Positions 1-64,000 of a stretch of 64,000 bases of DNA are shown in pieces. Position 1 is the first letter of the stretch. The number at the start of each line of letters is the position of its first letter. The DNA comes from Deltaproteobacteria bacterium. Lineage in GTDB: Bacteria; Myxococcota; JACPTQ01. The translations under genes were made by a program, and so were the position numbers. The notes under the pieces were generated by a model. It made no database searches and had not been told where the DNA came from. It worked only from the letters and a program-made list of their open reading frames with translations. The DNA is taken from the NCBI GenBank assembly GCA_016192705.1, contig JACPTQ010000042.1:1-64000 (forward strand), read 5' to 3'.

Positions 1-134
1 TCAAATCAGACCCGAGGACGTCGGCGCGCCGAAGCGGGCTCCTGTCGACCCTCACGCTCACGAGCGAACGGACCGCTTAACCGGGGATTGGGGGCATAGT
101 ATTCAGCGTCTTCGACGATGGAAGGGGTGAGCCA

Positions 135-560
135 ATGAAACTACTTGAAAAGCTCCGTGAGGCGGCGCAACGGTTCATGTTCGGAACGACGACGCGTGAG
201 ATTTGGGGCGCGCAAGAGCAGATTCGGCGTGAGCTCTATCGATTCGAAGAGGAACTCGAATCAGAAATCGAACGTTTGAAGCGCGATCTCGCCGATGCGC
301 GCAAGATCAAAGTGATTCGGTTCCACGCGGAGATGAAGCTCACCGACGCCCTCTCAGCGCACCCAGGCGTCCGCGAAGTTCTCGCAACAGAGAACATTGC
401 CGCCGACCCGACCGCTGACGGGCTCGACGCCGACGCGACAATAGAACAGGCGTGCCACGCGCGCGGGTGCCGCCCCGACGATGTCGTCGCAAAACTCAAC
501 ACGCTTCTCGGTCCCGGCTCGTCGGGTCCCCGCGCACTACCCGTCGTCAATCAAAATTAG
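135..560 (+). CDS. Small DUF1858-like protein with N-terminal coiled coil
   Basis: The protein has 141 residues. Residues 1-60 are charged and heptad-like (Glu/Arg/Leu rich), suggesting a coiled coil. From about residue 70 (MKLTDALSAHPGVREVL) to residue 125 (CRPDDVVAKLNTLL) the pattern resembles the DUF1858/ScdA N-terminal helical domain: an opening 'T-x-x-x-A-L-x-x-x-P' helix and a closing 'T-I-E-Q-A-C...D-D-V-V-x-x-L-N' helix. The middle cysteine motif usual in that family is replaced by an Ala/Asp-rich stretch, so redox chemistry is doubtful. A GAAGGGG ribosome site precedes the ATG. The gene converges on the htrA gene with only 6 nt between stops. The function is unknown and the domain call is by eye. 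Confidence 0.6.
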   Translation: MKLLEKLREAAQRFMFGTTTREIWGAQEQIRRELYRFEEELESEIERLKRDLADARKIKVIRFHAEMKLTDALSAHPGVREVLATENIAADPTADGLDADATIEQACHARGCRPDDVVAKLNTLLGPGSSGPRALPVVNQN

Positions 561-566
561 CGGTTG

Positions 567-2054
567 CTACGATTTCGGCGGCTTCAACGCGAAGTACAGT
601 TCGAAATGCCCGCGCTTCACCTTGAAAAGAAGGACCGTTCCCGTCGCCTTACCGAGCGCCTTTTGGTAGCTCTCGACCCCGCGGACCGGCTCGCGATTGA
701 CCGAAATAATCACATCCTCGCGCTTCATCCCGGCGTCGTCCGCGAGACTCCCCTCCTCAACGCGCGCGACTTGCACCCCCTCAACCCCCGGGGGCGCATC
801 GGTGACAGTCAAGCCGAGCTCGCGCGGTCGAATCGGCGCCTTCGCCTTTCCAGGCGGGTCTTCCGGCGCGCGCCCCATGACCGCGACAACCGCCACCTCA
901 CGCTCATCACGAAACACCGTGAGCTTCACCTCAGCCCCAACGCCGGCCGCCGCCGCGAGCCGCGGGAGATCGTCTGACGTCTCGAGCTCGCGTCCATCAA
1001 ACTTCAACAAGATATCGCCTGCGCGGACACCCGCCTTTGCCGCCGGCCCTTCGGGCACGACGCTCGAAATCAACGCCCCGCGTGGGTTTGCGAGCTTGAA
1101 CGACTCCGCGATTTCTTGGGTTACTTTCTGAACGTAAATCCCCAGCCAACTCCGCTCGACGCGCCCCCACTTCTTCAAATGAGGAAGCACATCTTTCACG
1201 AGGTTCACTGGGATCGCGAATCCGATTCGCCGCCCGACCGCGCTGATGGCCGTCGCGACGCCAACGACCTCACCATGCAGGTTGAGAAGCGGACCACCCG
1301 AATTCCCCGGGTTGATCGCCGCGTCCGTCTGGATGAAACCCGCCAAACTGGTTGGCTGAAGCGTACGCCCCTTCGCGCTGACGATTCCCGCGGTCAACGT
1401 GCTCGTCAACCCAAACGGATTGCCAATCGCAACCACCCACTCGCCGACATCAAGCGCATCGCTATTCCCAAGGGTGAGCGGCTGCAACTCCGTCGACGAC
1501 GGAATCTGCAACAGCGCCAAATCGGTGCGCGGATCGCGACCAACGATCTTCGCATCAACCGCCCGATCGCTCGCAAGCCGCACCGTTATAATGTCGGCCT
1601 CCGCGACAACGTGATCGTTCGTCAAAATGTACCCAAGCCGGTCGATGATAAAGCCGGAACCGAGACTCTGCTTGAGTCGCTCGCGCGGCACCCCGCCAAA
1701 AAACCGCTCAACAATCGACGGCGACCCTTCGAACTCTTCTTCCGGAAGTAGCGAATATGGCCCCCGCCCCTTCGCGACCGTTGTGGTTGAAATGTTAACA
1801 ACGGAGGGGCTCACGCGCCGAAAAAGCGCCGAAAAGGACCGGAGAACTTCCTTCGACTCACGAACAGCGCCCGCATCGTCGCGACCTGCGATCGCAGCAC
1901 TGACGGGGTTTGTCGCATCGGCGGATCCCGCATCGACAATGGGCGTCGCGTTGGGTGACTTTTTTTTGCAGGCGGCCGCCGCGATTCCCATGGCGGCGAT
2001 CACCACCATCGCTCTGCGATAAACCCGGTGAACCCGCCGCTCGCCGCGCGTCAC
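567..2054 (-). CDS. degQ: HtrA/DegP-family periplasmic serine protease with two PDZ domains
   Basis: This is an S1C trypsin-like protease that degrades or refolds damaged envelope proteins. The catalytic triad is visible: His148 in TNDHVV, Asp178 in DPRTDLALLQI and Ser252 in NPGNSGGPL. Two PDZ domains follow (about residues 290-380 and 400-490), for a total of 495 aa, usual for the family. The N-terminus is Arg-rich, then hydrophobic, ending in AAAAC-KKK, which reads as a possible lipoprotein signal. The start is a GTG that overlaps the DUF1844 stop by 4 nt (GTGA). It is the last gene of a four-gene operon with a sigma-54 activator, Hsp20 and the DUF1844 protein, so it probably belongs to an envelope-stress response. 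Whether it is DegP, DegQ or DegS cannot be decided. Confidence 0.93.
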   Translation of the reverse strand: MTRGERRVHRVYRRAMVVIAAMGIAAAACKKKSPNATPIVDAGSADATNPVSAAIAGRDDAGAVRESKEVLRSFSALFRRVSPSVVNISTTTVAKGRGPYSLLPEEEFEGSPSIVERFFGGVPRERLKQSLGSGFIIDRLGYILTNDHVVAEADIITVRLASDRAVDAKIVGRDPRTDLALLQIPSSTELQPLTLGNSDALDVGEWVVAIGNPFGLTSTLTAGIVSAKGRTLQPTSLAGFIQTDAAINPGNSGGPLLNLHGEVVGVATAISAVGRRIGFAIPVNLVKDVLPHLKKWGRVERSWLGIYVQKVTQEIAESFKLANPRGALISSVVPEGPAAKAGVRAGDILLKFDGRELETSDDLPRLAAAAGVGAEVKLTVFRDEREVAVVAVMGRAPEDPPGKAKAPIRPRELGLTVTDAPPGVEGVQVARVEEGSLADDAGMKREDVIISVNREPVRGVESYQKALGKATGTVLLFKVKRGHFELYFALKPPKS

Positions 2055-2479
2055 GACGACCGAGGCCCCTCGCGCAACAAACGAACATACGCGAGCCGCA
2101 AATCCGAAAGAACCGCCGCGAGAAGCTGCGCCTCGTCCGGCGTTAGATTCCCGTGCGTCTTCTCCTCCAAAATTCCTAGAATATCGATCTGCTCTTTCGC
2201 AAACTCCAAGTTGACCGGCAGCTTTTCCTCGCCACGAACCTCAACAAGTCCCATGTGCATAAGCGCCACCGTCGCAAGCGACTCGACGAATGTCGCAAAA
2301 TCGATCGGCCCCCGTGGCACCCTCGCACCCGCATCCGCCTCCGCAGCCGCGCCCGCTCCCGCTCCCGCACCCGCATCCGCTCCCGCAGCCGCGCCCGCTT
2401 CCCCATCGTCCGATCGCGCGACATCATCTTCTTTCGCTTCCCCATCCGCCGTGAATCTTCTTTTATCCGTCACCTTCAT
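2051..2479 (-). CDS. DUF1844 family protein
   Basis: The protein has 142 residues. The C-terminal ~80 residues (FATFVESLATVALMHMG, then FAKEQIDILGILEEKT and a final LRLAYV helix) match the DUF1844 helical domain, which is common in Deltaproteobacteria and has no established function. The first ~60 residues are acidic and then a low-complexity Ala/Gly/Asp run encoded by repeats of a CCCGCN-type hexamer (about 2326-2402), so this part is probably a disordered linker. Both ends overlap neighbours by 4 nt: ATGA with hsp20 and GTGA with htrA. It is therefore almost certainly translated together with these stress genes. Confidence 0.85.
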   Translation of the reverse strand: MKVTDKRRFTADGEAKEDDVARSDDGEAGAAAGADAGAGAGAGAAAEADAGARVPRGPIDFATFVESLATVALMHMGLVEVRGEEKLPVNLEFAKEQIDILGILEEKTHGNLTPDEAQLLAAVLSDLRLAYVRLLREGPRSS

Positions 2480-2862
2480 GGCACGCTCTCGCGCCGAACC
2501 GGAACCGGCAGCGGAATCACGCGCTGAAACGCGCCGGTCGCCCGCTCAACCGACAGCACCGCCGCCGCAGCCAGCTTCCCGCGTCGCGCGCCCATCGTCC
2601 GCGCGCCCTCAACCACAAGCGCGTTATTCTTTACCGACACCTTGAGCCCACTCGCCTCGACACCCGGGACCTCGACGACCACCGAAAAAACTCCGTCTCG
2701 TTCAACCGCGTCGACCTGTGGCGACCAAGACGAAACATCGGCGACGTGAGCCGCCCCTCCGGCTCGCCCATCCCGCTCAACGCGCACTTCCAAGAACTGC
2801 GTCAGTCGCTCGCGCATCGCGAGAAGCTCAGCAAGCGGCCCCGGCCGTCCACCACCACCCAT
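2476..2862 (-). CDS. Hsp20/alpha-crystallin small heat-shock protein
   Basis: This 128-aa ATP-independent holdase binds unfolding proteins. The alpha-crystallin domain covers about residues 45-128: VDAVERDGVFSVVVEVPGV is the first strand pair, LKVSVKNNALVVEG the next, and ATGAFQRVIPLPVPV the conserved 'G-x-F-x-R-x-x-x-L-P' strand. The protein ends shortly after this strand, so the C-terminal IXI oligomerisation tail appears to be missing or very short, which is unusual. It starts 6 nt after the response-regulator stop and its stop overlaps the DUF1844 start (ATGA). Confidence 0.85.
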   Translation of the reverse strand: MGGGGRPGPLAELLAMRERLTQFLEVRVERDGRAGGAAHVADVSSWSPQVDAVERDGVFSVVVEVPGVEASGLKVSVKNNALVVEGARTMGARRGKLAAAAVLSVERATGAFQRVIPLPVPVRRESVP

Positions 2863-2868
2863 CGCTCG

Positions 2869-4239
2869 TCATCCAATCCCGAAGTCGCCCTGGCGACGTT
2901 CGCGCCGAATCATATCGGACAGCCCACTCTTCTTGATGCGGTAATAAAGCGTCGACAGCGGAATCTGTTCGCTCGCGGCCGCCTCCTTGACGTTGAACGC
3001 AAATCGCTTGAGCAGCCCGAGGAGCGCCTCACGGTCGACGTCAACGTTGGTCGCATTCTTAAGCTGCGGCGGCAAATGGTCGACGCCAATCACCTCGCCC
3101 GGATACGAAATGACGAGGTGCTGCACAAGATTCTCGAGCTCGCGAATATTACCCGGCCAAAGATAACCGTTCATCGCCGCGCGCGCCTCGCCACCCAGCT
3201 GCGTCGACAGCGAAAACTCGTGGCAATACTTGCTCCAAAAGAAATCGATGAGAAACGGAATGTCCTCTGGACGGTCCTTCAAGGGGGGCAACGAAATCGT
3301 CGCGACTTTGATGCGGTAGTACAAATCGCTTCGCAACTCGCCCGCCGCAACCTTCTTCTCGAGGTCGGCGTTCGTCGCAAAGATGAGCCGCACGTCGACC
3401 TTGAGCGGCTCCGTTGACCCAACGCGCACGATCTCCTTCTCCTGCAACACGCGCAACAGCTTCGCCTGCAGCCGTATCGGCAACTCGCCGATTTCATCGA
3501 TGAACAGCGTCCCACCGTGCGCGCGCTCGAAATACCCACGATGCACCGAATGCGCCCCGGTGAACGCCCCCTTCTCGTGCCCAAAAAGCTCATTCTCCAT
3601 CAAATCGGCCGCGAGCGACGCGACGTTAAACGGAACAAACGGCATCTTCGCGCGCGGTGACTGCTGGTGAATGCGACGCGCGCAAACGTCCTTCCCGGTT
3701 CCCGAGTCGCCGAGAATCAGCACCGTCACAGGGAATCGCGCGATGTGCTCGATGGCCCGCGCGACGTCCTTCATCTTCACGCTTTCCATGAAAAACGAAT
3801 CGTCGAATGGGGCGTGCTCCTTCGTCTCCGCTTCAATCTCCTCGCGGCGCCGCTTGCGATCGAGGGCGAGCTTAGCCTTGAGAAGCACCTCCTCGAGAAA
3901 AGCGTTGACGTTGTCAAAATCCTTTGACAAAAAATCGGTCGCGCCAAGCTGCCCGGCCTTGAACGCGAGCTGCGTCATATCTTGGAGCGCCGTGATGACA
4001 ATCGGCTCGGTTTTCCCGCCCGCGCCCAAAATCTCCGCGAGCAGCTCAAAAGCGTTTTTCCCCGGCATATGAATATCGAGGAACGCCACCTCGACCGCCT
4101 GCGTTTGCAGAACCCCCTGTGCTTCCTTGCCGTCCTTCGCACGAAAAACCCGATACTCGCCCTCAAGCGCCGTCGCCAACAACTCACGCACCCCCTCGTC
4201 GTCATCGGCGACCAAAACCACGGGCTTTCTTTCCGACAT
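2869..4239 (-). CDS. NtrC-family sigma-54-dependent response regulator
   Basis: The protein has 456 residues from the chosen start MSERKPVVL. The receiver domain (1-125) has the acidic pair in VADDDE, phospho-acceptor Asp55 in FLDIHMPG, the switch Thr in VITALQD and Lys in FLSKDF. The AAA+ domain has Walker A GDSGTGKD, the sigma-54 contact loop ELFGHEKGAFTGA, Walker B GTLFIDEIGE and an R-finger region. A Fis-type helix-turn-helix closes the protein (VKEAAASEQIPLSTLYYRI). It activates RpoN-dependent transcription when phosphorylated; rpoN itself is at 48.5-50 kb. No histidine kinase is adjacent, so it is an orphan. A longer form could begin 30 codons upstream, but the receiver fold begins right at this ATG. 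It leads the hsp20-DUF1844-htrA operon. Confidence 0.95.
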   Translation of the reverse strand: MSERKPVVLVADDDEGVRELLATALEGEYRVFRAKDGKEAQGVLQTQAVEVAFLDIHMPGKNAFELLAEILGAGGKTEPIVITALQDMTQLAFKAGQLGATDFLSKDFDNVNAFLEEVLLKAKLALDRKRRREEIEAETKEHAPFDDSFFMESVKMKDVARAIEHIARFPVTVLILGDSGTGKDVCARRIHQQSPRAKMPFVPFNVASLAADLMENELFGHEKGAFTGAHSVHRGYFERAHGGTLFIDEIGELPIRLQAKLLRVLQEKEIVRVGSTEPLKVDVRLIFATNADLEKKVAAGELRSDLYYRIKVATISLPPLKDRPEDIPFLIDFFWSKYCHEFSLSTQLGGEARAAMNGYLWPGNIRELENLVQHLVISYPGEVIGVDHLPPQLKNATNVDVDREALLGLLKRFAFNVKEAAASEQIPLSTLYYRIKKSGLSDMIRRERRQGDFGIG

Positions 4240-4308
4240 GGCGAAATCATAGCTTCTTGCCGGAAGTCGGTCAAAGTCGTTTCCAATGTAGGCGTCCATA
4301 ATTTTCTT

Positions 4309-4336
4309 GAAATACAAACCGTGAATCACGGCTCAA
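4309..4336 (-). promoter_or_regulatory. Candidate promoter with 13-nt palindrome upstream of the response regulator
   Basis: On the minus strand, TTGAGC (4336-4331) and TATTTC (4314-4309) are 16 nt apart, a weak sigma-70-like pair. The spacer begins with a palindrome, CCGTGA-A-TCACGG (4319-4331), with six-base arms and one central base, placed where a dimeric regulator could block or assist polymerase. Transcription from here would give a leader of about 60 nt before the ATG at 4239. The palindrome is directly visible; the promoter and any regulator are inferred. Confidence 0.35.
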
Positions 4337-4480
4337 TTGCGCGGACCTATCCAACCTACAACGATTTTCTCAATAATTCTCGCGTATCGGGCTCCACAAC
4401 GCAGCGCGCAACAAAGGGGCATGTGATTTGCTTTGTAAATCGACTCAGGGGCCGATCTGTTCGAGATGAGGAGACTGGGG

Positions 4481-4825
4481 ATGTCGCGAGTGAGTGTCAA
4501 TCAAACGGAAACGCGGGATGTGGCGAAAATGGTAGCGCCCAATTTCCCGTATTTGAAGCTCAAGGTGGTTGGTTCGGGTGCGGTGAACTATTACCGAATC
4601 ATCGCGAGCGAGCCCAACAAGATGGTTGTTGAAACGACGCAGGGCCCGCCCGTTGGGGCGCGGGTAATTGCGGAGTTTCATTCGGCGATGGGCGGTCAAC
4701 TGGCGCGCGCTACTGCGGAAGTCGTTGCCATCAAGAAACGGACGATAGAGATTCGGCTCCTCGGCGAACCGGTTTTTCTCGATCCGTCGCAACCAAGAAC
4801 CCTCGTTAGGTCCGGGAACTGCTGA
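4481..4825 (+). CDS. Conserved-looking small protein of unknown function
   Basis: The protein has 114 residues. The start MSRVSVNQ is chosen because GAGGAG lies 8 nt upstream. After a short polar N-terminus the sequence alternates hydrophobic and polar residues (LKLKVVGSGAVNYYRI, MVVETTQGP, ARVIAEFHSAMGGQLARATAEVVAI, IEIRLLG), which suggests a small all-beta barrel of about 85 residues. The arrangement brings PilZ-type barrels to mind, but the PilZ RxxxR and D/NxSxxG motifs are not seen, so I do not assign it. It is divergent from the response regulator, and its 3' end overlaps the 3' end of the 1075-aa membrane protein by 20 nt. Confidence 0.6.
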   Translation: MSRVSVNQTETRDVAKMVAPNFPYLKLKVVGSGAVNYYRIIASEPNKMVVETTQGPPVGARVIAEFHSAMGGQLARATAEVVAIKKRTIEIRLLGEPVFLDPSQPRTLVRSGNC

Positions 4826-7800
4826 CAGCGCACCAACGCACCCAATCGTCCCACGCGCTCGGCAGGCTGCCAATCGCAAGACTTGCGACGTCGATTTCAG
4901 GCGGGTCGCACCCGTACGACGGCCCCGTTAATTTTCCCGCGACAAGCCCGAGACGGCGCAAGTTGTAACGCACCTCGCTTGCAAAGCCGCTCCCCGGCCA
5001 GACCACAAGCCCGTCGTCAGAAAAATCGTAAGGCGGTGCCTTGCCATCGGACTTGAACGACGTCGCAAGCGCCGCTTCAACGCGCTCGCGCGTGTAGTCA
5101 ACCGCCGCTTTCCGAAAAAAAACAGCAAGAACGCTGTCCAGAATTTCGCGTTCTGTCGTCGAGAGGCGCGCGATAAAGCCGTGCTCTGGCGTTGAAGCGA
5201 TGATCCAGTCGGACTGCTCCTCGAAAACGAGAACCGCTTCGCCGTCGCCAAGGTGCGGCGCGTTCAACTCAATGCGTATTCGATTTGAGCCGAGGTGTAT
5301 CCCAGCGACTTGAATTGAACGCCACGCGGCACCACCGACCAACGCGAGACAGTCGATGAACTCCCGTTCAACAAATTGACGCACCGATTCTTCGACGTGG
5401 TGTAGCGCTTCCTCGTGTTTGGCGACGCCGCGACCGGCGAACGCCCCCGATTTCGTTGCGGCACGCCGGAGCTTGATAAAAGCCTTCGGGATCGTCCCCG
5501 AGTGAAAGCCGGGACGAAGAAGGCGCGCCATCGTCTCGCCGTGGCTGCCAATCATCACAGGCTTGATGTGGGGCGAACGATTCGCGCGATAGAGTCGCCA
5601 ATTCTCCTTGAGTTCCCATGCGAGAAACCCAAACACGCCCGGCAACAGCACGACCGTTGCGCCGCCAATGGTGTTCGCGAACGCCGAGCCGAACGGCATG
5701 AACGGCGCGCTAAAGATCGGAATGAGTTGTGGCGTGAGCGGGAGAATAATCTTATGCGAGACCGTGACGACGGGGAAATGCTTGATGGGGTTGACCTGTG
5801 GCTCGATAAGCAGATTGATGTAAATGCGGATGAGGTACGTGAGAAAAAACCAGATGAGCCCGAGCGTCGCGCGGAGCGGAATGAGTGAACGTCGACCGCC
5901 CGCTCGAAATCGAAGCCACTCGTCGACAACATAAAGAAGGTGCTCGATGCCACTGACCAGAGCGCTAAAAAAATCGATGAAAAGACGGACCAAGCTCGGA
6001 AGGATGTGGTGACGCAGTTGACGACCCGCACGGCGCATGGCGTCGGAGACGATTTCCTCGAACTCGCGGCCGGGCGCGCTCGACAAGAACGCAACGACGA
6101 GAACGAAAAGGGCGGCGTCGACGGGAATCATGACGTCGAGCGGCCAGTCGAGGGCGATGCCAATCGGGATGGCGATGAGCGTCGGAACCGCGGGCTTGAG
6201 GAGGTAGCGGCCAACAAGGCGCGCCACGATGCTGTCGAGAACGCGCTTTACGACAGGCCGCGTGAGAACAAATCGCGGTCCCGCGTAAAAGACAAATTTT
6301 ACGGCGGTGCCTAGCGCCTTTGCCGACGCGACGGTCGCACGACGAACGGCTTTGCTGTGGATAAGGCCGAAGACATACGACGCGGTGAGCGCAAACGAGA
6401 TTGGCGTCAAGATGTGCAAATGAACGCCCGACAGCTTTTGGACGATGGGTCCAACGATGTGCTGGAGCCCCTCAAGCACAATGTACGCGGCGACTGCCGG
6501 TAGAAGCGCATAGAGGTTGAGCAGGCGTCCCGAGATGGTTCCGAAGCCGAGCGAGCTGAGCTTCTGGAGGCCGCGCAGGTAGATTTCGCCGCGGCGATAG
6601 ACGCCGTCGAGCTCGCCGGAGAGGCGCGCATCGGCGCGAAGGAGCACGTCGCCGCAGAAGAACGCGCGGACGCCCGCGAGGTTGGGCAGTTTGAGGTCGC
6701 TGCGCGAGATCACGTCGCGCAAGTTGCCGAGCGTCAGGTGGCCGCGGGCGAGGGCGACGTCGAGGAGATCGTTGACGAGTTTTTGACGAGCGACGGTTTC
6801 GGGGATGTTGGACGGCGTGAGACCGACTTCGTCGAGAACCGCGTGGATGCGAGGCGAGAGCGACTCGCGGGCGCGACGATCGGCGCGTTCGATGGCCCCG
6901 TGCAATAGGCTGCGAAGGGAATGAGCCGACGCGGTATCGAGATCGAGGCGCGCCGCCTTCTTGAGCGCAGATTGCAAGTGCCGAGCGACGCGAATCTGCT
7001 GCGCGGCCGGGAGCGGTCGTACAACTTTCGCACGCCCGAACGTCGTCACGAAGCGAACCAAATCGGCACTAAAGAGCTCGCGCTCATGATCGACGCACGC
7101 CTTCTGCAGATCGAAGAGAAGGTGGGCCTCAACCGTGTGCCCCGGCCGTCTCGCGTTTCTTAGCGCCGCGCGTTCGGCGAGGCGCCCGAGCTCACCGATC
7201 CATCTCGCGCACGGGATCTCGCCAAGCGCGGCATCGAGTCGCTGAACGAGCCGACGAAGCGCGGACGCCGCAGACTGCCCGGCCGCAACCGCATCCAGCG
7301 CCGTTCGCACATCGTTTTCGCGTGATTCGCCGGCACCCGCTCCCGCTTCCGCAACCGCATCCGCACCCGCTTCCGCTCCCGCACCCAGCGCCACCGCCTC
7401 GGCCTCCCAACCCGCGGGGCAACTCGCGCGCACGACCGCACCTGGATCGATGTCAACGCTCACAACCGCGTGAACCTCGTCGTCCAAGCCCAGGCTCGGG
7501 AAAAACCTCGGCACCGCTTCGGGCGCGAAGTAGGCGAGCTCGAGAAAGAGCGCAACAAACTCAACGTAGGCCGCCAAAACGCCATCGGCTGGCAACACGA
7601 GGTCTTCGTGGCGCAAAACGAGGCGAATTTCATCAAACTCGGTCTGCCCGATACGGTGGATGCGCTCGCGCGCGACCGCTTCCGAAAACCGTCCCGACGC
7701 GATCAGCCGCGAGAACTCAACATGCACGCACGCGTGAAAGATGTCGCGCCAGGCGCGTTGCACAAGCACCTTGTCGTCACCGTTTCGTCCCGGTTCGGGA

Positions 7801-8033
7801 ACCAAGATGACATCACGCGAAAGCCCCTCGAATCGCGCGCGGATTTCCGCCTCCGTCACCATTCCACGAAGCAATTCGCGGTCGACGGCAAAACATCGCG
7901 TGTGCGGGACGTGACGTCCAAACCCAGCGAGCCGCCGGACCCGCTTAGCGACGCGCCGCAAAACACGGGGCACGACCCACAACACCGCCGGATCGCGATC
8001 TGCCCAGAGCGAAGAAACCGCCGGGCGATTCAA
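4806..8033 (-). CDS. Large multi-pass membrane protein of unknown function
   Basis: The protein has 1075 residues. Residues 1-200 are soluble and begin with a SLWADRDPAVLWVV motif. Residues about 217-236 are a low-complexity Ala/Gly/Glu/Asp run, followed by a helical region to about 500. A cluster of hydrophobic segments lies at about 505-535, 540-560, 615-655, 720-745 and 785-808, and a ~270-residue soluble C-terminal domain follows. It begins at a TTG that overlaps the methyltransferase stop (TTGA), so the two are probably made together. I recognise no catalytic motif and know no function. A membrane-embedded enzyme or envelope protein acting with the methyltransferase is only a guess. Confidence 0.75.
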   Translation of the reverse strand: MNRPAVSSLWADRDPAVLWVVPRVLRRVAKRVRRLAGFGRHVPHTRCFAVDRELLRGMVTEAEIRARFEGLSRDVILVPEPGRNGDDKVLVQRAWRDIFHACVHVEFSRLIASGRFSEAVARERIHRIGQTEFDEIRLVLRHEDLVLPADGVLAAYVEFVALFLELAYFAPEAVPRFFPSLGLDDEVHAVVSVDIDPGAVVRASCPAGWEAEAVALGAGAEAGADAVAEAGAGAGESRENDVRTALDAVAAGQSAASALRRLVQRLDAALGEIPCARWIGELGRLAERAALRNARRPGHTVEAHLLFDLQKACVDHERELFSADLVRFVTTFGRAKVVRPLPAAQQIRVARHLQSALKKAARLDLDTASAHSLRSLLHGAIERADRRARESLSPRIHAVLDEVGLTPSNIPETVARQKLVNDLLDVALARGHLTLGNLRDVISRSDLKLPNLAGVRAFFCGDVLLRADARLSGELDGVYRRGEIYLRGLQKLSSLGFGTISGRLLNLYALLPAVAAYIVLEGLQHIVGPIVQKLSGVHLHILTPISFALTASYVFGLIHSKAVRRATVASAKALGTAVKFVFYAGPRFVLTRPVVKRVLDSIVARLVGRYLLKPAVPTLIAIPIGIALDWPLDVMIPVDAALFVLVVAFLSSAPGREFEEIVSDAMRRAGRQLRHHILPSLVRLFIDFFSALVSGIEHLLYVVDEWLRFRAGGRRSLIPLRATLGLIWFFLTYLIRIYINLLIEPQVNPIKHFPVVTVSHKIILPLTPQLIPIFSAPFMPFGSAFANTIGGATVVLLPGVFGFLAWELKENWRLYRANRSPHIKPVMIGSHGETMARLLRPGFHSGTIPKAFIKLRRAATKSGAFAGRGVAKHEEALHHVEESVRQFVEREFIDCLALVGGAAWRSIQVAGIHLGSNRIRIELNAPHLGDGEAVLVFEEQSDWIIASTPEHGFIARLSTTEREILDSVLAVFFRKAAVDYTRERVEAALATSFKSDGKAPPYDFSDDGLVVWPGSGFASEVRYNLRRLGLVAGKLTGPSYGCDPPEIDVASLAIGSLPSAWDDWVRWCAVSSSRT

Positions 8034-8731
8034 CCGGTCCGCTCCGCAATGACGATGAGAAAGCCTGCGACGCGCGCGAGCGGCGAATCAAAGGCGCGTC
8101 GCTCAACAACGCGAAGCATCGAACCAACAACCGGCAAGTCGATGAGTCTCGCCGACGGCGTCACCGCGCGGACGCCTCGCACGCCCACGAATCTCACATT
8201 CTGCGGGAGTGCGGCGCGCAACTCGGCGAGCGTGTCGAAGCGCGTGTAAACGTCGGCCTCGGTCGTTCCGTTCGCGATGTGGAGCGACGGCCCAAGCCGC
8301 TTGACGAGAAAACGCAGCGAGTGGCGGTTGTAGTACTCGAGGAGAAGTGTACCGCCGGGGCGGACAACGCGCGTGAGCTCGCGAAGCGCCGCCTCGCGGT
8401 CCGGGACGTGCGCGAGCACCTTGAACGAGCAAACGACGTCGAACGCCGCATCGCGATACGGCAGCCGCGTCAAATCGGCCTGCAGCACGCGAAGCCCACG
8501 CGCCGCCGCCCGCGAAACCATCCCGCGCGACAGATCGGCCCCAAACACGCTCGCGCCATCGACCCGCGAAAGCACCAACCCCGTGCCGCACCCCGCCTCG
8601 AGCACGCGCCCACCCACCGCGAAGCCGCGCACCAGCGACGACTCAAGCTCATCGACGAGCGCGTGATAACCATGGTGGCGTTCCTTCTCGTAATTCTCTG
8701 AAAACCGGTCGTAGTACGCCTTTGGCTCCAT
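8030..8731 (-). CDS. SAM-dependent class I methyltransferase
   Basis: The protein has 233 residues. The SAM-binding Rossmann motifs are in order: motif I VLEAGCGTGLVL, an acidic residue after strand 2 (VFGADLSRGM), motif II FDVVCSFKVLAHV, and motif III VVRPGGTLLLEYY. It belongs to the Methyltransf_11/UbiE-like group, and the substrate cannot be read from the sequence. A longer form from an ATG at 8779 is possible, but there AAAGG touches the start codon, while the inner start gives the usual MEPKAYYDRFSENYEKE opening. Its stop overlaps the start of the 1075-aa membrane protein, which may be its partner. Confidence 0.85.
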   Translation of the reverse strand: MEPKAYYDRFSENYEKERHHGYHALVDELESSLVRGFAVGGRVLEAGCGTGLVLSRVDGASVFGADLSRGMVSRAAARGLRVLQADLTRLPYRDAAFDVVCSFKVLAHVPDREAALRELTRVVRPGGTLLLEYYNRHSLRFLVKRLGPSLHIANGTTEADVYTRFDTLAELRAALPQNVRFVGVRGVRAVTPSARLIDLPVVGSMLRVVERRAFDSPLARVAGFLIVIAERTG

Positions 8732-8817
8732 CGCCGCGCTTGCCTGTTCCCTTTCGAACCCACATGTAGCATAATTCATCCTTTATTGATCGAACTGGCA
8801 CCAGAGGAGGTTCATCG

Positions 8818-9885
8818 ATGATCGGCCCTCGAATCAACCACGTTCCAGCAATCGTCTCTCTGGTCGCCCTCCTCGCGCTCGCGTGCGGCGACACAAAGCC
8901 AAACGGAAGCCAAACGACGCCCACGCCTCCCGATCGCCCGGCCGCCGACGCCGGGTCTCTCCCGCCTCCAGCCGTTATCCCCGATCCGCCTGCCACGACG
9001 GACGCCGGCACACCCGTTGTCGATGCCGGCGACGACGACCAAGTTCCCGACGGCGGACGCATCACGCTCCCAGATGCGGGAGGCCCCGTTACGTATCAGG
9101 GTGGCACCGTCGATCTCATGAAGTTCACCGTGTTTGGCGACATCCGCCCAGCCATCTTCGAGTTCGACAACCAGTACCCTGACGACATCGTTCGGGCCAT
9201 CGCAACGCAGATGAACGCGACGGGCGCGCAGTTCGCGGTCGGCGTCGGCGATTACATGTTTTCATTTTCGGAACGCAGCGTGAACACCCAACTCGACAAA
9301 CTTCTTGCGGCCGAGCGCCCCTTCACGAAGCCAATTTTTCACGCGATGGGTAACCACGAGTGCTGGGGACCAACCGGCGTCAACTGCCCGAACTACAACG
9401 AAACGCCGAACGTCCGTCTTTTCTTGTCGCGCCTTTTTTCGTTTTCGCAACGGCCCTGGTACGACTTCACGGTCACGACGTCGAAGGGGGACGCGAAGTT
9501 CGTGCTCATCGCGCAGAACTCGTGGAACGACCAACAGAAACAGTGGCTTGAAACAACGCTCGCGCGGCCGTCAACCTACACATTCATCGTGCGACATCAG
9601 CCGTCGGGAACTTGGACGACGCCCGGGCTCGACGAATGCGACCGAATTGTCGCGGCGCATCCGTACACGCTCCTTTTGGTCGGGCACGTTCACCGCTACG
9701 AGAAGATTCGCGCGAACACCGTCATGGCCGGCCACGGCGGCGCGCCGCTTGAGGGCGGCGATTTCGGGTACGTTCTCGTCGAGCAGCAAGCGACCGGCCT
9801 TCTCAAAATCGAGTCGCGCAAGAAGGGCGACGACTCAATCGTTGAAGCCTGGAAGGTCGACGCGACGGGAACTGAAATCCCTTAG
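8818..9885 (+). CDS. Calcineurin-like metallophosphoesterase lipoprotein
   Basis: The 355-residue protein starts with a lipoprotein signal ending in LLALAC-G. A Pro/Asp/Ala/Gly linker (residues ~25-95) typical of myxobacterial surface lipoproteins follows. The catalytic domain shows the metal-binding blocks in order: FTVFGDIRP, VGVGDYMFS, HAMGNHECWG (GNHE), RHQPSGTW and LLVGHVHRYEK (GHxH). It probably hydrolyses phosphate esters outside the inner membrane, with unknown substrate. AGAGGAGG lies just before the ATG. It is divergent from the methyltransferase gene. Confidence 0.9.
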   Translation: MIGPRINHVPAIVSLVALLALACGDTKPNGSQTTPTPPDRPAADAGSLPPPAVIPDPPATTDAGTPVVDAGDDDQVPDGGRITLPDAGGPVTYQGGTVDLMKFTVFGDIRPAIFEFDNQYPDDIVRAIATQMNATGAQFAVGVGDYMFSFSERSVNTQLDKLLAAERPFTKPIFHAMGNHECWGPTGVNCPNYNETPNVRLFLSRLFSFSQRPWYDFTVTTSKGDAKFVLIAQNSWNDQQKQWLETTLARPSTYTFIVRHQPSGTWTTPGLDECDRIVAAHPYTLLLVGHVHRYEKIRANTVMAGHGGAPLEGGDFGYVLVEQQATGLLKIESRKKGDDSIVEAWKVDATGTEIP

Positions 9886-9912
9886 CCCTGGCAACTCCAC
9901 TCGCCGATCGAA

Positions 9913-9944
9913 ATGTTATCACTTCTATGATATAGTGATAACAT
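9913..9944 (+). promoter_or_regulatory. Perfect 11-bp inverted repeat overlapping the toxin-antitoxin start codon
   Basis: ATGTTATCACT (9913-9923) and AGTGATAACAT (9934-9944) are exact reverse complements separated by 10 nt. The right arm includes the first two bases of the antitoxin ATG at 9943. A -10-like TATAGT (9931-9936) sits across the spacer and right arm, 6 nt before the ATG, so a transcript could begin at or next to the start codon. Ribbon-helix-helix antitoxins commonly bind palindromes at their own promoters, so this is a good candidate for the autoregulatory operator. Confidence 0.7.
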
Positions 9945-10173
9945 GATTCGTACGCAGATCTCGTTTGACAAACGCCTTTACGATCTCGCGCGTCGAGCGG
10001 CGCGACGTCGCGGTGTTTCGCTTGCAGAGATGTGTCGCCGTGGACTTTCCATCGCGCTGGCGGAGGATGGTGACGCAAAGCCTTGGATGAAACATGCCGG
10101 AACAGTCGCGTCCGGAGATCCTAAAGCCAGTTCATCGATCGACGCGGTTGTTTACGGACGACGCGAGCTTTGA
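9943..10173 (+). CDS. Ribbon-helix-helix antitoxin (CopG/VapB-like)
   Basis: The protein has 76 residues. The first ~40 form a ribbon-helix-helix DNA-binding unit: strand RTQISFD, helix KRLYDLARRAARRRG, turn, helix SLAEMCRRGLSIAL. The basic, less ordered remainder would bind the toxin. The stop overlaps the toxin's TTG start by 4 nt (TTGA), the usual antitoxin-first coupling. The palindrome at 9913-9944 covers the start, so the protein probably represses its own operon. No ribosome site is visible and the promoter seems to abut the ATG, so the message may be leaderless. Confidence 0.85.
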   Translation: MIRTQISFDKRLYDLARRAARRRGVSLAEMCRRGLSIALAEDGDAKPWMKHAGTVASGDPKASSSIDAVVYGRREL

Positions 10174-10574
10174 GACCGCGCGTCTTTCTCGACTCGGGAA
10201 TCTTCATCGCCCTTCTGGATCGCGGCGACGAATGGCATGCAGAAGCACGCGTTCTTTTTTCGTCGCCCCCCAAAGGCTGGTGCACATCGATGCTGGTCGT
10301 CGCGGAAACGCACGGCTGGTTCTTGCACCGCATCGGCGAGGAAGCGGCACGACGATTTCACGCACTCCTCGACGACCTCCCCGCGTTCTCAATTCTTCCA
10401 ACGTCGCTCAGTCACCATCGGGCGACTCGTCGAATGTTGGACAGGCTGCGGGGCTCGAAGCTGACCTACGTTGATGCGTCGAGCCTTGCCTTTATCGATG
10501 AGCATCGCGTTCAAAATGTCTGGAGCACGGACCACCACCTTGGATTGACCGGCGCAACGGTCGTACCCATTTGA
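10170..10574 (+). CDS. PIN-domain toxin (VapC-like ribonuclease)
   Basis: The protein has 134 residues. PIN-domain acidic residues are in place: Asp in RVFLDSGIFIALLD, Glu in LVVAETHG, Asp in TYVDASSLAFID and Asp in WSTDHHLGL. VapC toxins are Mg-dependent endoribonucleases that cut tRNA or rRNA, and the target here is unknown. Translation starts at TTG overlapping the antitoxin stop. The stop codon directly abuts the typA stop (10575) on the other strand. Confidence 0.88.
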   Translation: MRPRVFLDSGIFIALLDRGDEWHAEARVLFSSPPKGWCTSMLVVAETHGWFLHRIGEEAARRFHALLDDLPAFSILPTSLSHHRATRRMLDRLRGSKLTYVDASSLAFIDEHRVQNVWSTDHHLGLTGATVVPI

Positions 10575-12398
10575 TCACTCGTCGGAGGCGAAGCGGGACT
10601 TATCGGGCGCGCGCTTCGCGAGCCGAATCGCGGCGGGCGTTACTTCGACGATTTCGTCTGGGTTAATGAACTCAAGCGCAATTTCGAGCGACAGGTCGCG
10701 CGGTGGCGTGAGAATCACGTTTTCGTCGCGCCCGGCCGCACGAATGTTCGTCAGCTTCTTTTCGCGCGTCACGTTCACGTAAAGATCCTTGTCCTTGGCG
10801 TTTTCGCCGACAACCTGCCCCGGAAACACCTCAACGCCGTGCCCCACAAAAAACGTCCCGCGCGGCTGCAAATGAAAAATCGCGTACGGCGTCGTTCGCC
10901 CGGGTCGGTCCGCAATGAGCGCGCCCGTTCGCCGCTTTGTGAGCTCACCGGCCCACGGCTCGTAACCGTCGACCACGGCGCTCATCACCGCCGTGCCGCG
11001 CGTCGCCGTCAGCATCGCCCCGCGAAACCCAAGCAGCCCGCGCGTCGGCACGCGAAACTCCGCCGTCACGCGCCCCGTGCCCATGCCGTGCATATTCAAG
11101 AGCTGCCCGCGCCGCATCCCCATAATCTGCGACACCGTCCCCCAATGTTCCTCGGGGCAATCGATCGCGACGCGCTCAACCGGCTCCATCAGCTGGCCCG
11201 CCTCCTCGCGTGTCACCACTTCCGGCACACCCACCGAAAACGCAAACCCCTCGCGCCGCATCGTCTCCATCAAAATCGCAAGCTGCAGCTCGCCGCGCCC
11301 AAACACGCGACACTCCTCGCCCGCGCTTCCCGCCTCAATCCGAATCGCGACGTTCGTCTCCGCCTCTTCCAAAAGCCGGTCGCGAATATGCCGCGACGTC
11401 ACCCACCGCGCCTCGCGCCCAACAAACGGCGAAACCCCATTCGAAAAAACCGTCGACAACGTCGGCGGGTCAATTGCAATTCGCGATAATGCACGCGCCG
11501 TTTCTCCGGGCGCGGGCACATTCGCAATCGTGTCACCGATATCGGTTGTCTCAGGCCCCGCGATTGCGACAATTTCGCCAGCGCGCGCCTCTTCGATCGG
11601 TTGGCGCCCAAGCCCATGAAACGCGTAAACCGCCGTCACGCGCGCCTCCTCTGAAACGCCATCCGCTTTGACCACGGCCACCCGATCGCCCACCTTCACG
11701 CGCCCCGAACGCATGCGCCCAACCGACAGCCGCCCAAGGTAAGGGTCGGCATCGAGAAAGTTCATCGACATCTGGAGCGGCCCGTCGCTCGCGTCTTCCG
11801 GCGGTGGCAGATGCGTCAATATCGCGTTGAAGAGCGGCCCCAAATCCTTGCCACGGTCGGCCGCCGTAAAGCTCGCAAGTCCGTCGCGCGCGACCGCGTA
11901 AACCACCGGAAACCCCAGCTGCGCGTCGTTTGCGCCCAAGTCGATAAAAAGGTCGTAAACGAGATTCAACACTTCGGCCGGCCGCGCGTCGGGACGATCG
12001 ATCTTATTGAGCACCACGACCGCCGGCAAACCGAGCGCCATCGCCTTTGACAGCACAAACCGCGTCTGCGGCTGCGGCCCTTCGGCCGCATCGACGAGCA
12101 AAATGACGCCGTCGACCATATAGAGGGATCGCTCGACCTCGCCCCCAAAATCGGCGTGCCCCGGCGTGTCGACAATCTGCACGGTCACGTCGCCCACGCG
12201 AATCGCCGTGTTTTTCGCCAAAATCGTAATCCCGCGCTCGCGCTCAAGGTCGTTCGAGTCCATCGCGCGCTCAACCTGCTCCTGGTGCGCCGCGTAGATC
12301 CCCCCCTGGCGAAACATCGCGTCGACGAGCGTCGTCTTGCCATGGTCAACGTGCGCGATGATCGCGACGTTGCGCAAATCTCTCCGTTCTTTCCTCAC
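10575..12398 (-). CDS. typA: Ribosome-associated translational GTPase TypA/BipA
   Basis: The protein has 607 residues, the normal length. The G domain shows [10 protein letters not shown] (G1), ERGITI (G2), [11 protein letters not shown] (G3) and LNKIDRP (G4). Domain II, an EF-G-like domain and the TypA-specific C-terminal domain ([17 protein letters not shown], ending near residue 600) follow. It binds the ribosome and supports 50S assembly and growth under cold or other stress. The start is GTG with GGAG 8 nt upstream. Confidence 0.97.
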
Positions 12399-12463
12399 GC
12401 CTCAAACTCCGGGGTCGCGCAGACTGCCATCATCGGCGCCGCCCCGTCAAGAGACGCGACCGG

Positions 12464-13054
12464 CTAGTTGCCGAAGTTCCGTCGCATAGTCCCCGGCGAC
12501 ATTATCGATGGCGACGGGGTCGTTGCGACAGTTCGTCGAACGAGCACGCCCGATATCCGCGCGGAAGAGTTCCAATAGCCGGGTTTTTCGGACGCGCTCT
12601 TTCCGCCCGCTTGGAGCGAACGGCCTTCCTCGACGACCAGAGCGGGGCTACTGAAGTGGTGCGCCCATGTTCCCTGCGTCACGTTTTCCATAGATAGGTA
12701 CGGATCCATACGGCTGTAAGGGGCGCCCGGCTTTGACGCTCGCAGCCATAGTCGCGAAACAATGGTCGCCGGCGGAAACATGTTATTCGGCGTGACGACG
12801 ATGTCCGTGACGAGCAGGTTCATTCCCCGCGGCACCTTGTCGAACACTTTTGCGCCGGTCGACGTGAACTGGGTGCACGTCATGGTCGCACCATTTTCCG
12901 CAAGAAAACCGGACAGTTCACACGTGACAGGAACACCCCCCTCGCCGCCCGACGCTGATACGACGGCGCTCGCGCCGCCCACAAACAGAACCCCTGCGCC
13001 AAGCCCTGCCGCCATGATGCCAGCGAATGTCCAAGTCCGAATCGAATTTGCCAT
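12464..13054 (-). CDS. Exported protein of unknown function
   Basis: The protein has 196 residues from MANSIRTW, chosen because AGGAGG lies 7 nt upstream. Residues 1-32 form a Sec signal peptide with a hydrophobic core rich in Ala/Gly (FAGIMAAGLGAGVLFVGGASA). The mature protein has two cysteines near its N-terminus (VTCELSGF, MTCTQF) that could form a disulphide. It then has alternating beta-like segments (MNLLVTDIVVTP, TIVSRLWLRA, ALVVEEGRSL, ISGVLVRR). No family is recognised. The AT-rich stretch just upstream (13060-13116) probably holds its promoter. Confidence 0.7.
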   Translation of the reverse strand: MANSIRTWTFAGIMAAGLGAGVLFVGGASAVVSASGGEGGVPVTCELSGFLAENGATMTCTQFTSTGAKVFDKVPRGMNLLVTDIVVTPNNMFPPATIVSRLWLRASKPGAPYSRMDPYLSMENVTQGTWAHHFSSPALVVEEGRSLQAGGKSASEKPGYWNSSARISGVLVRRTVATTPSPSIMSPGTMRRNFGN

Positions 13055-13116
13055 CGTGTTTCCTCCTATGCAAATTGGACGCAAGTCGTTCGGTTTTCAT
13101 TCAATCAATAATGAAA

Positions 13117-13258
13117 CTACCGGACCGGGCGCACGCCCGGCGCATACTTGAGGACGCGGACCTTCTCCATCGTGACAAGCCCCTCGGTCACCATTTCGTC
13201 GAGAATGGGAATGAGCCTCTGGACGTGTTCATCCGTGTCAACGACTTCTGGCAAGACC
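13117..13258 (-). pseudogene. C-terminal remnant of a DUF190 protein (crcB partner)
   Basis: Reading the minus strand from about 13258 gives VLPEVVDTDEHVQRLIP, then ILDEMVTEGLVTMEKVRVLKY, and stops at TAG 13117-13119. This matches the end of DUF190 proteins, whose C-terminus reads 'P-V-V-x-x-x-V-D-x-x-E...L-x-x-L-D-E-M-V-x-E-G-L-V-T-x-E-K-V-R-V'. About the first 70 residues of the normal ~110 are absent. It lies in a different frame from the crcB fragment, and the two meet with no gap, as a deletion removing the 3' half of crcB and the 5' part of the DUF190 gene would leave. Confidence 0.75.
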
Positions 13259-13423
13259 GATCTGCATCACTGCGCCCATGAGAAACGACCCGACGACGTT
13301 GACTGCGAGCGTCCCAAACGGAAACGCCGCGCTGCCCGCGAGCCGCGAAACAGCCCCGTCGAGCAGATACCTCGCAATGCTTCCAGCGGCACCGCCGATC
13401 CCTATCCACAAAATATTCAGCAC
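13238..13423 (-). pseudogene. crcB: Truncated fluoride channel gene crcB (fluC), N-terminal half only
   Basis: From GTG 13423, with GGAGGA 7 nt upstream, the frame encodes LNILWIGIGGAAGSIARYLL, then FPFGTLAVNVVGSFLMGA, and ends at TGA 13238 after 61 residues. These are the first two membrane helices of CrcB/FluC with the conserved GGxxGxxxRY and GTLxVNxxGxFxxG motifs. The family normally has ~120-130 residues and four helices, and the second half with the Phe-box and TF-T-ST motif is missing. After the codons for MGAVMQIGL the DNA continues into the end of a DUF190 gene in another frame. The product cannot form a normal dimeric fluoride channel. A fluoride riboswitch lies upstream. Confidence 0.82.
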
Positions 13424-13454
13424 GCGCGACTCCTCCCGAACGAGAACGTTGTTT

Positions 13455-13510
13455 GGGTAGGAGTCATTGGCCACGCGAGCGCGCGACGGTTACGGCGGAC
13501 TCCACCGCCC
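13455..13510 (-). promoter_or_regulatory. Fluoride (crcB-motif) riboswitch aptamer
   Basis: The minus strand reads GGCGGTGGAGTCCGCC (13509-13494), AACCG shortly after, a GC-rich hairpin, then CCAATGACTCCTACC (13470-13456). This is the order of the known fluoride aptamer: GGCGAUGG...CGCC, AAnC, and AAUGACnCCUAC. GGAGTC pairs exactly with GACTCC, a covarying version of the conserved long-range helix. One deviation is visible: the conserved A in GGCGAUGG is G here. The aptamer ends about 31 nt before the GTG of the truncated crcB, in the right orientation to control it. Confidence 0.85.
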
Positions 13511-13605
13511 TCATGCGGAGGCCATCCTACAGCAGGACAATCGATTCACAAATGGTGCGCGCGGGTGTATACGAACGGCCGCACGGGGAGAAAGGAACGG
13601 CGCGC

Positions 13606-14262
13606 ATGGGTTGGATTGGACGGTTCTGGGGCTCGTCGATCGGGAAAAAGGCGGTGATGGCCGTGACGGGCGTCATCCTCTTCGGGTTTCTGATCGGCCA
13701 CATGATCGGGAATCTTCTCGTTTTCGGAGGCCCCGAGAAACTGAACAGTTATGCGATGTCGATTCAAAACTCGGCGGTCCTCCTTTGGGGTGTGCGCGGC
13801 CTCCTTCTCGTTTCCGTCGTGCTGCACATCATCGCGATGATCGCGCTCACGCGCCAAAACCGCGCCGCGCGCCCGGTCAAATACGAACACCCGAGCACCG
13901 TGCGCGCGACGCTCTACGCGAAAACGATGCGCCTCTCGGGCTTGCTGCTCCTCGCGTACATCATCTATCACTTGCTCCACTTCACGCTTGGTAAGCTGCA
14001 CCCCAACTTCATCGAGGGCGACGCGTACCACAACATGATCGAGGGGTTTAAGCAGGTGCCGGTGTCGATCGGGTACATCGTCGCGATGATCTGCGTCGGG
14101 CTTCACTTGCGCCACGGCGTCTGGAGCCTATTTCAGTCGGTTGGGCTGAACCACCCGCGCATCAACAAGTTTCGCGAGGTGTTCGCGGCGCTTTTCGCGG
14201 CAATCCTCGTCTTGGGCAACATCTCAATGCCGGTCGCCGTTATGGCCGGCTGGTTGAAGTGA
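13606..14262 (+). CDS. sdhC: Succinate dehydrogenase cytochrome b558 subunit
   Basis: The protein has 218 residues from MGWIGRFW, with GGGGAGAAAGGAA upstream. Five hydrophobic helices are seen, starting [23 protein letters not shown]. Heme-ligand candidate histidines occur in [31 protein letters not shown] and [10 protein letters not shown] single five-helix anchor without a separate SdhD is the type B arrangement that carries two b hemes, as in Bacillus and Wolinella enzymes. It anchors SdhAB and passes electrons to or from quinone. It is the first gene of sdhCAB; sdhA follows with 14 nt between stop and start. Confidence 0.93.
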
Positions 14263-14276
14263 AGGAGGGTTCCGCG

Positions 14277-16190
14277 ATGGAATTGAACGCAAGGATCCCA
14301 TCGGGGCCGATTCAAAGCAAGTGGGATAAGCACCGCTTCGAGATGAAGCTCGTGAACCCCGCGAACAAGCGAAGGTACAACATCATTGTGGTTGGGTCGG
14401 GGCTCGCGGGGGCGTCGGCCGCGGCATCGCTCGCGGAGCTGGGTTACAACGTGCAGTGCTTTTGTTACCAGGACTCGCCACGGCGCGCGCACTCGATCGC
14501 GGCGCAGGGTGGCATCAACGCGGCGAAAAACTATCAGAACGATGGCGATTCGGTGTGGCGACTTTTTTACGACACGGTGAAGGGCGGCGATTTCCGGGCG
14601 CGCGAGGCGAACGTCTATCGGCTCGCTCAAGTGTCGGTGAACATCATCGACCAGTGCGTCGCGCAGGGCGTGCCATTTGCGCGCGAGTACGGCGGGCTGC
14701 TTGCGAATCGGTCGTTCGGCGGCGCACAGGTGTCGCGGACGTTTTATGCGCGCGGGCAAACGGGGCAGCAACTGTTGCTCGGCGCGTATCAGGCGCTCGA
14801 GCGGCAAATCGCGCTCGGTAAGGTGACGATGTTTCCGCGCACGGAGATGCTCGACGTCGTCGTCGTGAATGGGCAGGCGCGCGGGATCGTCGTGCGGGAT
14901 ATGGTGTCGGGGCGCATCTCGTCGGTCGCGGCGGATGCGGTCGTGCTCGGCACGGGCGGTTATGGCAACGTGTTCTATCTGTCGACGAACGCAAAGGGAT
15001 GCAACGTCACGGCCGCGTGGCGAGCGCATAAGCGCGGGGCGCTCTTCGCAAACCCTTGCTACACGCAGATTCACCCGACGTGCATCCCGGTTGCGGGCGA
15101 GCATCAGTCGAAGCTGACGCTCATGAGTGAGTCGCTGCGGAACGACGGGCGCGTGTGGGTGCCGAAGCGCGCGGGTGACACGCGGCGACCGGACCAGATT
15201 CCCGAAGACGAGCGCGACTACTACCTCGAGCGGAAATACCCGTCGTTCGGGAACTTGGTGCCGCGCGACGTCGCCTCGCGAAATGCGAAACAGGTTTGCG
15301 ACGAGGGGCGCGGCGTCGGACGGGGCGGGCTTGGCGTTTACTTAGACTTCGCGGACGCGATCAAGCGGCTCGGGAAAAACGCCGTCGCGGAGCGATACGG
15401 CAACCTTTTCCAAATGTACGAACGGATTACGGGCGAAGACGGCTACACGGTGCCGATGCGCATCTACCCGGCGATCCACTACGCCATGGGCGGAATTTGG
15501 GTTGACTACAACCTCATGACGACCGTGCCCGGGCTTTACTGCATTGGCGAAGCGAATTTTTCTGACCACGGCGCAAACCGGCTCGGCGCGAGCGCCCTCA
15601 TGCAGGGGCTTGGCGATGGCTATTTTGTGCTGCCTTACACAATTGGCGATTACCTCGCAACGGCGAAACTCGAAAAGATCGGCACCGATCACGCGGAGTT
15701 CGCGCGGTCCGAGGCCGAGGCAAACACGCTCACGCGAAAGCTGCTCGCCGTGAAAGGAAAGCGGACGGTCGATTCGTTTCATCGCGAGCTGGGGAAACTG
15801 CTTTGGGATAAATGCGGGATGGCGCGAAACGAAGCGGGGCTCAAGGAGGCGCTCGCGAGAATTCCGACGCTGCGCGACGAGTATTGGAAGAACGTCACCG
15901 TGCCGGGAAGCGGCGAAGAGCTGAACCAAGAGCTCGAAAAAGCGGGGCGCGTTGCGGACTTCCTCGAGTTTGGTGAGTTGCTCGTGACCGACGCCTTGCA
16001 CCGGACGGAGTCGTGCGGTGGCCATTTCCGCGAGGAGAGCCAAACGCCCGAAGGCGAGGCGGCGCGCAAGGATGACGAATTCTCGTATGCGGCGGCGTGG
16101 GAGTGGAAGGGCGCGGGGACGGCGCCGGCGCTCAACAAGGAGCCGCTCACGTTCGAGCATGTGAAACCTGCGCAACGGAGTTACAAATGA
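14277..16190 (+). CDS. sdhA: Succinate dehydrogenase/fumarate reductase flavoprotein subunit
   Basis: The protein has 637 residues from MELNARIP, with AAGGAGG just upstream. The FAD-binding [13 protein letters not shown] motif is near residue 40. The covalent-FAD histidine region is [14 protein letters not shown]. Catalytic-site segments include [13 protein letters not shown], the [13 protein letters not shown] substrate loop with Arg, and [10 protein letters not shown]. It oxidises succinate to fumarate (or the reverse) and hands electrons to SdhB. Its stop overlaps the sdhB start (ATGA). Confidence 0.97.
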
Positions 16191-16966
16191 AAATCACCCT
16201 TAACGTTTGGCGGCAAAAGGGCGCGAGCGACGTGGGCCGACTCGCAACGTACGAAGTTCCCGACGTCAGCCCCGATTCGTCGTTCCTCGAAATGCTCGAC
16301 GTCTTAAACCAGCGCCTCATTGAAAAAGGCGAAGAGCCGATCGCCTTTGACCACGACTGCCGCGAAGGGATCTGCGGGATGTGCGGCTTCATGATCAACG
16401 GTGTCGCGCACGGCCCCGAAGCAGCGACAACGGTCTGCCAACTTCACATGCGCAAATTCAAGGATGGCGACGCGCTGACGCTTGAACCGTGGCGCTCGCG
16501 GGCGTTCCCAGTCCTCAAGGATCTCGTCGTCAACCGGTCGGCGTTCGACCGCATTGTGCAGGCGGGCGGATTTATCTCGGTCGCGACGGGCAACGCGCCG
16601 GACGGGAACGCGATCCCCATTCCGAAGCGAACCGCCGATCTCGCCATGGATGCGGCGGCCTGCATTGGATGCGGCGCGTGCGTCGCTTCGTGCCCGAACG
16701 GCGCGGCGATGCTCTTTGTGAGCGCGTTCGTCTCGAAGCTCAACCTCTTGCCGCAAGGTCAGTCCGAGAAAAAGGAGCGCGTGCGGCGCATGGTCGAACA
16801 GATGGAAAAGGAAGGTTTCGGGTCGTGCACCAATTACGAGGAGTGCGAGGCGGTTTGCCCGAAAGAAATCGGCACGCACTTCATCGCGCGGCTCAACCGC
16901 GATTTTCTCGGCTCGGCGATCACCGGCCCGGGGCAAACATCGTCTGCGTCCGGCGGCGCCGGGTAA
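16187..16966 (+). CDS. sdhB: Succinate dehydrogenase iron-sulfur subunit
   Basis: The protein has 259 residues. The N-terminal plant-type ferredoxin domain has the [2Fe-2S] cysteines in [13 protein letters not shown] and a later cysteine in TVCQLHMR. The C-terminal domain has [14 protein letters not shown] and [17 protein letters not shown] for the [4Fe-4S] and [3Fe-4S] clusters. It relays electrons between the flavin of SdhA and the hemes/quinone of SdhC. The C-terminal ~15 residues are Gly/Ser rich. The ATG overlaps the sdhA stop, so the two are translationally coupled. Confidence 0.96.
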
Positions 16967-17018
16967 GGCGCCCCGCACCGTCCCAACTCGCGACCTTCAA
17001 TCTAGACATAACGAGTCT

Positions 17019-17046
17019 TTGAAATCGGACCGACTCCCTTTATAAT
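17019..17046 (+). promoter_or_regulatory. Strong-looking sigma-70-type promoter
   Basis: TTGAAA (17019-17024) and TATAAT (17041-17046) are separated by 16 nt in an otherwise AT-poor genome. The AT-rich stretch after it and a GGGGAGG ribosome site just before the ATG at 17080 complete a normal leader of about 27 nt. This should drive the membrane protein gene independently of sdhCAB. Confidence 0.7.
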
Positions 17047-17079
17047 CTGGCTTCAAAATATTTAACGCGGGGAGGTTCC

Positions 17080-18177
17080 ATGGTTCGCGTCCAAGAATCG
17101 ACTTCGACAGTGGTGGCTGTTCCAGACCGGTCGGCGTGGATTAACGGCTGGAAATTTGACGTCGGCTGGCTCATCGGCAGCGCCGCCATCGTCCCCGTCA
17201 TTCTCTTCTTCGTTTGGGCCGGCGCCTCATCCGACGCCATCAACCTTACGGTCACGGCCCTCATCGGCGCGCCCCATGTCTTTTCAACGTTTGCCGCGAC
17301 CTACCTCGACCCGCGCTTTCGCCGCACGCACCGCAGCCTCCTCATCGCGTCGGTCATCGCCGTCCCAACATTCGTCGTTTATTGGACGCTCAACAACTAC
17401 CAAGTGCTCCTCTCCTTCTTCATCTTCGCCGCGTCGCTCCACGTGCTCCAGCAAAACGCCTACTTGACCGACATCTACCGAAAGCGCGCGCGCACCGCCG
17501 AGCCCGCGTGGTCGCGCCTCATCGACTACGGCTTCCTCTTCCTCTCGATGTACCCGGTCGCGAGCTACAAACTCGTCCACTCAAACTTCGTGCTCGGCGA
17601 CGTTCCCATCCTCATCCCAAACTTTCTCATGTCCGAAAACACGTACGGCTTCGTGTGGATCGCGTTCGCTTTTTTTCTTGTCGCCTGGTTTGCGAAAACC
17701 TTCGTCGAGCACCAGCGCGGTACGCTCAACTACCCCAAGACCGTTCTCATCGCGGTGACGACAACGATCGCCTTCCTCATTCCGATGGCCGCATCGGGTG
17801 AACGTCTCGAGCTTGCTTTTCAGGCCGTGAACACCTGGCACTCGCTCCAGTATCTCGGCATCGTCTGGTACATCCAGAAAGTTCGCAAATCGCGCGGCCT
17901 CATCGAATCGCCGTTTGTCGCGCGGATGAGCGGCTCGGGGCGCGGTGCAATATCGCGCTTCGTCGCGTTCTGCCTCGGCTGCTCGGCCCTTCTCTTCGGT
18001 CTCATGCTCGCGATGTGGAAACTGAACCCGCTCAACCTCGGCTTCATGCAGTACTACTACATGGTGATGCTGTCGTGCCTTCTCATTCACTATGTGCTCG
18101 ACGCCTACCTTTTTACCGTGTCGAACACGGCTACCGCCTCCGTCGAACGAATCCCATTCGCGGCGCCCGCGGCGTAA
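17080..18177 (+). CDS. Multi-pass membrane protein with conserved-looking histidines, unknown function
   Basis: The protein has 365 residues with about eight to ten hydrophobic segments (for example VGWLIGSAAIVPVILFFVW, LLIASVIAVPTFVVYW and YYYMVMLSCLLIHYVLDAY). Histidine or aromatic-polar motifs face likely membrane ends: GAPHVFSTF, ASLHVLQQNAYL, VNTWHSLQYLGI and LIHYVLDAYLF. Paired His motifs in a polytopic protein recall membrane di-metal enzymes, and the length is near that of Brp/Blh-type oxygenases. I cannot match their motif order, so this stays unassigned. It has its own promoter at 17019-17046. Confidence 0.72.
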   Translation: MVRVQESTSTVVAVPDRSAWINGWKFDVGWLIGSAAIVPVILFFVWAGASSDAINLTVTALIGAPHVFSTFAATYLDPRFRRTHRSLLIASVIAVPTFVVYWTLNNYQVLLSFFIFAASLHVLQQNAYLTDIYRKRARTAEPAWSRLIDYGFLFLSMYPVASYKLVHSNFVLGDVPILIPNFLMSENTYGFVWIAFAFFLVAWFAKTFVEHQRGTLNYPKTVLIAVTTTIAFLIPMAASGERLELAFQAVNTWHSLQYLGIVWYIQKVRKSRGLIESPFVARMSGSGRGAISRFVAFCLGCSALLFGLMLAMWKLNPLNLGFMQYYYMVMLSCLLIHYVLDAYLFTVSNTATASVERIPFAAPAA

Positions 18178-18214
18178 CGGGTCGTTATTATTTCGTAATT
18201 CTCTCAAGATCCTG

Positions 18215-18243
18215 TTGCCACCTGGTGCGTCTGACAGTGGCAA
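18215..18243 (+). promoter_or_regulatory. Leader hairpin next to a ribosome binding site
   Basis: TTGCCAC (18215-18221) and GTGGCAA (18237-18243) are exact complements with a 15-nt loop. The right arm runs directly into the AGGAGG ribosome site of the downstream gene (ATG 18256). The stem may present or mask the ribosome site, or stabilise the message. The pairing is visible; a role is inferred. Confidence 0.4.
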
Positions 18244-18255
18244 GGAGGAAACGAG

Positions 18256-19668
18256 ATGAAACGCAAGCAAATTGGTTTGGCGACAGGGATGGCGATTGTA
18301 ATGACGGCGGCGAGTGTGGTGCCGAGTGGCGTCGCGGAGGCGTGCTACAAATGTGTGCAGCGGCACCAGCCGGTCGAGGTCTCGCCGTATCAACAGATGG
18401 TGAACAAAGTCGCGCGGATGGTTTACGACCAAGAAGCACGACGGCTTGCGGGCGAGCACGGCCTCAACATTTTGAACGTGATGTGGGAAGACACGGGGCG
18501 CTGGAAGGGGTCATCGTTCGGCCCGAACATCTCAGACGTGACGATTGAAGTTGTGAGCGGCGAAGGCGGCGGGCGACGCATGGCGCTCATGCCCGTTATT
18601 CGATACCCGAATTTTAGTGACAAGACATCGGACATTCGGCTCGATAAGTTTTTTATCAAGGTGGGCAACGAGCGCACGGGACGCAAAGCGCGCGTCGTGT
18701 CGCTGAAGCAGTTCCTTGAGCATCCGCTCCGCTACATGTCGCTCCCCGAGAAGGGAACGATCAAAGGCGGCACGCTGCTCGCTGAGCGCGATACGCATGC
18801 GCTGGTGTCGGCGCAGTCGGCGTTCTTGCCGGTGCCCGCGAGCGGGAAGGCGACGTTTCACCCGGTGATTTTTAATTACCAATCGACGAAAAACAACCCG
18901 GCCGTTTTGACGATTCTCGTGACGCGCCAGGGGACGTCGATGACCATCGTTGACAACTCGCGCGACCGTATCGTTGGGAGTTGGGGGCAGCGGCTTTACT
19001 TCAACAAGAAGGGCGAGCGCGCGCCGCTCATCGCGGAGCGTTTGTCGCACGTGAAGTCGACGGGAAAAACAGCGAACAACGAGGCCGCATCGAGCCTCGG
19101 TGACGATTCAAATTTGCTGATGCTCGTGCAGGTGCCGCTCAAGTACAACGCGCCGCGACGCGTCTACGGTTATGGAGGGTCGGCCGACATGGCGGCTCCC
19201 TCGGGAATCGGAGTTTACAAACTGAAGTCGGCGGCGAAGCCAGCAGCGCCGATGGCGAAAGCAGAGTCGGGGGCGATGGCGCGGATGCCGAGCACAATGG
19301 AGACGGCGGTGCTTGGGCACGGGCCGACGGACGGACCGTACGCGGAACTTAGCGGCCTCACGATCGAGCGCGACCAACGATTCCCGGTGCGCGTGACGGT
19401 GCAGTTCTATCAAGCGATTTCGGATGCGAACGTCGGCGAAGCGAACATGGCGGCGCTCGCGTCGCAGATTTCGAAAGTCTACGCGAAGGGCGATTACATC
19501 GGCTCGCTCGTTGTGGGTGACCCGAACGCCGATCGCCGACCGACCGCCTGGACGGGGATCAAAGAGAAGCCCGAAGTGACGACGGTGTGTGATTTTCCGG
19601 GGCTCGTCGAGCAGTACGAGAAGCTCGGCTGGACGCTCCCCTGCAAGATGACCGTTGGAATTCACTGA
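18256..19668 (+). CDS. Exported protein of unknown function
   Basis: The 470-residue protein starts at an ATG with an ideal AGGAGG. Residues 1-29 are a Sec signal peptide ending near VAEAC; a Cys pair (ACYKCVQR) follows directly. The mature protein is mixed alpha/beta, with hydrophobic strands such as HPVIFNYQST, AVLTILVTRQG and LTIERDQRFPVRVTVQFYQ. It has a Met/Ala/Lys-rich linker around residues 320-350. The last third contains YIGSLVVGDPNADRRPTAW and a further Cys pair (CDFPG...LPCKM). No enzyme motif is recognised. It is probably periplasmic or extracellular. Confidence 0.72.
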   Translation: MKRKQIGLATGMAIVMTAASVVPSGVAEACYKCVQRHQPVEVSPYQQMVNKVARMVYDQEARRLAGEHGLNILNVMWEDTGRWKGSSFGPNISDVTIEVVSGEGGGRRMALMPVIRYPNFSDKTSDIRLDKFFIKVGNERTGRKARVVSLKQFLEHPLRYMSLPEKGTIKGGTLLAERDTHALVSAQSAFLPVPASGKATFHPVIFNYQSTKNNPAVLTILVTRQGTSMTIVDNSRDRIVGSWGQRLYFNKKGERAPLIAERLSHVKSTGKTANNEAASSLGDDSNLLMLVQVPLKYNAPRRVYGYGGSADMAAPSGIGVYKLKSAAKPAAPMAKAESGAMARMPSTMETAVLGHGPTDGPYAELSGLTIERDQRFPVRVTVQFYQAISDANVGEANMAALASQISKVYAKGDYIGSLVVGDPNADRRPTAWTGIKEKPEVTTVCDFPGLVEQYEKLGWTLPCKMTVGIH

Positions 19669-19748
19669 GCGGTTCAGGCGCCCTTTACTCTCTCCTTCAT
19701 TCCACTGACAATTCGACCGTTCGCCAACACCGATGAAATGGAGGTCCC

Positions 19749-20213
19749 ATGACGAAATTACAAAAGCTTCTGTCGCTTGTGATGGCGGTCGGTGTTGCAG
19801 GCAGCGTTGTCGGGGCCTGCGTCAAACGAGGAATCGTGCCCGCGGGCCTCTTCTTCGACGAATCGCACAACGGCAAGGTCATTGAAGTTCCGGCTGGCGA
19901 AAAGTTCACGGTTGATCTCGCCGCGTCGTCTGGCACGCTCCCCCCGCGCTACCGGTTTGACCGGCTGGACCCAATGATCGACGGCGACGCGGTGAAGTTT
20001 GTCGAGCGTTCCGCAACGCCGCCAACTCCTGGTGCCGCGGGCGCACGCGGACGCGACGTCTTCACGTTTGTTGGAGTCGCGGTGGGCGAAGTGACGCTGT
20101 CGTTCCGAAAGCGGCTTTATCCACCACAGATCAAGCCGTACGAAGCTGTGGCGCCGCGGCCGCGCACACTCGATGTTCGCGACCTCACGATCCGCGTGGT
20201 CGTCTTGAAGTAG
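19749..20213 (+). CDS. Putative chagasin-like (I42) inhibitor-fold lipoprotein
   Basis: The protein has 154 residues. The N-terminus ends in a lipobox (VVGAC-V), so it is probably a lipoprotein. The rest is a beta protein with the layout of chagasin-family cysteine-protease inhibitors: an opening GKVIEVPAGEKFTVDL strand pair, a central GRDVFTFVGVAVGEVTLSFRK, and a last strand VRDLTIRVVV. The three inhibitory loops differ from the family's NPTTG, GxGG and RPWE motifs, so inhibition of cysteine proteases is uncertain. GGAGG precedes the ATG. Confidence 0.55.
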   Translation: MTKLQKLLSLVMAVGVAGSVVGACVKRGIVPAGLFFDESHNGKVIEVPAGEKFTVDLAASSGTLPPRYRFDRLDPMIDGDAVKFVERSATPPTPGAAGARGRDVFTFVGVAVGEVTLSFRKRLYPPQIKPYEAVAPRPRTLDVRDLTIRVVVLK

Positions 20214-20221
20214 CGGTCGCG

Positions 20222-21022
20222 TTAGTACCGATTGATGTCGCCGCGGGCGAGCGCGCGATCGATGGCGCGCGTGAAGAGGGCGACCGCGAGCGGCATCATG
20301 ATGACGGCAAACGCAAGTAGCGCAAGGATTTGCGAGAGCAGGTCACCAACCCCGGCCCCCATGAGGAGCGCGCGCCGAATTCCAGACAAGATGTGGGTGA
20401 CGGGGAGGAGGTTCGAAACGAACTGGAGCGGCTCAGGCAAGAATTCAACAGGAAACACGAGGCCGCCGAGAAACGCGCCACCAAGGGAAATGGCCCACGA
20501 GACCGGTTCACCGCGGCGAAACCAAACGTAAAACGCGGCGGCGAGAAAGCCGAGCGCGGTGAGACTCGCAATGCCAATGGCGACGATGGTGAGCGCCGCA
20601 AACCAATCGGCACGTGAAAAATCGACGCCGAAAAGGAAAGCCGCGATCGCAATCGTCGCGCCGATGCGGCCAACCTGGAGCGCAAGCGGCACGATCTGAA
20701 AGCCGATGGCGATTTCGAGTGGGCTCGCCCGTGTGAGAAGAAGTGACTCGAACGTGCCGACGACCATTGATTCGCGAAGGCGCGCCGTGAGTCGGGCAAC
20801 CGCGCCGCCCGTCATCCCTTGCGCGGCGAGTCCCGTCACGAGGAACGCAAGCAGATTGCCGCCGTACGGCGCGAGTGCGGGCGATGGAACCGCGACGAGC
20901 CGGGAAAAATAGAAGGCGAGAGCCGTCGCGAAAACAAGGCCGACAATTCGCGTGACCCAGACGAATCGATACGACCGTTCAATCGCGAGATCGCAGCGCA
21001 CGAAAGCGAAAACCCTATGCAT
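20222..21022 (-). CDS. ABC-2 type exporter permease
   Basis: The protein has 266 residues from MHRVFAFVR. Six hydrophobic segments form the ABC-2 membrane domain (for example VFATALAFYFS, IGATIAIAAFLFGVDF, FLGGLVFPVEFLP and ILALLAFAVIMMPLAVALF). Its start overlaps the ATPase stop by 8 nt, so the pair forms one exporter, probably two permeases with two ATPases. The cargo is unknown; family members export polysaccharides, drugs or small molecules. Confidence 0.88.
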   Translation of the reverse strand: MHRVFAFVRCDLAIERSYRFVWVTRIVGLVFATALAFYFSRLVAVPSPALAPYGGNLLAFLVTGLAAQGMTGGAVARLTARLRESMVVGTFESLLLTRASPLEIAIGFQIVPLALQVGRIGATIAIAAFLFGVDFSRADWFAALTIVAIGIASLTALGFLAAAFYVWFRRGEPVSWAISLGGAFLGGLVFPVEFLPEPLQFVSNLLPVTHILSGIRRALLMGAGVGDLLSQILALLAFAVIMMPLAVALFTRAIDRALARGDINRY

Positions 21023-21722
21023 CGTCGGTGCCCGGCGCGTAGGTGCTTGCGCGAAACGGTCCAATGCGCTCGACGCGCCCACGCGACAGAGAAACGGCCG
21101 TCGGGCAAAGCGCGCCCATGAGATCGAGCGAATGCCCGGCAACGACAAGCGTGCCGTGCGATTCCGATTGCCACGCTTTGATCGCGCTCACGAATCGGGC
21201 CGACGCCTCCGCATCGAGCGAACGAAACGGCTCGTCGAGAAGGAGGACGCGCGACTCGGCAAGGAGCGCGCGAGCGAGGGTCAAACGCTGGCGCTCACCC
21301 TGCGAAAGCGCGCGAACGGGGCGATCGAGAAGCGCCGTTAGGCCAACCGATTCTGTGGCGTACGAAATTCGATCGCGCTTCCGGGAGCCGGTGAGGTCGA
21401 AAAGGGCCGCGAAAAGCTCGAGGTTTTGCCGCGCCGTCAGCCTCCAATCGTGACTCCGCTCGTCGGCCGGCGAAAAACCAATGAGGCTTCGGACACGACG
21501 CGCATTTGTACGCGTGGAGTAACCAAGCACACGCACCTCGCCGCGCGTGGGAAGAAGAAGTGACGCGAGCACCTTGAGGAGTGTTGTTTTCCCGCTGCCG
21601 TTCGCGCCGAGAATCGCGACCCCAGCGCCCTCGGTCATCGCAAGTGAAACGCCCGACAGTGCGTCGTCAGCGGCTCCCGCATAATGGAACGAAAGCCCAT
21701 TCACCTCGATCGCCTGCGCCAC
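21015..21722 (-). CDS. ABC exporter ATP-binding protein
   Basis: The protein has 235 residues. It has Walker A GANGSGKTTLLK, signature LSQGERQRLTLAR, Walker B RVLLLDEPF, D-loop RSLDAE and a switch His in VVAGHSLD. The Q-loop region is IGFSPADERS, where a Ser/Pro segment takes the place of a clear Gln. It energises the adjacent ABC-2 permease, with which it overlaps by 8 nt. The start is GTG; no strong ribosome site is seen. Confidence 0.92.
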   Translation of the reverse strand: MAQAIEVNGLSFHYAGAADDALSGVSLAMTEGAGVAILGANGSGKTTLLKVLASLLLPTRGEVRVLGYSTRTNARRVRSLIGFSPADERSHDWRLTARQNLELFAALFDLTGSRKRDRISYATESVGLTALLDRPVRALSQGERQRLTLARALLAESRVLLLDEPFRSLDAEASARFVSAIKAWQSESHGTLVVAGHSLDLMGALCPTAVSLSRGRVERIGPFRASTYAPGTDDA

Positions 21723-21783
21723 GCGCTGAGTCTAGCCGAACGAATTGATTCGCGCCAAAACGGCGTGCTAGGGTCCCTGCCCC

Positions 21784-22791
21784 ATGGGCCTGAAAGACCT
21801 CTTGTTTCCGTCGAAAGAACTGCGCGACGAAAACCGCCTGCGGAAGCTCGCAAAGAAGGCCGCGCAAAAATACCTCGTTAAAGAGGAGCGGCAGGAGGCC
21901 ATCGACCAGCTTGTTCGCCTCGGCACAGCGGAGGCGTGTGCCGCGCTGCTGCCTCGCTTTGCGGTGGCGATCGACAACACCACGGTCGACGAGATGGAGA
22001 AAACCGCGGTTTACGACGGCCTCGTGAGTCTTGGTGACACCGCGATCGAGCCGACGGTCAAGGCGCTCGCAACCGCCCAGTCGATCACGTGGATTGTTAA
22101 GACGCTCGCCGCGCTGGTTTCCAAAGAGCGGGTGGTCGGCGAACTCACGCGCGTTCTCACCGATCTCGACCACGGTTACGACCGGGGCAATGAGCGGCGC
22201 GTTCAGTTCATCCAGCACCTTGGCGAGCTTGGCGATGCGCGAGCGATCGAAATTCTGCTGCCTAAGCTAGACGACTTCGACCAAAACGTACGCGTCGTCG
22301 CCATCGAGGCGCTTGAGCGAATCGGTGACGAACGCGCGTGTGGGGCGCTGGCCGAGCGAATCGCGACCGACGAGAGCGTTCGGATCCGAACGCGCGCGCT
22401 CGAGGCGATTGCGCATTGCGGCTGGTCTGTCGGCGATAAACGCGAGATGGTTGAGGGCCGATTGCCGCCAGATTTTGTCATCGACGGCGAAGGGCGCGTT
22501 CGAAATCGCGTGCGGGTGTTCCAGGAGGCGATGGCTTCCGACACACGCACAAAGAAGCGCGCCCTCAAAGAAGTTCACCTGATTCAAGCGGTCGAAGAAA
22601 TCGTTCCACTGCTGCTCGAGGCGGCGTCGGACAACGATGCAGAGGTCCGCTGGCGATGCGCGCAGCATCTCGGCAAGATTGGCGATCCGCGCGCCGTCCC
22701 CGCGCTCAAGCGGCTTCGCGAGGACCCCGTCTCCGACGTGCGAAAACGGGCCGAGGAGGCGCTTCGAAATTTCCCGATCGAGACACCGTAG
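21784..22791 (+). CDS. HEAT-repeat protein
   Basis: The protein has 335 residues and is almost wholly helical. Typical HEAT/PBS-lyase-like repeats are visible: AIDQLVRLGTAEACAALLP, FIQHLGELGDARAIEILLP, AIEALERIGDERACGALAE and CAQHLGKIGDPRAVPALKR, each with the 'L-G-x-x-G-D-x-R-A' turn. Such proteins are scaffolds or assembly factors. Its stop TAG shares its last base with the GTG of the next gene (TAGTG). With the following two genes it forms a coupled operon, which hints at a joint function. Confidence 0.88.
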   Translation: MGLKDLLFPSKELRDENRLRKLAKKAAQKYLVKEERQEAIDQLVRLGTAEACAALLPRFAVAIDNTTVDEMEKTAVYDGLVSLGDTAIEPTVKALATAQSITWIVKTLAALVSKERVVGELTRVLTDLDHGYDRGNERRVQFIQHLGELGDARAIEILLPKLDDFDQNVRVVAIEALERIGDERACGALAERIATDESVRIRTRALEAIAHCGWSVGDKREMVEGRLPPDFVIDGEGRVRNRVRVFQEAMASDTRTKKRALKEVHLIQAVEEIVPLLLEAASDNDAEVRWRCAQHLGKIGDPRAVPALKRLREDPVSDVRKRAEEALRNFPIETP

Positions 22792-23795
22792 TGGAGACCG
22801 AGCGGATTCGCGTTTGGTGCGAGGACCTCCCGTTCTCCGAGCTCGCTCGCCCCGCCGTCATTCGCCTCCTCAACGAACACCGCCTGTCGCCCCTCATTGC
22901 GACCCGCTCCGCGAATCTTGACGCACCCCTCGCCAGCGCCATCGGCGCACTCACACGCGGTGGCGTGACCGTCGGACTTTGGCCGCTCCTCAGCGAGGCG
23001 GACGGCTACTGGGCCAACGCGTGCAGCGCCAACGCGATGGCCGCGCTTGTCGAAACCGTCGTGCGGTTCGTCCGCGACAATGACCTTACCGTCAACACCA
23101 TCGCCATCGACATCGAGCCGCCGCTCACCGCCCTCCGCTCCGTCCAGCGTACGCGCGGCATCGAGCGGGTCCGCGCCCTCGCGCGAGCCCTCGCCACCCC
23201 CGACCGCGCACAACGGCTGCGACAGGCCGTCGCGAGTTTCACGCGCACCCAAAGCTATCTTCAATTTCACGGGTTTGAAACGCTGGCCGCTGGTATTCCG
23301 CTCGTCATTCTCGACCACGGGCTCCGAATACCCCTTGTTCAGGATGCGCTCGCAACACCACTTCTCGATGTCCCCTGGGATCGCATCTCGTGGATGACCT
23401 ACACATCGATGGCGAGCGGCTACTTTGGCCCGCTCGTTTCACGCGCCGATGCGCGGGCGCTCATGTCGCTTCTGCTCGAACGCGCACTTGCGTTTGATCG
23501 CCGTCACACAGCGGTGTCGATCGGACTCACGTCGACCGGCCAAATGAAGGACGAGGAAATTTACAGATCGCCCATTGACCTTGCGCTCGATGTGGCGGCC
23601 GTTCGCGCCCTTGGCGTCGACGATATTTCCGTTTACTCACTCGAAGGCATTCTTGCGCGCCCCGAGCCCGAACGCTGGTTTGCGGCTCTCGCGACGCCTG
23701 AGCGGCGAGCTCCGATCACGGTGACCGCGCGCTTGATGCTTGACGCCGCATGGGTCGCAACGAGAACAGCGTCGCTTCTCGCTCCGCCAATCTGA
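22791..23795 (+). CDS. Unknown protein with a possible TIM-barrel fold
   Basis: The protein has 334 residues, starting at GTG inside the TAGTG overlap with the HEAT gene. Successive strand-like stretches (IRVWCED, LSPLIATRS, VTVGLWPLL, VNTIAIDIEPP, IPLVILDHG, DRISWMTYTSMA, HTAVSIGLTS, VDDISVYSLEG) separated by helices give a beta/alpha-barrel rhythm. The IDIEPP and SVYSLEG ends carry acidic residues where glycoside-hydrolase-like barrels keep catalytic acids. I do not recognise the family. It is translated between the HEAT protein and the lipid-kinase-like protein, which suggests a glycolipid or envelope role, but this is a guess. Confidence 0.7.
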   Translation: METERIRVWCEDLPFSELARPAVIRLLNEHRLSPLIATRSANLDAPLASAIGALTRGGVTVGLWPLLSEADGYWANACSANAMAALVETVVRFVRDNDLTVNTIAIDIEPPLTALRSVQRTRGIERVRALARALATPDRAQRLRQAVASFTRTQSYLQFHGFETLAAGIPLVILDHGLRIPLVQDALATPLLDVPWDRISWMTYTSMASGYFGPLVSRADARALMSLLLERALAFDRRHTAVSIGLTSTGQMKDEEIYRSPIDLALDVAAVRALGVDDISVYSLEGILARPEPERWFAALATPERRAPITVTARLMLDAAWVATRTASLLAPPI

Positions 23796-24730
23796 TGCCA
23801 TCGATTGGGCTCATTGCAAATCCGAATTCACGTCGCAACCGCAAAGACCCTGACGCGATGCGCGCCATGCTTCGCTACCTTGGACGCGACGACGAATACG
23901 TTGAGACGGGAAGCACCGAAGAAATTGCGCGCGTCGCGGCGCGCTTTCGTCGGCGCGGCATCGATGTCCTCGGCTTGAATGGCGGCGACGGAACTCTTCA
24001 CGCGACGCTCACGGAATTCATCCGCGTCTACGGCAACCAGCCTCTGCCGGCGATCGCGCTTCTTCGCGGCGGCACGATGAACACAGTGGCCAATTCGTGC
24101 GGTGTTCGCCAAGGCACGCCGGCCGAACTCATCAAGGCGCTCGTGGGCGCGCGGCGACGCGGACTCCCGCTTGCCGGCGTCCATCGCGACATCATGCGCA
24201 TCGACGACCGCTACGGCTTTATCTTCGGGAACGGCATGGTCTACGAATTCATCGCTCAATACTACTCGTATGGTGATCCGTCGGTTTGGTCGGCCTTTCG
24301 GACTCTGATCGAAGGGTGTGCATCGGTTGCCGTCGGAGGCGCGATTTCGCAGCGGATGTTCCGGCGGTTTTGCGCCAAAGTCACCGTCGACGGGAATCGC
24401 TGGCCTTACCCGGATTACGTTTCCGTTGTTGGCTCAACCATTTCGCAGGTCGGGCTTGGCTTTCGTCCATTCGTTCGCCACGAAGAGCGCCCTCATTCGT
24501 TTCACATTCTTGGACTTTATACGACGGCAGCGGGCTTTGCCCTCGAGCTTCCGTTGATTCGCCTCGCACGGCCACTCAACCCCAAAAAAATAATCGACGC
24601 CGTCGCGGAACACGCGCTCTTCGAAGCCGACGAGCCCATAAAATACATCGTCGATGGCGACCGCTATGAGGGCCCCAAGCGCCTCGAACTCGGCGTTGGT
24701 CCGCGTCTCAAAATCCTTTTGCTTCGTTAA
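23795..24730 (+). CDS. Diacylglycerol/sphingosine kinase-family protein
   Basis: The protein has 311 residues from MPSIGLIANP (TGATG overlap with the previous stop). The DAGK catalytic domain is clear: opening IANPNSRRNRK, the nucleotide-binding NGGDGTLHATLTEF, and IALLRGGTMNTVANSCG. A C-terminal beta domain ends with IKYIVDGDRYEG, the conserved 'D-G-E' region with a Arg/Tyr variant. Relatives phosphorylate diacylglycerol or other lipids at the membrane. The stop overlaps the stop of the opposite-strand repeat protein (TTAA). Confidence 0.9.
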   Translation: MPSIGLIANPNSRRNRKDPDAMRAMLRYLGRDDEYVETGSTEEIARVAARFRRRGIDVLGLNGGDGTLHATLTEFIRVYGNQPLPAIALLRGGTMNTVANSCGVRQGTPAELIKALVGARRRGLPLAGVHRDIMRIDDRYGFIFGNGMVYEFIAQYYSYGDPSVWSAFRTLIEGCASVAVGGAISQRMFRRFCAKVTVDGNRWPYPDYVSVVGSTISQVGLGFRPFVRHEERPHSFHILGLYTTAAGFALELPLIRLARPLNPKKIIDAVAEHALFEADEPIKYIVDGDRYEGPKRLELGVGPRLKILLLR

Positions 24731-27120
24731 CGTTTCATCGCGTTGGCGCGATAAACCGAAAGATTTTTCTCGCAGAGTTCGATATCGGCCGGCGCGCGCG
24801 CCAGTTTCAGCGCGGCCTCACTCACATGGATCGCGTTCGCGTATTCCCGCACGGCGTTGAGGTCAACCGAGAGGTTGATGAGCGTACGACTCGAACGCTC
24901 GGCGAGCCCCGTCGCACGCTCGTTCAGAACGCCGAGGTTTTCAAGCTGGGCGTGGCATTGCGAAAGCGAATCAACCATCGATCGGAGCGAAAGCCACATG
25001 GCATCGGATCGCTTTGCGCGCCGTTCCGCATTGGCTGTTGAATCCGTCTCGATGTTTGAGCTCGCGTGATCGACCGTCGCGCAAAGTTCGGAGGCGATCA
25101 CCTCAGCCGTCCGGCGGAAGAGGCGACTGCGTAATACCTCGTCCGCAATCGAACGTCGTTTCGTTTCACCGTCGAGCCACGTGCGAAGTGTCACCGCGAG
25201 TCGCGCCTCCGCTCGATCAATCGCTTCCGTTGCCGCGTCACGACCGACGCGCGGGTCGTCGAGATCGATCGCGCGACCGCTGACAAACGCGGCATAAACT
25301 TTCTGCGAAAGCGCCTCATCCCAAGCCGCCGCCCAACGTCGCCAACCACTCCACCCGCGCCCACCCGCCTCTCGTTCCCGCTCGATCTCGACGGCAACGT
25401 CGTGTCGCGCGAGCATCCGAATTCGCTCACTCGAACATGACGCAGCGATTTTCTCCACGTCGCGCTCGCGCCTTTCGCCACCCGAAATAATTTCAAGAAG
25501 CTGCTCCGTCGCGGCAATCTCCGCGCGCAGGTTTCCGAAACGCCATGCGAAGCCAGCGAGCCATGTCTCCGCCGATTTCCAGTTCCTCTCGGCTATCGCG
25601 GACCTAAATGCGGCGAGGCCCGTCGCCAGCGATTGCCTTCGCGCTTCGGCTGCTTCCCGCCATTTCCCCGCATCTGACGGAATTCCAGCCCGTCCCGCGA
25701 GCAATTCGCCGATCGGGTCGGCGGATTTCCGAACGACTGTGTCGAGCTCGGAGCGAGCCGCGGCAACCGATTCCGTGATCAGTCGGATGAGCGCGCGAAC
25801 CCGTGGTGGCGCTGCCGCATCGAACTTTTCCGGAACCTCGAAGCGACGCCCAGCCGATGCGCCTTCAAGAAAAGCGTAAGCCGCCCGGCGTCCAACTTCG
25901 TCGCGAAACGGACTCTCAAGACGAGCCACGGAAACAATTCGACTTGCCATGTCGGCACGTCCCGATGCAAGACACTCCTCAGCGACAACGCGCGCGCGCT
26001 CGCGTGCTACGTCGCGTCCCTTCTCGGTGCGCGATCCCGCGCGAATCCAAAATCGCACGGCGTCAGCAAAGGCGCCTGTTCCATACGCATAATCGCCCGC
26101 CGCCTCTTCCACGTCGCCGGCGACCCCCTCGTGGAGCATCCGATCGAGAACCACGCTCCTCTCTCGTCGCCGGGCTGCATAACGGAACAGCTCGCGCGCC
26201 GTCCAAGCCGACTCAACGGAAGCCGACGCCGATTCAACAAGCGTGGCGAGCGGAACTTCGACTCGCAACGCGTCCTCCATACGGAGCAAGACATTGTCCG
26301 GCTCGTGTTCAAGGCCGGCCAACGTCCAGGCGCGGCACGAAACAACCTCGCCGCGCAAACGACTGAGCCGCGCGAGTCCCAAACACGCAGCGCCCTTCGC
26401 GACGCCCTTCTTGAACGACGCGATCAGCGACCGCGAGAATCCAGCGGAATCAGCCTCACCCGCGCAAATGAGCGCGCGAACAACGTCGGCCCTCGCACGC
26501 ACCGCTTTCGATCGACGCGCCCAGAAGAGCCAACGGTTTGCTTCGTCGTATTCCTTCGCATGTGCACAGACGATGCTTCGTAAAAACATGAAGTCAGCCG
26601 CGAGCGATTTCCACCATGGAACCACCGCGATTAATTCCGCTGCGTCAGCAAACGCTCGCCGCGCAATCGCAAGGCGCGCGAGCTCGAAACGGGCAAACGC
26701 CGAGTCTTTGGCCGCGAGTGACAGCCTCAGATCTCGTTCCGCCTCATCGCACCGACCCTGGAGAAGCTCGACTCGGCCGAGCCACGCGCGAGCCAAGCCT
26801 GAAACGAACGCGGAACGACGAAAGTTGTCCTCAGCTTCAAGAAGCAGCCGCTCGCGCGCTACGCCCGTCAAACCGCGCCGCACGGACAAATCGGTTGCTC
26901 GGGCGAAATCGATGGCCCGACCTGGTGTATCGTTCGACTTCTTCGATCGAGCGATCGCCTTCCGAAGAAGCCAGAATCCAACGGCCCGAAACCCCAAGCC
27001 GTTGAGAAGATACCCCACGACCCCTGGGAAGAGCAGTACCGCGAGAAACAGCGCGACAAATGCGACGCGTAAAACGACGACAACGTCGGACAGATCCACG
27101 ATCGCTGCGCCACTATTCAT
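24727..27120 (-). CDS. Membrane-anchored helical-repeat (TPR-like) protein of the Hsp70-like operon
   Basis: The protein has 797 residues from MNSGAAIV (8-nt overlap with the GrpE-like stop). One strong N-terminal membrane helix (VVVVLRVAFVALFLAVLLFPGVV) is followed by a basic stretch. More than 700 residues of short helices come next, with TPR-like Ala/Leu/Tyr spacing, for example ARAWLGRVELLQGRCDEAER, FARFELARLAIARRAFADA and the last ANAIHVSEAALKLARA. Such repeats bind partner proteins. As the final gene of the Hsp70/J-like/GrpE-like operon it may be a membrane receptor or substrate platform for that chaperone. No enzyme motif is seen. Confidence 0.78.
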   Translation of the reverse strand: MNSGAAIVDLSDVVVVLRVAFVALFLAVLLFPGVVGYLLNGLGFRAVGFWLLRKAIARSKKSNDTPGRAIDFARATDLSVRRGLTGVARERLLLEAEDNFRRSAFVSGLARAWLGRVELLQGRCDEAERDLRLSLAAKDSAFARFELARLAIARRAFADAAELIAVVPWWKSLAADFMFLRSIVCAHAKEYDEANRWLFWARRSKAVRARADVVRALICAGEADSAGFSRSLIASFKKGVAKGAACLGLARLSRLRGEVVSCRAWTLAGLEHEPDNVLLRMEDALRVEVPLATLVESASASVESAWTARELFRYAARRRERSVVLDRMLHEGVAGDVEEAAGDYAYGTGAFADAVRFWIRAGSRTEKGRDVARERARVVAEECLASGRADMASRIVSVARLESPFRDEVGRRAAYAFLEGASAGRRFEVPEKFDAAAPPRVRALIRLITESVAAARSELDTVVRKSADPIGELLAGRAGIPSDAGKWREAAEARRQSLATGLAAFRSAIAERNWKSAETWLAGFAWRFGNLRAEIAATEQLLEIISGGERRERDVEKIAASCSSERIRMLARHDVAVEIEREREAGGRGWSGWRRWAAAWDEALSQKVYAAFVSGRAIDLDDPRVGRDAATEAIDRAEARLAVTLRTWLDGETKRRSIADEVLRSRLFRRTAEVIASELCATVDHASSNIETDSTANAERRAKRSDAMWLSLRSMVDSLSQCHAQLENLGVLNERATGLAERSSRTLINLSVDLNAVREYANAIHVSEAALKLARAPADIELCEKNLSVYRANAMKR

Positions 27121-27595
27121 TCCGCGGCTTCTCCCTCGGAACCGCGACAACAACCTCGCCCGGCGAAAGCAGGCTCTCGCCGAGAAAGAGTGTGGGCTTG
27201 ACGGTCTCGGAAACCACCGCGCGCGTCACGTCGTCCGTGGGTTCGAAGACGAGCACCGTCACGGCGTCGCGCTCGTCCCAAGTGCGCCCTGCGGGATCGT
27301 CGATGCGAATGCCCAGCGACTCGAGCGCCGCGAGCATCTTGTCGGACGACGCTTCGACCGTTCGTACCACGGCACGCTCCGCTTCGCTGAGCCTCGCGAG
27401 CCGCGACCGCACGCGCCACACCTCAGTCGCGAAAACCGTAAGCGCCTTAGACAGCCGCTCGATCGCAGCCCGTTCCGCGGTATCACGCGCTCCGGGGCTC
27501 ATTCCCCGAGTCGCAGCGAAAACGCCGTCCTTCGCATCCCCTCTCGACTGCGAGGTCCTCCTCGCTCCCAGCAGCCGCTTGAAGAATCCAGCCAC
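27113..27595 (-). CDS. Divergent GrpE-like protein
   Basis: The protein has 160 residues, starting at GTG in a TAGTG overlap with the J-like gene. Residues 60-100 are a charged helix (LARLSEAERAVVRTVEAS... MLAALESLGI). The end is a beta domain with the GrpE pattern: LGIRIDDPAGRTWDERD, VTVLVFEP, then TRAVVSETVKPTLFLGESLL and GEVVVAVP, like the 'G-Y-x-x-x-D-R-V-L-R-P-A-x-V-x-V' end of GrpE. The long dimerisation helix is much shorter than in true GrpE. In this operon it would act as nucleotide-exchange factor for the neighbouring Hsp70. Confidence 0.65.
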   Translation of the reverse strand: MAGFFKRLLGARRTSQSRGDAKDGVFAATRGMSPGARDTAERAAIERLSKALTVFATEVWRVRSRLARLSEAERAVVRTVEASSDKMLAALESLGIRIDDPAGRTWDERDAVTVLVFEPTDDVTRAVVSETVKPTLFLGESLLSPGEVVVAVPREKPRNE

Positions 27596-28095
27596 TACGA
27601 CCCCCGCGATCCCTTCGCCCGCGGCACCCCGACCATCTCGCCCCAATCAACGTCGTCGAACGACAGAAGCGGCAACCCGGCGTCATCAAGTGTGGCACCA
27701 AACGCCGCGCGCTTTCTCTCCGCGTGATCGCCGGGCAACTCGTATTTCGGGGGAAACTCAAGCGATGCCCAAAGCATCTCTTCAGCTACAACCGCGCTCA
27801 GAGGGCGCTCCTCCGTCGCCGCCTTTTCCAGCGCTTCGCCGAGTTGAGCAAAATCGCTCGCGTCAATGTTCTCGGGATGGAGTGCCCGCGCAAGCACTTC
27901 GGCTTCAAGGCGCCGATGCGGGTCGCGCAACTCATCGAGGGCTCGCCGCACCTCGTGCTCACGCGCCGCGTCCTCATCGCCCGTAACACCAAGCGCAACC
28001 TCCGCGAGAAGCCGCTGGGCCGCGCGCTCAATCTCACCACGGCTCGCACACGGCGAGACGCCCAGCACATCGAAAGGATTTCGATCGCTCCTCAC
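27595..28095 (-). CDS. J-domain-like protein lacking the HPD motif
   Basis: The protein has 166 residues. The opening NPFDVLGVSPCASRGEIERA is the start of a J domain ('N-P-Y-x-V-L-G-V-x-x-x-A-S-x-x-E-I'). The helix EVRRALDELRDPHRRLEAEV resembles helix III. Between them, where J proteins carry His-Pro-Asp needed to trigger Hsp70 ATP hydrolysis, there is ALGVTGDEDAAREHEV and no HPD. After the J-like part is a ~90-residue acidic and aromatic region with no known domain. It starts at GTG overlapping the Hsp70 stop (GTGA), so it is translated with it. Confidence 0.7.
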   Translation of the reverse strand: MRSDRNPFDVLGVSPCASRGEIERAAQRLLAEVALGVTGDEDAAREHEVRRALDELRDPHRRLEAEVLARALHPENIDASDFAQLGEALEKAATEERPLSAVVAEEMLWASLEFPPKYELPGDHAERKRAAFGATLDDAGLPLLSFDDVDWGEMVGVPRAKGSRGS

Positions 28096-30563
28096 CGCAC
28101 GCCCGAACCAAACCCCTTCACACGGTCCTGTTCATCCGCCGGCAAGAGCTTCCAAAGCGAACGCACCGTCTGCTTCAGCTCGTCGATTTTTCCACCCGAC
28201 TCGTGCCCTCGTATCTTCTGCCCAGCCTCAATGAGTCGGTGCGCCGCCTCTCCATCCGTGAAGCGACTCGGCGTCGACGCCAAATAATCAAATTCGGCCA
28301 TCCACGTCGCTGGATCCCGACTCTCAATCGCCCACGCAAGCTGGTGCAGCTCGTCGCCCTTCCACTCCACCGCATGGACATCGCGCTTCTCCCGCGCCGT
28401 CACGACCTCCGCCTGGAGTCGCTCGAAATGTTCGCGCTCGATCTCCTGGCCCGCCGAAATAACCGCCATTCGCGCACGCGCGAGCGCCCGGTCAACCTCT
28501 TTCTCAACCTCCGGCCACTTGAGCGCCGCCTCAACATCATCGACCCGCATCTGCAAATCGAGAAGTCGCCGCACCGCCTGCTGCGCGGCATCGGTGTCAC
28601 CGCCCTTCGCGGCATCGATCGCGATCTCGAGCTCAATCACGGCGTCGTCAAGATCGCGCGACAATCCAACCGCCGCCGTCGCCCCAAGATCGGCCGCCGC
28701 ACGACGCGCTTTCGACAGGCGCGCGCGCTCTGCCCAAAGCGTTTCTGCGAGTCTCTCTGGGTCCGCGATCGGCGTTGCGATCGTGACGATCTTTTCGAAC
28801 ACCTGATCCGCGAGCGGCACATACGCTTGTGCCCGCACCGAACCCGAAGCATCGACCTCAATCGTGACCTCAACCTCCGTTCCAGCCGGAAGAGTCCGCC
28901 GAAGGTTATCGGCATGGATTTCGAGGGTTCCTATGTGTCGATTGCGATCGGCCCGCAGCGATTCACCTTGAACAACAGGCACCGCCAGGATCTCCCCGCT
29001 CTCGCCGATGTTGAGTGGCTGCACCGTTTTATGGGTGAACGTGCGCCGCGCCGGCAAGCTCGATCCCTTCGTGATGTAAAACCGCATGTTGTTGTCCGCG
29101 GTTGCGACGCCGACCGATCGCGACAAAGGTGGTTCCGAAACGACCATTCCGTAGCTGATCGAGAAACCGTCCGGCGAAACAGCGACCGCATCTCCGCGTT
29201 CGTCAACGGCGCGCACAAGAAACTTCGTCGACCCTTTCTTGTGAAGCCGCACCGACACCGTAAATCCACCGCGCGCGTTGACGGGAACCCGACCCGAGCG
29301 GAAGGAGCCATCGACGGCGTCGATCTCGACCGCGGCGACCGCACGCCGATCGTTGGCGTCACCGGTCGACACGCGTCCGACAACGAACGGCTCCGCGTCC
29401 TGAGATATCGGCGGGTATTCAAGTTTCACGCGCCACGTCCCGCGAGGCACCGCGACAAGCGCTGTCGACTCGAGGCGCTGCGTCGCCGCATGAATGGCCG
29501 CGCCCTGTGCAACAATGGTGAGCGGGTCGACGCCAGCTTCCCCCTTTACACCGAGCGCGTCTTCGACGGCCGCCCGCAGCATGGGCGTCAACGTGGGTCC
29601 GCCAACAAAAATAAGCTTCTCGATCGCACGCGACGACAACCGATTACGTTCGATGAGGCGCTGCACGAGTTCAACAGACTTCGCAACCCGCGACTCGATC
29701 ATTTGCTCAAAGTCGCGCCGCGTGAGCGTCAAGCTAAGGTCGACGCCGTCCATCAACGCGTCGATTTGAAAGGGGGCCTTCTCCGCGCGCGACAAAAGAA
29801 TCTTTACGTCCTCCGCCGTGGCCTTGAGTTTCGCGAAAGCCCGGCGCACCGCGGGATCGGTCGACGATCGGTCGAATCCCATTAAGCCATCGTCGCGCAG
29901 GTGCTTCGCCGCCCAATCGACGATGAGCCAATCAAAATCTTTACCGCCGAGAAAATTATCGCCGTCATGGTCGACGACCTGCATTCGCCCGTCGCGCGTC
30001 AAAAGTACCGACGTGTCGAACGTCCCGCCGCCCAGGTCGTACACGACCCATGTCCCGCGAACATCGGTCGGCCCGCGATAGCCGCACGCGATGGCCGACG
30101 CGATCGGTTCTTGGAGAAGGGGCGCGACATCCAATCCCGCAAGTTTCCCCGCGCGCCCGGTCGCCTCGCACTGCGGGATCTCGAAGAGCGCCGGGACCGT
30201 GATAACCGCGGCCGCCATCTCCTCGCCCAATTGATCGCGAACATCGGCGCGCAACGATTTCAGCACTTCGGCCGACAACGCCTCCGGCCCAAGTTCTCGC
30301 CCCGACTTGGGGAATCGCCACGCCTCGGTCGTTCCCATGATGCGCTTGAATTCGGCGCGCGTGTTGTCGGGGTCGAGCTCCAGCGTCTGCTTGGCCCGGC
30401 GCCCGACCGTGACCGCACCATCGGCCGCGACGCGAACAACCGACGGCGTCACCTCAGCGCCATCGCTGTTTCGCACAACCTGAACCTGCCCGTCGTTCAT
30501 AACGGCGACCGACGAGTTCGTCGTCCCGAGATCAATTCCGAAATCGATTGTGGTTCGCCCCAT
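28092..30563 (-). CDS. Hsp70-family chaperone with an extra beta domain
   Basis: The protein has 823 residues; DnaK has about 640. The nucleotide-binding domain (1-365) is normal: DFGIDLGTTNSSVAV, VVYDLGGGTFDTSVL, and FVGGPTLTPMLR. About residues 366-477 are an inserted beta-rich segment (GTWRVKLEYPP ... GGFTVSVRLHKKGSTKF) that looks Ig-like. Only then comes the usual linker/substrate domain start (PPLSRSVGVATADNNMRFYI, compare DnaK 'TPLSLGIET'), to about 585. A ~240-residue charged helical tail follows. AAGGAG precedes the ATG. It heads an operon with J-like, GrpE-like and membrane repeat proteins. It is not the housekeeping DnaK. Confidence 0.9.
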   Translation of the reverse strand: MGRTTIDFGIDLGTTNSSVAVMNDGQVQVVRNSDGAEVTPSVVRVAADGAVTVGRRAKQTLELDPDNTRAEFKRIMGTTEAWRFPKSGRELGPEALSAEVLKSLRADVRDQLGEEMAAAVITVPALFEIPQCEATGRAGKLAGLDVAPLLQEPIASAIACGYRGPTDVRGTWVVYDLGGGTFDTSVLLTRDGRMQVVDHDGDNFLGGKDFDWLIVDWAAKHLRDDGLMGFDRSSTDPAVRRAFAKLKATAEDVKILLSRAEKAPFQIDALMDGVDLSLTLTRRDFEQMIESRVAKSVELVQRLIERNRLSSRAIEKLIFVGGPTLTPMLRAAVEDALGVKGEAGVDPLTIVAQGAAIHAATQRLESTALVAVPRGTWRVKLEYPPISQDAEPFVVGRVSTGDANDRRAVAAVEIDAVDGSFRSGRVPVNARGGFTVSVRLHKKGSTKFLVRAVDERGDAVAVSPDGFSISYGMVVSEPPLSRSVGVATADNNMRFYITKGSSLPARRTFTHKTVQPLNIGESGEILAVPVVQGESLRADRNRHIGTLEIHADNLRRTLPAGTEVEVTIEVDASGSVRAQAYVPLADQVFEKIVTIATPIADPERLAETLWAERARLSKARRAAADLGATAAVGLSRDLDDAVIELEIAIDAAKGGDTDAAQQAVRRLLDLQMRVDDVEAALKWPEVEKEVDRALARARMAVISAGQEIEREHFERLQAEVVTAREKRDVHAVEWKGDELHQLAWAIESRDPATWMAEFDYLASTPSRFTDGEAAHRLIEAGQKIRGHESGGKIDELKQTVRSLWKLLPADEQDRVKGFGSGVR

Positions 30564-30610
30564 CTCGCGACTCCTTCTCTTACGCCCTTACGGATTGTAT
30601 CCGCTATCCG

Positions 30611-33600
30611 TCAGGGCGCGAAGAATGCCGCCCCATTGTTCTTCACGTAGTCGATCCCCGCACGGAGAATGTCGGCGATCGTTTTGGCCTTTGCGTCAAG
30701 TAAGCTCGCGAGGTCCCGAAGAAAGGGGCCGGTCACGAGATCCATCACCATCGTCTTGAGGCCTGCCAGGCCTGCCGCGCCCCCACTCTTCACCTTATCG
30801 ATGAATGCGATCAGATCGGCCGGCTTCTCGAGCAGCCCACAGAGCTGGTTGACGAGGAACGTGACGACCGTCTTCGCGACGCCTTCCGGGACCTTGTTTA
30901 CGACGACCGCGGTCAAGAACGCCCTCACCGCCGGGGCGATCACCACCAAAATGGCCTCCACCTTTTTTTTCACGTCCGAACCGCTGAAGGTCGTCGCGAG
31001 AGTTTTCGCGTTCTTCACGAAACCACCCGCGGCATCGATGAGCGCGTTGATGAACGTGGTCACCGCACCCGCCGGTGCGACCCGCGCGATCTGCGCCTTC
31101 GCGACGCCGAGCACCTTGTCGACGATGCCGCTCACGACACCGCTGGCGCCGTTTAGCGTGAGCTGATTCCAGGCATTCGGACCATTTGCGAGCAGGCTGA
31201 CCACGAACGTCCCGAGCCAGTCGAGCCCCTGGATCACGAGATCCTTGAGAATCACCAGACTCGCGGGGAAAAGCGGCACGACCTTGGCCTTGAGGAAAGT
31301 CATCAAGACCGGGATCATCTCTGCGAGCTTGCCCTTGACGAGGTTCCCGATCTCCTGCGCCGTGGCGCCGATATTATCGAAGACCGACAAGAGGATCCCC
31401 TTCGCCGCGACCACGACCGGCTTCAGCTCCAGATCGCGAACGGCCCAACCGATAAGCTGGTCGAGGAGCTGGCTCACCACGCCTCGGATCTGCATCCACA
31501 CCGCCTTCGCGCCGCCCGGGCCAGCCGGAAGGAGCGACGCAAGCTCGCTCGGGTTCGCCGCGTAGTGGACCGCCTTCTCGATGATCGTCTTCAGGACCGG
31601 CATGACGGGATTCCCACCCACGACTCGCTCCACGACTTGCACGATGATCGCGGCGACCGTCGCCTCGTTGAACACCACTTTGCTGACATCGATCGTCGGC
31701 GTGACGCCTTGGACCATCCACGCCAGCAATGCACGGACGCTGCTTCCAACCGTGTTCGTGAACGCCGTCCATGCGGCCTGCGCCTCTGGGATGGTCCGCT
31801 GCGGGTTGGCGAACAGCTCGACAAGCCCCCCAAGCACCGTGCGCACGTGCCCCCCGATCGTCGGGCTCCCGGCCGAAACGATGTTCACGACCGCATCGAC
31901 AACTTTGCCCATCGCCCTCTTCGCGAGCTTCACAACTTGCACGGCGCCCTTTCCTGCAAGCGCCGTCAACCCGCCCACCTCCAGCGACACGAGCGCATTC
32001 ACCATCTCGGTCACCACCGCATCGGCGATCGCGACGACGACCGGGCTCGCCCCCGCATCGGTCGCCTTCTTCTTGAGAATCTCCTTCACCGCGGTCGCGA
32101 CCTCGCCAAGGATCGCGTTCCCATTGGTCGCTAGCCACGTCGGCACGCTGTCAAAGAACACCTTCCCCTTCACGAACGGCCCGTTCGGACCCAGGAGCGC
32201 GGAGAGCACGTTCTCGATCGTCGGCTCGAGCCCAGTCCCCGCCGCCACGTTTTTCAACCGGCCGATGAGATACGGCTTCGCGACGTCGACTGCGTTCGCG
32301 AGGATCGCCTTCACGTTCGCGTTGACATCCGTGCCCCCGAAAACCGCCCCGCGCTTCGCATCATCCGTCAGGAAGTCGAAGAGCCTCGCGATCGTCTGCG
32401 TGACGAGGGTCTTCTCGAATCCGAAGACGTCGGAGATGAAGGCGGCGAGTTGGTTTTCAACAAACGGCCGAATCCACCCAACGATCTTCGTCACAAACGC
32501 CCACGGGTTATCGATGTAGTCTGTTTTGAACTGGGAGATGTTCCCAATCACCCAGACGATCCAGTTATATACCTCCTCGATCAGCGTCTTGACCGACCCC
32601 GAAGCCGGGATCTGCGCGAGGAACCACTTCCCGAGTTCACCGAACGACCCCGCGATCCACGCCCCGACCTCCGCTGGCGTCAGCGGCGATCCGGACCGCA
32701 GCTTCGCCACCGCCGACGACAGCGACGTCGCTATCGTGTTGAGTATCGTCTTCGCGATCTCAGGCATCGGGACGAACGCCGTGATGATCGGCACCACCGA
32801 AGGGAAGATCTTCGTCGCGAGGAAATCCACGATGAACTTGAGAAGGTACTTGCCCTTGTCGCTCGCATTCGTCAAACCGCCCTGAAACGCGGCAAAGTTG
32901 GCGTTCCTCACGGTGTTCTGGATCTCTCCGACCGCTGTCGTAAACGTACCCCTCGCGCCGAGATTCTCGATCCTCTCCGCGATGACGACCTTGAATCCTT
33001 CGATCATCCCGATGATCACCTCTTTGAATTGGTCGCCAACGCTCATCCCCTCTCGGCTGTTCGCGACGATCGCCCTTTTCGAGAAGATCAACGCGCGAAT
33101 CCAAAAGGAAGGTGGCGGCTTGATGTTCGCGAGGATCGTCTCGATGGTGGTGAGCGCCGCAGCAAACGCGGCCTGGACGGGGCCCTTGCTTCCATACTGC
33201 GAGGCCGACTGAATCATGTCGAGGACGAAGCCGATGACGACCGCGAGGACTGGGTTTATCTCGATCTGGCTTGGGTCGCCCGTGGAGAGTTCCTTGAGCT
33301 TGAGCCACTTGGGTAGATTCGCGACGACCACGCCCTTCAAAAGCGCCTTGATGCCGAAATCGAAAACGAGCCACCACGCGACCTCGACAAGTTGGACCAG
33401 AATCGAGCCGGCGAACGGAACGGCCGCTGCCGAGCTCAGAAGAGTTGCCTTGACCCCCTTGAGCGCCATCTTAAGGATGTTCAACACTAAATCGACGGTC
33501 CTGTTGCCGAGCATGACAATGATCGACTCGAGACTCGTCCCAAAGTTCTTGAGGAACACCTTGGTGAGGCAGGCGAGCTTGTTGTCCATCGACCCCGAAA

Positions 33601-36133
33601 GCCCCAGCGTCTCCTTCCGGTATTCAGCATCCTCGCAGTCGAACGATTGTTCGGGTGAAAGGCCAGAGGCTTGTGCAAGTGTCTTTGTCAAGTCCTCGAG
33701 CCCAGTCGCCTGAAGGATGATGCCGAGGATCGTTCCCACGACCGACGAGACCCCGCCCGCCACGGCGGCGCCCGCACCGCTCTGGCTCGATCCGCCTTGC
33801 GCATTCCTCTCATTGGCGATCTCCGCCGCACCATCGTCGAGCAGCTTACTGATGAAGTGCTCCTGATTGTAGAAGGGGCTGGGTGGGCTGGGGTTGCAAT
33901 CAAGTGGTTTGCCGTCCACCTTCGGCGCCGGCCCCGACGACGGCCCGGGCTTCCAGCTACAGCCGTCGCGCCAGAATTTTTTGACCTCCTCCAGTTTCTC
34001 TTTCACCTGTGGGTGCGAGAAGATCGCGTTCCACAGCGGCGACTTGCTCGTGTTGGCGTCCATCCAAATCTTCGCGAATTTCTTTATCCCGTCTTTGTTC
34101 AGGGAACGACCATCTGGAAACACAAACCCGCGGCACGTCTCGATCTCCCCCACGAGCAAAAAGCACTTCTGCCATGGGCTAATCGGAAGTTGGTCGAGGA
34201 CCTGCCTCCCCTGGGACGATAGGATCTTCGAACCGAACGGGAAGAACCGGCGCACCCGGAGGACCTTGCGAACGCTCGTGTCCAGTCGCTGGTCCGATGC
34301 CTCTTGTTTCCGATGGCGTTCGGTGTCAAACGCCTCCTCGATGGCACGACCGACAGCCCAGTTGAATACCGTGTTCCCGGTTGGCAGCTCGGTGAAGGTG
34401 AACTTCCGGGTCCCGAGCGAGCCGCCCAGGTCAACCGAAACGATTGCGGACGGCGTACCGACCGCGGTTGCTGGGTTTGGTTGCCCTGTCGAAAGCTTGG
34501 GGTACTTGGCCTCCGCCTTTTCCCGGCAGTTGTCCCCCGCCCGCTTGCCGTCGACGCATTGATCGAAAAGCGCCTCGAGCGCACAGCGCGCGCACGCCTC
34601 GATCTCGTTGGCGGTTTTCGGAGACTGGCAGACGGCGTTGATCTCGTTGCAGTCGGTCCAGAAGCGGTTGAGCTCGAGCTTCTCGGCGGCCTTGTAGGTG
34701 GCGAAGGCATTCTTGATCGGCGCCGGTCCCGTTTCAAAGTACCTTGTCGTCGTGCGGTATTCCCACGCATCGGTCCATTGGTCGACCTTGAGCCGGAGCG
34801 ACTCGCGGTCGGTCTGTTGCGGCGCGCTCGCGTTCTGGTTATCGACATCGGCCTTCAGCTCCAGAGGGGGATTTGGTAGCCGAACGTGGTCTTTGCTCTC
34901 CTCTTTGTTGTCCTCGAAGACACGCGCCTTTCCCGCCTTTCGAAAAAACCCGCTCACCCGACCGGCGATGGCTCGAAACGTCTCGCCCTTCAGGTGGTTC
35001 TGTCCCGTGATGACGCCAAGATCCTGTTTCAAAAGCTCCTCGGCGAGGAGACGATTGAGATCGTCTTTCTTGATGGTGCACGACACCTTCGGCGGCGGCC
35101 CGATGAGTCTCGCGCGCATATCGACGCCGAGAGACCTGCCGTGCTGGCGGCGGCAAGCGAGGTCAAAGTCGGGGCGAAAACGCCCGCCCTCGCGCGCATC
35201 GCATTCGAGTGACTCGGCGACCGGGGTTGATTTATTCTCCAATCGGCAGGCTTGGGCGAGATCGACGAGGCGGACGTCGTCGGCAAGCTTACCGTCGGCG
35301 AGCTTGAGCTTCGCGCGAACGACCCTCATCGCATTCTCCGCATCGACTCCCAAAACGTCCGCTGTCCCGCGAATCTGGACCGGGTCTTCGGTGGCCTTCC
35401 CCGATCGCCCTTTGACGAGGAGCGCGAGGTCTTTTCTGAGAGTTTCCTCGAGCTGCAGATGTGTCACCTCGCAGACCTCGACGACGTCGTCTTTCTTGGG
35501 CGGTCCTTGGTATTTCGACGAAGAGCCTTTCGGGTCGTTTCGTGGCCCCGCGTCCGTTCGCTCAAGCGCATCGTCGGCGTTGGAGATCGGCGCCTCCCAA
35601 TCGCCAGCTGTTTGCGCCCCACCGGCCTTCGAGACCCTCACCTGGGTGATGCGAGCGAACCCAGGCATGTGGCGGCTGATCTCGCGACAACCGAAGTTGT
35701 AAAGCGCGGCGACGGGGTCGTTCGCGGTCTTGATCATGTCGACGCGCTTCCAGATGTAGTCGATGTAGGCGTCGAGCCCGGGCAAGATCCCTTCGTACTT
35801 CACGATCGGGGCGACGCAATCGGCTGGTCCGGCGCCCGCCGGGCATTTCCGCTCGCCAAGGTCGTCGGGGAGCTTCTGTCCCGCGGGCAGTGTGCCGGAA
35901 GCGATTTTGGCCTCGAGCGTCGACTTGAGCGCTGCGATTGGGACGAGCGCGCCGAGACCCTTTCCGTATTTCTGGCGAAGCGGCTGCAACGCCGCCCGAT
36001 CCGCCGATGCGAGAGAAACAGCGCTCGCAAGGTCTCGATTGGCCGTCGGCCGTCCTCGAAGCCTCAGATCCGCCCGTGTTCCATCAGGCAAAACGACCAA
36101 ACCCAGAACAACCAACAGCCGCGGCAAGCGCAT
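30611..36133 (-). CDS. Giant exported helical-repeat protein, unknown function
   Basis: The protein has 1840 residues, an ATG with AGGAGG, and a Sec signal peptide (LPRLLVVLGLVVL...TRA). Residues ~20-800 are polar, mixed structure with scattered cysteines (DLACRRQHG, CARCALEALFDQC, CKIK-like spacing) that suggest disulphides. From about 830 to the end there is a long run of amphipathic or hydrophobic helices with loosely repeated units of ~100-120 residues ('V...V-x-x-A-x-x-F-L...G-x-x-x-L-I-x-x-L-I-x-x-A'), for example IIVQVVERVVGGNPVMPVLK and TTFINALIDAAGGFVK. It has no enzyme motif. It may be a surface, lipid-binding or membrane-active protein. A smaller protein at 54.9-56.5 kb has a similar style. 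Confidence 0.75.
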   Translation of the reverse strand: MRLPRLLVVLGLVVLPDGTRADLRLRGRPTANRDLASAVSLASADRAALQPLRQKYGKGLGALVPIAALKSTLEAKIASGTLPAGQKLPDDLGERKCPAGAGPADCVAPIVKYEGILPGLDAYIDYIWKRVDMIKTANDPVAALYNFGCREISRHMPGFARITQVRVSKAGGAQTAGDWEAPISNADDALERTDAGPRNDPKGSSSKYQGPPKKDDVVEVCEVTHLQLEETLRKDLALLVKGRSGKATEDPVQIRGTADVLGVDAENAMRVVRAKLKLADGKLADDVRLVDLAQACRLENKSTPVAESLECDAREGGRFRPDFDLACRRQHGRSLGVDMRARLIGPPPKVSCTIKKDDLNRLLAEELLKQDLGVITGQNHLKGETFRAIAGRVSGFFRKAGKARVFEDNKEESKDHVRLPNPPLELKADVDNQNASAPQQTDRESLRLKVDQWTDAWEYRTTTRYFETGPAPIKNAFATYKAAEKLELNRFWTDCNEINAVCQSPKTANEIEACARCALEALFDQCVDGKRAGDNCREKAEAKYPKLSTGQPNPATAVGTPSAIVSVDLGGSLGTRKFTFTELPTGNTVFNWAVGRAIEEAFDTERHRKQEASDQRLDTSVRKVLRVRRFFPFGSKILSSQGRQVLDQLPISPWQKCFLLVGEIETCRGFVFPDGRSLNKDGIKKFAKIWMDANTSKSPLWNAIFSHPQVKEKLEEVKKFWRDGCSWKPGPSSGPAPKVDGKPLDCNPSPPSPFYNQEHFISKLLDDGAAEIANERNAQGGSSQSGAGAAVAGGVSSVVGTILGIILQATGLEDLTKTLAQASGLSPEQSFDCEDAEYRKETLGLSGSMDNKLACLTKVFLKNFGTSLESIIVMLGNRTVDLVLNILKMALKGVKATLLSSAAAVPFAGSILVQLVEVAWWLVFDFGIKALLKGVVVANLPKWLKLKELSTGDPSQIEINPVLAVVIGFVLDMIQSASQYGSKGPVQAAFAAALTTIETILANIKPPPSFWIRALIFSKRAIVANSREGMSVGDQFKEVIIGMIEGFKVVIAERIENLGARGTFTTAVGEIQNTVRNANFAAFQGGLTNASDKGKYLLKFIVDFLATKIFPSVVPIITAFVPMPEIAKTILNTIATSLSSAVAKLRSGSPLTPAEVGAWIAGSFGELGKWFLAQIPASGSVKTLIEEVYNWIVWVIGNISQFKTDYIDNPWAFVTKIVGWIRPFVENQLAAFISDVFGFEKTLVTQTIARLFDFLTDDAKRGAVFGGTDVNANVKAILANAVDVAKPYLIGRLKNVAAGTGLEPTIENVLSALLGPNGPFVKGKVFFDSVPTWLATNGNAILGEVATAVKEILKKKATDAGASPVVVAIADAVVTEMVNALVSLEVGGLTALAGKGAVQVVKLAKRAMGKVVDAVVNIVSAGSPTIGGHVRTVLGGLVELFANPQRTIPEAQAAWTAFTNTVGSSVRALLAWMVQGVTPTIDVSKVVFNEATVAAIIVQVVERVVGGNPVMPVLKTIIEKAVHYAANPSELASLLPAGPGGAKAVWMQIRGVVSQLLDQLIGWAVRDLELKPVVVAAKGILLSVFDNIGATAQEIGNLVKGKLAEMIPVLMTFLKAKVVPLFPASLVILKDLVIQGLDWLGTFVVSLLANGPNAWNQLTLNGASGVVSGIVDKVLGVAKAQIARVAPAGAVTTFINALIDAAGGFVKNAKTLATTFSGSDVKKKVEAILVVIAPAVRAFLTAVVVNKVPEGVAKTVVTFLVNQLCGLLEKPADLIAFIDKVKSGGAAGLAGLKTMVMDLVTGPFLRDLASLLDAKAKTIADILRAGIDYVKNNGAAFFAP

Positions 36134-36236
36134 CTTCCCCTCCTGTCTTTCCAGTTCCGTGTTTCGCCTGTTTACATTGCTTAGACGCTTCCCGCACCCG
36201 ATTTATTCAATTGAGATTTCGACGATTCGCGCGCCG

Positions 36237-37631
36237 TCAGAACGCCCCGTCGCCGCGCCCACCTTCGGCAAGGTTCTCGAACCGCGTGAACTCGGAAAAA
36301 AACCGGACGCGCGCGAGGCCGATCGGGCCGTTTCGCTGCTTTCCTAAGATGATTTCTGCGACGCCCTTATCTTTGGAGTCGCGGTCGTAAACTTCGTCGC
36401 GATAAATGAACATGATGACATCAGCGTCCTGCTCAATGGCGCCCGACTCACGAAGGTCGGCGAGGCGCGGCCGCTTATCGTCGCGCGATTCAACGCCGCG
36501 ATTGAGCTGCGACAGCGCGAGGACCGGCACGTTTAGCTCTTTCGCCAAGGCCTTCAGCGAGCGCGAGATGTCAGAGATTTCACGCTCGCGCCCTTCGGCC
36601 GCGCTTTCGGAGCGACCGCGCATCAGCTGCAGGTAGTCAACGATGACGAGGTCAAGTGAGCCCTGCGCCGCAAGCCGCCGCGCCTTTGAGCGCATCTCGA
36701 GCGCCGATATCGCCGGCGTGTCGTCGATATAGAGCGACGCCCGCGCAATCTTCCCGGCCGCCTCCGTGATGCGCCCCCATTCATCGGGCTTCACAAAACC
36801 ACGCCGCAGCTCGTTTGAATCGACGCGCGCTTCCGAGCAAAGCACGCGCTGAATCAACTGATCGGCCGACATTTCAAGCGAAAAAACCGCGACCGTCTTC
36901 CCGGCCTCAAGCGCCGCGTGCTCTGCGATGTTGAGTGCGAGCGCCGTCTTTCCCATCGACGGGCGCGCCGCGAGCACCAGCAAATCGCTCTTTTGAAATC
37001 CGCACGTCAAATCGTCGAGCCGCTCAAATCCCGTTGGAATTCCCGTCAGACTTTCTTTTCGCAAAAAGAGTTGTTCGAGCCGGTCGTAACTTTCGCGCAC
37101 AACATCGTGCGCCGGCCTAAGCCCTCGCTGAAACCGGTCGGCCGCGACCTGAAAAATAATCTGCTCCGCTTCCTCGACGACCGCGGGCGCCTCACCGCTA
37201 CCCGCGGCGCCCTGCGCGCGCGTCGCGATTTGATTCGCCGCCCCGAGGAGCCTTCGCAACAGCGCTCGCTCATGAACGATCCGTGCATACGCCTCGGCGT
37301 TCGCCGCGCTCGGCACAGCGTCAACGAGCGAAGCCAAAAATACCGCTCCCCCAACCGCATCGAGCGCCCCCGCCGCGCTGAGGGCGTCCGAGAGCGTCAA
37401 CAAGTCGATCGGACGGTCGGCCTCCGCGAGCTTCAAGCACACCTGGTAGATCGTCTGGTGCGCCTCGCGGTAAAAATCGCCCGCGGCGATGAGACCCGCC
37501 ACGGCGTCGACCGTTGCGTTATCTAGAATGATACTTCCGAGGACAGCGATTTCAGCTTCGATGCTGTGGGGAAGGTTGAGAGACGACGCCCCCTCGCGAG
37601 ATTCCGGTCGAGGTATGAGCGCCGCTCCCAC
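36237..37631 (-). CDS. dnaB: Replicative DNA helicase DnaB
   Basis: The protein has 464 residues. The N-terminal DnaB domain starts SLNLPHSIEAEIAVLGSIIL. The C-terminal RecA-like domain has Walker A AARPSMGKTALALN, Walker B VIVDYLQLM and the arginine-finger region VLALSQLNRG. It unwinds the fork as a hexamer with the primase. The start is GTG at 37631 by default: no strong ribosome site is seen and a short N-terminal extension is possible. It sits 9 nt after rplI in the ribosomal operon. Confidence 0.96.
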   Translation of the reverse strand: MGAALIPRPESREGASSLNLPHSIEAEIAVLGSIILDNATVDAVAGLIAAGDFYREAHQTIYQVCLKLAEADRPIDLLTLSDALSAAGALDAVGGAVFLASLVDAVPSAANAEAYARIVHERALLRRLLGAANQIATRAQGAAGSGEAPAVVEEAEQIIFQVAADRFQRGLRPAHDVVRESYDRLEQLFLRKESLTGIPTGFERLDDLTCGFQKSDLLVLAARPSMGKTALALNIAEHAALEAGKTVAVFSLEMSADQLIQRVLCSEARVDSNELRRGFVKPDEWGRITEAAGKIARASLYIDDTPAISALEMRSKARRLAAQGSLDLVIVDYLQLMRGRSESAAEGREREISDISRSLKALAKELNVPVLALSQLNRGVESRDDKRPRLADLRESGAIEQDADVIMFIYRDEVYDRDSKDKGVAEIILGKQRNGPIGLARVRFFSEFTRFENLAEGGRGDGAF

Positions 37632-37640
37632 CCGAAATAT

Positions 37641-38093
37641 TTACGCTTCGGCCTTTGCGACAACGTTCACGGTGAACGCCGCGACGATTTCCGCCGACAG
37701 TTTCACTTCGACCGTCGTTTCGCCGAGGGCCTTGAGCGGCTCGGGCAAGACAATCTGCCGCTTCTCGACGGTGAGCCCCTTGTCGCGAAGCGCATCCTCA
37801 AGATCCTTCGACGTCACCGAGCCGAACAACTTCCCAGCCTCGCCCGCCGCGCGCTCAATCGTCACCGTAATGCCCGTGAGCTTCGTCGCCATCGCCTCGG
37901 CGTCCTTCCGACGCTGCAACGCAAGCCGCCCCAGCACCGCTTTCTCGTGCTCAAGCTGCCGAACGTTTTCAACCGTCGCCCGAAGCGCCTTCCCCTGCGG
38001 AATCAAGAAGTTACGGCCGTACCCCTCCTTCACGGAGACGAGCTCGCCCATCTTCCCGAGGTTCGCCACATCTGCTTTCAAAATTACTTTCAT
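37641..38093 (-). CDS. rplI: 50S ribosomal protein bL9
   Basis: The protein has 150 residues, normal length. The N-terminal domain has MKVILKADVANLGKMGELV and VKEGYGRNFLIPQGKA, the conserved 23S-binding part. A connecting helix and the C-terminal domain (TVTIERAAGEAGKLFGSVTS) follow. It lies between rpsR and dnaB, with GGAG before the ATG. Confidence 0.97.
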   Translation of the reverse strand: MKVILKADVANLGKMGELVSVKEGYGRNFLIPQGKALRATVENVRQLEHEKAVLGRLALQRRKDAEAMATKLTGITVTIERAAGEAGKLFGSVTSKDLEDALRDKGLTVEKRQIVLPEPLKALGETTVEVKLSAEIVAAFTVNVVAKAEA

Positions 38094-38105
38094 GGCGTTC
38101 TCCTC

Positions 38106-38390
38106 TCAACCAGCCGACACAACGTACGGCAAAAACGCGATCTGCCGCGCTCGCCGAACCGCCACCGCGACCTTCCGCTGATGCGTCGCGCAGTTTCCAC
38201 TCAGCCGACGTGGCAAAATCTTCCCACGCTCGGAGATAAAGTTCCGAAGCATGCTCGTGTCTTTGTAATCAACGTCCGGCAGCTTATCGACGCAAAATCG
38301 GCAAACCCGACGTTTCTGAATTCCACCGCGCCGCTTCCGGTCGAAGTCGTCATCGTGATCTCGTTCCCGGTCTCGATCAAAGTCTCTCAT
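38106..38390 (-). CDS. rpsR: 30S ribosomal protein bS18
   Basis: The protein has 94 residues. The core GGIQKRRVCRFCVDKLPDVD, then RNFISERGKILPRRLSGNC and the final QRKVAVAVRRARQIAFLPYV, is typical. The CxxC...C pattern (CRFC and later Cys) suggests a zinc-binding type of bS18. The N-terminal 18 residues are an extra Asp/Arg-rich run. The ATG overlaps the rpsF stop (ATGA); bS6 and bS18 bind each other on the 30S platform. Confidence 0.97.
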   Translation of the reverse strand: MRDFDRDRERDHDDDFDRKRRGGIQKRRVCRFCVDKLPDVDYKDTSMLRNFISERGKILPRRLSGNCATHQRKVAVAVRRARQIAFLPYVVSAG

Positions 38391-38920
38391 CTTCCACCTC
38401 TGTCACCGCGACCACGGCCGCTTTCGTTGTCCCCATGCTCCGCAAGCGCGCTCGCCACAAAATCGTCGTCGTACGCGTCGAATTCGTCACGCCGCCCACG
38501 CCCGCGGTCGTCCCGCTCTGGACGCAATGGCTCGTCGGCGACATCGACAATCTTGTTTTTGTCGTCGGTCAAATCCACCGCCGCCTTCGACTCTGGATCG
38601 ACGTCGTCCGCAATCCGCTTCGAGTGAATGCGCACGACATCGTCCTGCATCCTGAGATTCCGCTGAATCTCGTCGACGGTTTTCCCATCGCGCGACAAAT
38701 AACCCGCAAGCATCACGATCCCCTTCGGGTTTTTCGCCACCGGGAACGCCAGTTTCTTGCGCCCCAAGTTGTCGAACCGAACGATCTTCCCGTTCAGCCG
38801 CGCGACCGTTTCATAAACGCGCTTATTTGTCCGCTGGAGCACTTCTTCATTCGCGTCGGCACGCACGATAAAAATCGTCTCGTACTCGCGCAGCTTCTCT
38901 TTTCCTTCTACCTGCTTCAT
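38387..38920 (-). CDS. rpsF: 30S ribosomal protein bS6 with a long acidic tail
   Basis: The protein has 177 residues from MKQVEGKEK, with GGGAGG a few nt upstream. The bS6 fold covers residues ~8-110 (REYETIFIVRADANEE, NLGRKKLAFPVAKNPKGI, LRMQDDVVRIHSKR). The last ~70 residues are Asp/Glu/Arg/Gly-rich and end in an RGRGDRGGR run, longer than in most bacteria and probably disordered. A hairpin with a GGAA loop lies in the leader. It is coupled to rpsR by ATGA. Confidence 0.96.
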   Translation of the reverse strand: MKQVEGKEKLREYETIFIVRADANEEVLQRTNKRVYETVARLNGKIVRFDNLGRKKLAFPVAKNPKGIVMLAGYLSRDGKTVDEIQRNLRMQDDVVRIHSKRIADDVDPESKAAVDLTDDKNKIVDVADEPLRPERDDRGRGRRDEFDAYDDDFVASALAEHGDNESGRGRGDRGGR

Positions 38921-38937
38921 CACACCTCCCTATGGAT

Positions 38938-38956
38938 GTGGGGTCTTCCGACCCAC
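38938..38956 (-). promoter_or_regulatory. rpsF leader hairpin with a GNRA-type loop
   Basis: In the mRNA sense, GTGGGTC pairs with GACCCAC, with one extra C bulged, around a GGAA tetraloop. The stem ends 17 nt before the rpsF ATG. bS6:bS18 complexes regulate their own mRNA through leader hairpins in many bacteria. I do not see a firm match to that consensus, and there is no U-run to make it a terminator for pth, so its role is open. Confidence 0.35.
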
Positions 38957-38985
38957 AGTCCGACTCTTTCGCGCCGGACAAGGAG

Positions 38986-39570
38986 TTACTCGCTCGCTTT
39001 ACGCGGACGTGATCGATTTGTTCGATTCATCGCCGCCACGAGCCCCTTCTCACCAAACACCCGAGCCGCTTCCGCCGCCCGAGAAATCATCTCTTCCCAT
39101 CCGACCCGCTCGTCCTCCCGCAACCGCGAAAGAACAAAATCGGCCGGGTCCCAATCTGCGGGCGGTCGCCCAATCCCGCACCGCACCCGCCCAAACCCGC
39201 CGCCCAGCACCGCTTCGATCGATCGAAGCCCGTTGTGCCCACCGTGCCCGCCGCCATCCTTAACCTGCACACGCCCAAACTCGAGCTCCATGTCGTCGTG
39301 CACAACGACCCAGTCGCTCGCCCCAAGCTTGAAAAACCGCACCGCCTCCGCGACCGCGGCTCCGCTCAGGTTCATGTACGTCTCGGGTTTTAGAAGCCAC
39401 GCCTCCTCGCCCGAGAGCCGCACGCGCGCCACGACACCGCGAAACTTTCGCTGCCATGTCGCCCCGCACGCCTCGGCCACGCGATCGACAACCCGAAACC
39501 CGACGTTGTGCCGCGTTCCCGCGTACTCCGAACCCGGATTTCCAAGCCCAACCACCAACCGCGCCGACAT
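38986..39570 (-). CDS. pth: Peptidyl-tRNA hydrolase
   Basis: The protein has 194 residues, normal length. Family motifs are LVVGLGNPGSEYAGTRHNVG (substrate-binding Asn and catalytic His in TRHNVGF), LLKPETYMNLSG, VVVHDDMELEFG, and GGGHGGHNGLRSI. It frees peptidyl-tRNAs dropped from ribosomes. It lies between rplY and rpsF, 31 nt after the rplY stop. Confidence 0.97.
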   Translation of the reverse strand: MSARLVVGLGNPGSEYAGTRHNVGFRVVDRVAEACGATWQRKFRGVVARVRLSGEEAWLLKPETYMNLSGAAVAEAVRFFKLGASDWVVVHDDMELEFGRVQVKDGGGHGGHNGLRSIEAVLGGGFGRVRCGIGRPPADWDPADFVLSRLREDERVGWEEMISRAAEAARVFGEKGLVAAMNRTNRSRPRKASE

Positions 39571-39600
39571 CGCGGCTCCAACCGTCTCGCGCCGACCGCG

Positions 39601-40368
39601 CTACTTCTTTTCCTTTCCACCCGCCGCTGGCTTTGCCGCCCCAGCCGCCGGAGCCGCCCCCGGTGCACCCTTCGCCGCGCCCGCCGCCGGCGCTGCTCCC
39701 GGAGCCGCCCCCGGTGCCGCACCCGGTGCACCCGGAACCGCCCCAGCAACCGCCGCTTCGCCTTCCGCTGGCGCCGCGACCTCGGCCTCTGCAACCTTCT
39801 CCTCTTCCGGCGCAACCACGTGCACAACCGTCTGCTTCGGGTCCATGACGATCTTCACTTTGGCAGGCGGCTTCAAATCCTCGGCCTTGATGCCATCGCC
39901 AATTCCAAGCGCCGAAATATCGACTTCGATCTTCGCTGGAATATCGGCCGGCAAGCAAACAACCGGCACGCGCCGCACAACCTGGTGCAAAATCCCGCCC
40001 TCGTTCTGCCCAACCGCGCGTCCCACGACCGCGATCGCCACATCGACGCGGGTCGGCGTCGTCGGATCGACCTCGCGGAAATCGGCGTGCAAAAACTCTT
40101 TCGACACCGGGTGCGCCTGAAAGTCGTGGAGCAGCACCGTTCGCGTCGACGACGACCCGTTGTTTTTCACGTGGAGCGAGAGCACCGTGTTCATCCCCCA
40201 CGGCGTCGCAACCGCCTTCTCAAGGTCGTGCGGCGACACACAAAGCGCAACCGACTCTTTCCCGCGCGCGTAACAAACCGCCGGGATCAAACCCAGCCGC
40301 CGCGCCTGCCGCGCCCCGCCCTTACCCCGCCGCTCTCTCACTTCCGCATTTAGCGTTCTCGCTTCCAT
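39601..40368 (-). CDS. rplY: 50S ribosomal protein bL25 (CTC form) with Ala/Pro/Gly-rich tail
   Basis: The protein has 255 residues from MEARTLNAEV, with GAGGG 8 nt upstream. The 5S-rRNA-binding bL25 domain (1-95; RERRGKGGARQARRLGLIPA) is followed by the CTC/TL5 beta domain (to ~190; LPADIPAKIEVDISALGIGD). The last ~55 residues are a repetitive Ala-Pro-Gly tail (APGAAPGAAP-type units) ending in Lys, unusual for the family and probably flexible. It lies between prs and pth. Confidence 0.95.
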   Translation of the reverse strand: MEARTLNAEVRERRGKGGARQARRLGLIPAVCYARGKESVALCVSPHDLEKAVATPWGMNTVLSLHVKNNGSSSTRTVLLHDFQAHPVSKEFLHADFREVDPTTPTRVDVAIAVVGRAVGQNEGGILHQVVRRVPVVCLPADIPAKIEVDISALGIGDGIKAEDLKPPAKVKIVMDPKQTVVHVVAPEEEKVAEAEVAAPAEGEAAVAGAVPGAPGAAPGAAPGAAPAAGAAKGAPGAAPAAGAAKPAAGGKEKK

Positions 40369-40397
40369 TTTCGTTCCCTCGTCTCTCTTCTCTCTCG

Positions 40398-41360
40398 TCA
40401 AACAAACAGCGAACTCACGGAGTCGTTGTTGTGGATCCGCCGGATCCCCTCCGCGAGCAGCTTCGCCACCGACAGCACAACAAACTTGGGCGACCCCTTC
40501 GCGTCCGCGCCGAGCGGGATCGTGTCGGTCACGATGATCTTCTCGATCTTCGAATCGCCGAGCCGCTTCAAGGCCGGCCCCGACAGCACCGCGTGCGTGG
40601 ACAGCGCAAAGAGGCGCACCGCCCCACGATCCGCAATCGCCGCCGCAGCCTGCGTGATCGTCCCCGCGGTGTCAATCATGTCGTCGAGGAGCACCGCGAC
40701 TTTGCCCTTCACCTCGCCGATGATGTTCATCACCTCAGCAACGTTCGGCCCCGTGCGGCGCTTGTCGACGATGGCAAGCTGCGATCCCAGCCGCTTCGCA
40801 TACGCCCGCGCCCGCTCGACGCCGCCCGTGTCTGGCGACACAATAACGACATCCTCAGGCGAAAACGCCGCGACCAGCGTGTCGCGCAAATACTCGAGCA
40901 TGATGGGCGCCGAATAAAGGTGATCGAACGGTATGTCGAAAAACCCCTGAATCTGCCCCGCGTGCAGATCCATCGACATCACGCGATCGACGCCCGCCGC
41001 CGCAAGCAAGTCGGCGCACAGCTTTGCGCTGATCGGCGTCCGCGGCGCGACTTTGCGGTCTTGCCGCGCATAACCGTAATACGGCACGACCGCCGTGATT
41101 CGCCCCGCGCTCGCGCGCTTGAGCGCGTCGATCATGATGAGCAGTTCCATCAGGTGGTCGTTGACCGGCGTCGACGTCGACTGCATCACGAAAACGTCTT
41201 GCCCGCGCACGTTCTCGCCGATCTCAACCCAAATCTCGCCGTCCGAAAACCGCGAGACGTGCGACGCGCCGAGCGTCACGCCAAGCTCCTCGGAGATCTC
41301 GCGCGCAAGCGGTGCGTTCGAATTCCCGCTAAAAAGCTTTATTTTCCACGTGGAATTCAA
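40398..41360 (-). CDS. prs: Ribose-phosphate pyrophosphokinase
   Basis: The protein has 320 residues. It makes PRPP for purine, pyrimidine, His, Trp and NAD synthesis. Motifs: [52 protein letters not shown], the [18 protein letters not shown] metal site, [15 protein letters not shown], and the PRPP loop [13 protein letters not shown]. It starts at TTG overlapping the spoVG stop (TTGA); no internal start gives a complete N-terminus. Confidence 0.97.
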
Positions 41361-41728
41361 TTCAACACCGGCCGATTATCAACCTTTCGTTCCGCTCGCT
41401 CCGTCACCAGGTCGAGGTCATCCAAAGCGCCGTCGTCCACCATGCGGTCCGCGCCATGCGCACGCACCGGCTGGCGTTTAATTTCCGCTGCGTACTCCGC
41501 AAGCACGCGCGACTCAATCATCTCGCGCGTCTCCATGTTGAGCGGGTGCGCCATATCCTTAAACGTGCCGTCCTTCCGCTTCTTCGCCGGCATCGCCACG
41601 AACAGCCCCGAATTCCCATCGATGATCTTGACGTCGCGCACGACGAAACAGGCGTCAAACGTAATCGTCACGTACGCCTTCAAACGCTCTTCGTTCACCG
41701 GAAAAACTTTGACTTCAGTCACTTGCAT
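41357..41728 (-). CDS. spoVG: SpoVG-family RNA/DNA-binding regulator
   Basis: The protein has 123 residues. The SpoVG fold is clear: [58 protein letters not shown] and [16 protein letters not shown]. In Bacillus and Borrelia relatives it binds nucleic acid and tunes gene expression. In deltaproteobacterial genomes it is commonly upstream of prs, as here. The C-terminal 25 residues are not part of the core. AGGGG precedes the ATG. Confidence 0.96.
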
Positions 41729-41796
41729 CTTCTTCCCCTCCTCGACGAATCCGCTGTCACACTCCGTTGCCGCTCACTTCCGAGAGGCCCCCAACA

Positions 41797-42681
41797 TCAA
41801 AAGCTTCCGCTCGTAACCGCCTCGGCGAACGGGCACCCGCGCGCTCGCAATGACAACGCAACTTCGCGCGCGCGATCGAACTCCGCAAAAACCCCAAACA
41901 CCGTCGGCCCGCTCCCGCTCATCGAAACCGCGAGAGCCCCCTCCTCCTTAAGTACGCTCTCCCAATGCCCTATCTCCGGACAAAGCCGGCCGGCCACCTC
42001 TCGAAGGTCGTTTCCAACCCTCAAAACCAACTCTGTAACATCCGTAAGCCCCCAAAAACGTTGGCCCTCTTGAAGGGCGTCGCGGCTGTCACAAGGGGCG
42101 AAGTTGATACCACTTGCGCCCCCATGTGTCAACTGAGCCTCATCCCATGCGGCAAAGACGTCTCTCGTTAAAAGAAAAGCGCTCGGAGTTGCGACAACCA
42201 GAGCGATTTCAGGGAGTTCGGCGGGCGTCACGGTTTCGCCCGCGCCCGTGACCCATGCGGGCGTCGCCGCTCGACAGATGGGCAGGTCGCAGCCGAGCGA
42301 AAACGGAAGACCGTCGGGAGCCGGACGTCCAAACCGCGCCTCAAGCAGCGTGAGTACGGCTGCCGCGTCGCTCGAACCACCGCCGAGCCCTGCCGCCGTC
42401 GGGATTCGCTTTTTCAGACCGATGAGTATGTTTCCGACGATCCCGTGCGCTCGGCCGTACTCCCACGCTGCGCGCGCCGCGAGGTCGCTCGCGGGGAGAC
42501 CGTAAACGGCAAGGACGTTACGTTCAGCGTACGACTCATCCCGAGGCTCATGGGTAACGCTCACCTCGTCCGCCAGCGAAATCGGTGCGACCAGCGACTC
42601 GATCGCGTGAAGCCCGTCGGCGCGGCGCCCAACAACACGCAACGACAGGTTGACCTTCGCGTGAGCCTTTCGCGTCGCCAT
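41797..42681 (-). CDS. ispE: 4-diphosphocytidyl-2-C-methyl-D-erythritol kinase
   Basis: The protein has 294 residues, a GHMP kinase of the non-mevalonate isoprenoid pathway. It begins RKAHAKVNLSLRVVGRRADG with the substrate-binding Lys. The ATP loop is KRIPTAAGLGGGSSDAAAVL, and motif 3 is AVSMSGSGPTVFGVF. It is upstream of spoVG-prs, the usual deltaproteobacterial order, with a 68-nt gap that may hold a spoVG promoter. Confidence 0.96.
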   Translation of the reverse strand: MATRKAHAKVNLSLRVVGRRADGLHAIESLVAPISLADEVSVTHEPRDESYAERNVLAVYGLPASDLAARAAWEYGRAHGIVGNILIGLKKRIPTAAGLGGGSSDAAAVLTLLEARFGRPAPDGLPFSLGCDLPICRAATPAWVTGAGETVTPAELPEIALVVATPSAFLLTRDVFAAWDEAQLTHGGASGINFAPCDSRDALQEGQRFWGLTDVTELVLRVGNDLREVAGRLCPEIGHWESVLKEEGALAVSMSGSGPTVFGVFAEFDRAREVALSLRARGCPFAEAVTSGSF

Positions 42682-42710
42682 TGTGAATTGCAGCTTAACT
42701 CAACAAGAGC

Positions 42711-43766
42711 CTAAAGAGGCGTCACGAAAAGTTTCTCGACAACACCCTGAATCTGCGCATCCGAGAGTGGATTCTGCTTCGTGAAATTGTCGCCTGCGAG
42801 CGTGTAATAACCGGAATACGTGGGCGCTCCGTTTGACGTCGCGGAAATTGTTGCGGCGCCATCGATGCGAAGACGCAGAGTGACCACTCCGATCTCCCAA
42901 AACTCGCCCGTCATGATGGCGGTCGCGGACCCGGAGGGAACCGTGTTGCCCGTTCCCACATCAATGGTGGCACTCAGCGTGGTCGTCAACCGAAACTCCT
43001 GCCCCGCGTCAACAAAACCCAAAAGCGAAACAATCGAGTTCTGCGACATGACCCCGCCATCGAAGCGAATCGTCTCCTCCCCGGTCTGCGAAAACCGAAA
43101 CACCAATCCCGACGCGGTGTCGGTGATGACCCCGCCCCCGTCCGTCGTCGACCCCTGATCGCTGAACGCTTGTTCCGGCGCGGCATCTGGAGGGGGCGGT
43201 GGTGGCGGCGGCTCCCCTCCATCGGGGTCGGTGATGATAATGAAACCGCCGTCTGGAAGTGGCGGAACCACCGACCACACGGTTTGCATCGCCGCAAACG
43301 TTCCGGTTCGCACGGGGCCAGAGATCGATCCCGATGCATTCACCACGAACTGTGCAATCCCCGCATCGTCAACTGCGACGCCCTGGTCCCACCGTGGCGT
43401 CGGACAAAGGCGGAGGACGTACGCGCTCTGGTCAGGCTCTGTCCAACCGCCGTTCCAACAGCCATCGCCATCAGGTCCCGTAAAAGTTCCTTCATATTTA
43501 GACGAGCCGGCGTCCGGGGGTGGGCCTGCGTCGGGATCACCGCCAGACGGGTTCGACAGGTCGCTTGCGGCGTTCTCTGTGTTTAAGACCGCATTGATCG
43601 CTGAAAGGGATGCCGTGATCGCAAACGTCGCCGGCGTCGGAACTTCCGTGGATGGCGAAGATGAGTTCTTCGAGCACGACACCAGCGTCATCAACGCTGC
43701 GAACACGACGCGCGCCTTGTTGGCGCCAAGCGCCCGGCATCCCGTCATCATCACGCGCACTCCCAT
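42711..43766 (-). CDS. Lipoprotein of unknown function with Pro/Asp/Gly-rich linkers
   Basis: The protein has 351 residues from MGVRVMMTG; an ATG five codons later, with GGGAG 8 nt upstream, is equally good. The signal ends in a lipobox (LMTLVSC-S). Linkers rich in Pro, Asp, Ala and Gly (GGDPDAGPPPDAGSS; a run of prolines near residue 190) are typical of myxobacterial surface lipoproteins. Beta-like segments (GTFTGPDGDGCWNGGW, LVFRFSQTGEETIRFDGG, IDVGTGNTVPSGSATAIM) suggest a beta-sandwich. No known domain is recognised. Confidence 0.7.
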   Translation of the reverse strand: MGVRVMMTGCRALGANKARVVFAALMTLVSCSKNSSSPSTEVPTPATFAITASLSAINAVLNTENAASDLSNPSGGDPDAGPPPDAGSSKYEGTFTGPDGDGCWNGGWTEPDQSAYVLRLCPTPRWDQGVAVDDAGIAQFVVNASGSISGPVRTGTFAAMQTVWSVVPPLPDGGFIIITDPDGGEPPPPPPPPDAAPEQAFSDQGSTTDGGGVITDTASGLVFRFSQTGEETIRFDGGVMSQNSIVSLLGFVDAGQEFRLTTTLSATIDVGTGNTVPSGSATAIMTGEFWEIGVVTLRLRIDGAATISATSNGAPTYSGYYTLAGDNFTKQNPLSDAQIQGVVEKLFVTPL

Positions 43767-43857
43767 TTCCTTCTCTTGAGAGTATGCGTTCGAGACGAGC
43801 CGATCAACTTTGCGGTGCGGACCGGCGGCAACGCGCGATCGCAAAAGGGGGCGAGCG

Positions 43858-44679
43858 TCAGCGCGCAGGCGGCTGCGTGCCACACACCTCTGGCGGCGCG
43901 CTCGGGTGCGGTGCGAACGACGGGCTCATCAAGATGTACGCCTCGGCCAGATCTGGCGTGGCTTTCAGCGTAATCTGATCGAGACGCGGCAGGGACCGGC
44001 GCTCGAGCAGACCCGTGAGCGCGACGGGGCGCCCACGCATCGACGAATCAAAACCCGGACGCTGTGCGAGAGAATCCACGTGGATTTCGACGCCGTCGTG
44101 ATTGAACCACCAACGGTTGTTGAGGCTCCAAACAACTCCAGTCAGCGTCACGCGCGTACCCCGTTGCCGCGCGAGGTCCCTGTCGACGTCCGCGCGTTCG
44201 CGAACTCTCGTCGCCTTCACATTCTCCAAAACGATGCGCCGCCGCGCTTTGGCGAGATCGGTGCCCGGCGCGACGGGAATCCCTTGGACAATCGGCTCGC
44301 CCGCGCGTGGAATGAAAACGGGGCGATCGCTCCGCTCCGCGACGATCCCCTGAACGCGAACGCGAGCCCCGCGAACCGACGACGGCCACGCCCCATCTGG
44401 GAATGCGACGTCGACCCCAAAGCCCGGGCCAACAAGCTTCGCTGTCCACTTCGCCTCAAGTGCATACCCGAACACGACAACGCATTTGCCAATGTGCGCG
44501 CGAAAAAACTCGTCAACCGGTGAAACCGCGGCCCACGCTGGAGCCGCCGCTCGGCTGTGCGCCTCGGCGCGCGGCGCGACCGTCGACGAACCGTCGCGGC
44601 GCACCACGTCCTCGCTTTTCGGGCAACCGGCCGCGATCGCCACGACGGTTCCCAAGTACAAGAGCAGCGTTTGTTTCAT
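43858..44679 (-). CDS. Putative lipoprotein with OB-like beta domains, unknown function
   Basis: The protein has 273 residues from MKQTLLLYLG, ending its signal at a lipobox AIAAGC. Two regions read like OB-fold or nucleic-acid-binding-type barrels: GKCVVVFGYALEAKWTAKLV...RVRVQGIVAE, and GTRVTLTGVVWSLNNRWWFN...GRPVALTGLLERR. In exported proteins such folds occur in carbohydrate or membrane-associated OB proteins. Cys near the end (EVCGTQPP) is unpaired in the mature chain. It is upstream of and co-directional with the Pro-rich lipoprotein gene, and divergent from the 1047-aa exported protein. Confidence 0.65.
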   Translation of the reverse strand: MKQTLLLYLGTVVAIAAGCPKSEDVVRRDGSSTVAPRAEAHSRAAAPAWAAVSPVDEFFRAHIGKCVVVFGYALEAKWTAKLVGPGFGVDVAFPDGAWPSSVRGARVRVQGIVAERSDRPVFIPRAGEPIVQGIPVAPGTDLAKARRRIVLENVKATRVRERADVDRDLARQRGTRVTLTGVVWSLNNRWWFNHDGVEIHVDSLAQRPGFDSSMRGRPVALTGLLERRSLPRLDQITLKATPDLAEAYILMSPSFAPHPSAPPEVCGTQPPAR

Positions 44680-44812
44680 CTCATCAGAGAATACATCAGG
44701 ATTGAATGGATCGACACAGCTCATCGTCTAACCTTTTACCGATGTATCAAGCATCCGTTGAGGCGACGGGGTTACGGAACACAAGTATTCTTCGGCTCGG
44801 AGGGTTTCGAGA

Positions 44813-47800
44813 ATGAGACGAATGGCAGCGCTTTCGGTCTTGGTGGCGACAATTGGGGGCATGGGCGTGGCGTTTGCTGACTACGATGTAATCAATTACG
44901 TCGAGTTTAAGCGAAAGATTGACGCGAAGATCGAGCAGGGCCTTGTGGCAAAAGTGCATGGGATAAGCCATACGAACAAGGGCGGCGATCGTGACTGGAT
45001 ACTGCACCTCGGGCCAGCCGACTGTAACGGCGAGTTGTACGGCCGCGACTGCAAGGTCGAGGAGCAGAGATTCATTTCTCTCTACTGGGACAATGCGCAA
45101 CCGGAGTGGCGCGGTTCCCTTCGGCGCCTCCTCGCCCATTTTGCCAGCGACAATCAGGAGGCACTCAAGGCTGCCGGGGTCAACGCCGTGGGGTGCAAGG
45201 ATCCCGATCCGAAATACGGGTTTATGTCGCCGGGTTCATGCTACACGCTGCCATCTCGAATCGACGATGACGACGATCCCGGGTGCCGGACGTTTTGGTC
45301 GGAGCTTCTCAAGAACTCCAACTTGTTGGGACTCTTTAGCGATTACGGAACGATCACCCTTTGTTATGGGGGGAACTTTGAGCCCACGGCTGAGGTGACG
45401 CTCAATCAAACGTCGGAGTCAAAAGACCCGGAGCTTAAAGACGCGGAGAACCGGCGCGCGAATGCGAAAGAGGCCGGCCGCGATGACATTTACTTTTATT
45501 TCTATGACGACTGTTGGGGTTCCTGCGAAAGCCCGCTCGTCGGAAGCAACGTGCTCATTCATGGAATGCACGTTTGGGACAAGGCGCATCCGTTGCTTTA
45601 TTTGGTTGGGAAGCCCGAGATCCACCCGGTTCACGGGATGGTGTTTCGAAGGCGCGTGTCGACCTTCAAGCCGGACGGAACCAAAATAAGCGAAGCGGCT
45701 AAAACAACCCAGGTCTTCTCCCTAGCGGACGAGGGGAAAGCGAACCACGATGGAACGACTCTTCCGATAAGCGCGAACTACATCTACGAAGACTGGCCCT
45801 CGATGAATCGACCATATTTTTCAGCGGATCTGAGCTTTCTGAATCAGGTCCAGCCGGCCGACAAGATCGGACCCGACGCGATCAAACTTGGCGTGGCGTT
45901 TCACTGCGAACCGAACAAGATCAACGAAAAAGCGTACGAGGAAAAAAATGCCATCAAATGGGTCAAACCACCGCCCAAGGATAATCTCGGTCAATGCCCG
46001 ACTCAGAATTTCCATCCTACGTTTCGCGACGAAAGAAACCCAGCAGAGGAAGCGATTTGCGCCATGCTCTGCCTTGAGCTCTTCACGTGCCTCATCGCGG
46101 TGCCCGTTTGCATCGACAGTCTGCCAACATACCCGTTCATCAACCCCGGCTGGTTTCTTCATGCGTACACGCCTCGGTGGGATATGGGGACGATCACAAC
46201 GAGCATTCAAGTAAAGCAACTTTCCGCGGGATCGGTTGGCGCTGACCCGGGTGCATTTTCGGGAATCCCAAAAGAGCGCATCGATCTCTACACGGCGTCA
46301 ATGGAAGTCGCAGGACCCGCGTCCGCTGCCGCGTTTAAGCTCTCGGGCGTGAACTGGAAGCTCCCGTCGAGTGCGAAGATTTTCCAGGAAGGCTTCTTCA
46401 CGGACGCGAGTTCAACGGGCGCGTCGACGACCGGTGGCTCATCGTCGCCCGCTGGGACCACGAAGCAGTCCGGTAAGGCGAAGTCGATCACCTTCGGCAT
46501 GGTGCGCGCGCCGGCGCGAAACAAGGACTGGAACGACTATCACGCGCGAGTTGGCGCATCGGTCAACATCTCAGCGGGTGGAAAGAGCTTCTCGTTGGAG
46601 CCGACGCAAGCGTCGATCGACCGAATTGCGCCCACGCTGCACACCGCGCTGACGCCCGGCTTTCAGCCGTTCCGAATCGACAAAACGCAGGTGACCGATT
46701 GCGAGCTCCCCACGTGGCCAAAGCCTGCAAGCAGCGACTGCTTGAAAGACTACAAAAAGTCGATCGTGTACGAGCCAACGCTTCAAGCGGTTCCGCTGCG
46801 TTTCTTTGACCCCAAGAGCCCTCAAAAGACCGGTAGCACGAACCTCCATTACGAATGGCAGCGCGGGAAAAAGGTGTTGGGAGGTGCGCTCAAGCAGAAG
46901 TTTGAGATTCCGGTCAGCGACCCGTACGCCGCTGGCGAGAAATTGACCAGCGCCGACAAGATCTGGTTGTTGGCCTGGGACAAAACACCCGGCGGACCGC
47001 TCGAAAAGAAACGATTCCTACTTAAAGGGGCGGACGCTTTCGGAATCGCAACCACGCGGGTCAGCTATGTTGCGAGCCCGTTTGACGGAAAAGATGCGTT
47101 TAACAAAAACGTAAAATTCGAAGTCGTCCCGCTGCCTTCGTTTCTGACGGGATGTCCGAAACCAATCAAAAAAGAGATTGAGATCAGGTCTTTTCGGAAC
47201 GTGCGGCTCGACGCCAAGCTGGAAATCATCGGTCTCGAGAAGAGCCCTTACCGGGACAAGAAGGCCAATCCACTTCCGAAACTGACGTCTCCAGTATTTG
47301 ATTGGCAAATCGCGGTGCCGCTCGAGACCCCCGATAAGAACGGATCCACTTGGAGCGACTTCAAAAGCGCAAAGCTCTGCCCGAAGTCGTTGTCCTACGT
47401 GCCAAAGTCAATGACTTCGTCGTCCTCAACCTCTGGGAAGTCAGAGCTGGGTTCAGTCGTGCCAGGTCAACTTGAGGGGCTTGGAATCGGTTGCTACTTG
47501 AGTGCCGACACGAAAACCCTTCAAATCTACTATCCGAAGGGCCAACATGAAGTTCTCGTGCGCCTGAAAGGAACCGATGCTTACGCGCGCTCGGCTTCGC
47601 ATGATTTTGTATTGGCGAACTGGTTCGCCGTCGATAAGTCGATGAAGAAAAGCGTTACGGAAGAGTATGTGGATTCGGTCGCGGCGTGCCTTTTGGACAA
47701 GGCCGAGAAAGCGAACCGGGCGGCGTGGAAGCGCAAGGATTGGAAAGAGCCGCGCGAGGTGAAGACGAAGTTGAGAATCGTACGAGGCGATATCGACCCG

Positions 47801-47956
47801 CCGCGGTGGATGAGGCGGGCCTCGATATCAGACGGCGTGACGGATTCCATGCCCAGTCCGTACCGAACGGCCAGACTCTCGGCGCTTGGAATTGCCAGTC
47901 GCATGGGCGATCTGCGCGCGATAACGCGAGCGCTTGGATTCGCGCCGCTCAAGTAG
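44813..47956 (+). CDS. Large exported Cys-containing protein, unknown function
   Basis: The protein has 1047 residues, GGAGGG before the ATG, and a short Sec signal peptide ending GMGVAFA. The N-terminal part has many cysteines (PADCNGELYGRDC, GCKDPD, SCYTLPSR, DPGCRTFW, DDCWGSCES) that suggest disulphides. About residues 230-275 contain VLIHGMHVWDKAHPLLYLVG and KPEIHPVHGM, a His-rich stretch with a metal-site look. A Cys cluster at ~410-440 (AMLCLELFTCLIAVPVC) is hydrophobic. The rest is beta-rich. The C-terminal 40 residues are Arg/Ser-rich. I know no family; it is probably secreted or outer-surface. Confidence 0.72.
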   Translation: MRRMAALSVLVATIGGMGVAFADYDVINYVEFKRKIDAKIEQGLVAKVHGISHTNKGGDRDWILHLGPADCNGELYGRDCKVEEQRFISLYWDNAQPEWRGSLRRLLAHFASDNQEALKAAGVNAVGCKDPDPKYGFMSPGSCYTLPSRIDDDDDPGCRTFWSELLKNSNLLGLFSDYGTITLCYGGNFEPTAEVTLNQTSESKDPELKDAENRRANAKEAGRDDIYFYFYDDCWGSCESPLVGSNVLIHGMHVWDKAHPLLYLVGKPEIHPVHGMVFRRRVSTFKPDGTKISEAAKTTQVFSLADEGKANHDGTTLPISANYIYEDWPSMNRPYFSADLSFLNQVQPADKIGPDAIKLGVAFHCEPNKINEKAYEEKNAIKWVKPPPKDNLGQCPTQNFHPTFRDERNPAEEAICAMLCLELFTCLIAVPVCIDSLPTYPFINPGWFLHAYTPRWDMGTITTSIQVKQLSAGSVGADPGAFSGIPKERIDLYTASMEVAGPASAAAFKLSGVNWKLPSSAKIFQEGFFTDASSTGASTTGGSSSPAGTTKQSGKAKSITFGMVRAPARNKDWNDYHARVGASVNISAGGKSFSLEPTQASIDRIAPTLHTALTPGFQPFRIDKTQVTDCELPTWPKPASSDCLKDYKKSIVYEPTLQAVPLRFFDPKSPQKTGSTNLHYEWQRGKKVLGGALKQKFEIPVSDPYAAGEKLTSADKIWLLAWDKTPGGPLEKKRFLLKGADAFGIATTRVSYVASPFDGKDAFNKNVKFEVVPLPSFLTGCPKPIKKEIEIRSFRNVRLDAKLEIIGLEKSPYRDKKANPLPKLTSPVFDWQIAVPLETPDKNGSTWSDFKSAKLCPKSLSYVPKSMTSSSSTSGKSELGSVVPGQLEGLGIGCYLSADTKTLQIYYPKGQHEVLVRLKGTDAYARSASHDFVLANWFAVDKSMKKSVTEEYVDSVAACLLDKAEKANRAAWKRKDWKEPREVKTKLRIVRGDIDPPRWMRRASISDGVTDSMPSPYRTARLSALGIASRMGDLRAITRALGFAPLK

Positions 47957-48032
47957 GCCAGGCGACACATGAGGAAGTGCTTCGGCTAAGACTCAGTCGC
48001 GCAGAGTTTCGGAGTGGTTCAGCGATTCGAAA

Positions 48033-48494
48033 TCAATTCATGCGCGCGGCGGCATCGCGCCGAGCCGCTGACCGACGCCGGCGCACGTTTCCGTTCACCT
48101 TCGCGGCCACACGCGCCTGCTCCGCTTCGTCGAGCAGGTCGATCACCTCGCCCGCATCGATGGGGCTCCGCCCGAACGTTGTGATCCGCCCGCGCGTCCC
48201 CTCGGCCTTGTGCTCCTTAATCTTCTCCTTGTATTTGCGAAGTTGCCTCTCGATTTTCCCCATCGCCTCGTCGATCGACGCGTACATCCCATCGGTCTTT
48301 GCGAGCCCCTTGAGGCGCACATTCCCCGCGTGGACCGTCACATCGGCGACGTGAAGAAACCTCTCGAGGTATAAAACAACGTGGGCTTCGACGTTTCGCT
48401 TAAAATATTTGCTCAGGTGCTCCACCTTTTCTTCGGCGTACTGCTTCAGGGCCTCTGTTGCATCCAAATGTCGAAACGTCACGGATACCTGCAT
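48033..48494 (-). CDS. hpf: Ribosome hibernation promoting factor
   Basis: The protein has 153 residues. The HPF/YfiA fold: MQVSVTFRHLDATEALKQYA, EEKVEHLSKYFKRNVEAHVV, VADVTVHAGNVRLKGLAKT and DGMYASIDEAMGKIERQLRK. A C-terminal stretch of ~45 residues is basic, shorter than the dimerising tail of long HPFs. It stabilises idle ribosomes. It follows rpoN by 12 nt, the common proteobacterial arrangement, with AGGAGG before the ATG. Confidence 0.95.
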   Translation of the reverse strand: MQVSVTFRHLDATEALKQYAEEKVEHLSKYFKRNVEAHVVLYLERFLHVADVTVHAGNVRLKGLAKTDGMYASIDEAMGKIERQLRKYKEKIKEHKAEGTRGRITTFGRSPIDAGEVIDLLDEAEQARVAAKVNGNVRRRRSAARRDAAARMN

Positions 48495-48507
48495 GCTGTC
48501 CTCCTTT

Positions 48508-49995
48508 TCAAAAAAGGCGTTTGCGCTTCGAAGAAGGGAGTACTCCCATCATCTCCCTGTACTTCGCAATCGTCCTCCTCGCTATTTCTATTCTCTGACC
48601 CTTGAGGATTTCCGCGATGCGTTGGTCGCTGAGCGGCCGTCGCGGGTCCTCGGCTTGTATGATCGTTTTAATCTTCGCCTTCACCGCCTCGCTCGCCAGG
48701 TCGTCGCCGTCCGAGCGCGCGATGCTCGAGTTGAAGAAGTATTTGAGTTCGAAAATCCCCTGCGGCGTGTGCACGTATTTGTTGGTTGTGACGCGGCTGA
48801 TGGTCGATTCGTGCATGCCGATGTCTTCGGCAACGTCGCGAAGGATGAGCGGCTTCAAGAAGTTGACGCCCTTCTCGAAAAAATCGCGCTGAAATTTCAG
48901 GATACTTTCGGTCACGCGATAAATCGTGCGCTGTCGCTGATAAATCGAGCGAATGAGCCACGCACCCGCGCGCAGCTTCTCTTTGATGTAGCGCTTTGTG
49001 TCGCCCGGCTGCCCGTTCGCGAGCGCGTTTCGGTAGTAATTCGAGATGCGCAATTTCGGGATGCCGTCTTCGTTGAGCACGATCGCGAAATCGTCGCCCA
49101 CCTTGTAAACGTAAATGTCGGGCGTGATGTACTGCGGCTCGTCGCTCGAGTAGAGGCGGCCCGGCTTCGGCTCCAGCGTGGCAATGAGTTTCGCCGCTTC
49201 GGAGACCTGTTCGACCGAGCGGCCGAGTTCGCGCGCGATGGCGGCAAAATTCTTTTTTTCGAGGTTGTGCATCTGAACTTCGAGGATTCTCACCGGCAAA
49301 TCGTCGTCAAACCCCATCCGCACCGCCTGAATGAGCAGGCACTCGCGAAGGTCGCGCGACGCGACGCCGAGCGGGTCAAACAGCTGCACGCGCTTAAGGA
49401 CCTCCTCGACGCGCACCACCTCGACGAGGTCGTCGCCGGTGTCGGCCCGTGCCTGCCGCGCGATGTCGTCGAGCGTCGTGTCGGGGCTCAAATACCCCGA
49501 GTCGGTCAAATTGCCGACGATGAGCGCCCCGATGTACTCGTCGACCGTATTCCAGCCGGCGACGCGGATTTGCCAAAGCAGATGATCCGCGAGTGACGTG
49601 CGTTTCGCGAGCGTCGCTTCGTACGATGGAAGCTCGTCGTTGGCCGGGCGCGACGACGGCGTTGGCGGCTGAAAACTGTAATTCTCAAGGTACCCTTCCC
49701 AATCGAAATCGGTGACCGGCTTTTCGGGGTTCGTCTCGACCTCGCGCGAAACGTCGGGCTCGCGCACTTGCGTCGGCGCCTCGTCGGCGTCGTTCATGAC
49801 CGATTGCCCGGGCATCTCCTTCTCATCGTCGCGGTCCATCGCCTCTTCGAGGACCGGATTCTCAACCATTTCCTTGCGAATCTCGTCGACCATTTCGAGC
49901 CGATTGAGCTGTAACAGCTTGATCGCCATCTGCAGTTGCGGCGTCATCGCGAGCTGGAGTGTTTGTCGCAGCTGCTGTTTTAACTCAATCGCCAT
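48508..49995 (-). CDS. rpoN: RNA polymerase sigma-54 factor
   Basis: The protein has 495 residues. Region I opens KQQLRQTLQLAMTPQLQMAI and is Gln/Leu rich. An acidic region II follows (residues ~50-100). The core-binding part is next. The C-terminal helix-turn-helix has MHESTISRVTTNKYVHTPQG. The RpoN box is ARRTIAKYREMMGV near the end. It directs polymerase to -24/-12 promoters and needs activators such as the one at 2869-4239. Its start overlaps the lptB end by 16 nt. Confidence 0.97.
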   Translation of the reverse strand: MAIELKQQLRQTLQLAMTPQLQMAIKLLQLNRLEMVDEIRKEMVENPVLEEAMDRDDEKEMPGQSVMNDADEAPTQVREPDVSREVETNPEKPVTDFDWEGYLENYSFQPPTPSSRPANDELPSYEATLAKRTSLADHLLWQIRVAGWNTVDEYIGALIVGNLTDSGYLSPDTTLDDIARQARADTGDDLVEVVRVEEVLKRVQLFDPLGVASRDLRECLLIQAVRMGFDDDLPVRILEVQMHNLEKKNFAAIARELGRSVEQVSEAAKLIATLEPKPGRLYSSDEPQYITPDIYVYKVGDDFAIVLNEDGIPKLRISNYYRNALANGQPGDTKRYIKEKLRAGAWLIRSIYQRQRTIYRVTESILKFQRDFFEKGVNFLKPLILRDVAEDIGMHESTISRVTTNKYVHTPQGIFELKYFFNSSIARSDGDDLASEAVKAKIKTIIQAEDPRRPLSDQRIAEILKGQRIEIARRTIAKYREMMGVLPSSKRKRLF

Positions 49996-50795
49996 TCCGC
50001 CTCCCTGAACTTGAGTGAGTCAAGTGAAAACCGATCGCCGAGATAGACGCGCACCACCGCTTCGTTTGACGCCACCGCCTGGGGAGTTCCTTCCGCAAGC
50101 AACGTGCCTTCGTGAATCACGTAAACGCGATCGCAAAGCTCAAGAACTTCGCGCGCGTTGTGGTCGGTGATGAGAACGCCGAGGCGCCGCTTTTGCGCGA
50201 GCGCGATCAGAATTGCGCGAACGTCCGTCACAGCGATGGGGTCGACGCCGGTGAAAGGCTCATCGAGCAGCAAAAATGTCGGTTCGGCGGCGATGGCGCG
50301 AGCAATTTCGAGGCGGCGACGTTCACCGCCCGACAGCGTCTCGGCGCGACTTCGCTCGACCGAAGCGATCCCGAAGTCGGCCAAGAGCGCATCGCCGCGC
50401 GACCGGCGCTGGCCGTGCGGCACTCCGCGCGCTTCAAAAACGAGGTCTAGGTTTTCGCGCACCGTTAGCTTTCGAAAAACCGACGGTTCCTGCGGCAAAT
50501 AGCCGAGCCCGCGTCGCGCGCGCTCGTGCATCGGAAGACTCGTCACGTCAATGCCGTCAAGCGTTACGGTTCCGCGCTTCGGACGCAAAAGACCGACCAT
50601 CACGTTGAAACACGTCGTTTTTCCCGCTCCGTTCGGACCAAGCAGTCCGACCAGCTCGCCCGGGCGCACCTCGACATCGACGCCGCGCAGCGCTTCCTTA
50701 ACGCCATACGACTTCGCGAGCCCTTTCCCCGCGAAGGTGCGAAGGCGCTCAACCACGCGGGGCTCGGCACCTGGCGACGCGCTTAACATCGTCAC
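49980..50795 (-). CDS. lptB: LPS export ABC transporter ATP-binding protein
   Basis: The protein has 271 residues. It has Walker A GLLGPNGAGKTTCFNV, Q-loop GYLPQEPSVF, signature LSGGERRRLEIARAIA, Walker B FLLLDEPFTGVDP and switch His VLITDHNARE. It powers LPS extraction with LptFG (not in the window) and LptC-LptA. The GTG start overlaps the lptA stop (GTGA); the N-terminal ~22 residues are longer than in E. coli LptB, and an ATG two codons in is an alternative. The 3' end overlaps rpoN. Confidence 0.96.
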   Translation of the reverse strand: MTMLSASPGAEPRVVERLRTFAGKGLAKSYGVKEALRGVDVEVRPGELVGLLGPNGAGKTTCFNVMVGLLRPKRGTVTLDGIDVTSLPMHERARRGLGYLPQEPSVFRKLTVRENLDLVFEARGVPHGQRRSRGDALLADFGIASVERSRAETLSGGERRRLEIARAIAAEPTFLLLDEPFTGVDPIAVTDVRAILIALAQKRRLGVLITDHNAREVLELCDRVYVIHEGTLLAEGTPQAVASNEAVVRVYLGDRFSLDSLKFREAEWRLS

Positions 50796-51310
50796 CGCGC
50801 CTTCCTCCTCGCCGACGCCCGCGCTGGCCGCTCTGGCTCTTTGATCTTCATCTTACCGCGCGCCTTCGCCACTTCGACGCGGTCGTCATCAACGAACACA
50901 ACGATTCGCTCGCCCTCGAGCGTGTTCTCCCCCTCGAACACGCGCGGCGCCCCCGTGAACGTCAGCGTCCGCGTGCGATTGTCGAACGTCGCCCGCGCGC
51001 TTTTCACGACGCGGCCCGGCTGCGTCAGGTGCACGTTGCCGCGCGCGATGAGCATCGTGACGTTTCCCGCGCCCTTCTCGTCGTATGCCGCCTCGAGCTC
51101 GTCGCATTTCAGCGTCGCCTCGGCCTGCGTCGCGACGACCGACCCGCGCCAAATCGCAAGCCCCTTCTTGTTAAAGACCGACATGGTTTCCGACTGCACG
51201 TTGACAGGCCCCTTGCCGCCAAAAATCTTCGTGCGCATCGGCGACGAGGCGAACGCGCCGCCAAGCGCAACAAACGTGAGAGCGATGGGGAGAACCACCG
51301 TTTTATTCAA
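50792..51310 (-). CDS. lptA: Periplasmic LPS-bridge protein LptA
   Basis: The protein has 172 residues. The start is TTG at 51310, overlapping the lptC stop by 8 nt, because it gives a clean signal peptide (NKTVVLPIALTFVALGGAFA). The OstA/LptA beta domain follows: NVQSETMSVFNKKGLAIWRG, VVATQAEATLKCDEL, AARGNVHL-like strands, and NTLEGERIVVFVDDDRVEV. A basic Arg/Ala tail ends it. It forms the periplasmic bridge for LPS. Confidence 0.9.
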   Translation of the reverse strand: MNKTVVLPIALTFVALGGAFASSPMRTKIFGGKGPVNVQSETMSVFNKKGLAIWRGSVVATQAEATLKCDELEAAYDEKGAGNVTMLIARGNVHLTQPGRVVKSARATFDNRTRTLTFTGAPRVFEGENTLEGERIVVFVDDDRVEVAKARGKMKIKEPERPARASARRKAR

Positions 51311-51854
51311 CCAGCATCGTACCACGCACATTCCCTTCAAACGTCGCCTCGTCCGCCGCGAGGTTTGCCGTCACGCGATCCGCCTCAACGCGCCCCCGCG
51401 GCCCCGCTGCTTTCGCGCCCCCCGAGAGCCGCACCGAGCCCCCACGCGCATCATAGACGAGCTTCTCGGCGACAACCGAAAGCTTGTCACTCGCGACGCG
51501 CACGTTCCCCAAAAACTCGGTCTCAGTCGCCCCTTCTCCAAGTCGAGCCTTTTCCGCTTCGATGACGAGCCGCCGCCCTTTTGATTCGCCTCTCGCTTCG
51601 ACGATCGCGAGTACCGGCCCTGTCACGACGCGATACGGCTCCAGCTCGACCTCCGCCCGCGCCGCACGCGCCAAGAACCGCCGCGCCGCCCCCTCCCACT
51701 CGTCTATGGATAACCCCACAACCCTAGCTTTAGCGCTCTGCGGCGAGGCCGGCCGCGACAGACTTGCGCCCGCATCACATGCCAACGCCAAAACGCCCAG
51801 AAATCCGAGTTTTACAAGGGATCGAAGCGGCGTGCCAAACAGAGATCTCGTCAT
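51303..51854 (-). CDS. lptC: LptC-like LPS transport protein with a lipobox
   Basis: The protein has 183 residues from MTRSLFGTPL. The N-terminal hydrophobic segment reads LGFLGVLALAC-D, a lipobox, where E. coli LptC has a plain membrane anchor. The rest is an OstA/LptC beta repeat: TGPVLAIVEARGESKGRRLV, ETEFLGNVRVASDKLSVVAE, KLVYDARGGSVRLSGG and EATFEGNVRGTM. It lies directly upstream of lptA, with 8-nt overlap. A lipoprotein form would still be anchored at a membrane. Confidence 0.82.
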   Translation of the reverse strand: MTRSLFGTPLRSLVKLGFLGVLALACDAGASLSRPASPQSAKARVVGLSIDEWEGAARRFLARAARAEVELEPYRVVTGPVLAIVEARGESKGRRLVIEAEKARLGEGATETEFLGNVRVASDKLSVVAEKLVYDARGGSVRLSGGAKAAGPRGRVEADRVTANLAADEATFEGNVRGTMLVE

Positions 51855-51927
51855 CCGCACGGTTGATAGTACCACCTGACCTACCGAACGTAAAGGTCCG
51901 CGGCAAGGTTTTTGCGTGAGTGCGTTC

Positions 51928-52245
51928 CTACTTGCGACGGAAGGTCGCCCCACCACAAACGTCTTCCCCGGGAAACAATCGATGCGCCTCAAAGACCGTG
52001 AGAATCTGGACCCTCGCGCCGCGGATTCGATACACGATTCGGTAATTGCCGTCGACCAATTCCCGCAGTTGCGACACGGGGAGTTCCGGCACTCGGCGCC
52101 CGCTTTCAGGAAACGCCGCAAGACGCTCCCCCTTTCGAACGAGCTTTTCGACAAGTCGTTCGGCAGCATCAACGGAATCACGCGCCACGTAATCACGGAT
52201 TGCGGCAAGACGCGCGTACGCTTGATTCGTCCAGACAACCTTCAT
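51928..52245 (-). CDS. ParE/RelE-family toxin
   Basis: The protein has 105 residues. The ParE/RelE superfamily fold is clear: MKVVWTNQAYARLAAIRDYV, AERLVEKLVRKGERLAAFPE, SGRRVPELPVSQLRELVDG and NYRIVYRIRGARVQILTVF. ParE types inhibit DNA gyrase and RelE types cut mRNA; the motif set (R-E-L-x-x-G-x-Y-R-I-V-Y) fits the ParE side. It is 20 nt downstream of the Phd-type antitoxin and would be made with it. Confidence 0.88.
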   Translation of the reverse strand: MKVVWTNQAYARLAAIRDYVARDSVDAAERLVEKLVRKGERLAAFPESGRRVPELPVSQLRELVDGNYRIVYRIRGARVQILTVFEAHRLFPGEDVCGGATFRRK

Positions 52246-52265
52246 GCGCTGTGGACCGCGCGCGG

Positions 52266-52544
52266 CTAAGGTCGCCGGCCTCCGAGGCGCTTCCTAAGCT
52301 CCGCGGACGTCATGACGCGCCCCGAATTCGCGTCGGCCACGCCTTCCGCGATGCTTGCAAGGAAACGCTCGCGCTCTTGAAGGCGGTCGAACTCGGACGG
52401 CGACAGCAACACACCGGCCGGCTTGCCGTTGAGCGTAATGACCACCGGTTCGCCAGAATCCGCGATCTGCTTGAACCAACGAGGCGCCTCGCTCTTGAAC
52501 TTCGCGATTGGGACGACGCCTCGGGACAAACGGAGCGGTTTCAT
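52266..52544 (-). CDS. Phd/YefM-family antitoxin
   Basis: The protein has 92 residues. The N-terminal Phd fold is VPIAKFKSEAPRWFKQIADS, then GEPVVITLNGKPAGVLLSPS with the usual 'V-I-T-x-N-G-x-x-x-A-V-L' strand pair. The C-terminal helical part would block the toxin. Only the first (antitoxin) gene has a promoter-like region, flanked by two copies of GGTGACCG. It probably represses its own operon. Confidence 0.88.
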   Translation of the reverse strand: MKPLRLSRGVVPIAKFKSEAPRWFKQIADSGEPVVITLNGKPAGVLLSPSEFDRLQERERFLASIAEGVADANSGRVMTSAELRKRLGGRRP

Positions 52545-52589
52545 CGGTCACCTCAAATTCGGTCTTATAATAGACTCATAACGGTCACC
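52545..52589 (-). promoter_or_regulatory. Direct repeats flanking the toxin-antitoxin promoter
   Basis: In the sense of the operon, GGTGACCG occurs at 52589-52582 and again at 52552-52545, the second copy touching the antitoxin ATG at 52544. The copies are 37 nt apart centre to centre, and each contains the near-palindrome GGTGACC. An AT-rich TATTATAA between them is a likely -10. The layout fits operator half-sites bound by the Phd-like protein. Confidence 0.45.
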
Positions 52590-52629
52590 CGACAAGCCGA
52601 GGGCAATCACCAGAAACCTGGAACAAGTC

Positions 52630-53466
52630 CTACTTGCGGCGAAGGGTTCTTCCGTGCCTCTTCAGCTTGAAATCAGTGTCCGGTCCACATGCCCCATCTT
52701 CTTCGTTGTGCTCGAATACCTCGATCTGGACAAGTCGCGGCGCCTCCTTGGTCCCCAAAACGGCGAAAAGCAATCCCGCTTTTTCAAAATCCTCACCAGC
52801 TTTCCGAAGCTCCAAGCAAGTCGTCTTTGCCCGCTTCTTCTCCTCGTTCGCTCTATACGACCTTGTGCGCGGCCATACATTACAGCCGTAAGTCCAAAGG
52901 AACTGCTTCTCGCCGCCCCACGTGAGGCCGCCGTCCTCGGTCACCACAAGCGGTTTGCTATCGTTCGCCACATATTCTCCGCGCAACCATGGAAGTCCAT
53001 CCCGCACCCTTGCCTTGTGCGCCGGGTCAACGAACTCCTCAAACGACTTCTCTTGAACCGTGAGGATGTCGGAGCGTTTGAATTCCCCCATAGAAAAAAT
53101 GTCGGTTCTGGCACTTGTTTTCGATAACCACTTCCAACGTCGAAAGCTCTCCTTTCCTTCCTCGTCACAGCTAATCGTTTCCTTTCCGCTCGTGGCGCGG
53201 GTCGCCGGTCTGAACTTACATTCCGAATCCCATTGACCCCAATCCACACGTACCCGTCCGGTGCCGACAATCTTGACGCTCGAACTGAAACCTACGTTCC
53301 TTCCGAATAACTTCCCTGAGCGAACCTCGTCCAAGAACTTCTCCGGATAGAACTTCGTGCCCACGCGAAATGAGGAGAGCGATGGTGAAGCGCCTGCGTC
53401 CTTGGCAGCGACCACGGCGGGCGCGACGATAACCCACGCAACGAATGCCCAAATCACTTTGTTCAT
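52630..53466 (-). CDS. Exported protein of unknown function
   Basis: The protein has 278 residues from MNKVIWAF, with AAGGAGG 8 nt upstream. Its signal peptide reads WAFVAWVIVAPAVVAA. Cysteines occur at DSECKFRP, ISCDEE, TYGCNVWP, TTCLELR and GACGPD, five in the mature chain. Beta-like segments dominate (SVKIVGTGRVRVDWG, LFAVLGTKEAPRLVQIEVF). No domain is recognised. It lies between the Phd/ParE pair and the divergent ATPase gene, with no clear link to either. Confidence 0.65.
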   Translation of the reverse strand: MNKVIWAFVAWVIVAPAVVAAKDAGASPSLSSFRVGTKFYPEKFLDEVRSGKLFGRNVGFSSSVKIVGTGRVRVDWGQWDSECKFRPATRATSGKETISCDEEGKESFRRWKWLSKTSARTDIFSMGEFKRSDILTVQEKSFEEFVDPAHKARVRDGLPWLRGEYVANDSKPLVVTEDGGLTWGGEKQFLWTYGCNVWPRTRSYRANEEKKRAKTTCLELRKAGEDFEKAGLLFAVLGTKEAPRLVQIEVFEHNEEDGACGPDTDFKLKRHGRTLRRK

Positions 53467-53585
53467 CTTCATTTCCTCCTTCGCAGCCCGCCCGCGTGAT
53501 GACGCTTCGCTCCGCCAGTAGTTCTGCGCGTCATGTTCTTCGCACCGGATTTCAACCGTGGGCCGCAGCAACCGCTCCGCGCATC

Positions 53586-53614
53586 TTGCAAATCGTTCGA
53601 TGCAATCGTAAAAT
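53586..53614 (+). promoter_or_regulatory. Promoter 7 nt before the ATPase start codon
   Basis: TTGCAA (53586-53591) and TAAAAT (53609-53614) are 17 nt apart, close to the sigma-70 consensus. The ATG is at 53622, so transcription should begin at or one base before the start codon. No ribosome binding site is visible. This would give a leaderless mRNA. Confidence 0.65.
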
Positions 53615-53621
53615 TTACAGT

Positions 53622-54800
53622 ATGAGTTTGTGGATCCCGCGCGATATCGAGAGCCTCCTGAAAAACCGCGCGCAGCAACGTCCCATTGTGGTCCTGACGG
53701 GCGCCCGCCAAACCGGTAAAACCAGCCTCGTTCGTCGCGTTTTCCCGAATCATGCCTTTGTGAGTCTCGACCTTCCCAGCGAAGCCGAGCAGGCCGATCG
53801 AGACCCGCGCGGCTTTCTCATGCGCCACCCTCCGCCCTTGGTCGTGGACGAAGTACAGTACGCACCGGGGCTGTTTCGCCACATCAAGGCAACGGTCGAC
53901 AGCGCCCGCGACAAAACGGGTCAATTTATCCTGACCGGATCACAAAAGCTCACTCTCATGCGCTCGGTCTCCGAGTCGCTCGCCGGTCGCGCCGACATCC
54001 TCGAGCTCGAGACCCTTTCGTTCCACGAGATCCACCGCGCACGCCCCGATCTCATCGTCGAAGAGGTCCTGTTCCGCGGAGGCTTCCCCGAGCTCTATGC
54101 GCGCCCCGAAATCGACGCTGCCGGCTTTTACCGCTCGTACGTCGCGACGTACCTAGAGCGCGACCTGCGACTCCTTCTCCAAGTCACGAGTCTGCGCGAC
54201 TACGAACGTTTCCTTCGCGCGTGCGCCTTACGTTCCGCTCAACTCCTCAACCGTGCGGACCTCGCGCGCGACGTCGGCGTGGCCGGTTCGACCCTCGGCG
54301 GCTGGATGTCAGTCCTCGAAGCGTCGGGTATCGCGGCGCTCTTGACGCCATGGCATTCCAACCGGACCAAGTCGCTCGTTAAAACCCCGAAGCTCTACCT
54401 GTGCGACGCGGGCCTCTGCGCCTTCCTCGTCGGAATCCCGCGCGCGATCGACCTCCTCGCCTCACCGCTTGCGGGCGCCCTCTGGGAGACGCTCGTTTTC
54501 TCGGAAATCCGAAAGCGCCAGGTCAACGCACGCGGCGGGTGGAATCTGCATTTCTGGCGTGACCGCAATCGCGAGGTAGACTTCCTCATCCATGAGGGTG
54601 GGCTCTTTAACCTGGCAGAGGCGAAGTGGACAGAGCACCCCGATGAGCGCGATGCGGAGGCACTCTTGCGCGTCGCATCCGAGCTTCCTCGCGGCCAAAC
54701 GAGAGGGCTTTCCGTTATCGGTCGCGCGGCGAACCCGTACCCCATCACGGCGAAAGTCGAGGCGCTCCCGCTTAGCGAGGTACAACGCTGGGCCGAATGA
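53622..54800 (+). CDS. AAA ATPase of the DUF4143 family
   Basis: The protein has 392 residues. The N-terminal AAA_14 domain has Walker A VLTGARQTGKTSLVRRV and Walker B PPLVVDEVQYAP, with a sensor-like FILTGSQKL. The C-terminal DUF4143 part begins near SYVATYLERDLRLLLQ and ends with a restriction-endonuclease-like motif HFWRDRNREVDFLIHEGG...AEAKW, whose acidic-Lys spacing resembles a PD-(D/E)xK site. Such ATPases are widespread accessory genes of unclear role. The message is probably leaderless. It stands alone between exported-protein genes. Confidence 0.9.
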   Translation: MSLWIPRDIESLLKNRAQQRPIVVLTGARQTGKTSLVRRVFPNHAFVSLDLPSEAEQADRDPRGFLMRHPPPLVVDEVQYAPGLFRHIKATVDSARDKTGQFILTGSQKLTLMRSVSESLAGRADILELETLSFHEIHRARPDLIVEEVLFRGGFPELYARPEIDAAGFYRSYVATYLERDLRLLLQVTSLRDYERFLRACALRSAQLLNRADLARDVGVAGSTLGGWMSVLEASGIAALLTPWHSNRTKSLVKTPKLYLCDAGLCAFLVGIPRAIDLLASPLAGALWETLVFSEIRKRQVNARGGWNLHFWRDRNREVDFLIHEGGLFNLAEAKWTEHPDERDAEALLRVASELPRGQTRGLSVIGRAANPYPITAKVEALPLSEVQRWAE

Positions 54801-54898
54801 TAGGGCGTGTGCTTCACGAAATCCGGACGACGCCCGCGATTTAGTCGTGTCACCGCACTTGATTTGGTTGTGCAGCTCGTTCATCCCGAGCGTGCTGT

Positions 54899-56503
54899 TC
54901 ACTTCGCCACGAGCTTTTGCGCCATGTTCCGATACTTAGTGAGATTCACGCGGCTCTTCACGAGTTCCATCATCTTCTTGAAGACACCGTTAATCTTCGA
55001 GATGAGTGTGTTGACGGCCCCCGCAACCTGCTTCATCCCTTTCGCGACCGACGAAGGAAGCGCCGCCCCCTTCACCTCGTTCGGGCCCGACGCGAGCGCC
55101 GCCTTGATCTCGTTGCGCGCGTTCTTGAGTGTGTCCGTGAAGAACGTCTTGATCGCGGTTCCGATTTTGGATGTCGCTTCGCTTGTGAGCCATTTCATCA
55201 CCTCGTCGAGCACCCATGTTGCCGCGCCGGCGAGAAGTCCCCCCGCGCCTGGCACCGATCCGAGCGACGTGACAAGGGCCTGCCCGCCTGTCTTGAGCGT
55301 GCCAGTCAACATTTCGAGCGCCTTCTTGACGAGTCCTCCGGCGTGGTCCCACGCAACGCCAAACCCCGCGTCGCGAACCCAGTCCATCAACACGTCAAGG
55401 GCCGCGTCGACCATGTCACCCTTCTCGAGTTTATCCAGAAAATCGAGAAATGGTTTGAGTTGCTGAGCGCCCTGCTGCATCAGCGCATCGAGGCGAGCCA
55501 TGATCTTGCTGCCAACAATCCGATTGACCGCCTGATCGACGAGCCAATCGATCGCCTTATTCGCCGCGCCCTCGATCATCCCTAGCGCCGGATTGAGAAC
55601 GTTGTCGTCGACCCACGTCGCCAAGGTCTTCAACGCACCATCGACAAGCCCCCTGATCTTCTCGTCGAGAAACTTCTTCGCATCGTCAAACGCCTTTTGG
55701 GCCCATTTTCCCATGTCGTCCCAAGACTTCTTCGCGTTGTCGAGGGCCTTTTTCCCTTCGGCAGCAGCCTTGTCCCAAATGCATTGTCCGAGACCCGCGT
55801 CGAGCTTGCAGTCAAAAAGTCTTATGCTTGAAACCCAGTTAAAGCTGGATTTTGCGACTGCTACGCCGTCGTCGAGCTGCTTCTTGGCAGCGCGTGTAAT
55901 ACACGCTCCGAGACCTGCGAGATTCCCGACACGAGATTCGTCTTGTGTACAACCGATTTTCTTGCCGACGATGTCATAAATGTATCCATCGAAAAACTTG
56001 GCCGCGTCACTTGTCCATCCCTTCATCGCCGCGACGGCTTCGTTCCATTTGCCACTTATCTTCCCCTGAATGCAGTTGATATCCGTGTTGAGCGAACCGA
56101 GCGAGATTTTGCATCCTATCTTGTCGCCGATCACTGTCTGCAACCAGCCATCGAATTTCTTGCCGACCTCGCTGCTCCATTCTCCCATCGCTTTTACCGC
56201 TCCGTCCCATCCTTCCTTTACGGCGGAATCGGCGTTGCGTTTTACGCAGTCCCAGAGCTCTTTTCGCTTGGCCTCACCGTTTTTACCAAAGAGGGCGTTA
56301 TCGCCTGTACCAAAATCGGCCCGGCAATCGAGGACGGTCCAGTCCCACCACTGCCCATGATTCTGAATCCACGTCGTGATACCGGCGTTCGCCAGAGAAG
56401 CGATCCCGACCCTCCCCGAATCGACCGACACACTCCCCAAAAAGGCCCCGGCGGCGACAACCGCGGCGAGCGACCAACGGACGCGAACTGTTTCACGCAA
56501 CAT
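54899..56503 (-). CDS. Exported helical protein, smaller relative in style of the 1840-aa protein
   Basis: The protein has 534 residues from MLRETVRV, with AAGGGG 7 nt upstream. A signal peptide (LAAVVAAGAFLGSVSV) is followed by units of about 50 residues with a recurring Trp/Asp/Cys pattern: WDCVKRNADSAVKEGWDGAV, then GDKIGCKISL, then WNEAVAAMKGWTSDAAKFFD and GKKIGCTQDE. From about residue 200 it is nearly all amphipathic helix (AFDDAKKFLDEKIRGLVDGA, NKAIDWLVDQAVNRIV). No enzyme motif is seen. It may be membrane-active or a surface filament-like protein. Confidence 0.72.
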   Translation of the reverse strand: MLRETVRVRWSLAAVVAAGAFLGSVSVDSGRVGIASLANAGITTWIQNHGQWWDWTVLDCRADFGTGDNALFGKNGEAKRKELWDCVKRNADSAVKEGWDGAVKAMGEWSSEVGKKFDGWLQTVIGDKIGCKISLGSLNTDINCIQGKISGKWNEAVAAMKGWTSDAAKFFDGYIYDIVGKKIGCTQDESRVGNLAGLGACITRAAKKQLDDGVAVAKSSFNWVSSIRLFDCKLDAGLGQCIWDKAAAEGKKALDNAKKSWDDMGKWAQKAFDDAKKFLDEKIRGLVDGALKTLATWVDDNVLNPALGMIEGAANKAIDWLVDQAVNRIVGSKIMARLDALMQQGAQQLKPFLDFLDKLEKGDMVDAALDVLMDWVRDAGFGVAWDHAGGLVKKALEMLTGTLKTGGQALVTSLGSVPGAGGLLAGAATWVLDEVMKWLTSEATSKIGTAIKTFFTDTLKNARNEIKAALASGPNEVKGAALPSSVAKGMKQVAGAVNTLISKINGVFKKMMELVKSRVNLTKYRNMAQKLVAK

Positions 56504-56819
56504 TGTTAATCCCCTTCTCGGGAAGGAAGCCGCCTCCCCATGACCACTTAGACAGGGGGTGGGGGGCGTTTTATTCATTTTGTTTACAGGGTTCGGTTAC
56601 GCCTGAGATACGGGACCCCGGCAACCGGCGATGAACCGACGCATGGGGACAAGAGACCACAGCGGTGCTGTCGGAATCCCCGCTTTGACGAAACCTGACC
56701 GGCGCCACCCCAGCGTTCGGGCCTGATACTCCTGAAGTTAAAGCGAATTCCGCTGGTCCGCCTCCGCTTGGCCCTGGTACGCCGTGTGCTTTTGGACTAC
56801 GACCATGAGGGGCCAACCA
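56504..56819. other. Intergenic region between divergent exported-protein genes
   Basis: These 316 bases hold the leaders of the helical exported protein (minus) and the PPC-repeat lipoprotein (plus). A G-rich run with an AT-rich stretch beside it (about 56553-56590) is the most promoter-like part, probably for the minus-strand gene. I see no RNA gene, no convincing open frame, and no clear terminator. Confidence 0.4.
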
Positions 56820-59348
56820 ATGTACACCTTTAATAAGATCGGTCTTTTCGCCTTTCTTTTGGGCGCCGCGGCGTGCTCGAACAAGCCGCCGAAGCTCTCG
56901 CCGCTCGGCAATCGCACCGTCACCGTGAACCAAGAGGTTGCGTTCGACGTCATCGCAAGCGACCCGGACGGAGACGACATCGAATTCCGCGTCGTGGGAC
57001 GCCCCCGCAGCGCATCGTTCGACGTCCTCGGACGTTCGGCCCACTTTTCGTGGACGCCGCTCATCACCGACGCGCGCCCCGAGCCGTACCAAATCTCGTT
57101 TTACATCGGCGACAAAAAGGGCGGCACCGATTCGCAAACGATCAGCATCACGGTCACCGAGTCGTCGGTCCCAGGCGAAGGGACGCCCGCGTTCCTCGAC
57201 CCGTTCAATTACCAGCTCGACCTAAACCAAACCGACACGCTGACGTTCAAAGTGCAGGCGCGCGACGACAATTCGGCGAACGTCACGCTTCGCGCGATTC
57301 GAAGCGTTGAGGGGTCGACCTTCGAACAGTCGGGCGCCAAGGAAGCAACGTTCACTTGGAAGCCGACGGCCGAGCAGGCCGCTGCGCGCGCCGTGTGGGT
57401 TCTCACCGTTGGCGCGAAAGACGAAACGCACGAAGAAGTTGTCCAAGATTTCACGATCCTCATTCGCCGCAAGGAAGGCGCCGACCCGAATTGCCCCGGC
57501 CAAGGTCCGCGCATCGTTCACGCGGCGCTCGGCGAGCAGCGCGGAAGCGGCGACTACGAAGTGACGGCGACCGTCACCGACACCGAGTCGCGCGTCGCGC
57601 GCGTCGACCTTTACTACGCGGTTGTGGGGAGCGACGAAGAGGTGCCCGAACAGTTCGACTCGAAGCAGATGGTCGCGGCGCAAGGATCGACCGATTTTAA
57701 GGCGACGATCCCGAACCCAAATCTCACCGGCACCGCGACAAAGACGGTTTACTACTACGTGAGCGCGATGGACGACGACGATGCCAACGGAACGAACTGC
57801 GATCGCACGTCGTTTTTGCCGGCGTCGCGCGATTCGCGCTTTTCGTTTGTCGCTTACGCACCCGGCAACACGACGACGTGCCAAGACGATGCCGAGTCGA
57901 ACAACACAAAGCAAACCGCGATGCCGCTCGTCGCCGACACGCTGTCGGGGCGCAAGATCTGCCCCGGCAAAGAGGACTGGTATTCGATCGCGCTCGCGGC
58001 TGGCGAAGGGTTTTACGCGCTCGTGTCGAGCGAGTTCGCGAACGGCAACATCGACGCCGAACTTTATGGGCCGTCGAGCGGGACGCCGGTCACGCGCGGT
58101 GTGACGACGCTAGATGTTGAGACGATTGAAATCGCGCCGGTGTCGCAACCGGCGACGTACTATCTGCGCGTTTACGGTGCCGGTGCGACGGTCAAGAACA
58201 CCTACGAACTCATGTGGGAAAAACGAACGAGCTGCGCGGCCGATTCGCAGGAGCCGAATGAAACGTCGGCGGCGGCCAAGGTTGTGTCGTTGCCGTTCAA
58301 CAACGCGGCGCTGGCGATCTGCGCGAACGACAAAGACTACTTCGCGTTCGACGTGCCGAGCGGGAAGAACCTTAAGATCGAGGCGACGTTTACGGCGGCC
58401 GATGCCGACATCGACCTCGAGCTTCGCAATTCGAGCGGGCAGTTCGCGGGCTCGTCAACGGGCTCGACGGGCACTGAAAAAATCGAAAAGTCGAACGTCA
58501 CCGCGGGCCGCTACAAGCTCAAGGTTTATGCGTCGGATCCCGCGAAGACGGCGCGCTATACACTGTCGATCACGCTGACCGACGCGCCGGTCGCGCAGTG
58601 CGCAGGCGTTGGCGAGCCCAACAACACGCCGGCGACCGCGACATCGCTCACGCCAAACCAAGGCGTCATGCTTCTCAACATTTGCCAGGGCGACGTCGAC
58701 TACTACAAGATTCACTTGAACGCGGGCGAGCGGTTGGACGCGACGACGGCCTTTACGCACACGGCGGGCGATCTTGCCGTGCAGATTCTGTCGCCCGACG
58801 GCGCAATGGTCATCGATGAGTCGGACACGTCGGCCGCCGGCACGAATGAGGAAGAGGCGTTTTTCGTCGCGTGCAGCGCGGGTGACTACCTCGTCAAAGT
58901 TTACTCGCCGACGGGTCAATCGAATTCGTCGTACACGCTCACGCCGGGTGTCACCGCGACGAGCAGTTCGAGTTGCCCGGACGGCGCCAACTCAAGCCCG
59001 CAGACTGCGGGCGCCATTACACCCGGCGCCTATCGCGACTTGCTCTGCCCAGGTCGCTGGGACTACTGGCGCGTGGCCGGCGTCGCGGCCGGAAAAACGA
59101 TTAAGGTTGACCTCGCGTTTGACAACGCGTGCGGCAACATCGACGTGCGGCTTTACGGCCCCGCGGGCGCGAACCCGCCTGGCACGAAGGTCGCCGAGTC
59201 GGCGCAAACGACCGGCAACGCTGAGTCGGTGCAGTACGTTGTGCCGTCGAGTGGCGCCGGCGACTACATTATTGGCGTCAAATGGGGCTCGGGAGCGGGA
59301 ACGATCGGCGCGTCGGCGTACAACATCACCGTCGCTGTGACCCCATAA
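56820..59348 (+). CDS. Surface lipoprotein with Ig-like and four PPC-type repeats
   Basis: The protein has 842 residues from MYTFNKIG, lipobox LLGAAAC-S. The N-terminal part has two cadherin/Ig-like domains (VTVNQEVAFDVIASDPDGDD; LDLNQTDTLTFKVQARDDNS) and a third beta domain (~220-340). Then come four pre-peptidase-C-terminal-type repeats, each starting Cys...Asn/Asp: CQDDAESNNTKQTA, CAADSQEPNETSAA, CAGVGEPNNTPATA and CPDGANSSPQTAGA. Each has a later C-x-G/N-D-x-D-Y/W strand (ICPGKEDWYSI, ICANDKDYFAF, ICQGDVDYYKI, LCPGRWDYWRV). No protease domain is attached. It is followed 8 nt later by the metzincin-like gene. Confidence 0.85.
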   Translation: MYTFNKIGLFAFLLGAAACSNKPPKLSPLGNRTVTVNQEVAFDVIASDPDGDDIEFRVVGRPRSASFDVLGRSAHFSWTPLITDARPEPYQISFYIGDKKGGTDSQTISITVTESSVPGEGTPAFLDPFNYQLDLNQTDTLTFKVQARDDNSANVTLRAIRSVEGSTFEQSGAKEATFTWKPTAEQAAARAVWVLTVGAKDETHEEVVQDFTILIRRKEGADPNCPGQGPRIVHAALGEQRGSGDYEVTATVTDTESRVARVDLYYAVVGSDEEVPEQFDSKQMVAAQGSTDFKATIPNPNLTGTATKTVYYYVSAMDDDDANGTNCDRTSFLPASRDSRFSFVAYAPGNTTTCQDDAESNNTKQTAMPLVADTLSGRKICPGKEDWYSIALAAGEGFYALVSSEFANGNIDAELYGPSSGTPVTRGVTTLDVETIEIAPVSQPATYYLRVYGAGATVKNTYELMWEKRTSCAADSQEPNETSAAAKVVSLPFNNAALAICANDKDYFAFDVPSGKNLKIEATFTAADADIDLELRNSSGQFAGSSTGSTGTEKIEKSNVTAGRYKLKVYASDPAKTARYTLSITLTDAPVAQCAGVGEPNNTPATATSLTPNQGVMLLNICQGDVDYYKIHLNAGERLDATTAFTHTAGDLAVQILSPDGAMVIDESDTSAAGTNEEEAFFVACSAGDYLVKVYSPTGQSNSSYTLTPGVTATSSSSCPDGANSSPQTAGAITPGAYRDLLCPGRWDYWRVAGVAAGKTIKVDLAFDNACGNIDVRLYGPAGANPPGTKVAESAQTTGNAESVQYVVPSSGAGDYIIGVKWGSGAGTIGASAYNITVAVTP

Positions 59349-59356
59349 GGAGTAAA

Positions 59357-61324
59357 ATGGTTGTGCATCGCGCAGGCACGGAGTTCACGAAGGCCTCACG
59401 AGTGCCGAGCGGCCCCTCGACAGTTCGGGTCGTCCTTCGTGGCCTCCGTGGCTTCGCGGTGCATCTTGCCACCGTCGCCGTCGCCGCCGCAAATTTCTCG
59501 GCGTGCGGAACCGAGCAGCTCTCGCCCAATGAACCTGTCGAACCGCTCACGCTCGCGCTCATCGGCCCGTCGTCAATTGTCCCGGGCACCGAAATCGAAA
59601 TCACCGGCGCCGGCATTCCCGCGCCCGAAATCGCCGATCTCACCGCAACGTTTCACGGCACGATGACCGACGCACGTGGCGCGCAAAACGGAATCGAGGT
59701 TCGGCTGCCGGTCGATTTCCGCGACCACTCGAAAGTCCGCGTTGCAATCGATGCCGCCGCCATCACCAATTTCGGCGAAGGACGTTTCGCGGGCCAGGTC
59801 ACGCTGCGCGCCGACTATTTCAAGGGCGTAACCGCAATGGCAACCATCGACTACCGCACGACGGTCGCGCGCGCCCTCACCCCAACGATTCGCGGGATGT
59901 CGCCGACCGCCGTTTTTCTCGGCACCGTCGTCGACGTCACCGGCACCGGATTCATCCACGCAAACGAAGGCGAAACCGTGGCACGCATCTCGGGTCAATT
60001 TCGCCCTGAGACAGCCCCTGCGCGCACGATCACCGAAAAGCTCGTCCGCCCGACATTTGTCTCGCGCGAAAAACTCACGTACACAATCGACGCCGACCTC
60101 TTCGGCATCAACCCCGGCACGTTTTCGGGCTCGGTCATCCTCGAAAACCGCCACGCGCAAAACGGCCCCGTTCTCGCGACGCAAGCGTTCACGATCCCGG
60201 CCGTCACAATCGGCACGCCGATGCTCATCGACATTTCGCCGGGCGAAGCGAGCCGCGGGCAGCGGGTACGTTTTCGCGGTCGCGGCTTCATCCCGATCGA
60301 CTCGGCGCGCGACCAAACAACCGTCATTCGCTTCGAAGGCGTCTTTCGCCCCAAGGAAGGCGCCCCCATCTCTTACACCGCGCAGAGCCCATACGATTTC
60401 CTGCCAAAATATGTCGACGGCTCAACGCTCGAACTCGTTCCGTGGGCGACGAAAAACGAAAACGACGAGCTCGAAGGACTCGGCGTCAACATTGGCCGTT
60501 GGGACGGGAAATTCACGCCGATCATCTATAAGAACGGAGCGGCGCAAACGGGCACGACGTTTCGCGGGATCTTCACCATTGTTCCGACGAAACAGGTCGT
60601 GTTTATGAAGTATTTGCCCGGCTTCACCGACAGTTTGCGCAAGTTCGGCCTCCGCAACGTCGAAGTCGAAGTCAAAAAACGCATCGTGGAAGTCGCGCGA
60701 CGCGATTACGCGCGGTGGAACGTCGACTTCCGGGAGGAGCGCCCAACCGACTTCGTCGAATACGCCGTCGTCGAAATTGGCGGCCGCGACCCAAACGGGC
60801 GCAACATGTTTGGCCTCGACAACACCGAAGGCAAAGACCTCGGTAACTTGCGCTTGAACGACGTCATCGGCGGTCGCAACGCCGACACGGAAGAAGAGGG
60901 GGGCGCTGCGTTCGGTGGCGTTTTTGTCGAATCGTTTCTTCAGTTCTCCGCTAAAAGCGCCGACCCGATTCCCATCGCGACGCCCCTCTTCGACCAGATC
61001 TTCGAGCCGCTCATGGCCGATCGCGGCGGACGCCCGGCCGAACGCGACGAATTCCCCGTGGGGCCGCGCGCCGATGTGATCGCCCTCGCCGTGAAGACGC
61101 TCGGAAACATCATCGGCTCGACCATCTCACACGAAGTCGGACACACGCTCGGCATGGCAACGCTCGAGGGCTACTACCACAATCCGATGCCCGGCCCGAA
61201 TCAGCTCATGGACTCGGGCGAAGAGCGCCCGTTTGAAGAGCGCGCCGAACTAAACGGCCAAGGCCCCGCGGCATTTGAGACCGACCACGTCGAATACCTC
61301 GACCGCATCTTGCCGAAACAATAG
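59357..61324 (+). CDS. Exported protein with IPT/TIG-like repeats and a metzincin-like HExxH motif
   Basis: The protein has 655 residues, AAGGAG before the ATG, and a long N-terminus ending in a likely lipobox (AANFSAC-G). Three IPT/TIG-like beta domains follow (LALIGPSSIVPGTEIEITGA; MSPTAVFLGTVVDVTGTGF; LIDISPGEASRGQRVRFRGR). The last third holds ISHEVGHTLGMATLEGYYH and QLMDSGEE: HExxH, a metzincin-type Gly, and a Met-turn-like Met. The third zinc ligand expected three residues after the Gly is Thr, so the site is not canonical. It may be a surface metalloprotease or an inactive derivative, and it is co-transcribed with the PPC-repeat lipoprotein. Confidence 0.8.
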   Translation: MVVHRAGTEFTKASRVPSGPSTVRVVLRGLRGFAVHLATVAVAAANFSACGTEQLSPNEPVEPLTLALIGPSSIVPGTEIEITGAGIPAPEIADLTATFHGTMTDARGAQNGIEVRLPVDFRDHSKVRVAIDAAAITNFGEGRFAGQVTLRADYFKGVTAMATIDYRTTVARALTPTIRGMSPTAVFLGTVVDVTGTGFIHANEGETVARISGQFRPETAPARTITEKLVRPTFVSREKLTYTIDADLFGINPGTFSGSVILENRHAQNGPVLATQAFTIPAVTIGTPMLIDISPGEASRGQRVRFRGRGFIPIDSARDQTTVIRFEGVFRPKEGAPISYTAQSPYDFLPKYVDGSTLELVPWATKNENDELEGLGVNIGRWDGKFTPIIYKNGAAQTGTTFRGIFTIVPTKQVVFMKYLPGFTDSLRKFGLRNVEVEVKKRIVEVARRDYARWNVDFREERPTDFVEYAVVEIGGRDPNGRNMFGLDNTEGKDLGNLRLNDVIGGRNADTEEEGGAAFGGVFVESFLQFSAKSADPIPIATPLFDQIFEPLMADRGGRPAERDEFPVGPRADVIALAVKTLGNIIGSTISHEVGHTLGMATLEGYYHNPMPGPNQLMDSGEERPFEERAELNGQGPAAFETDHVEYLDRILPKQ

Positions 61325-61461
61325 ACGGCCACTGCACCCAATCGGGACGCGGATTCCCGACGTTGCAGATTTCGCTGGCATTTTTTATCGCAGTGTCTAC
61401 ACTCTTAGTTAGCAAGCTCCATGGGGGAGCGGCGACCGAATCTCAACCGGGGGGTTGATTC

Positions 61462-62340
61462 GTGCCGAACTTGCGCCCGTCGCGGACAATAAGAAACGGC
61501 CGTTCCGTTGCCCTTTGGTATGCGTGTGGAGGGGTCGGGATCTCGTTGTTGGTTCCGCTCGCGTACTTCGTGGTTCGCGCCATCGAGCGCGGCGCGGCGC
61601 CAACTTTTGACTGGCTTACAACGGAGTTCTCGTCAGCTCCGGTCTCTTACCTTTTCCTCGTTCTGGCAACGACGGCGGTGCTCGGCGCAACCGGCTTCTG
61701 GCTCGGCCGAAAAGAGGAATCGCTCCGCGCACTCGCCATCACCGACTGCCTCACGGGACTTTCAAACCGACGCTATTTCGATGAACGTGCGGCCGACGAG
61801 CTGCGCCGCGCAAAGCGCTATTCAACTCCCATCGCTGTTGCGGTTTTTGACGTCGACCACCTGAAGCGAATAAACGACGTCCACGGACACCGCGCGGGGG
61901 ATGACGCGCTGCGCTCTGTGGCCGCCGCCATTGGAAACAACGTCCGCGCAAGCGATGTCGCGGCACGCCTCGGTGGCGACGAATTCGTCGTGCTATGTCC
62001 TCACACAACATCTGACGACGCGCGCATCCTCGCCGAGCGCATTCGCGTTGACGTCGACCTCGCGAGCGGCCCCGACCCAAGCCAGCGTGTCACAATTTCC
62101 GGTGGCCTCGCTGATCTCTTGACGGCCCGCGCCCATGCCGTCAACGAAGTCACGGCAGCGGCCGACGCCGCTCTCTACGAAGCGAAAGCCCGCGGGCGAA
62201 ACCGGACCGTCGTTTTCGATGAACGAGAGTCAGAAAGAGCCTTTTTGGATAGGGGCGTCCTACGTCTCGAACAGGAGGAGGAAAAAAATGGTTACGCTCG
62301 ACACCGTGATGCACCAGCCCATCGTGGCGGTTGCGCCTAG
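61462..62340 (+). CDS. Membrane-anchored diguanylate cyclase (GGDEF)
   Basis: The protein has 292 residues, GTG start after GGGGG. Two membrane helices (VALWYACGGVGISLLVPLAYF and SYLFLVLATTAVLGATGFWL) frame a short outside loop with no sensor domain. The GGDEF domain shows LTDCLTG-like opening (ITDCLTGLSNRRYF), FDVDHLKRINDVHGH, the active site RLGGDEF, and the inhibitory RxxD site (RASD) five residues before it. It should make cyclic di-GMP and be product-inhibited. The last ~30 residues pass the domain end and overlap the next gene by 53 nt. Confidence 0.93.
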   Translation: MPNLRPSRTIRNGRSVALWYACGGVGISLLVPLAYFVVRAIERGAAPTFDWLTTEFSSAPVSYLFLVLATTAVLGATGFWLGRKEESLRALAITDCLTGLSNRRYFDERAADELRRAKRYSTPIAVAVFDVDHLKRINDVHGHRAGDDALRSVAAAIGNNVRASDVAARLGGDEFVVLCPHTTSDDARILAERIRVDVDLASGPDPSQRVTISGGLADLLTARAHAVNEVTAAADAALYEAKARGRNRTVVFDERESERAFLDRGVLRLEQEEEKNGYARHRDAPAHRGGCA

Positions 62341-62794
62341 AACGACAGCCGGCGAGGCCCGGAAACTCGCGCAACACAGACACGTCCGCCACCTGCTGGT
62401 CGTCGATAAAGCAGACCTGGTCGGTGTGGTTTGCGTTTGCGACCTTCGCGATGCCGATTGGAGCGAGCCGGTCGAGGAGAGAATGCGGTTTCCCGTCATG
62501 ACGATCGATAAACAAGCGTCCGTTCACGATGCCGCGGCGATTCTGCGAGAGCAGACCATCGGCTGCGTTCCGGTTATCGCGGACGATTCCGTTGTCGGCG
62601 TTGTTTCGCGCGGCGACCTCCTGCGCGCGGGATTGCCGCCCGATGAAGTTCTCGGCACGCACGTCTGCGCCGCGTGTGGCCGGTACCACGACGTTCATCC
62701 GTACAGGCTCGGACCCGACGTACAGTTCTGCGAGGAGTGCCTCGATCGCGCGACACCGGCGAGCGACGATGATGAAGTCGGCGGAGGTGATTGA
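62288..62794 (+). CDS. CBS-pair protein with a C-terminal zinc ribbon (copy 1)
   Basis: The protein has 168 residues. Two CBS domains (VMHQPIVAVAPRTTAGEARK...HLLVVDKADLVGVVCVCDLR; FPVMTIDKQASVHDAAAILR...VGVVSRGDLLRAG) would bind an adenine nucleotide. The tail has CAACGRYHDVHP and FCEECLDRA, a four-Cys zinc-ribbon-like element. AGGAGG precedes the ATG, which lies inside the end of the diguanylate-cyclase gene. The neighbouring gene encodes a close paralogue, so this is a tandem duplication. It probably senses energy state and signals by protein contact. Confidence 0.88.
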   Translation: MVTLDTVMHQPIVAVAPRTTAGEARKLAQHRHVRHLLVVDKADLVGVVCVCDLRDADWSEPVEERMRFPVMTIDKQASVHDAAAILREQTIGCVPVIADDSVVGVVSRGDLLRAGLPPDEVLGTHVCAACGRYHDVHPYRLGPDVQFCEECLDRATPASDDDEVGGGD

Positions 62795-62848
62795 AGTTTT
62801 CTTGCGCGAGGCGCATTCTGTTTAAGGGCCAGAAAGGGGGTAAAGAGA

Positions 62849-63355
62849 ATGGTTACACTCGAAAACGTTATGCATGGACCGCCCGTCGCCGTGTCGCCGC
62901 GAATGCGGGTCGGCGATGCCGCGGTCGTTTCCAGTTGGAAGCACGTGCGGCATCTCCTGGTCCACGACACCAAGCGAATCGTCGGAATCGTTTGCGTGTG
63001 CGACCTTCGCAGCGGCGATCTGCGGGCGCCCGTTTCGCAGCAAATGAAGACAACCATCGTCACCATCGACAAGTCGGCGAGTCTGCACGAGGCCGCGGCG
63101 GCGCTTCGCCAACACGGTGTCGGCTGCCTCCCCGTCATGTCGGATGGAACGATTGTGGGCGTCGTGTCGCGTGGCGATTTGTTGCGCGCCGGGCTTGAAT
63201 CCGACGAGGTTGTGGGCGAGCGACTCTGTTCGTCGTGCCACCGGTACCACGATCTGCGCGCGCTCGGCGACGACACCGACGTTCATTTTTGCGCCGATTG
63301 TCTTGAACGCGCGGCGCCCGCTGTGGACGACGACGAGATCGGCCCGGGCGACTAG
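62849..63355 (+). CDS. CBS-pair protein with a C-terminal zinc ribbon (copy 2)
   Basis: The protein has 168 residues, the same length as copy 1, with the same start MVTL and the same layout: CBS1 (VMHGPPVAVSPRMRVGDAA...HVRHLLVHDTKRIVGIVCVC), CBS2 (IVTIDKSASLHEAAAALRQH...VGVVSRGDLLRAG), then CSSCHRYHDLRA and FCADCLERA. Identity by eye is about half, highest around CDLR and SRGDLLRAG. Its stop overlaps the stop of the minus-strand gene at the window end (CTAG). Confidence 0.88.
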   Translation: MVTLENVMHGPPVAVSPRMRVGDAAVVSSWKHVRHLLVHDTKRIVGIVCVCDLRSGDLRAPVSQQMKTTIVTIDKSASLHEAAAALRQHGVGCLPVMSDGTIVGVVSRGDLLRAGLESDEVVGERLCSSCHRYHDLRALGDDTDVHFCADCLERAAPAVDDDEIGPGD

Positions 63356-64000
63356 TCGGTCGGAAGGTCAGATTCAACCACGACGCCACTGTCAATGACG
63401 CGAACGCGACGAATGCTGACCGGCACGTTTCGACCGCCGATTTTGATCGACGCGGGAATCGCGACCTTCTTCACCATGTCGTGCGTTGTTCCCCACAGCT
63501 CCGATTTCAGCCAAACGCCGACCTCAAAAAGAAAATCGCCGCGCTTTGATACGACGCGAAGCCCATCGGTTTTCACTTCGAGCGACCGATCCGCCGCGAG
63601 TGCGAGCGAGAGCTTCCCTTCGAGCGTCACGACGCCCGCGGGACTCGACAGCTTCCAGAAGTGAACGCGCACCGTGCCGCCGTCCCGTTGGCGCCATTCA
63701 AACGACACGCGAAAATCGCCCTTCGGATCGGGCTTCCCCTTCGCATTGAACCGCGATGGCGCAAGGCCACGCGACATGGCGTAGAGGACGGCATCGAAAA
63801 GCGTCTGCCCGCGAACGAGCATCGTTAGCGCCCACGGCCCGGCCGGGATCGCCATTCCATCGAGGGGATCGTCAGAGGTGGACAGCGTTGTCGTTGCAAC
63901 CGCGACGACCGAATCGTCGGTCGATCGCACGCTCACCGAATTGAGCGGGATTTCCGTACCAGGCTTGAGCGCGGGGAGCGCAAACGAAAAACGCGCGAAC
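63352..64000 (-). CDS. Beta-rich protein of unknown function (5' end beyond the window)
   Basis: The frame stays open to the window edge: upstream of the GTG at 63936 it reads FARFSFALPALKPGTEIPLN, so the true start lies outside and this is a fragment of more than 215 residues. Long beta-like strands dominate (DFRVSFEWRQRDGGTVRVHF, VVTLEGKLSLALAADRSLEV, KVAIPASIKIGGRNVPVSI). An alpha segment TMLVRGQTLFDAVLYAM lies in the middle. No family is recognised. It converges with CBS copy 2, sharing the CTAG at the stops. Confidence 0.6.
   Translation of the reverse strand, partial: FARFSFALPALKPGTEIPLNSVSVRSTDDSVVAVATTTLSTSDDPLDGMAIPAGPWALTMLVRGQTLFDAVLYAMSRGLAPSRFNAKGKPDPKGDFRVSFEWRQRDGGTVRVHFWKLSSPAGVVTLEGKLSLALAADRSLEVKTDGLRVVSKRGDFLFEVGVWLKSELWGTTHDMVKKVAIPASIKIGGRNVPVSIRRVRVIDSGVVVESDLPTD

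Follow-up and report, generated by a model that had tools for sequence, protein, structure and literature searches.

Four overlapping genes at the locus

The window, by which we mean the whole stretch of 64,000 nucleotides that was analysed, carries a minus-strand block of four genes at 24727-30563, in which neighbouring genes overlap by 4 nt (GTGA), 1 nt (TAGTG) and 8 nt (ATGAATAG). An earlier note on this DNA had described the block as overlapping genes for an Hsp70, a J-like protein, a GrpE-like protein and a membrane protein, and we recovered all of the open reading frames and all three overlaps.

28092..30563, minus strand: Hsp70, 823 aa, with an inserted beta domain and an extended helical C-terminus
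27595..28095, minus strand: J-like protein without HPD, 166 aa, GTG start
27113..27595, minus strand: short GrpE-like protein, 160 aa, GTG start
24727..27120, minus strand: helical protein with a predicted membrane anchor, 797 aa

All four genes were called by a codon-usage gene caller. The caller placed the starts of both small genes internally, at 27502 and 28068, and the first codons of the J-like and GrpE-like genes are thus uncertain. For the J-like gene, the start given above (that of the earlier note) is favoured because J-like homology already begins at residue 6. Counts of promoters and terminators were near shuffle expectation and were uninformative.

Another gene (30611-36133, minus strand) lies upstream on the same strand, 47 nt from the Hsp70 gene. 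The N-terminus of its 1840-aa product is signal-like; the protein contains several hydrophobic segments and was assigned to no Pfam or NCBIfam family. We rejected this gene as a fifth operon member, as no homologue was found near the 16 other Hsp70 copies searched in the phylum. Further upstream, also on the minus strand (36237-42681), are housekeeping genes: dnaB was identified by NCBIfam, and rplI, rpsF, pth, rplY, prs, spoVG and ispE, which follow it, were identified by eye.

The operon recurs in dozens of species

Full-length matches to the Hsp70 were found in 17 of 195 genomes of the phylum, the window's own genome included (16 others). When one genome per species was scanned, we obtained 72 related loci, mainly from Myxococcota (Archangium, Nannocystis, Sorangium, Enhygromyxa, Plesiocystis and Minicystis), with a few from outside this phylum (Acidobacteriota, and Gammaproteobacteria such as Microbulbifer). 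The earlier note had staked its reading on the homologues being adjacent in other genomes, and they are. In 66 of the 72 loci a J-like gene directly follows the Hsp70 gene, and in one further locus it lies at another place. A third gene, encoding a protein with a TM-like N-terminal segment, comes next in 59 and is found elsewhere in one more. These counts are not independent samples, because the loci were chosen for the similarity of their Hsp70s and include several close relatives, and several loci without the J-like or third gene end at contig ends. As the arrangement recurs in dozens of species, it is not a product of chance. No further partner was conserved beyond close relatives in the 72 loci; this is a weak negative, since the simple gene caller often picked antisense frames in GC-rich genomes.

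Some loci depart from this pattern. Family Hsp70s in loci L074, L080, L084 and L104 have neither a J-like nor a membrane gene nearby, which suggests that the Hsp70 may not need its partners. Locus L104 and a complete operon (L091) share one MAG (JAUIKS). A complete three-gene operon (L066) lies on a contig titled as a Klebsiella pneumoniae MAG, which is probably mislabelled or a mixed bin.

Relatives of the Hsp70 are also carried by plasmids of Vibrio, Polaromonas, Shewanella, Aeromonas, Aminobacter, Pseudomonas and Sinorhizobium. In these relatives a small gene of about 114-123 codons lies directly upstream of an Hsp70 gene of the same type, and the plasmid records annotate these genes only as 'Hsp70 family protein' and 'hypothetical protein'. 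In a tree of the ATPase domain built from 23 family and plasmid sequences, with seven diagnostic columns left out, a 100/100 branch separated all 23 from DnaK, HscA, HscC and the window genome's own paralogues. The window Hsp70 grouped with that of locus L041 (99/96), and this pair came out, with modest support (83/68), as the sister group of the myxobacterial clade that has three-gene operons. Our literature search, which covered mainly open-access papers, found no paper on this Hsp70 family.

The operon is separate from the housekeeping chaperones, as the earlier note had proposed. Matches to grpE, dnaK and dnaJ lie together on another contig (C56) of the same genome, and a second DnaK is found on contig C48.

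The Hsp70 has an intact ATPase site and an extra domain

28095..28106, minus strand: C-terminal SGVR (family comparison)
28116..28760, minus strand: extended helical lid, residues about 602-816 (AF2)
28770..29168, minus strand: SBD-beta-like domain, residues about 466-598 (AF2; Foldseek to DnaK and BiP)
29184..29450, minus strand: extra beta domain, residues about 372-460, replacing the VLLLDVTPLSLG linker (alignment and AF2)
29475..30563, minus strand: ATPase domain, residues 1-363, with the equivalents of DnaK K70, E171, D194, T199 and D201 kept
30102..30122, minus strand: PLLQEPI, residues 148-154, in which DnaK R167, N170 and T173 are P, Q and I and HPD docking is lost

The Pfam HSP70 model matched the window protein strongly (E=2.6e-84), covering residues 8-361 only. 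The AlphaFold (AF2) model, with a pLDDT of 87.6, begins with the ATPase domain, which is followed by a poorly predicted stretch (364-371), the beta domain, the SBD-beta-like domain and a long helical region. Thus the extra domain noticed earlier holds up: it is predicted to lie between the end of the Pfam match and the SBD-beta-like domain. Foldseek matched the model to DnaK and BiP over about 600-800 columns. Both hallmarks of the Hsp70 superfamily are found in the window protein, an ATPase domain with the phosphate and adenosine motifs and, in the predicted model, an SBD-beta with a helical lid.

Membership in DnaK itself was rejected. The score with the NCBIfam DnaK equivalog was 284 bits, short of both cut-offs (648 and 822), a linker of the VLLLDVTPLSLG type was not recognisable in the alignment to DnaK, and the J-docking residues R167, N170, T173, Q378 and L391 are lost. 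The C-terminus is conserved within the family: SG[VLI]R ends 57 of 72 complete family Hsp70s and SS[VL]R ends five more. It is reminiscent of the EEVD at the end of eukaryotic Hsp70s, to which TPR co-chaperones bind.

Both sides of the HPD contact are missing

In the DnaK-DnaJ complex, D35 of the DnaJ HPD motif bonds with DnaK R167 and Q378, and H33 bonds with the backbone of L391 (PMC8215388). In all systems tested, the J domain no longer stimulated Hsp70 once the H or the D had been mutated (PMC8215388). Using E. coli DnaK numbering, we compared these and other positions across 47 Hsp70s of the family and six relatives from plasmids. Residues K70, P143, E171, D194, T199 and D201 are invariant in all 47 family members. 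R167 is replaced by E in 44 of them, by P in two and by D in one, and N170 (by Q, P or A) and T173 (by V or I) are also replaced in 47/47. Q378 is mostly Y or F and L391 mostly S or T. For positions from the inserted domain onwards, among them L391, the alignment is less certain than for those of the ATPase domain. The six plasmid relatives have lost the same docking residues. All five are kept in each of the four Hsp70 paralogues of the window's own genome and in E. coli HscA; two HscC proteins keep R167, N170, T173 and Q378 and have L or M at position 391.

The partner protein has lost the other side of the contact. The window J-like protein on its own matched the Pfam J domain below threshold (E=0.016). 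When the J-like family was compared with true J domains of the same genome by hhalign, it aligned over the whole domain (P=8.5e-6, 63 columns), which argues that it is homologous to J domains. HPD is found in 0 of 68 family J-like proteins, so that its absence, which the earlier note had seen in the window protein, extends to the whole family. The genome encodes two further J-domain proteins without an exact HPD, one (L121, contig C77) and another (L123, contig C9), of which one has APD and the other no similar motif.

The paired absence of HPD and of the matching Hsp70 docking residues across the family, next to an intact ATPase site, is new, and the loss of the docking surface was absent from the earlier note. 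As both sides of the usual Hsp70-DnaJ contact are missing, these results suggest that the family Hsp70 works without the usual J trigger. The family is thus a natural case for asking if an Hsp70 can be controlled without HPD.

One alternative is that the Hsp70 runs an ordinary cycle triggered by other, HPD-bearing J proteins, with the operon's J-like protein serving as a regulator or brake, as Pam16 does to Pam18. HPD-less J-like proteins of the Pam16 type are known regulators, and the genome has 14 J-domain matches, 12 of them over the Pfam cut-off. However, R167, Q378 and L391, the residues that HPD contacts, are absent in nearly every family Hsp70 examined, so an HPD protein would need to dock differently, and the operon has no conserved J gene with HPD. 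We regard this alternative as unlikely.

The allosteric residues D148, R151, K155 and D481 are also replaced in the family. Together with the lost linker, the extra domain and the longer helical region, this could mean that the Hsp70 has given up the role of folding chaperone and become an ATP-dependent scaffold or switch, or an Hsp110-like exchange factor for other Hsp70s. This seems rather improbable to us, given that the catalytic residues are invariant, that the SBD-beta-like domain is kept and resembles that of DnaK and BiP by Foldseek, and that part of the branch comes with a GrpE-like gene.

The GrpE-like gene is probably ancestral

The GrpE-like protein scored below threshold with both Pfam (18.5 bits against a cut-off of 25.8, E=0.0017) and NCBIfam (21.4 bits against 192). 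Profile comparison to GrpE aligned its C-terminal region (P=4.8e-6), in which the beta-wing region is conserved, and this backs the description of the 160-aa protein as a short GrpE relative. It also matched the six compared small proteins whose genes precede plasmid Hsp70 genes of this branch (P=5.7e-11). The best tblastn matches on plasmids (E=0.02-0.2) came from rhizobial records, and one of them carries the annotation grpE.

A GrpE-like gene is present in the closest relative of the window operon (L024/L041), the Hsp70 of which is 52-53% identical; its GrpE-like sequence and that of the window are the only two known in the subclade. It was not found in the other myxobacterial operons inspected, a point absent from the earlier note. 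Because the gene occurs in the window, in its closest relative and upstream of distant plasmid Hsp70s, it was probably ancestral and then lost in most myxobacteria. The fourth gene of locus L024 (oriented coordinates 11611-12045) does not resemble that of the window: its 144-aa product has CxxC pairs and, at the C-terminus, a TM-like segment.

The membrane link recurs in several forms

27001..27084, minus strand: predicted transmembrane segment, residues about 13-40, with basic residues after it (Kyte-Doolittle)
24760..25671, minus strand: stretch with homology to the third-gene family, in the C-terminal portion of that family (hhalign, P=2.9e-5)

The membrane protein has one strong hydrophobic segment at its N-terminus (Kyte-Doolittle 3.04), and 48 of 49 third proteins have a TM-like segment there. 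A profile of nine third-gene sequences gave P=0.017 only for a relationship between the two, and a 63-sequence profile with controls resolved the link: the hhalign score was 46.9 against a maximum of 29.1 among about 280 unrelated proteins and 60 shuffles. The homology covers the C-terminal 300 residues. By this comparison, the window membrane protein is a diverged, enlarged and distant relative of the third-gene family.

The earlier note had called this protein membrane-anchored and TPR-like. The one-helix anchor agrees with the predicted segment, but the TPR label is weak: Pfam gave no significant match for the protein (TPR, E=0.97). The AF2 model of a relative's third-family protein is all-helical (pLDDT 90.3) and had no clear match in the PDB; its best hit had E=0.016, and the weak hits were mostly TPR solenoids.

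In several relatives the J-like domain is itself part of a larger partner protein. HPD-less J-like domains with the motif N[PA]F.VL occur inside partner proteins of plasmid and myxobacterial relatives. The J-like profile scored 15.2 bits with L155 and 16.2 bits with the myxobacterial L038, compared with at most 5.5 for unrelated proteins; the domain in L165, L158 and L039 was called by motif only. In L038 (7146-8915) and L155 the J-like domain and a TM-like segment are in one chain, as they are, by motif, in L165 (4091-6001). Such fusions tie the J-like part to the membrane. The membrane link that the earlier note had drawn from the window thus recurs, in some loci as a TM protein encoded separately and in others as a fusion.

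Comparison with known systems

The E. coli HscC system with DjlC and DjlB is likewise a non-housekeeping Hsp70 with a dedicated membrane-anchored J partner (PMC8215388). HscC and the window Hsp70 also share a deletion in lobe I of the NBD around DnaK residues 76-101; because a similar deletion has been noted in other Hsp70s (PMC8215388), it is not specific to HscC. HscC proteins have 550-580 aa, keep R167, N170, T173 and Q378, and have no domain inserted between NBD and SBD. HscC is thought not to use GrpE, and its partners are ordinary J-domain proteins (PMC8215388). We rejected HscC membership, as the window Hsp70 has 823 aa, falls on a separate 100/100 branch and has lost the docking residues. 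The comparison with HscC-DjlC in the earlier note therefore stands as an analogy but not as kinship.

The operon resembles DnaK-DnaJ-GrpE in the ATPase site, the SBD-beta-like fold and the presence of J-like and GrpE-like partners. It differs in that the linker, the J-docking residues and HPD are lost and an extra domain and a membrane protein are present. Pam16 (Tim16) of the mitochondrial import motor, likened here by description, is also a J-like protein that lacks HPD and belongs to a membrane-bound Hsp70 system. Pam16 pairs with the HPD protein Pam18, and its partner mtHsp70 is a DnaK-type Hsp70.

The nearest published neighbourhoods are the GAP1-N2 GTPase conflict systems, in which HSP70, GrpE and DnaJ- or TPR-bearing proteins are co-located (PMC7159879). 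These are centred on a GTPase, include FNIII proteins and occur mostly in Actinobacteria and Firmicutes (PMC7159879). With Pfam and NCBIfam, no GTPase gene with FNIII proteins was found among the operon and the adjacent window genes scanned. Myxococcus xanthus also has specialised extra Hsp70s, namely SglK, StkA and CsdK1/CsdK2 (PMC8265645, PMC4319316, PMC10313047). SglK is DnaK-type (PRK00290), CsdK1/2 carry a PilZ domain, and StkA was set beside the window Hsp70 by description only. None of these was found described with this operon. The PilZ-DnaK (CsdK) type was rejected because Pfam gave no PilZ match here, and a known defence system was rejected because no window protein had a match in PADLOC.

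A model for the operon

Based on the gene order, homology and conservation of the operon, the intact ATPase site and the paired loss of the HPD contact, we propose that the four proteins form a dedicated, membrane-docked Hsp70 machine in which the J partner acts as an adaptor and not as a trigger bearing HPD. We give this reading a probability of about 0.6. It retains the earlier note's view of a membrane-linked, separate Hsp70 system, which our results support, and in which joint function is inferred.

We believe that the machine would sit on the cytoplasmic side of the membrane, because basic residues follow the predicted transmembrane segment. The Hsp70 would keep its ATPase site and substrate-binding region, with the interdomain linker and the J-docking surface rewired. 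The J-like protein, with a presumed J fold and no HPD, most likely keeps hold of the Hsp70 or connects it to the anchor; this adaptor role would replace the usual triggering of hydrolysis. The GrpE-like protein most likely speeds nucleotide exchange in this lineage. Tethering of the complex most likely falls to the transmembrane helical protein, which may also choose the clients. Several observations argue against the model: some family Hsp70s stand alone, most myxobacterial operons have no GrpE-like gene, the subclade has only two known GrpE-like sequences, and the window membrane protein is only a distant relative of the third-gene family.

A broader possibility, which we consider doubtful, is that a widespread Hsp70 branch has abandoned the HPD trigger altogether, the contact having disappeared from Hsp70 and partner jointly. 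Hydrolysis would then be controlled in another way (by the adaptor, the extra domain or the membrane protein), and the mobile relatives would act in phage defence. It is far-fetched, in our judgement, that the myxobacterial operon is a domesticated version of what is at root a module of phage defence or of mobile elements. The window operon sits among housekeeping genes and gave no PADLOC match, and the sightings that favour this idea are individual loci on plasmids, where defence genes are common. Some plasmid relatives lie near zorA (L157), BREX genes (L040), a TaqI-like methyltransferase gene (L166) and a restriction endonuclease gene (L165), and two more (L156 and L159) are on Tn7-like elements.
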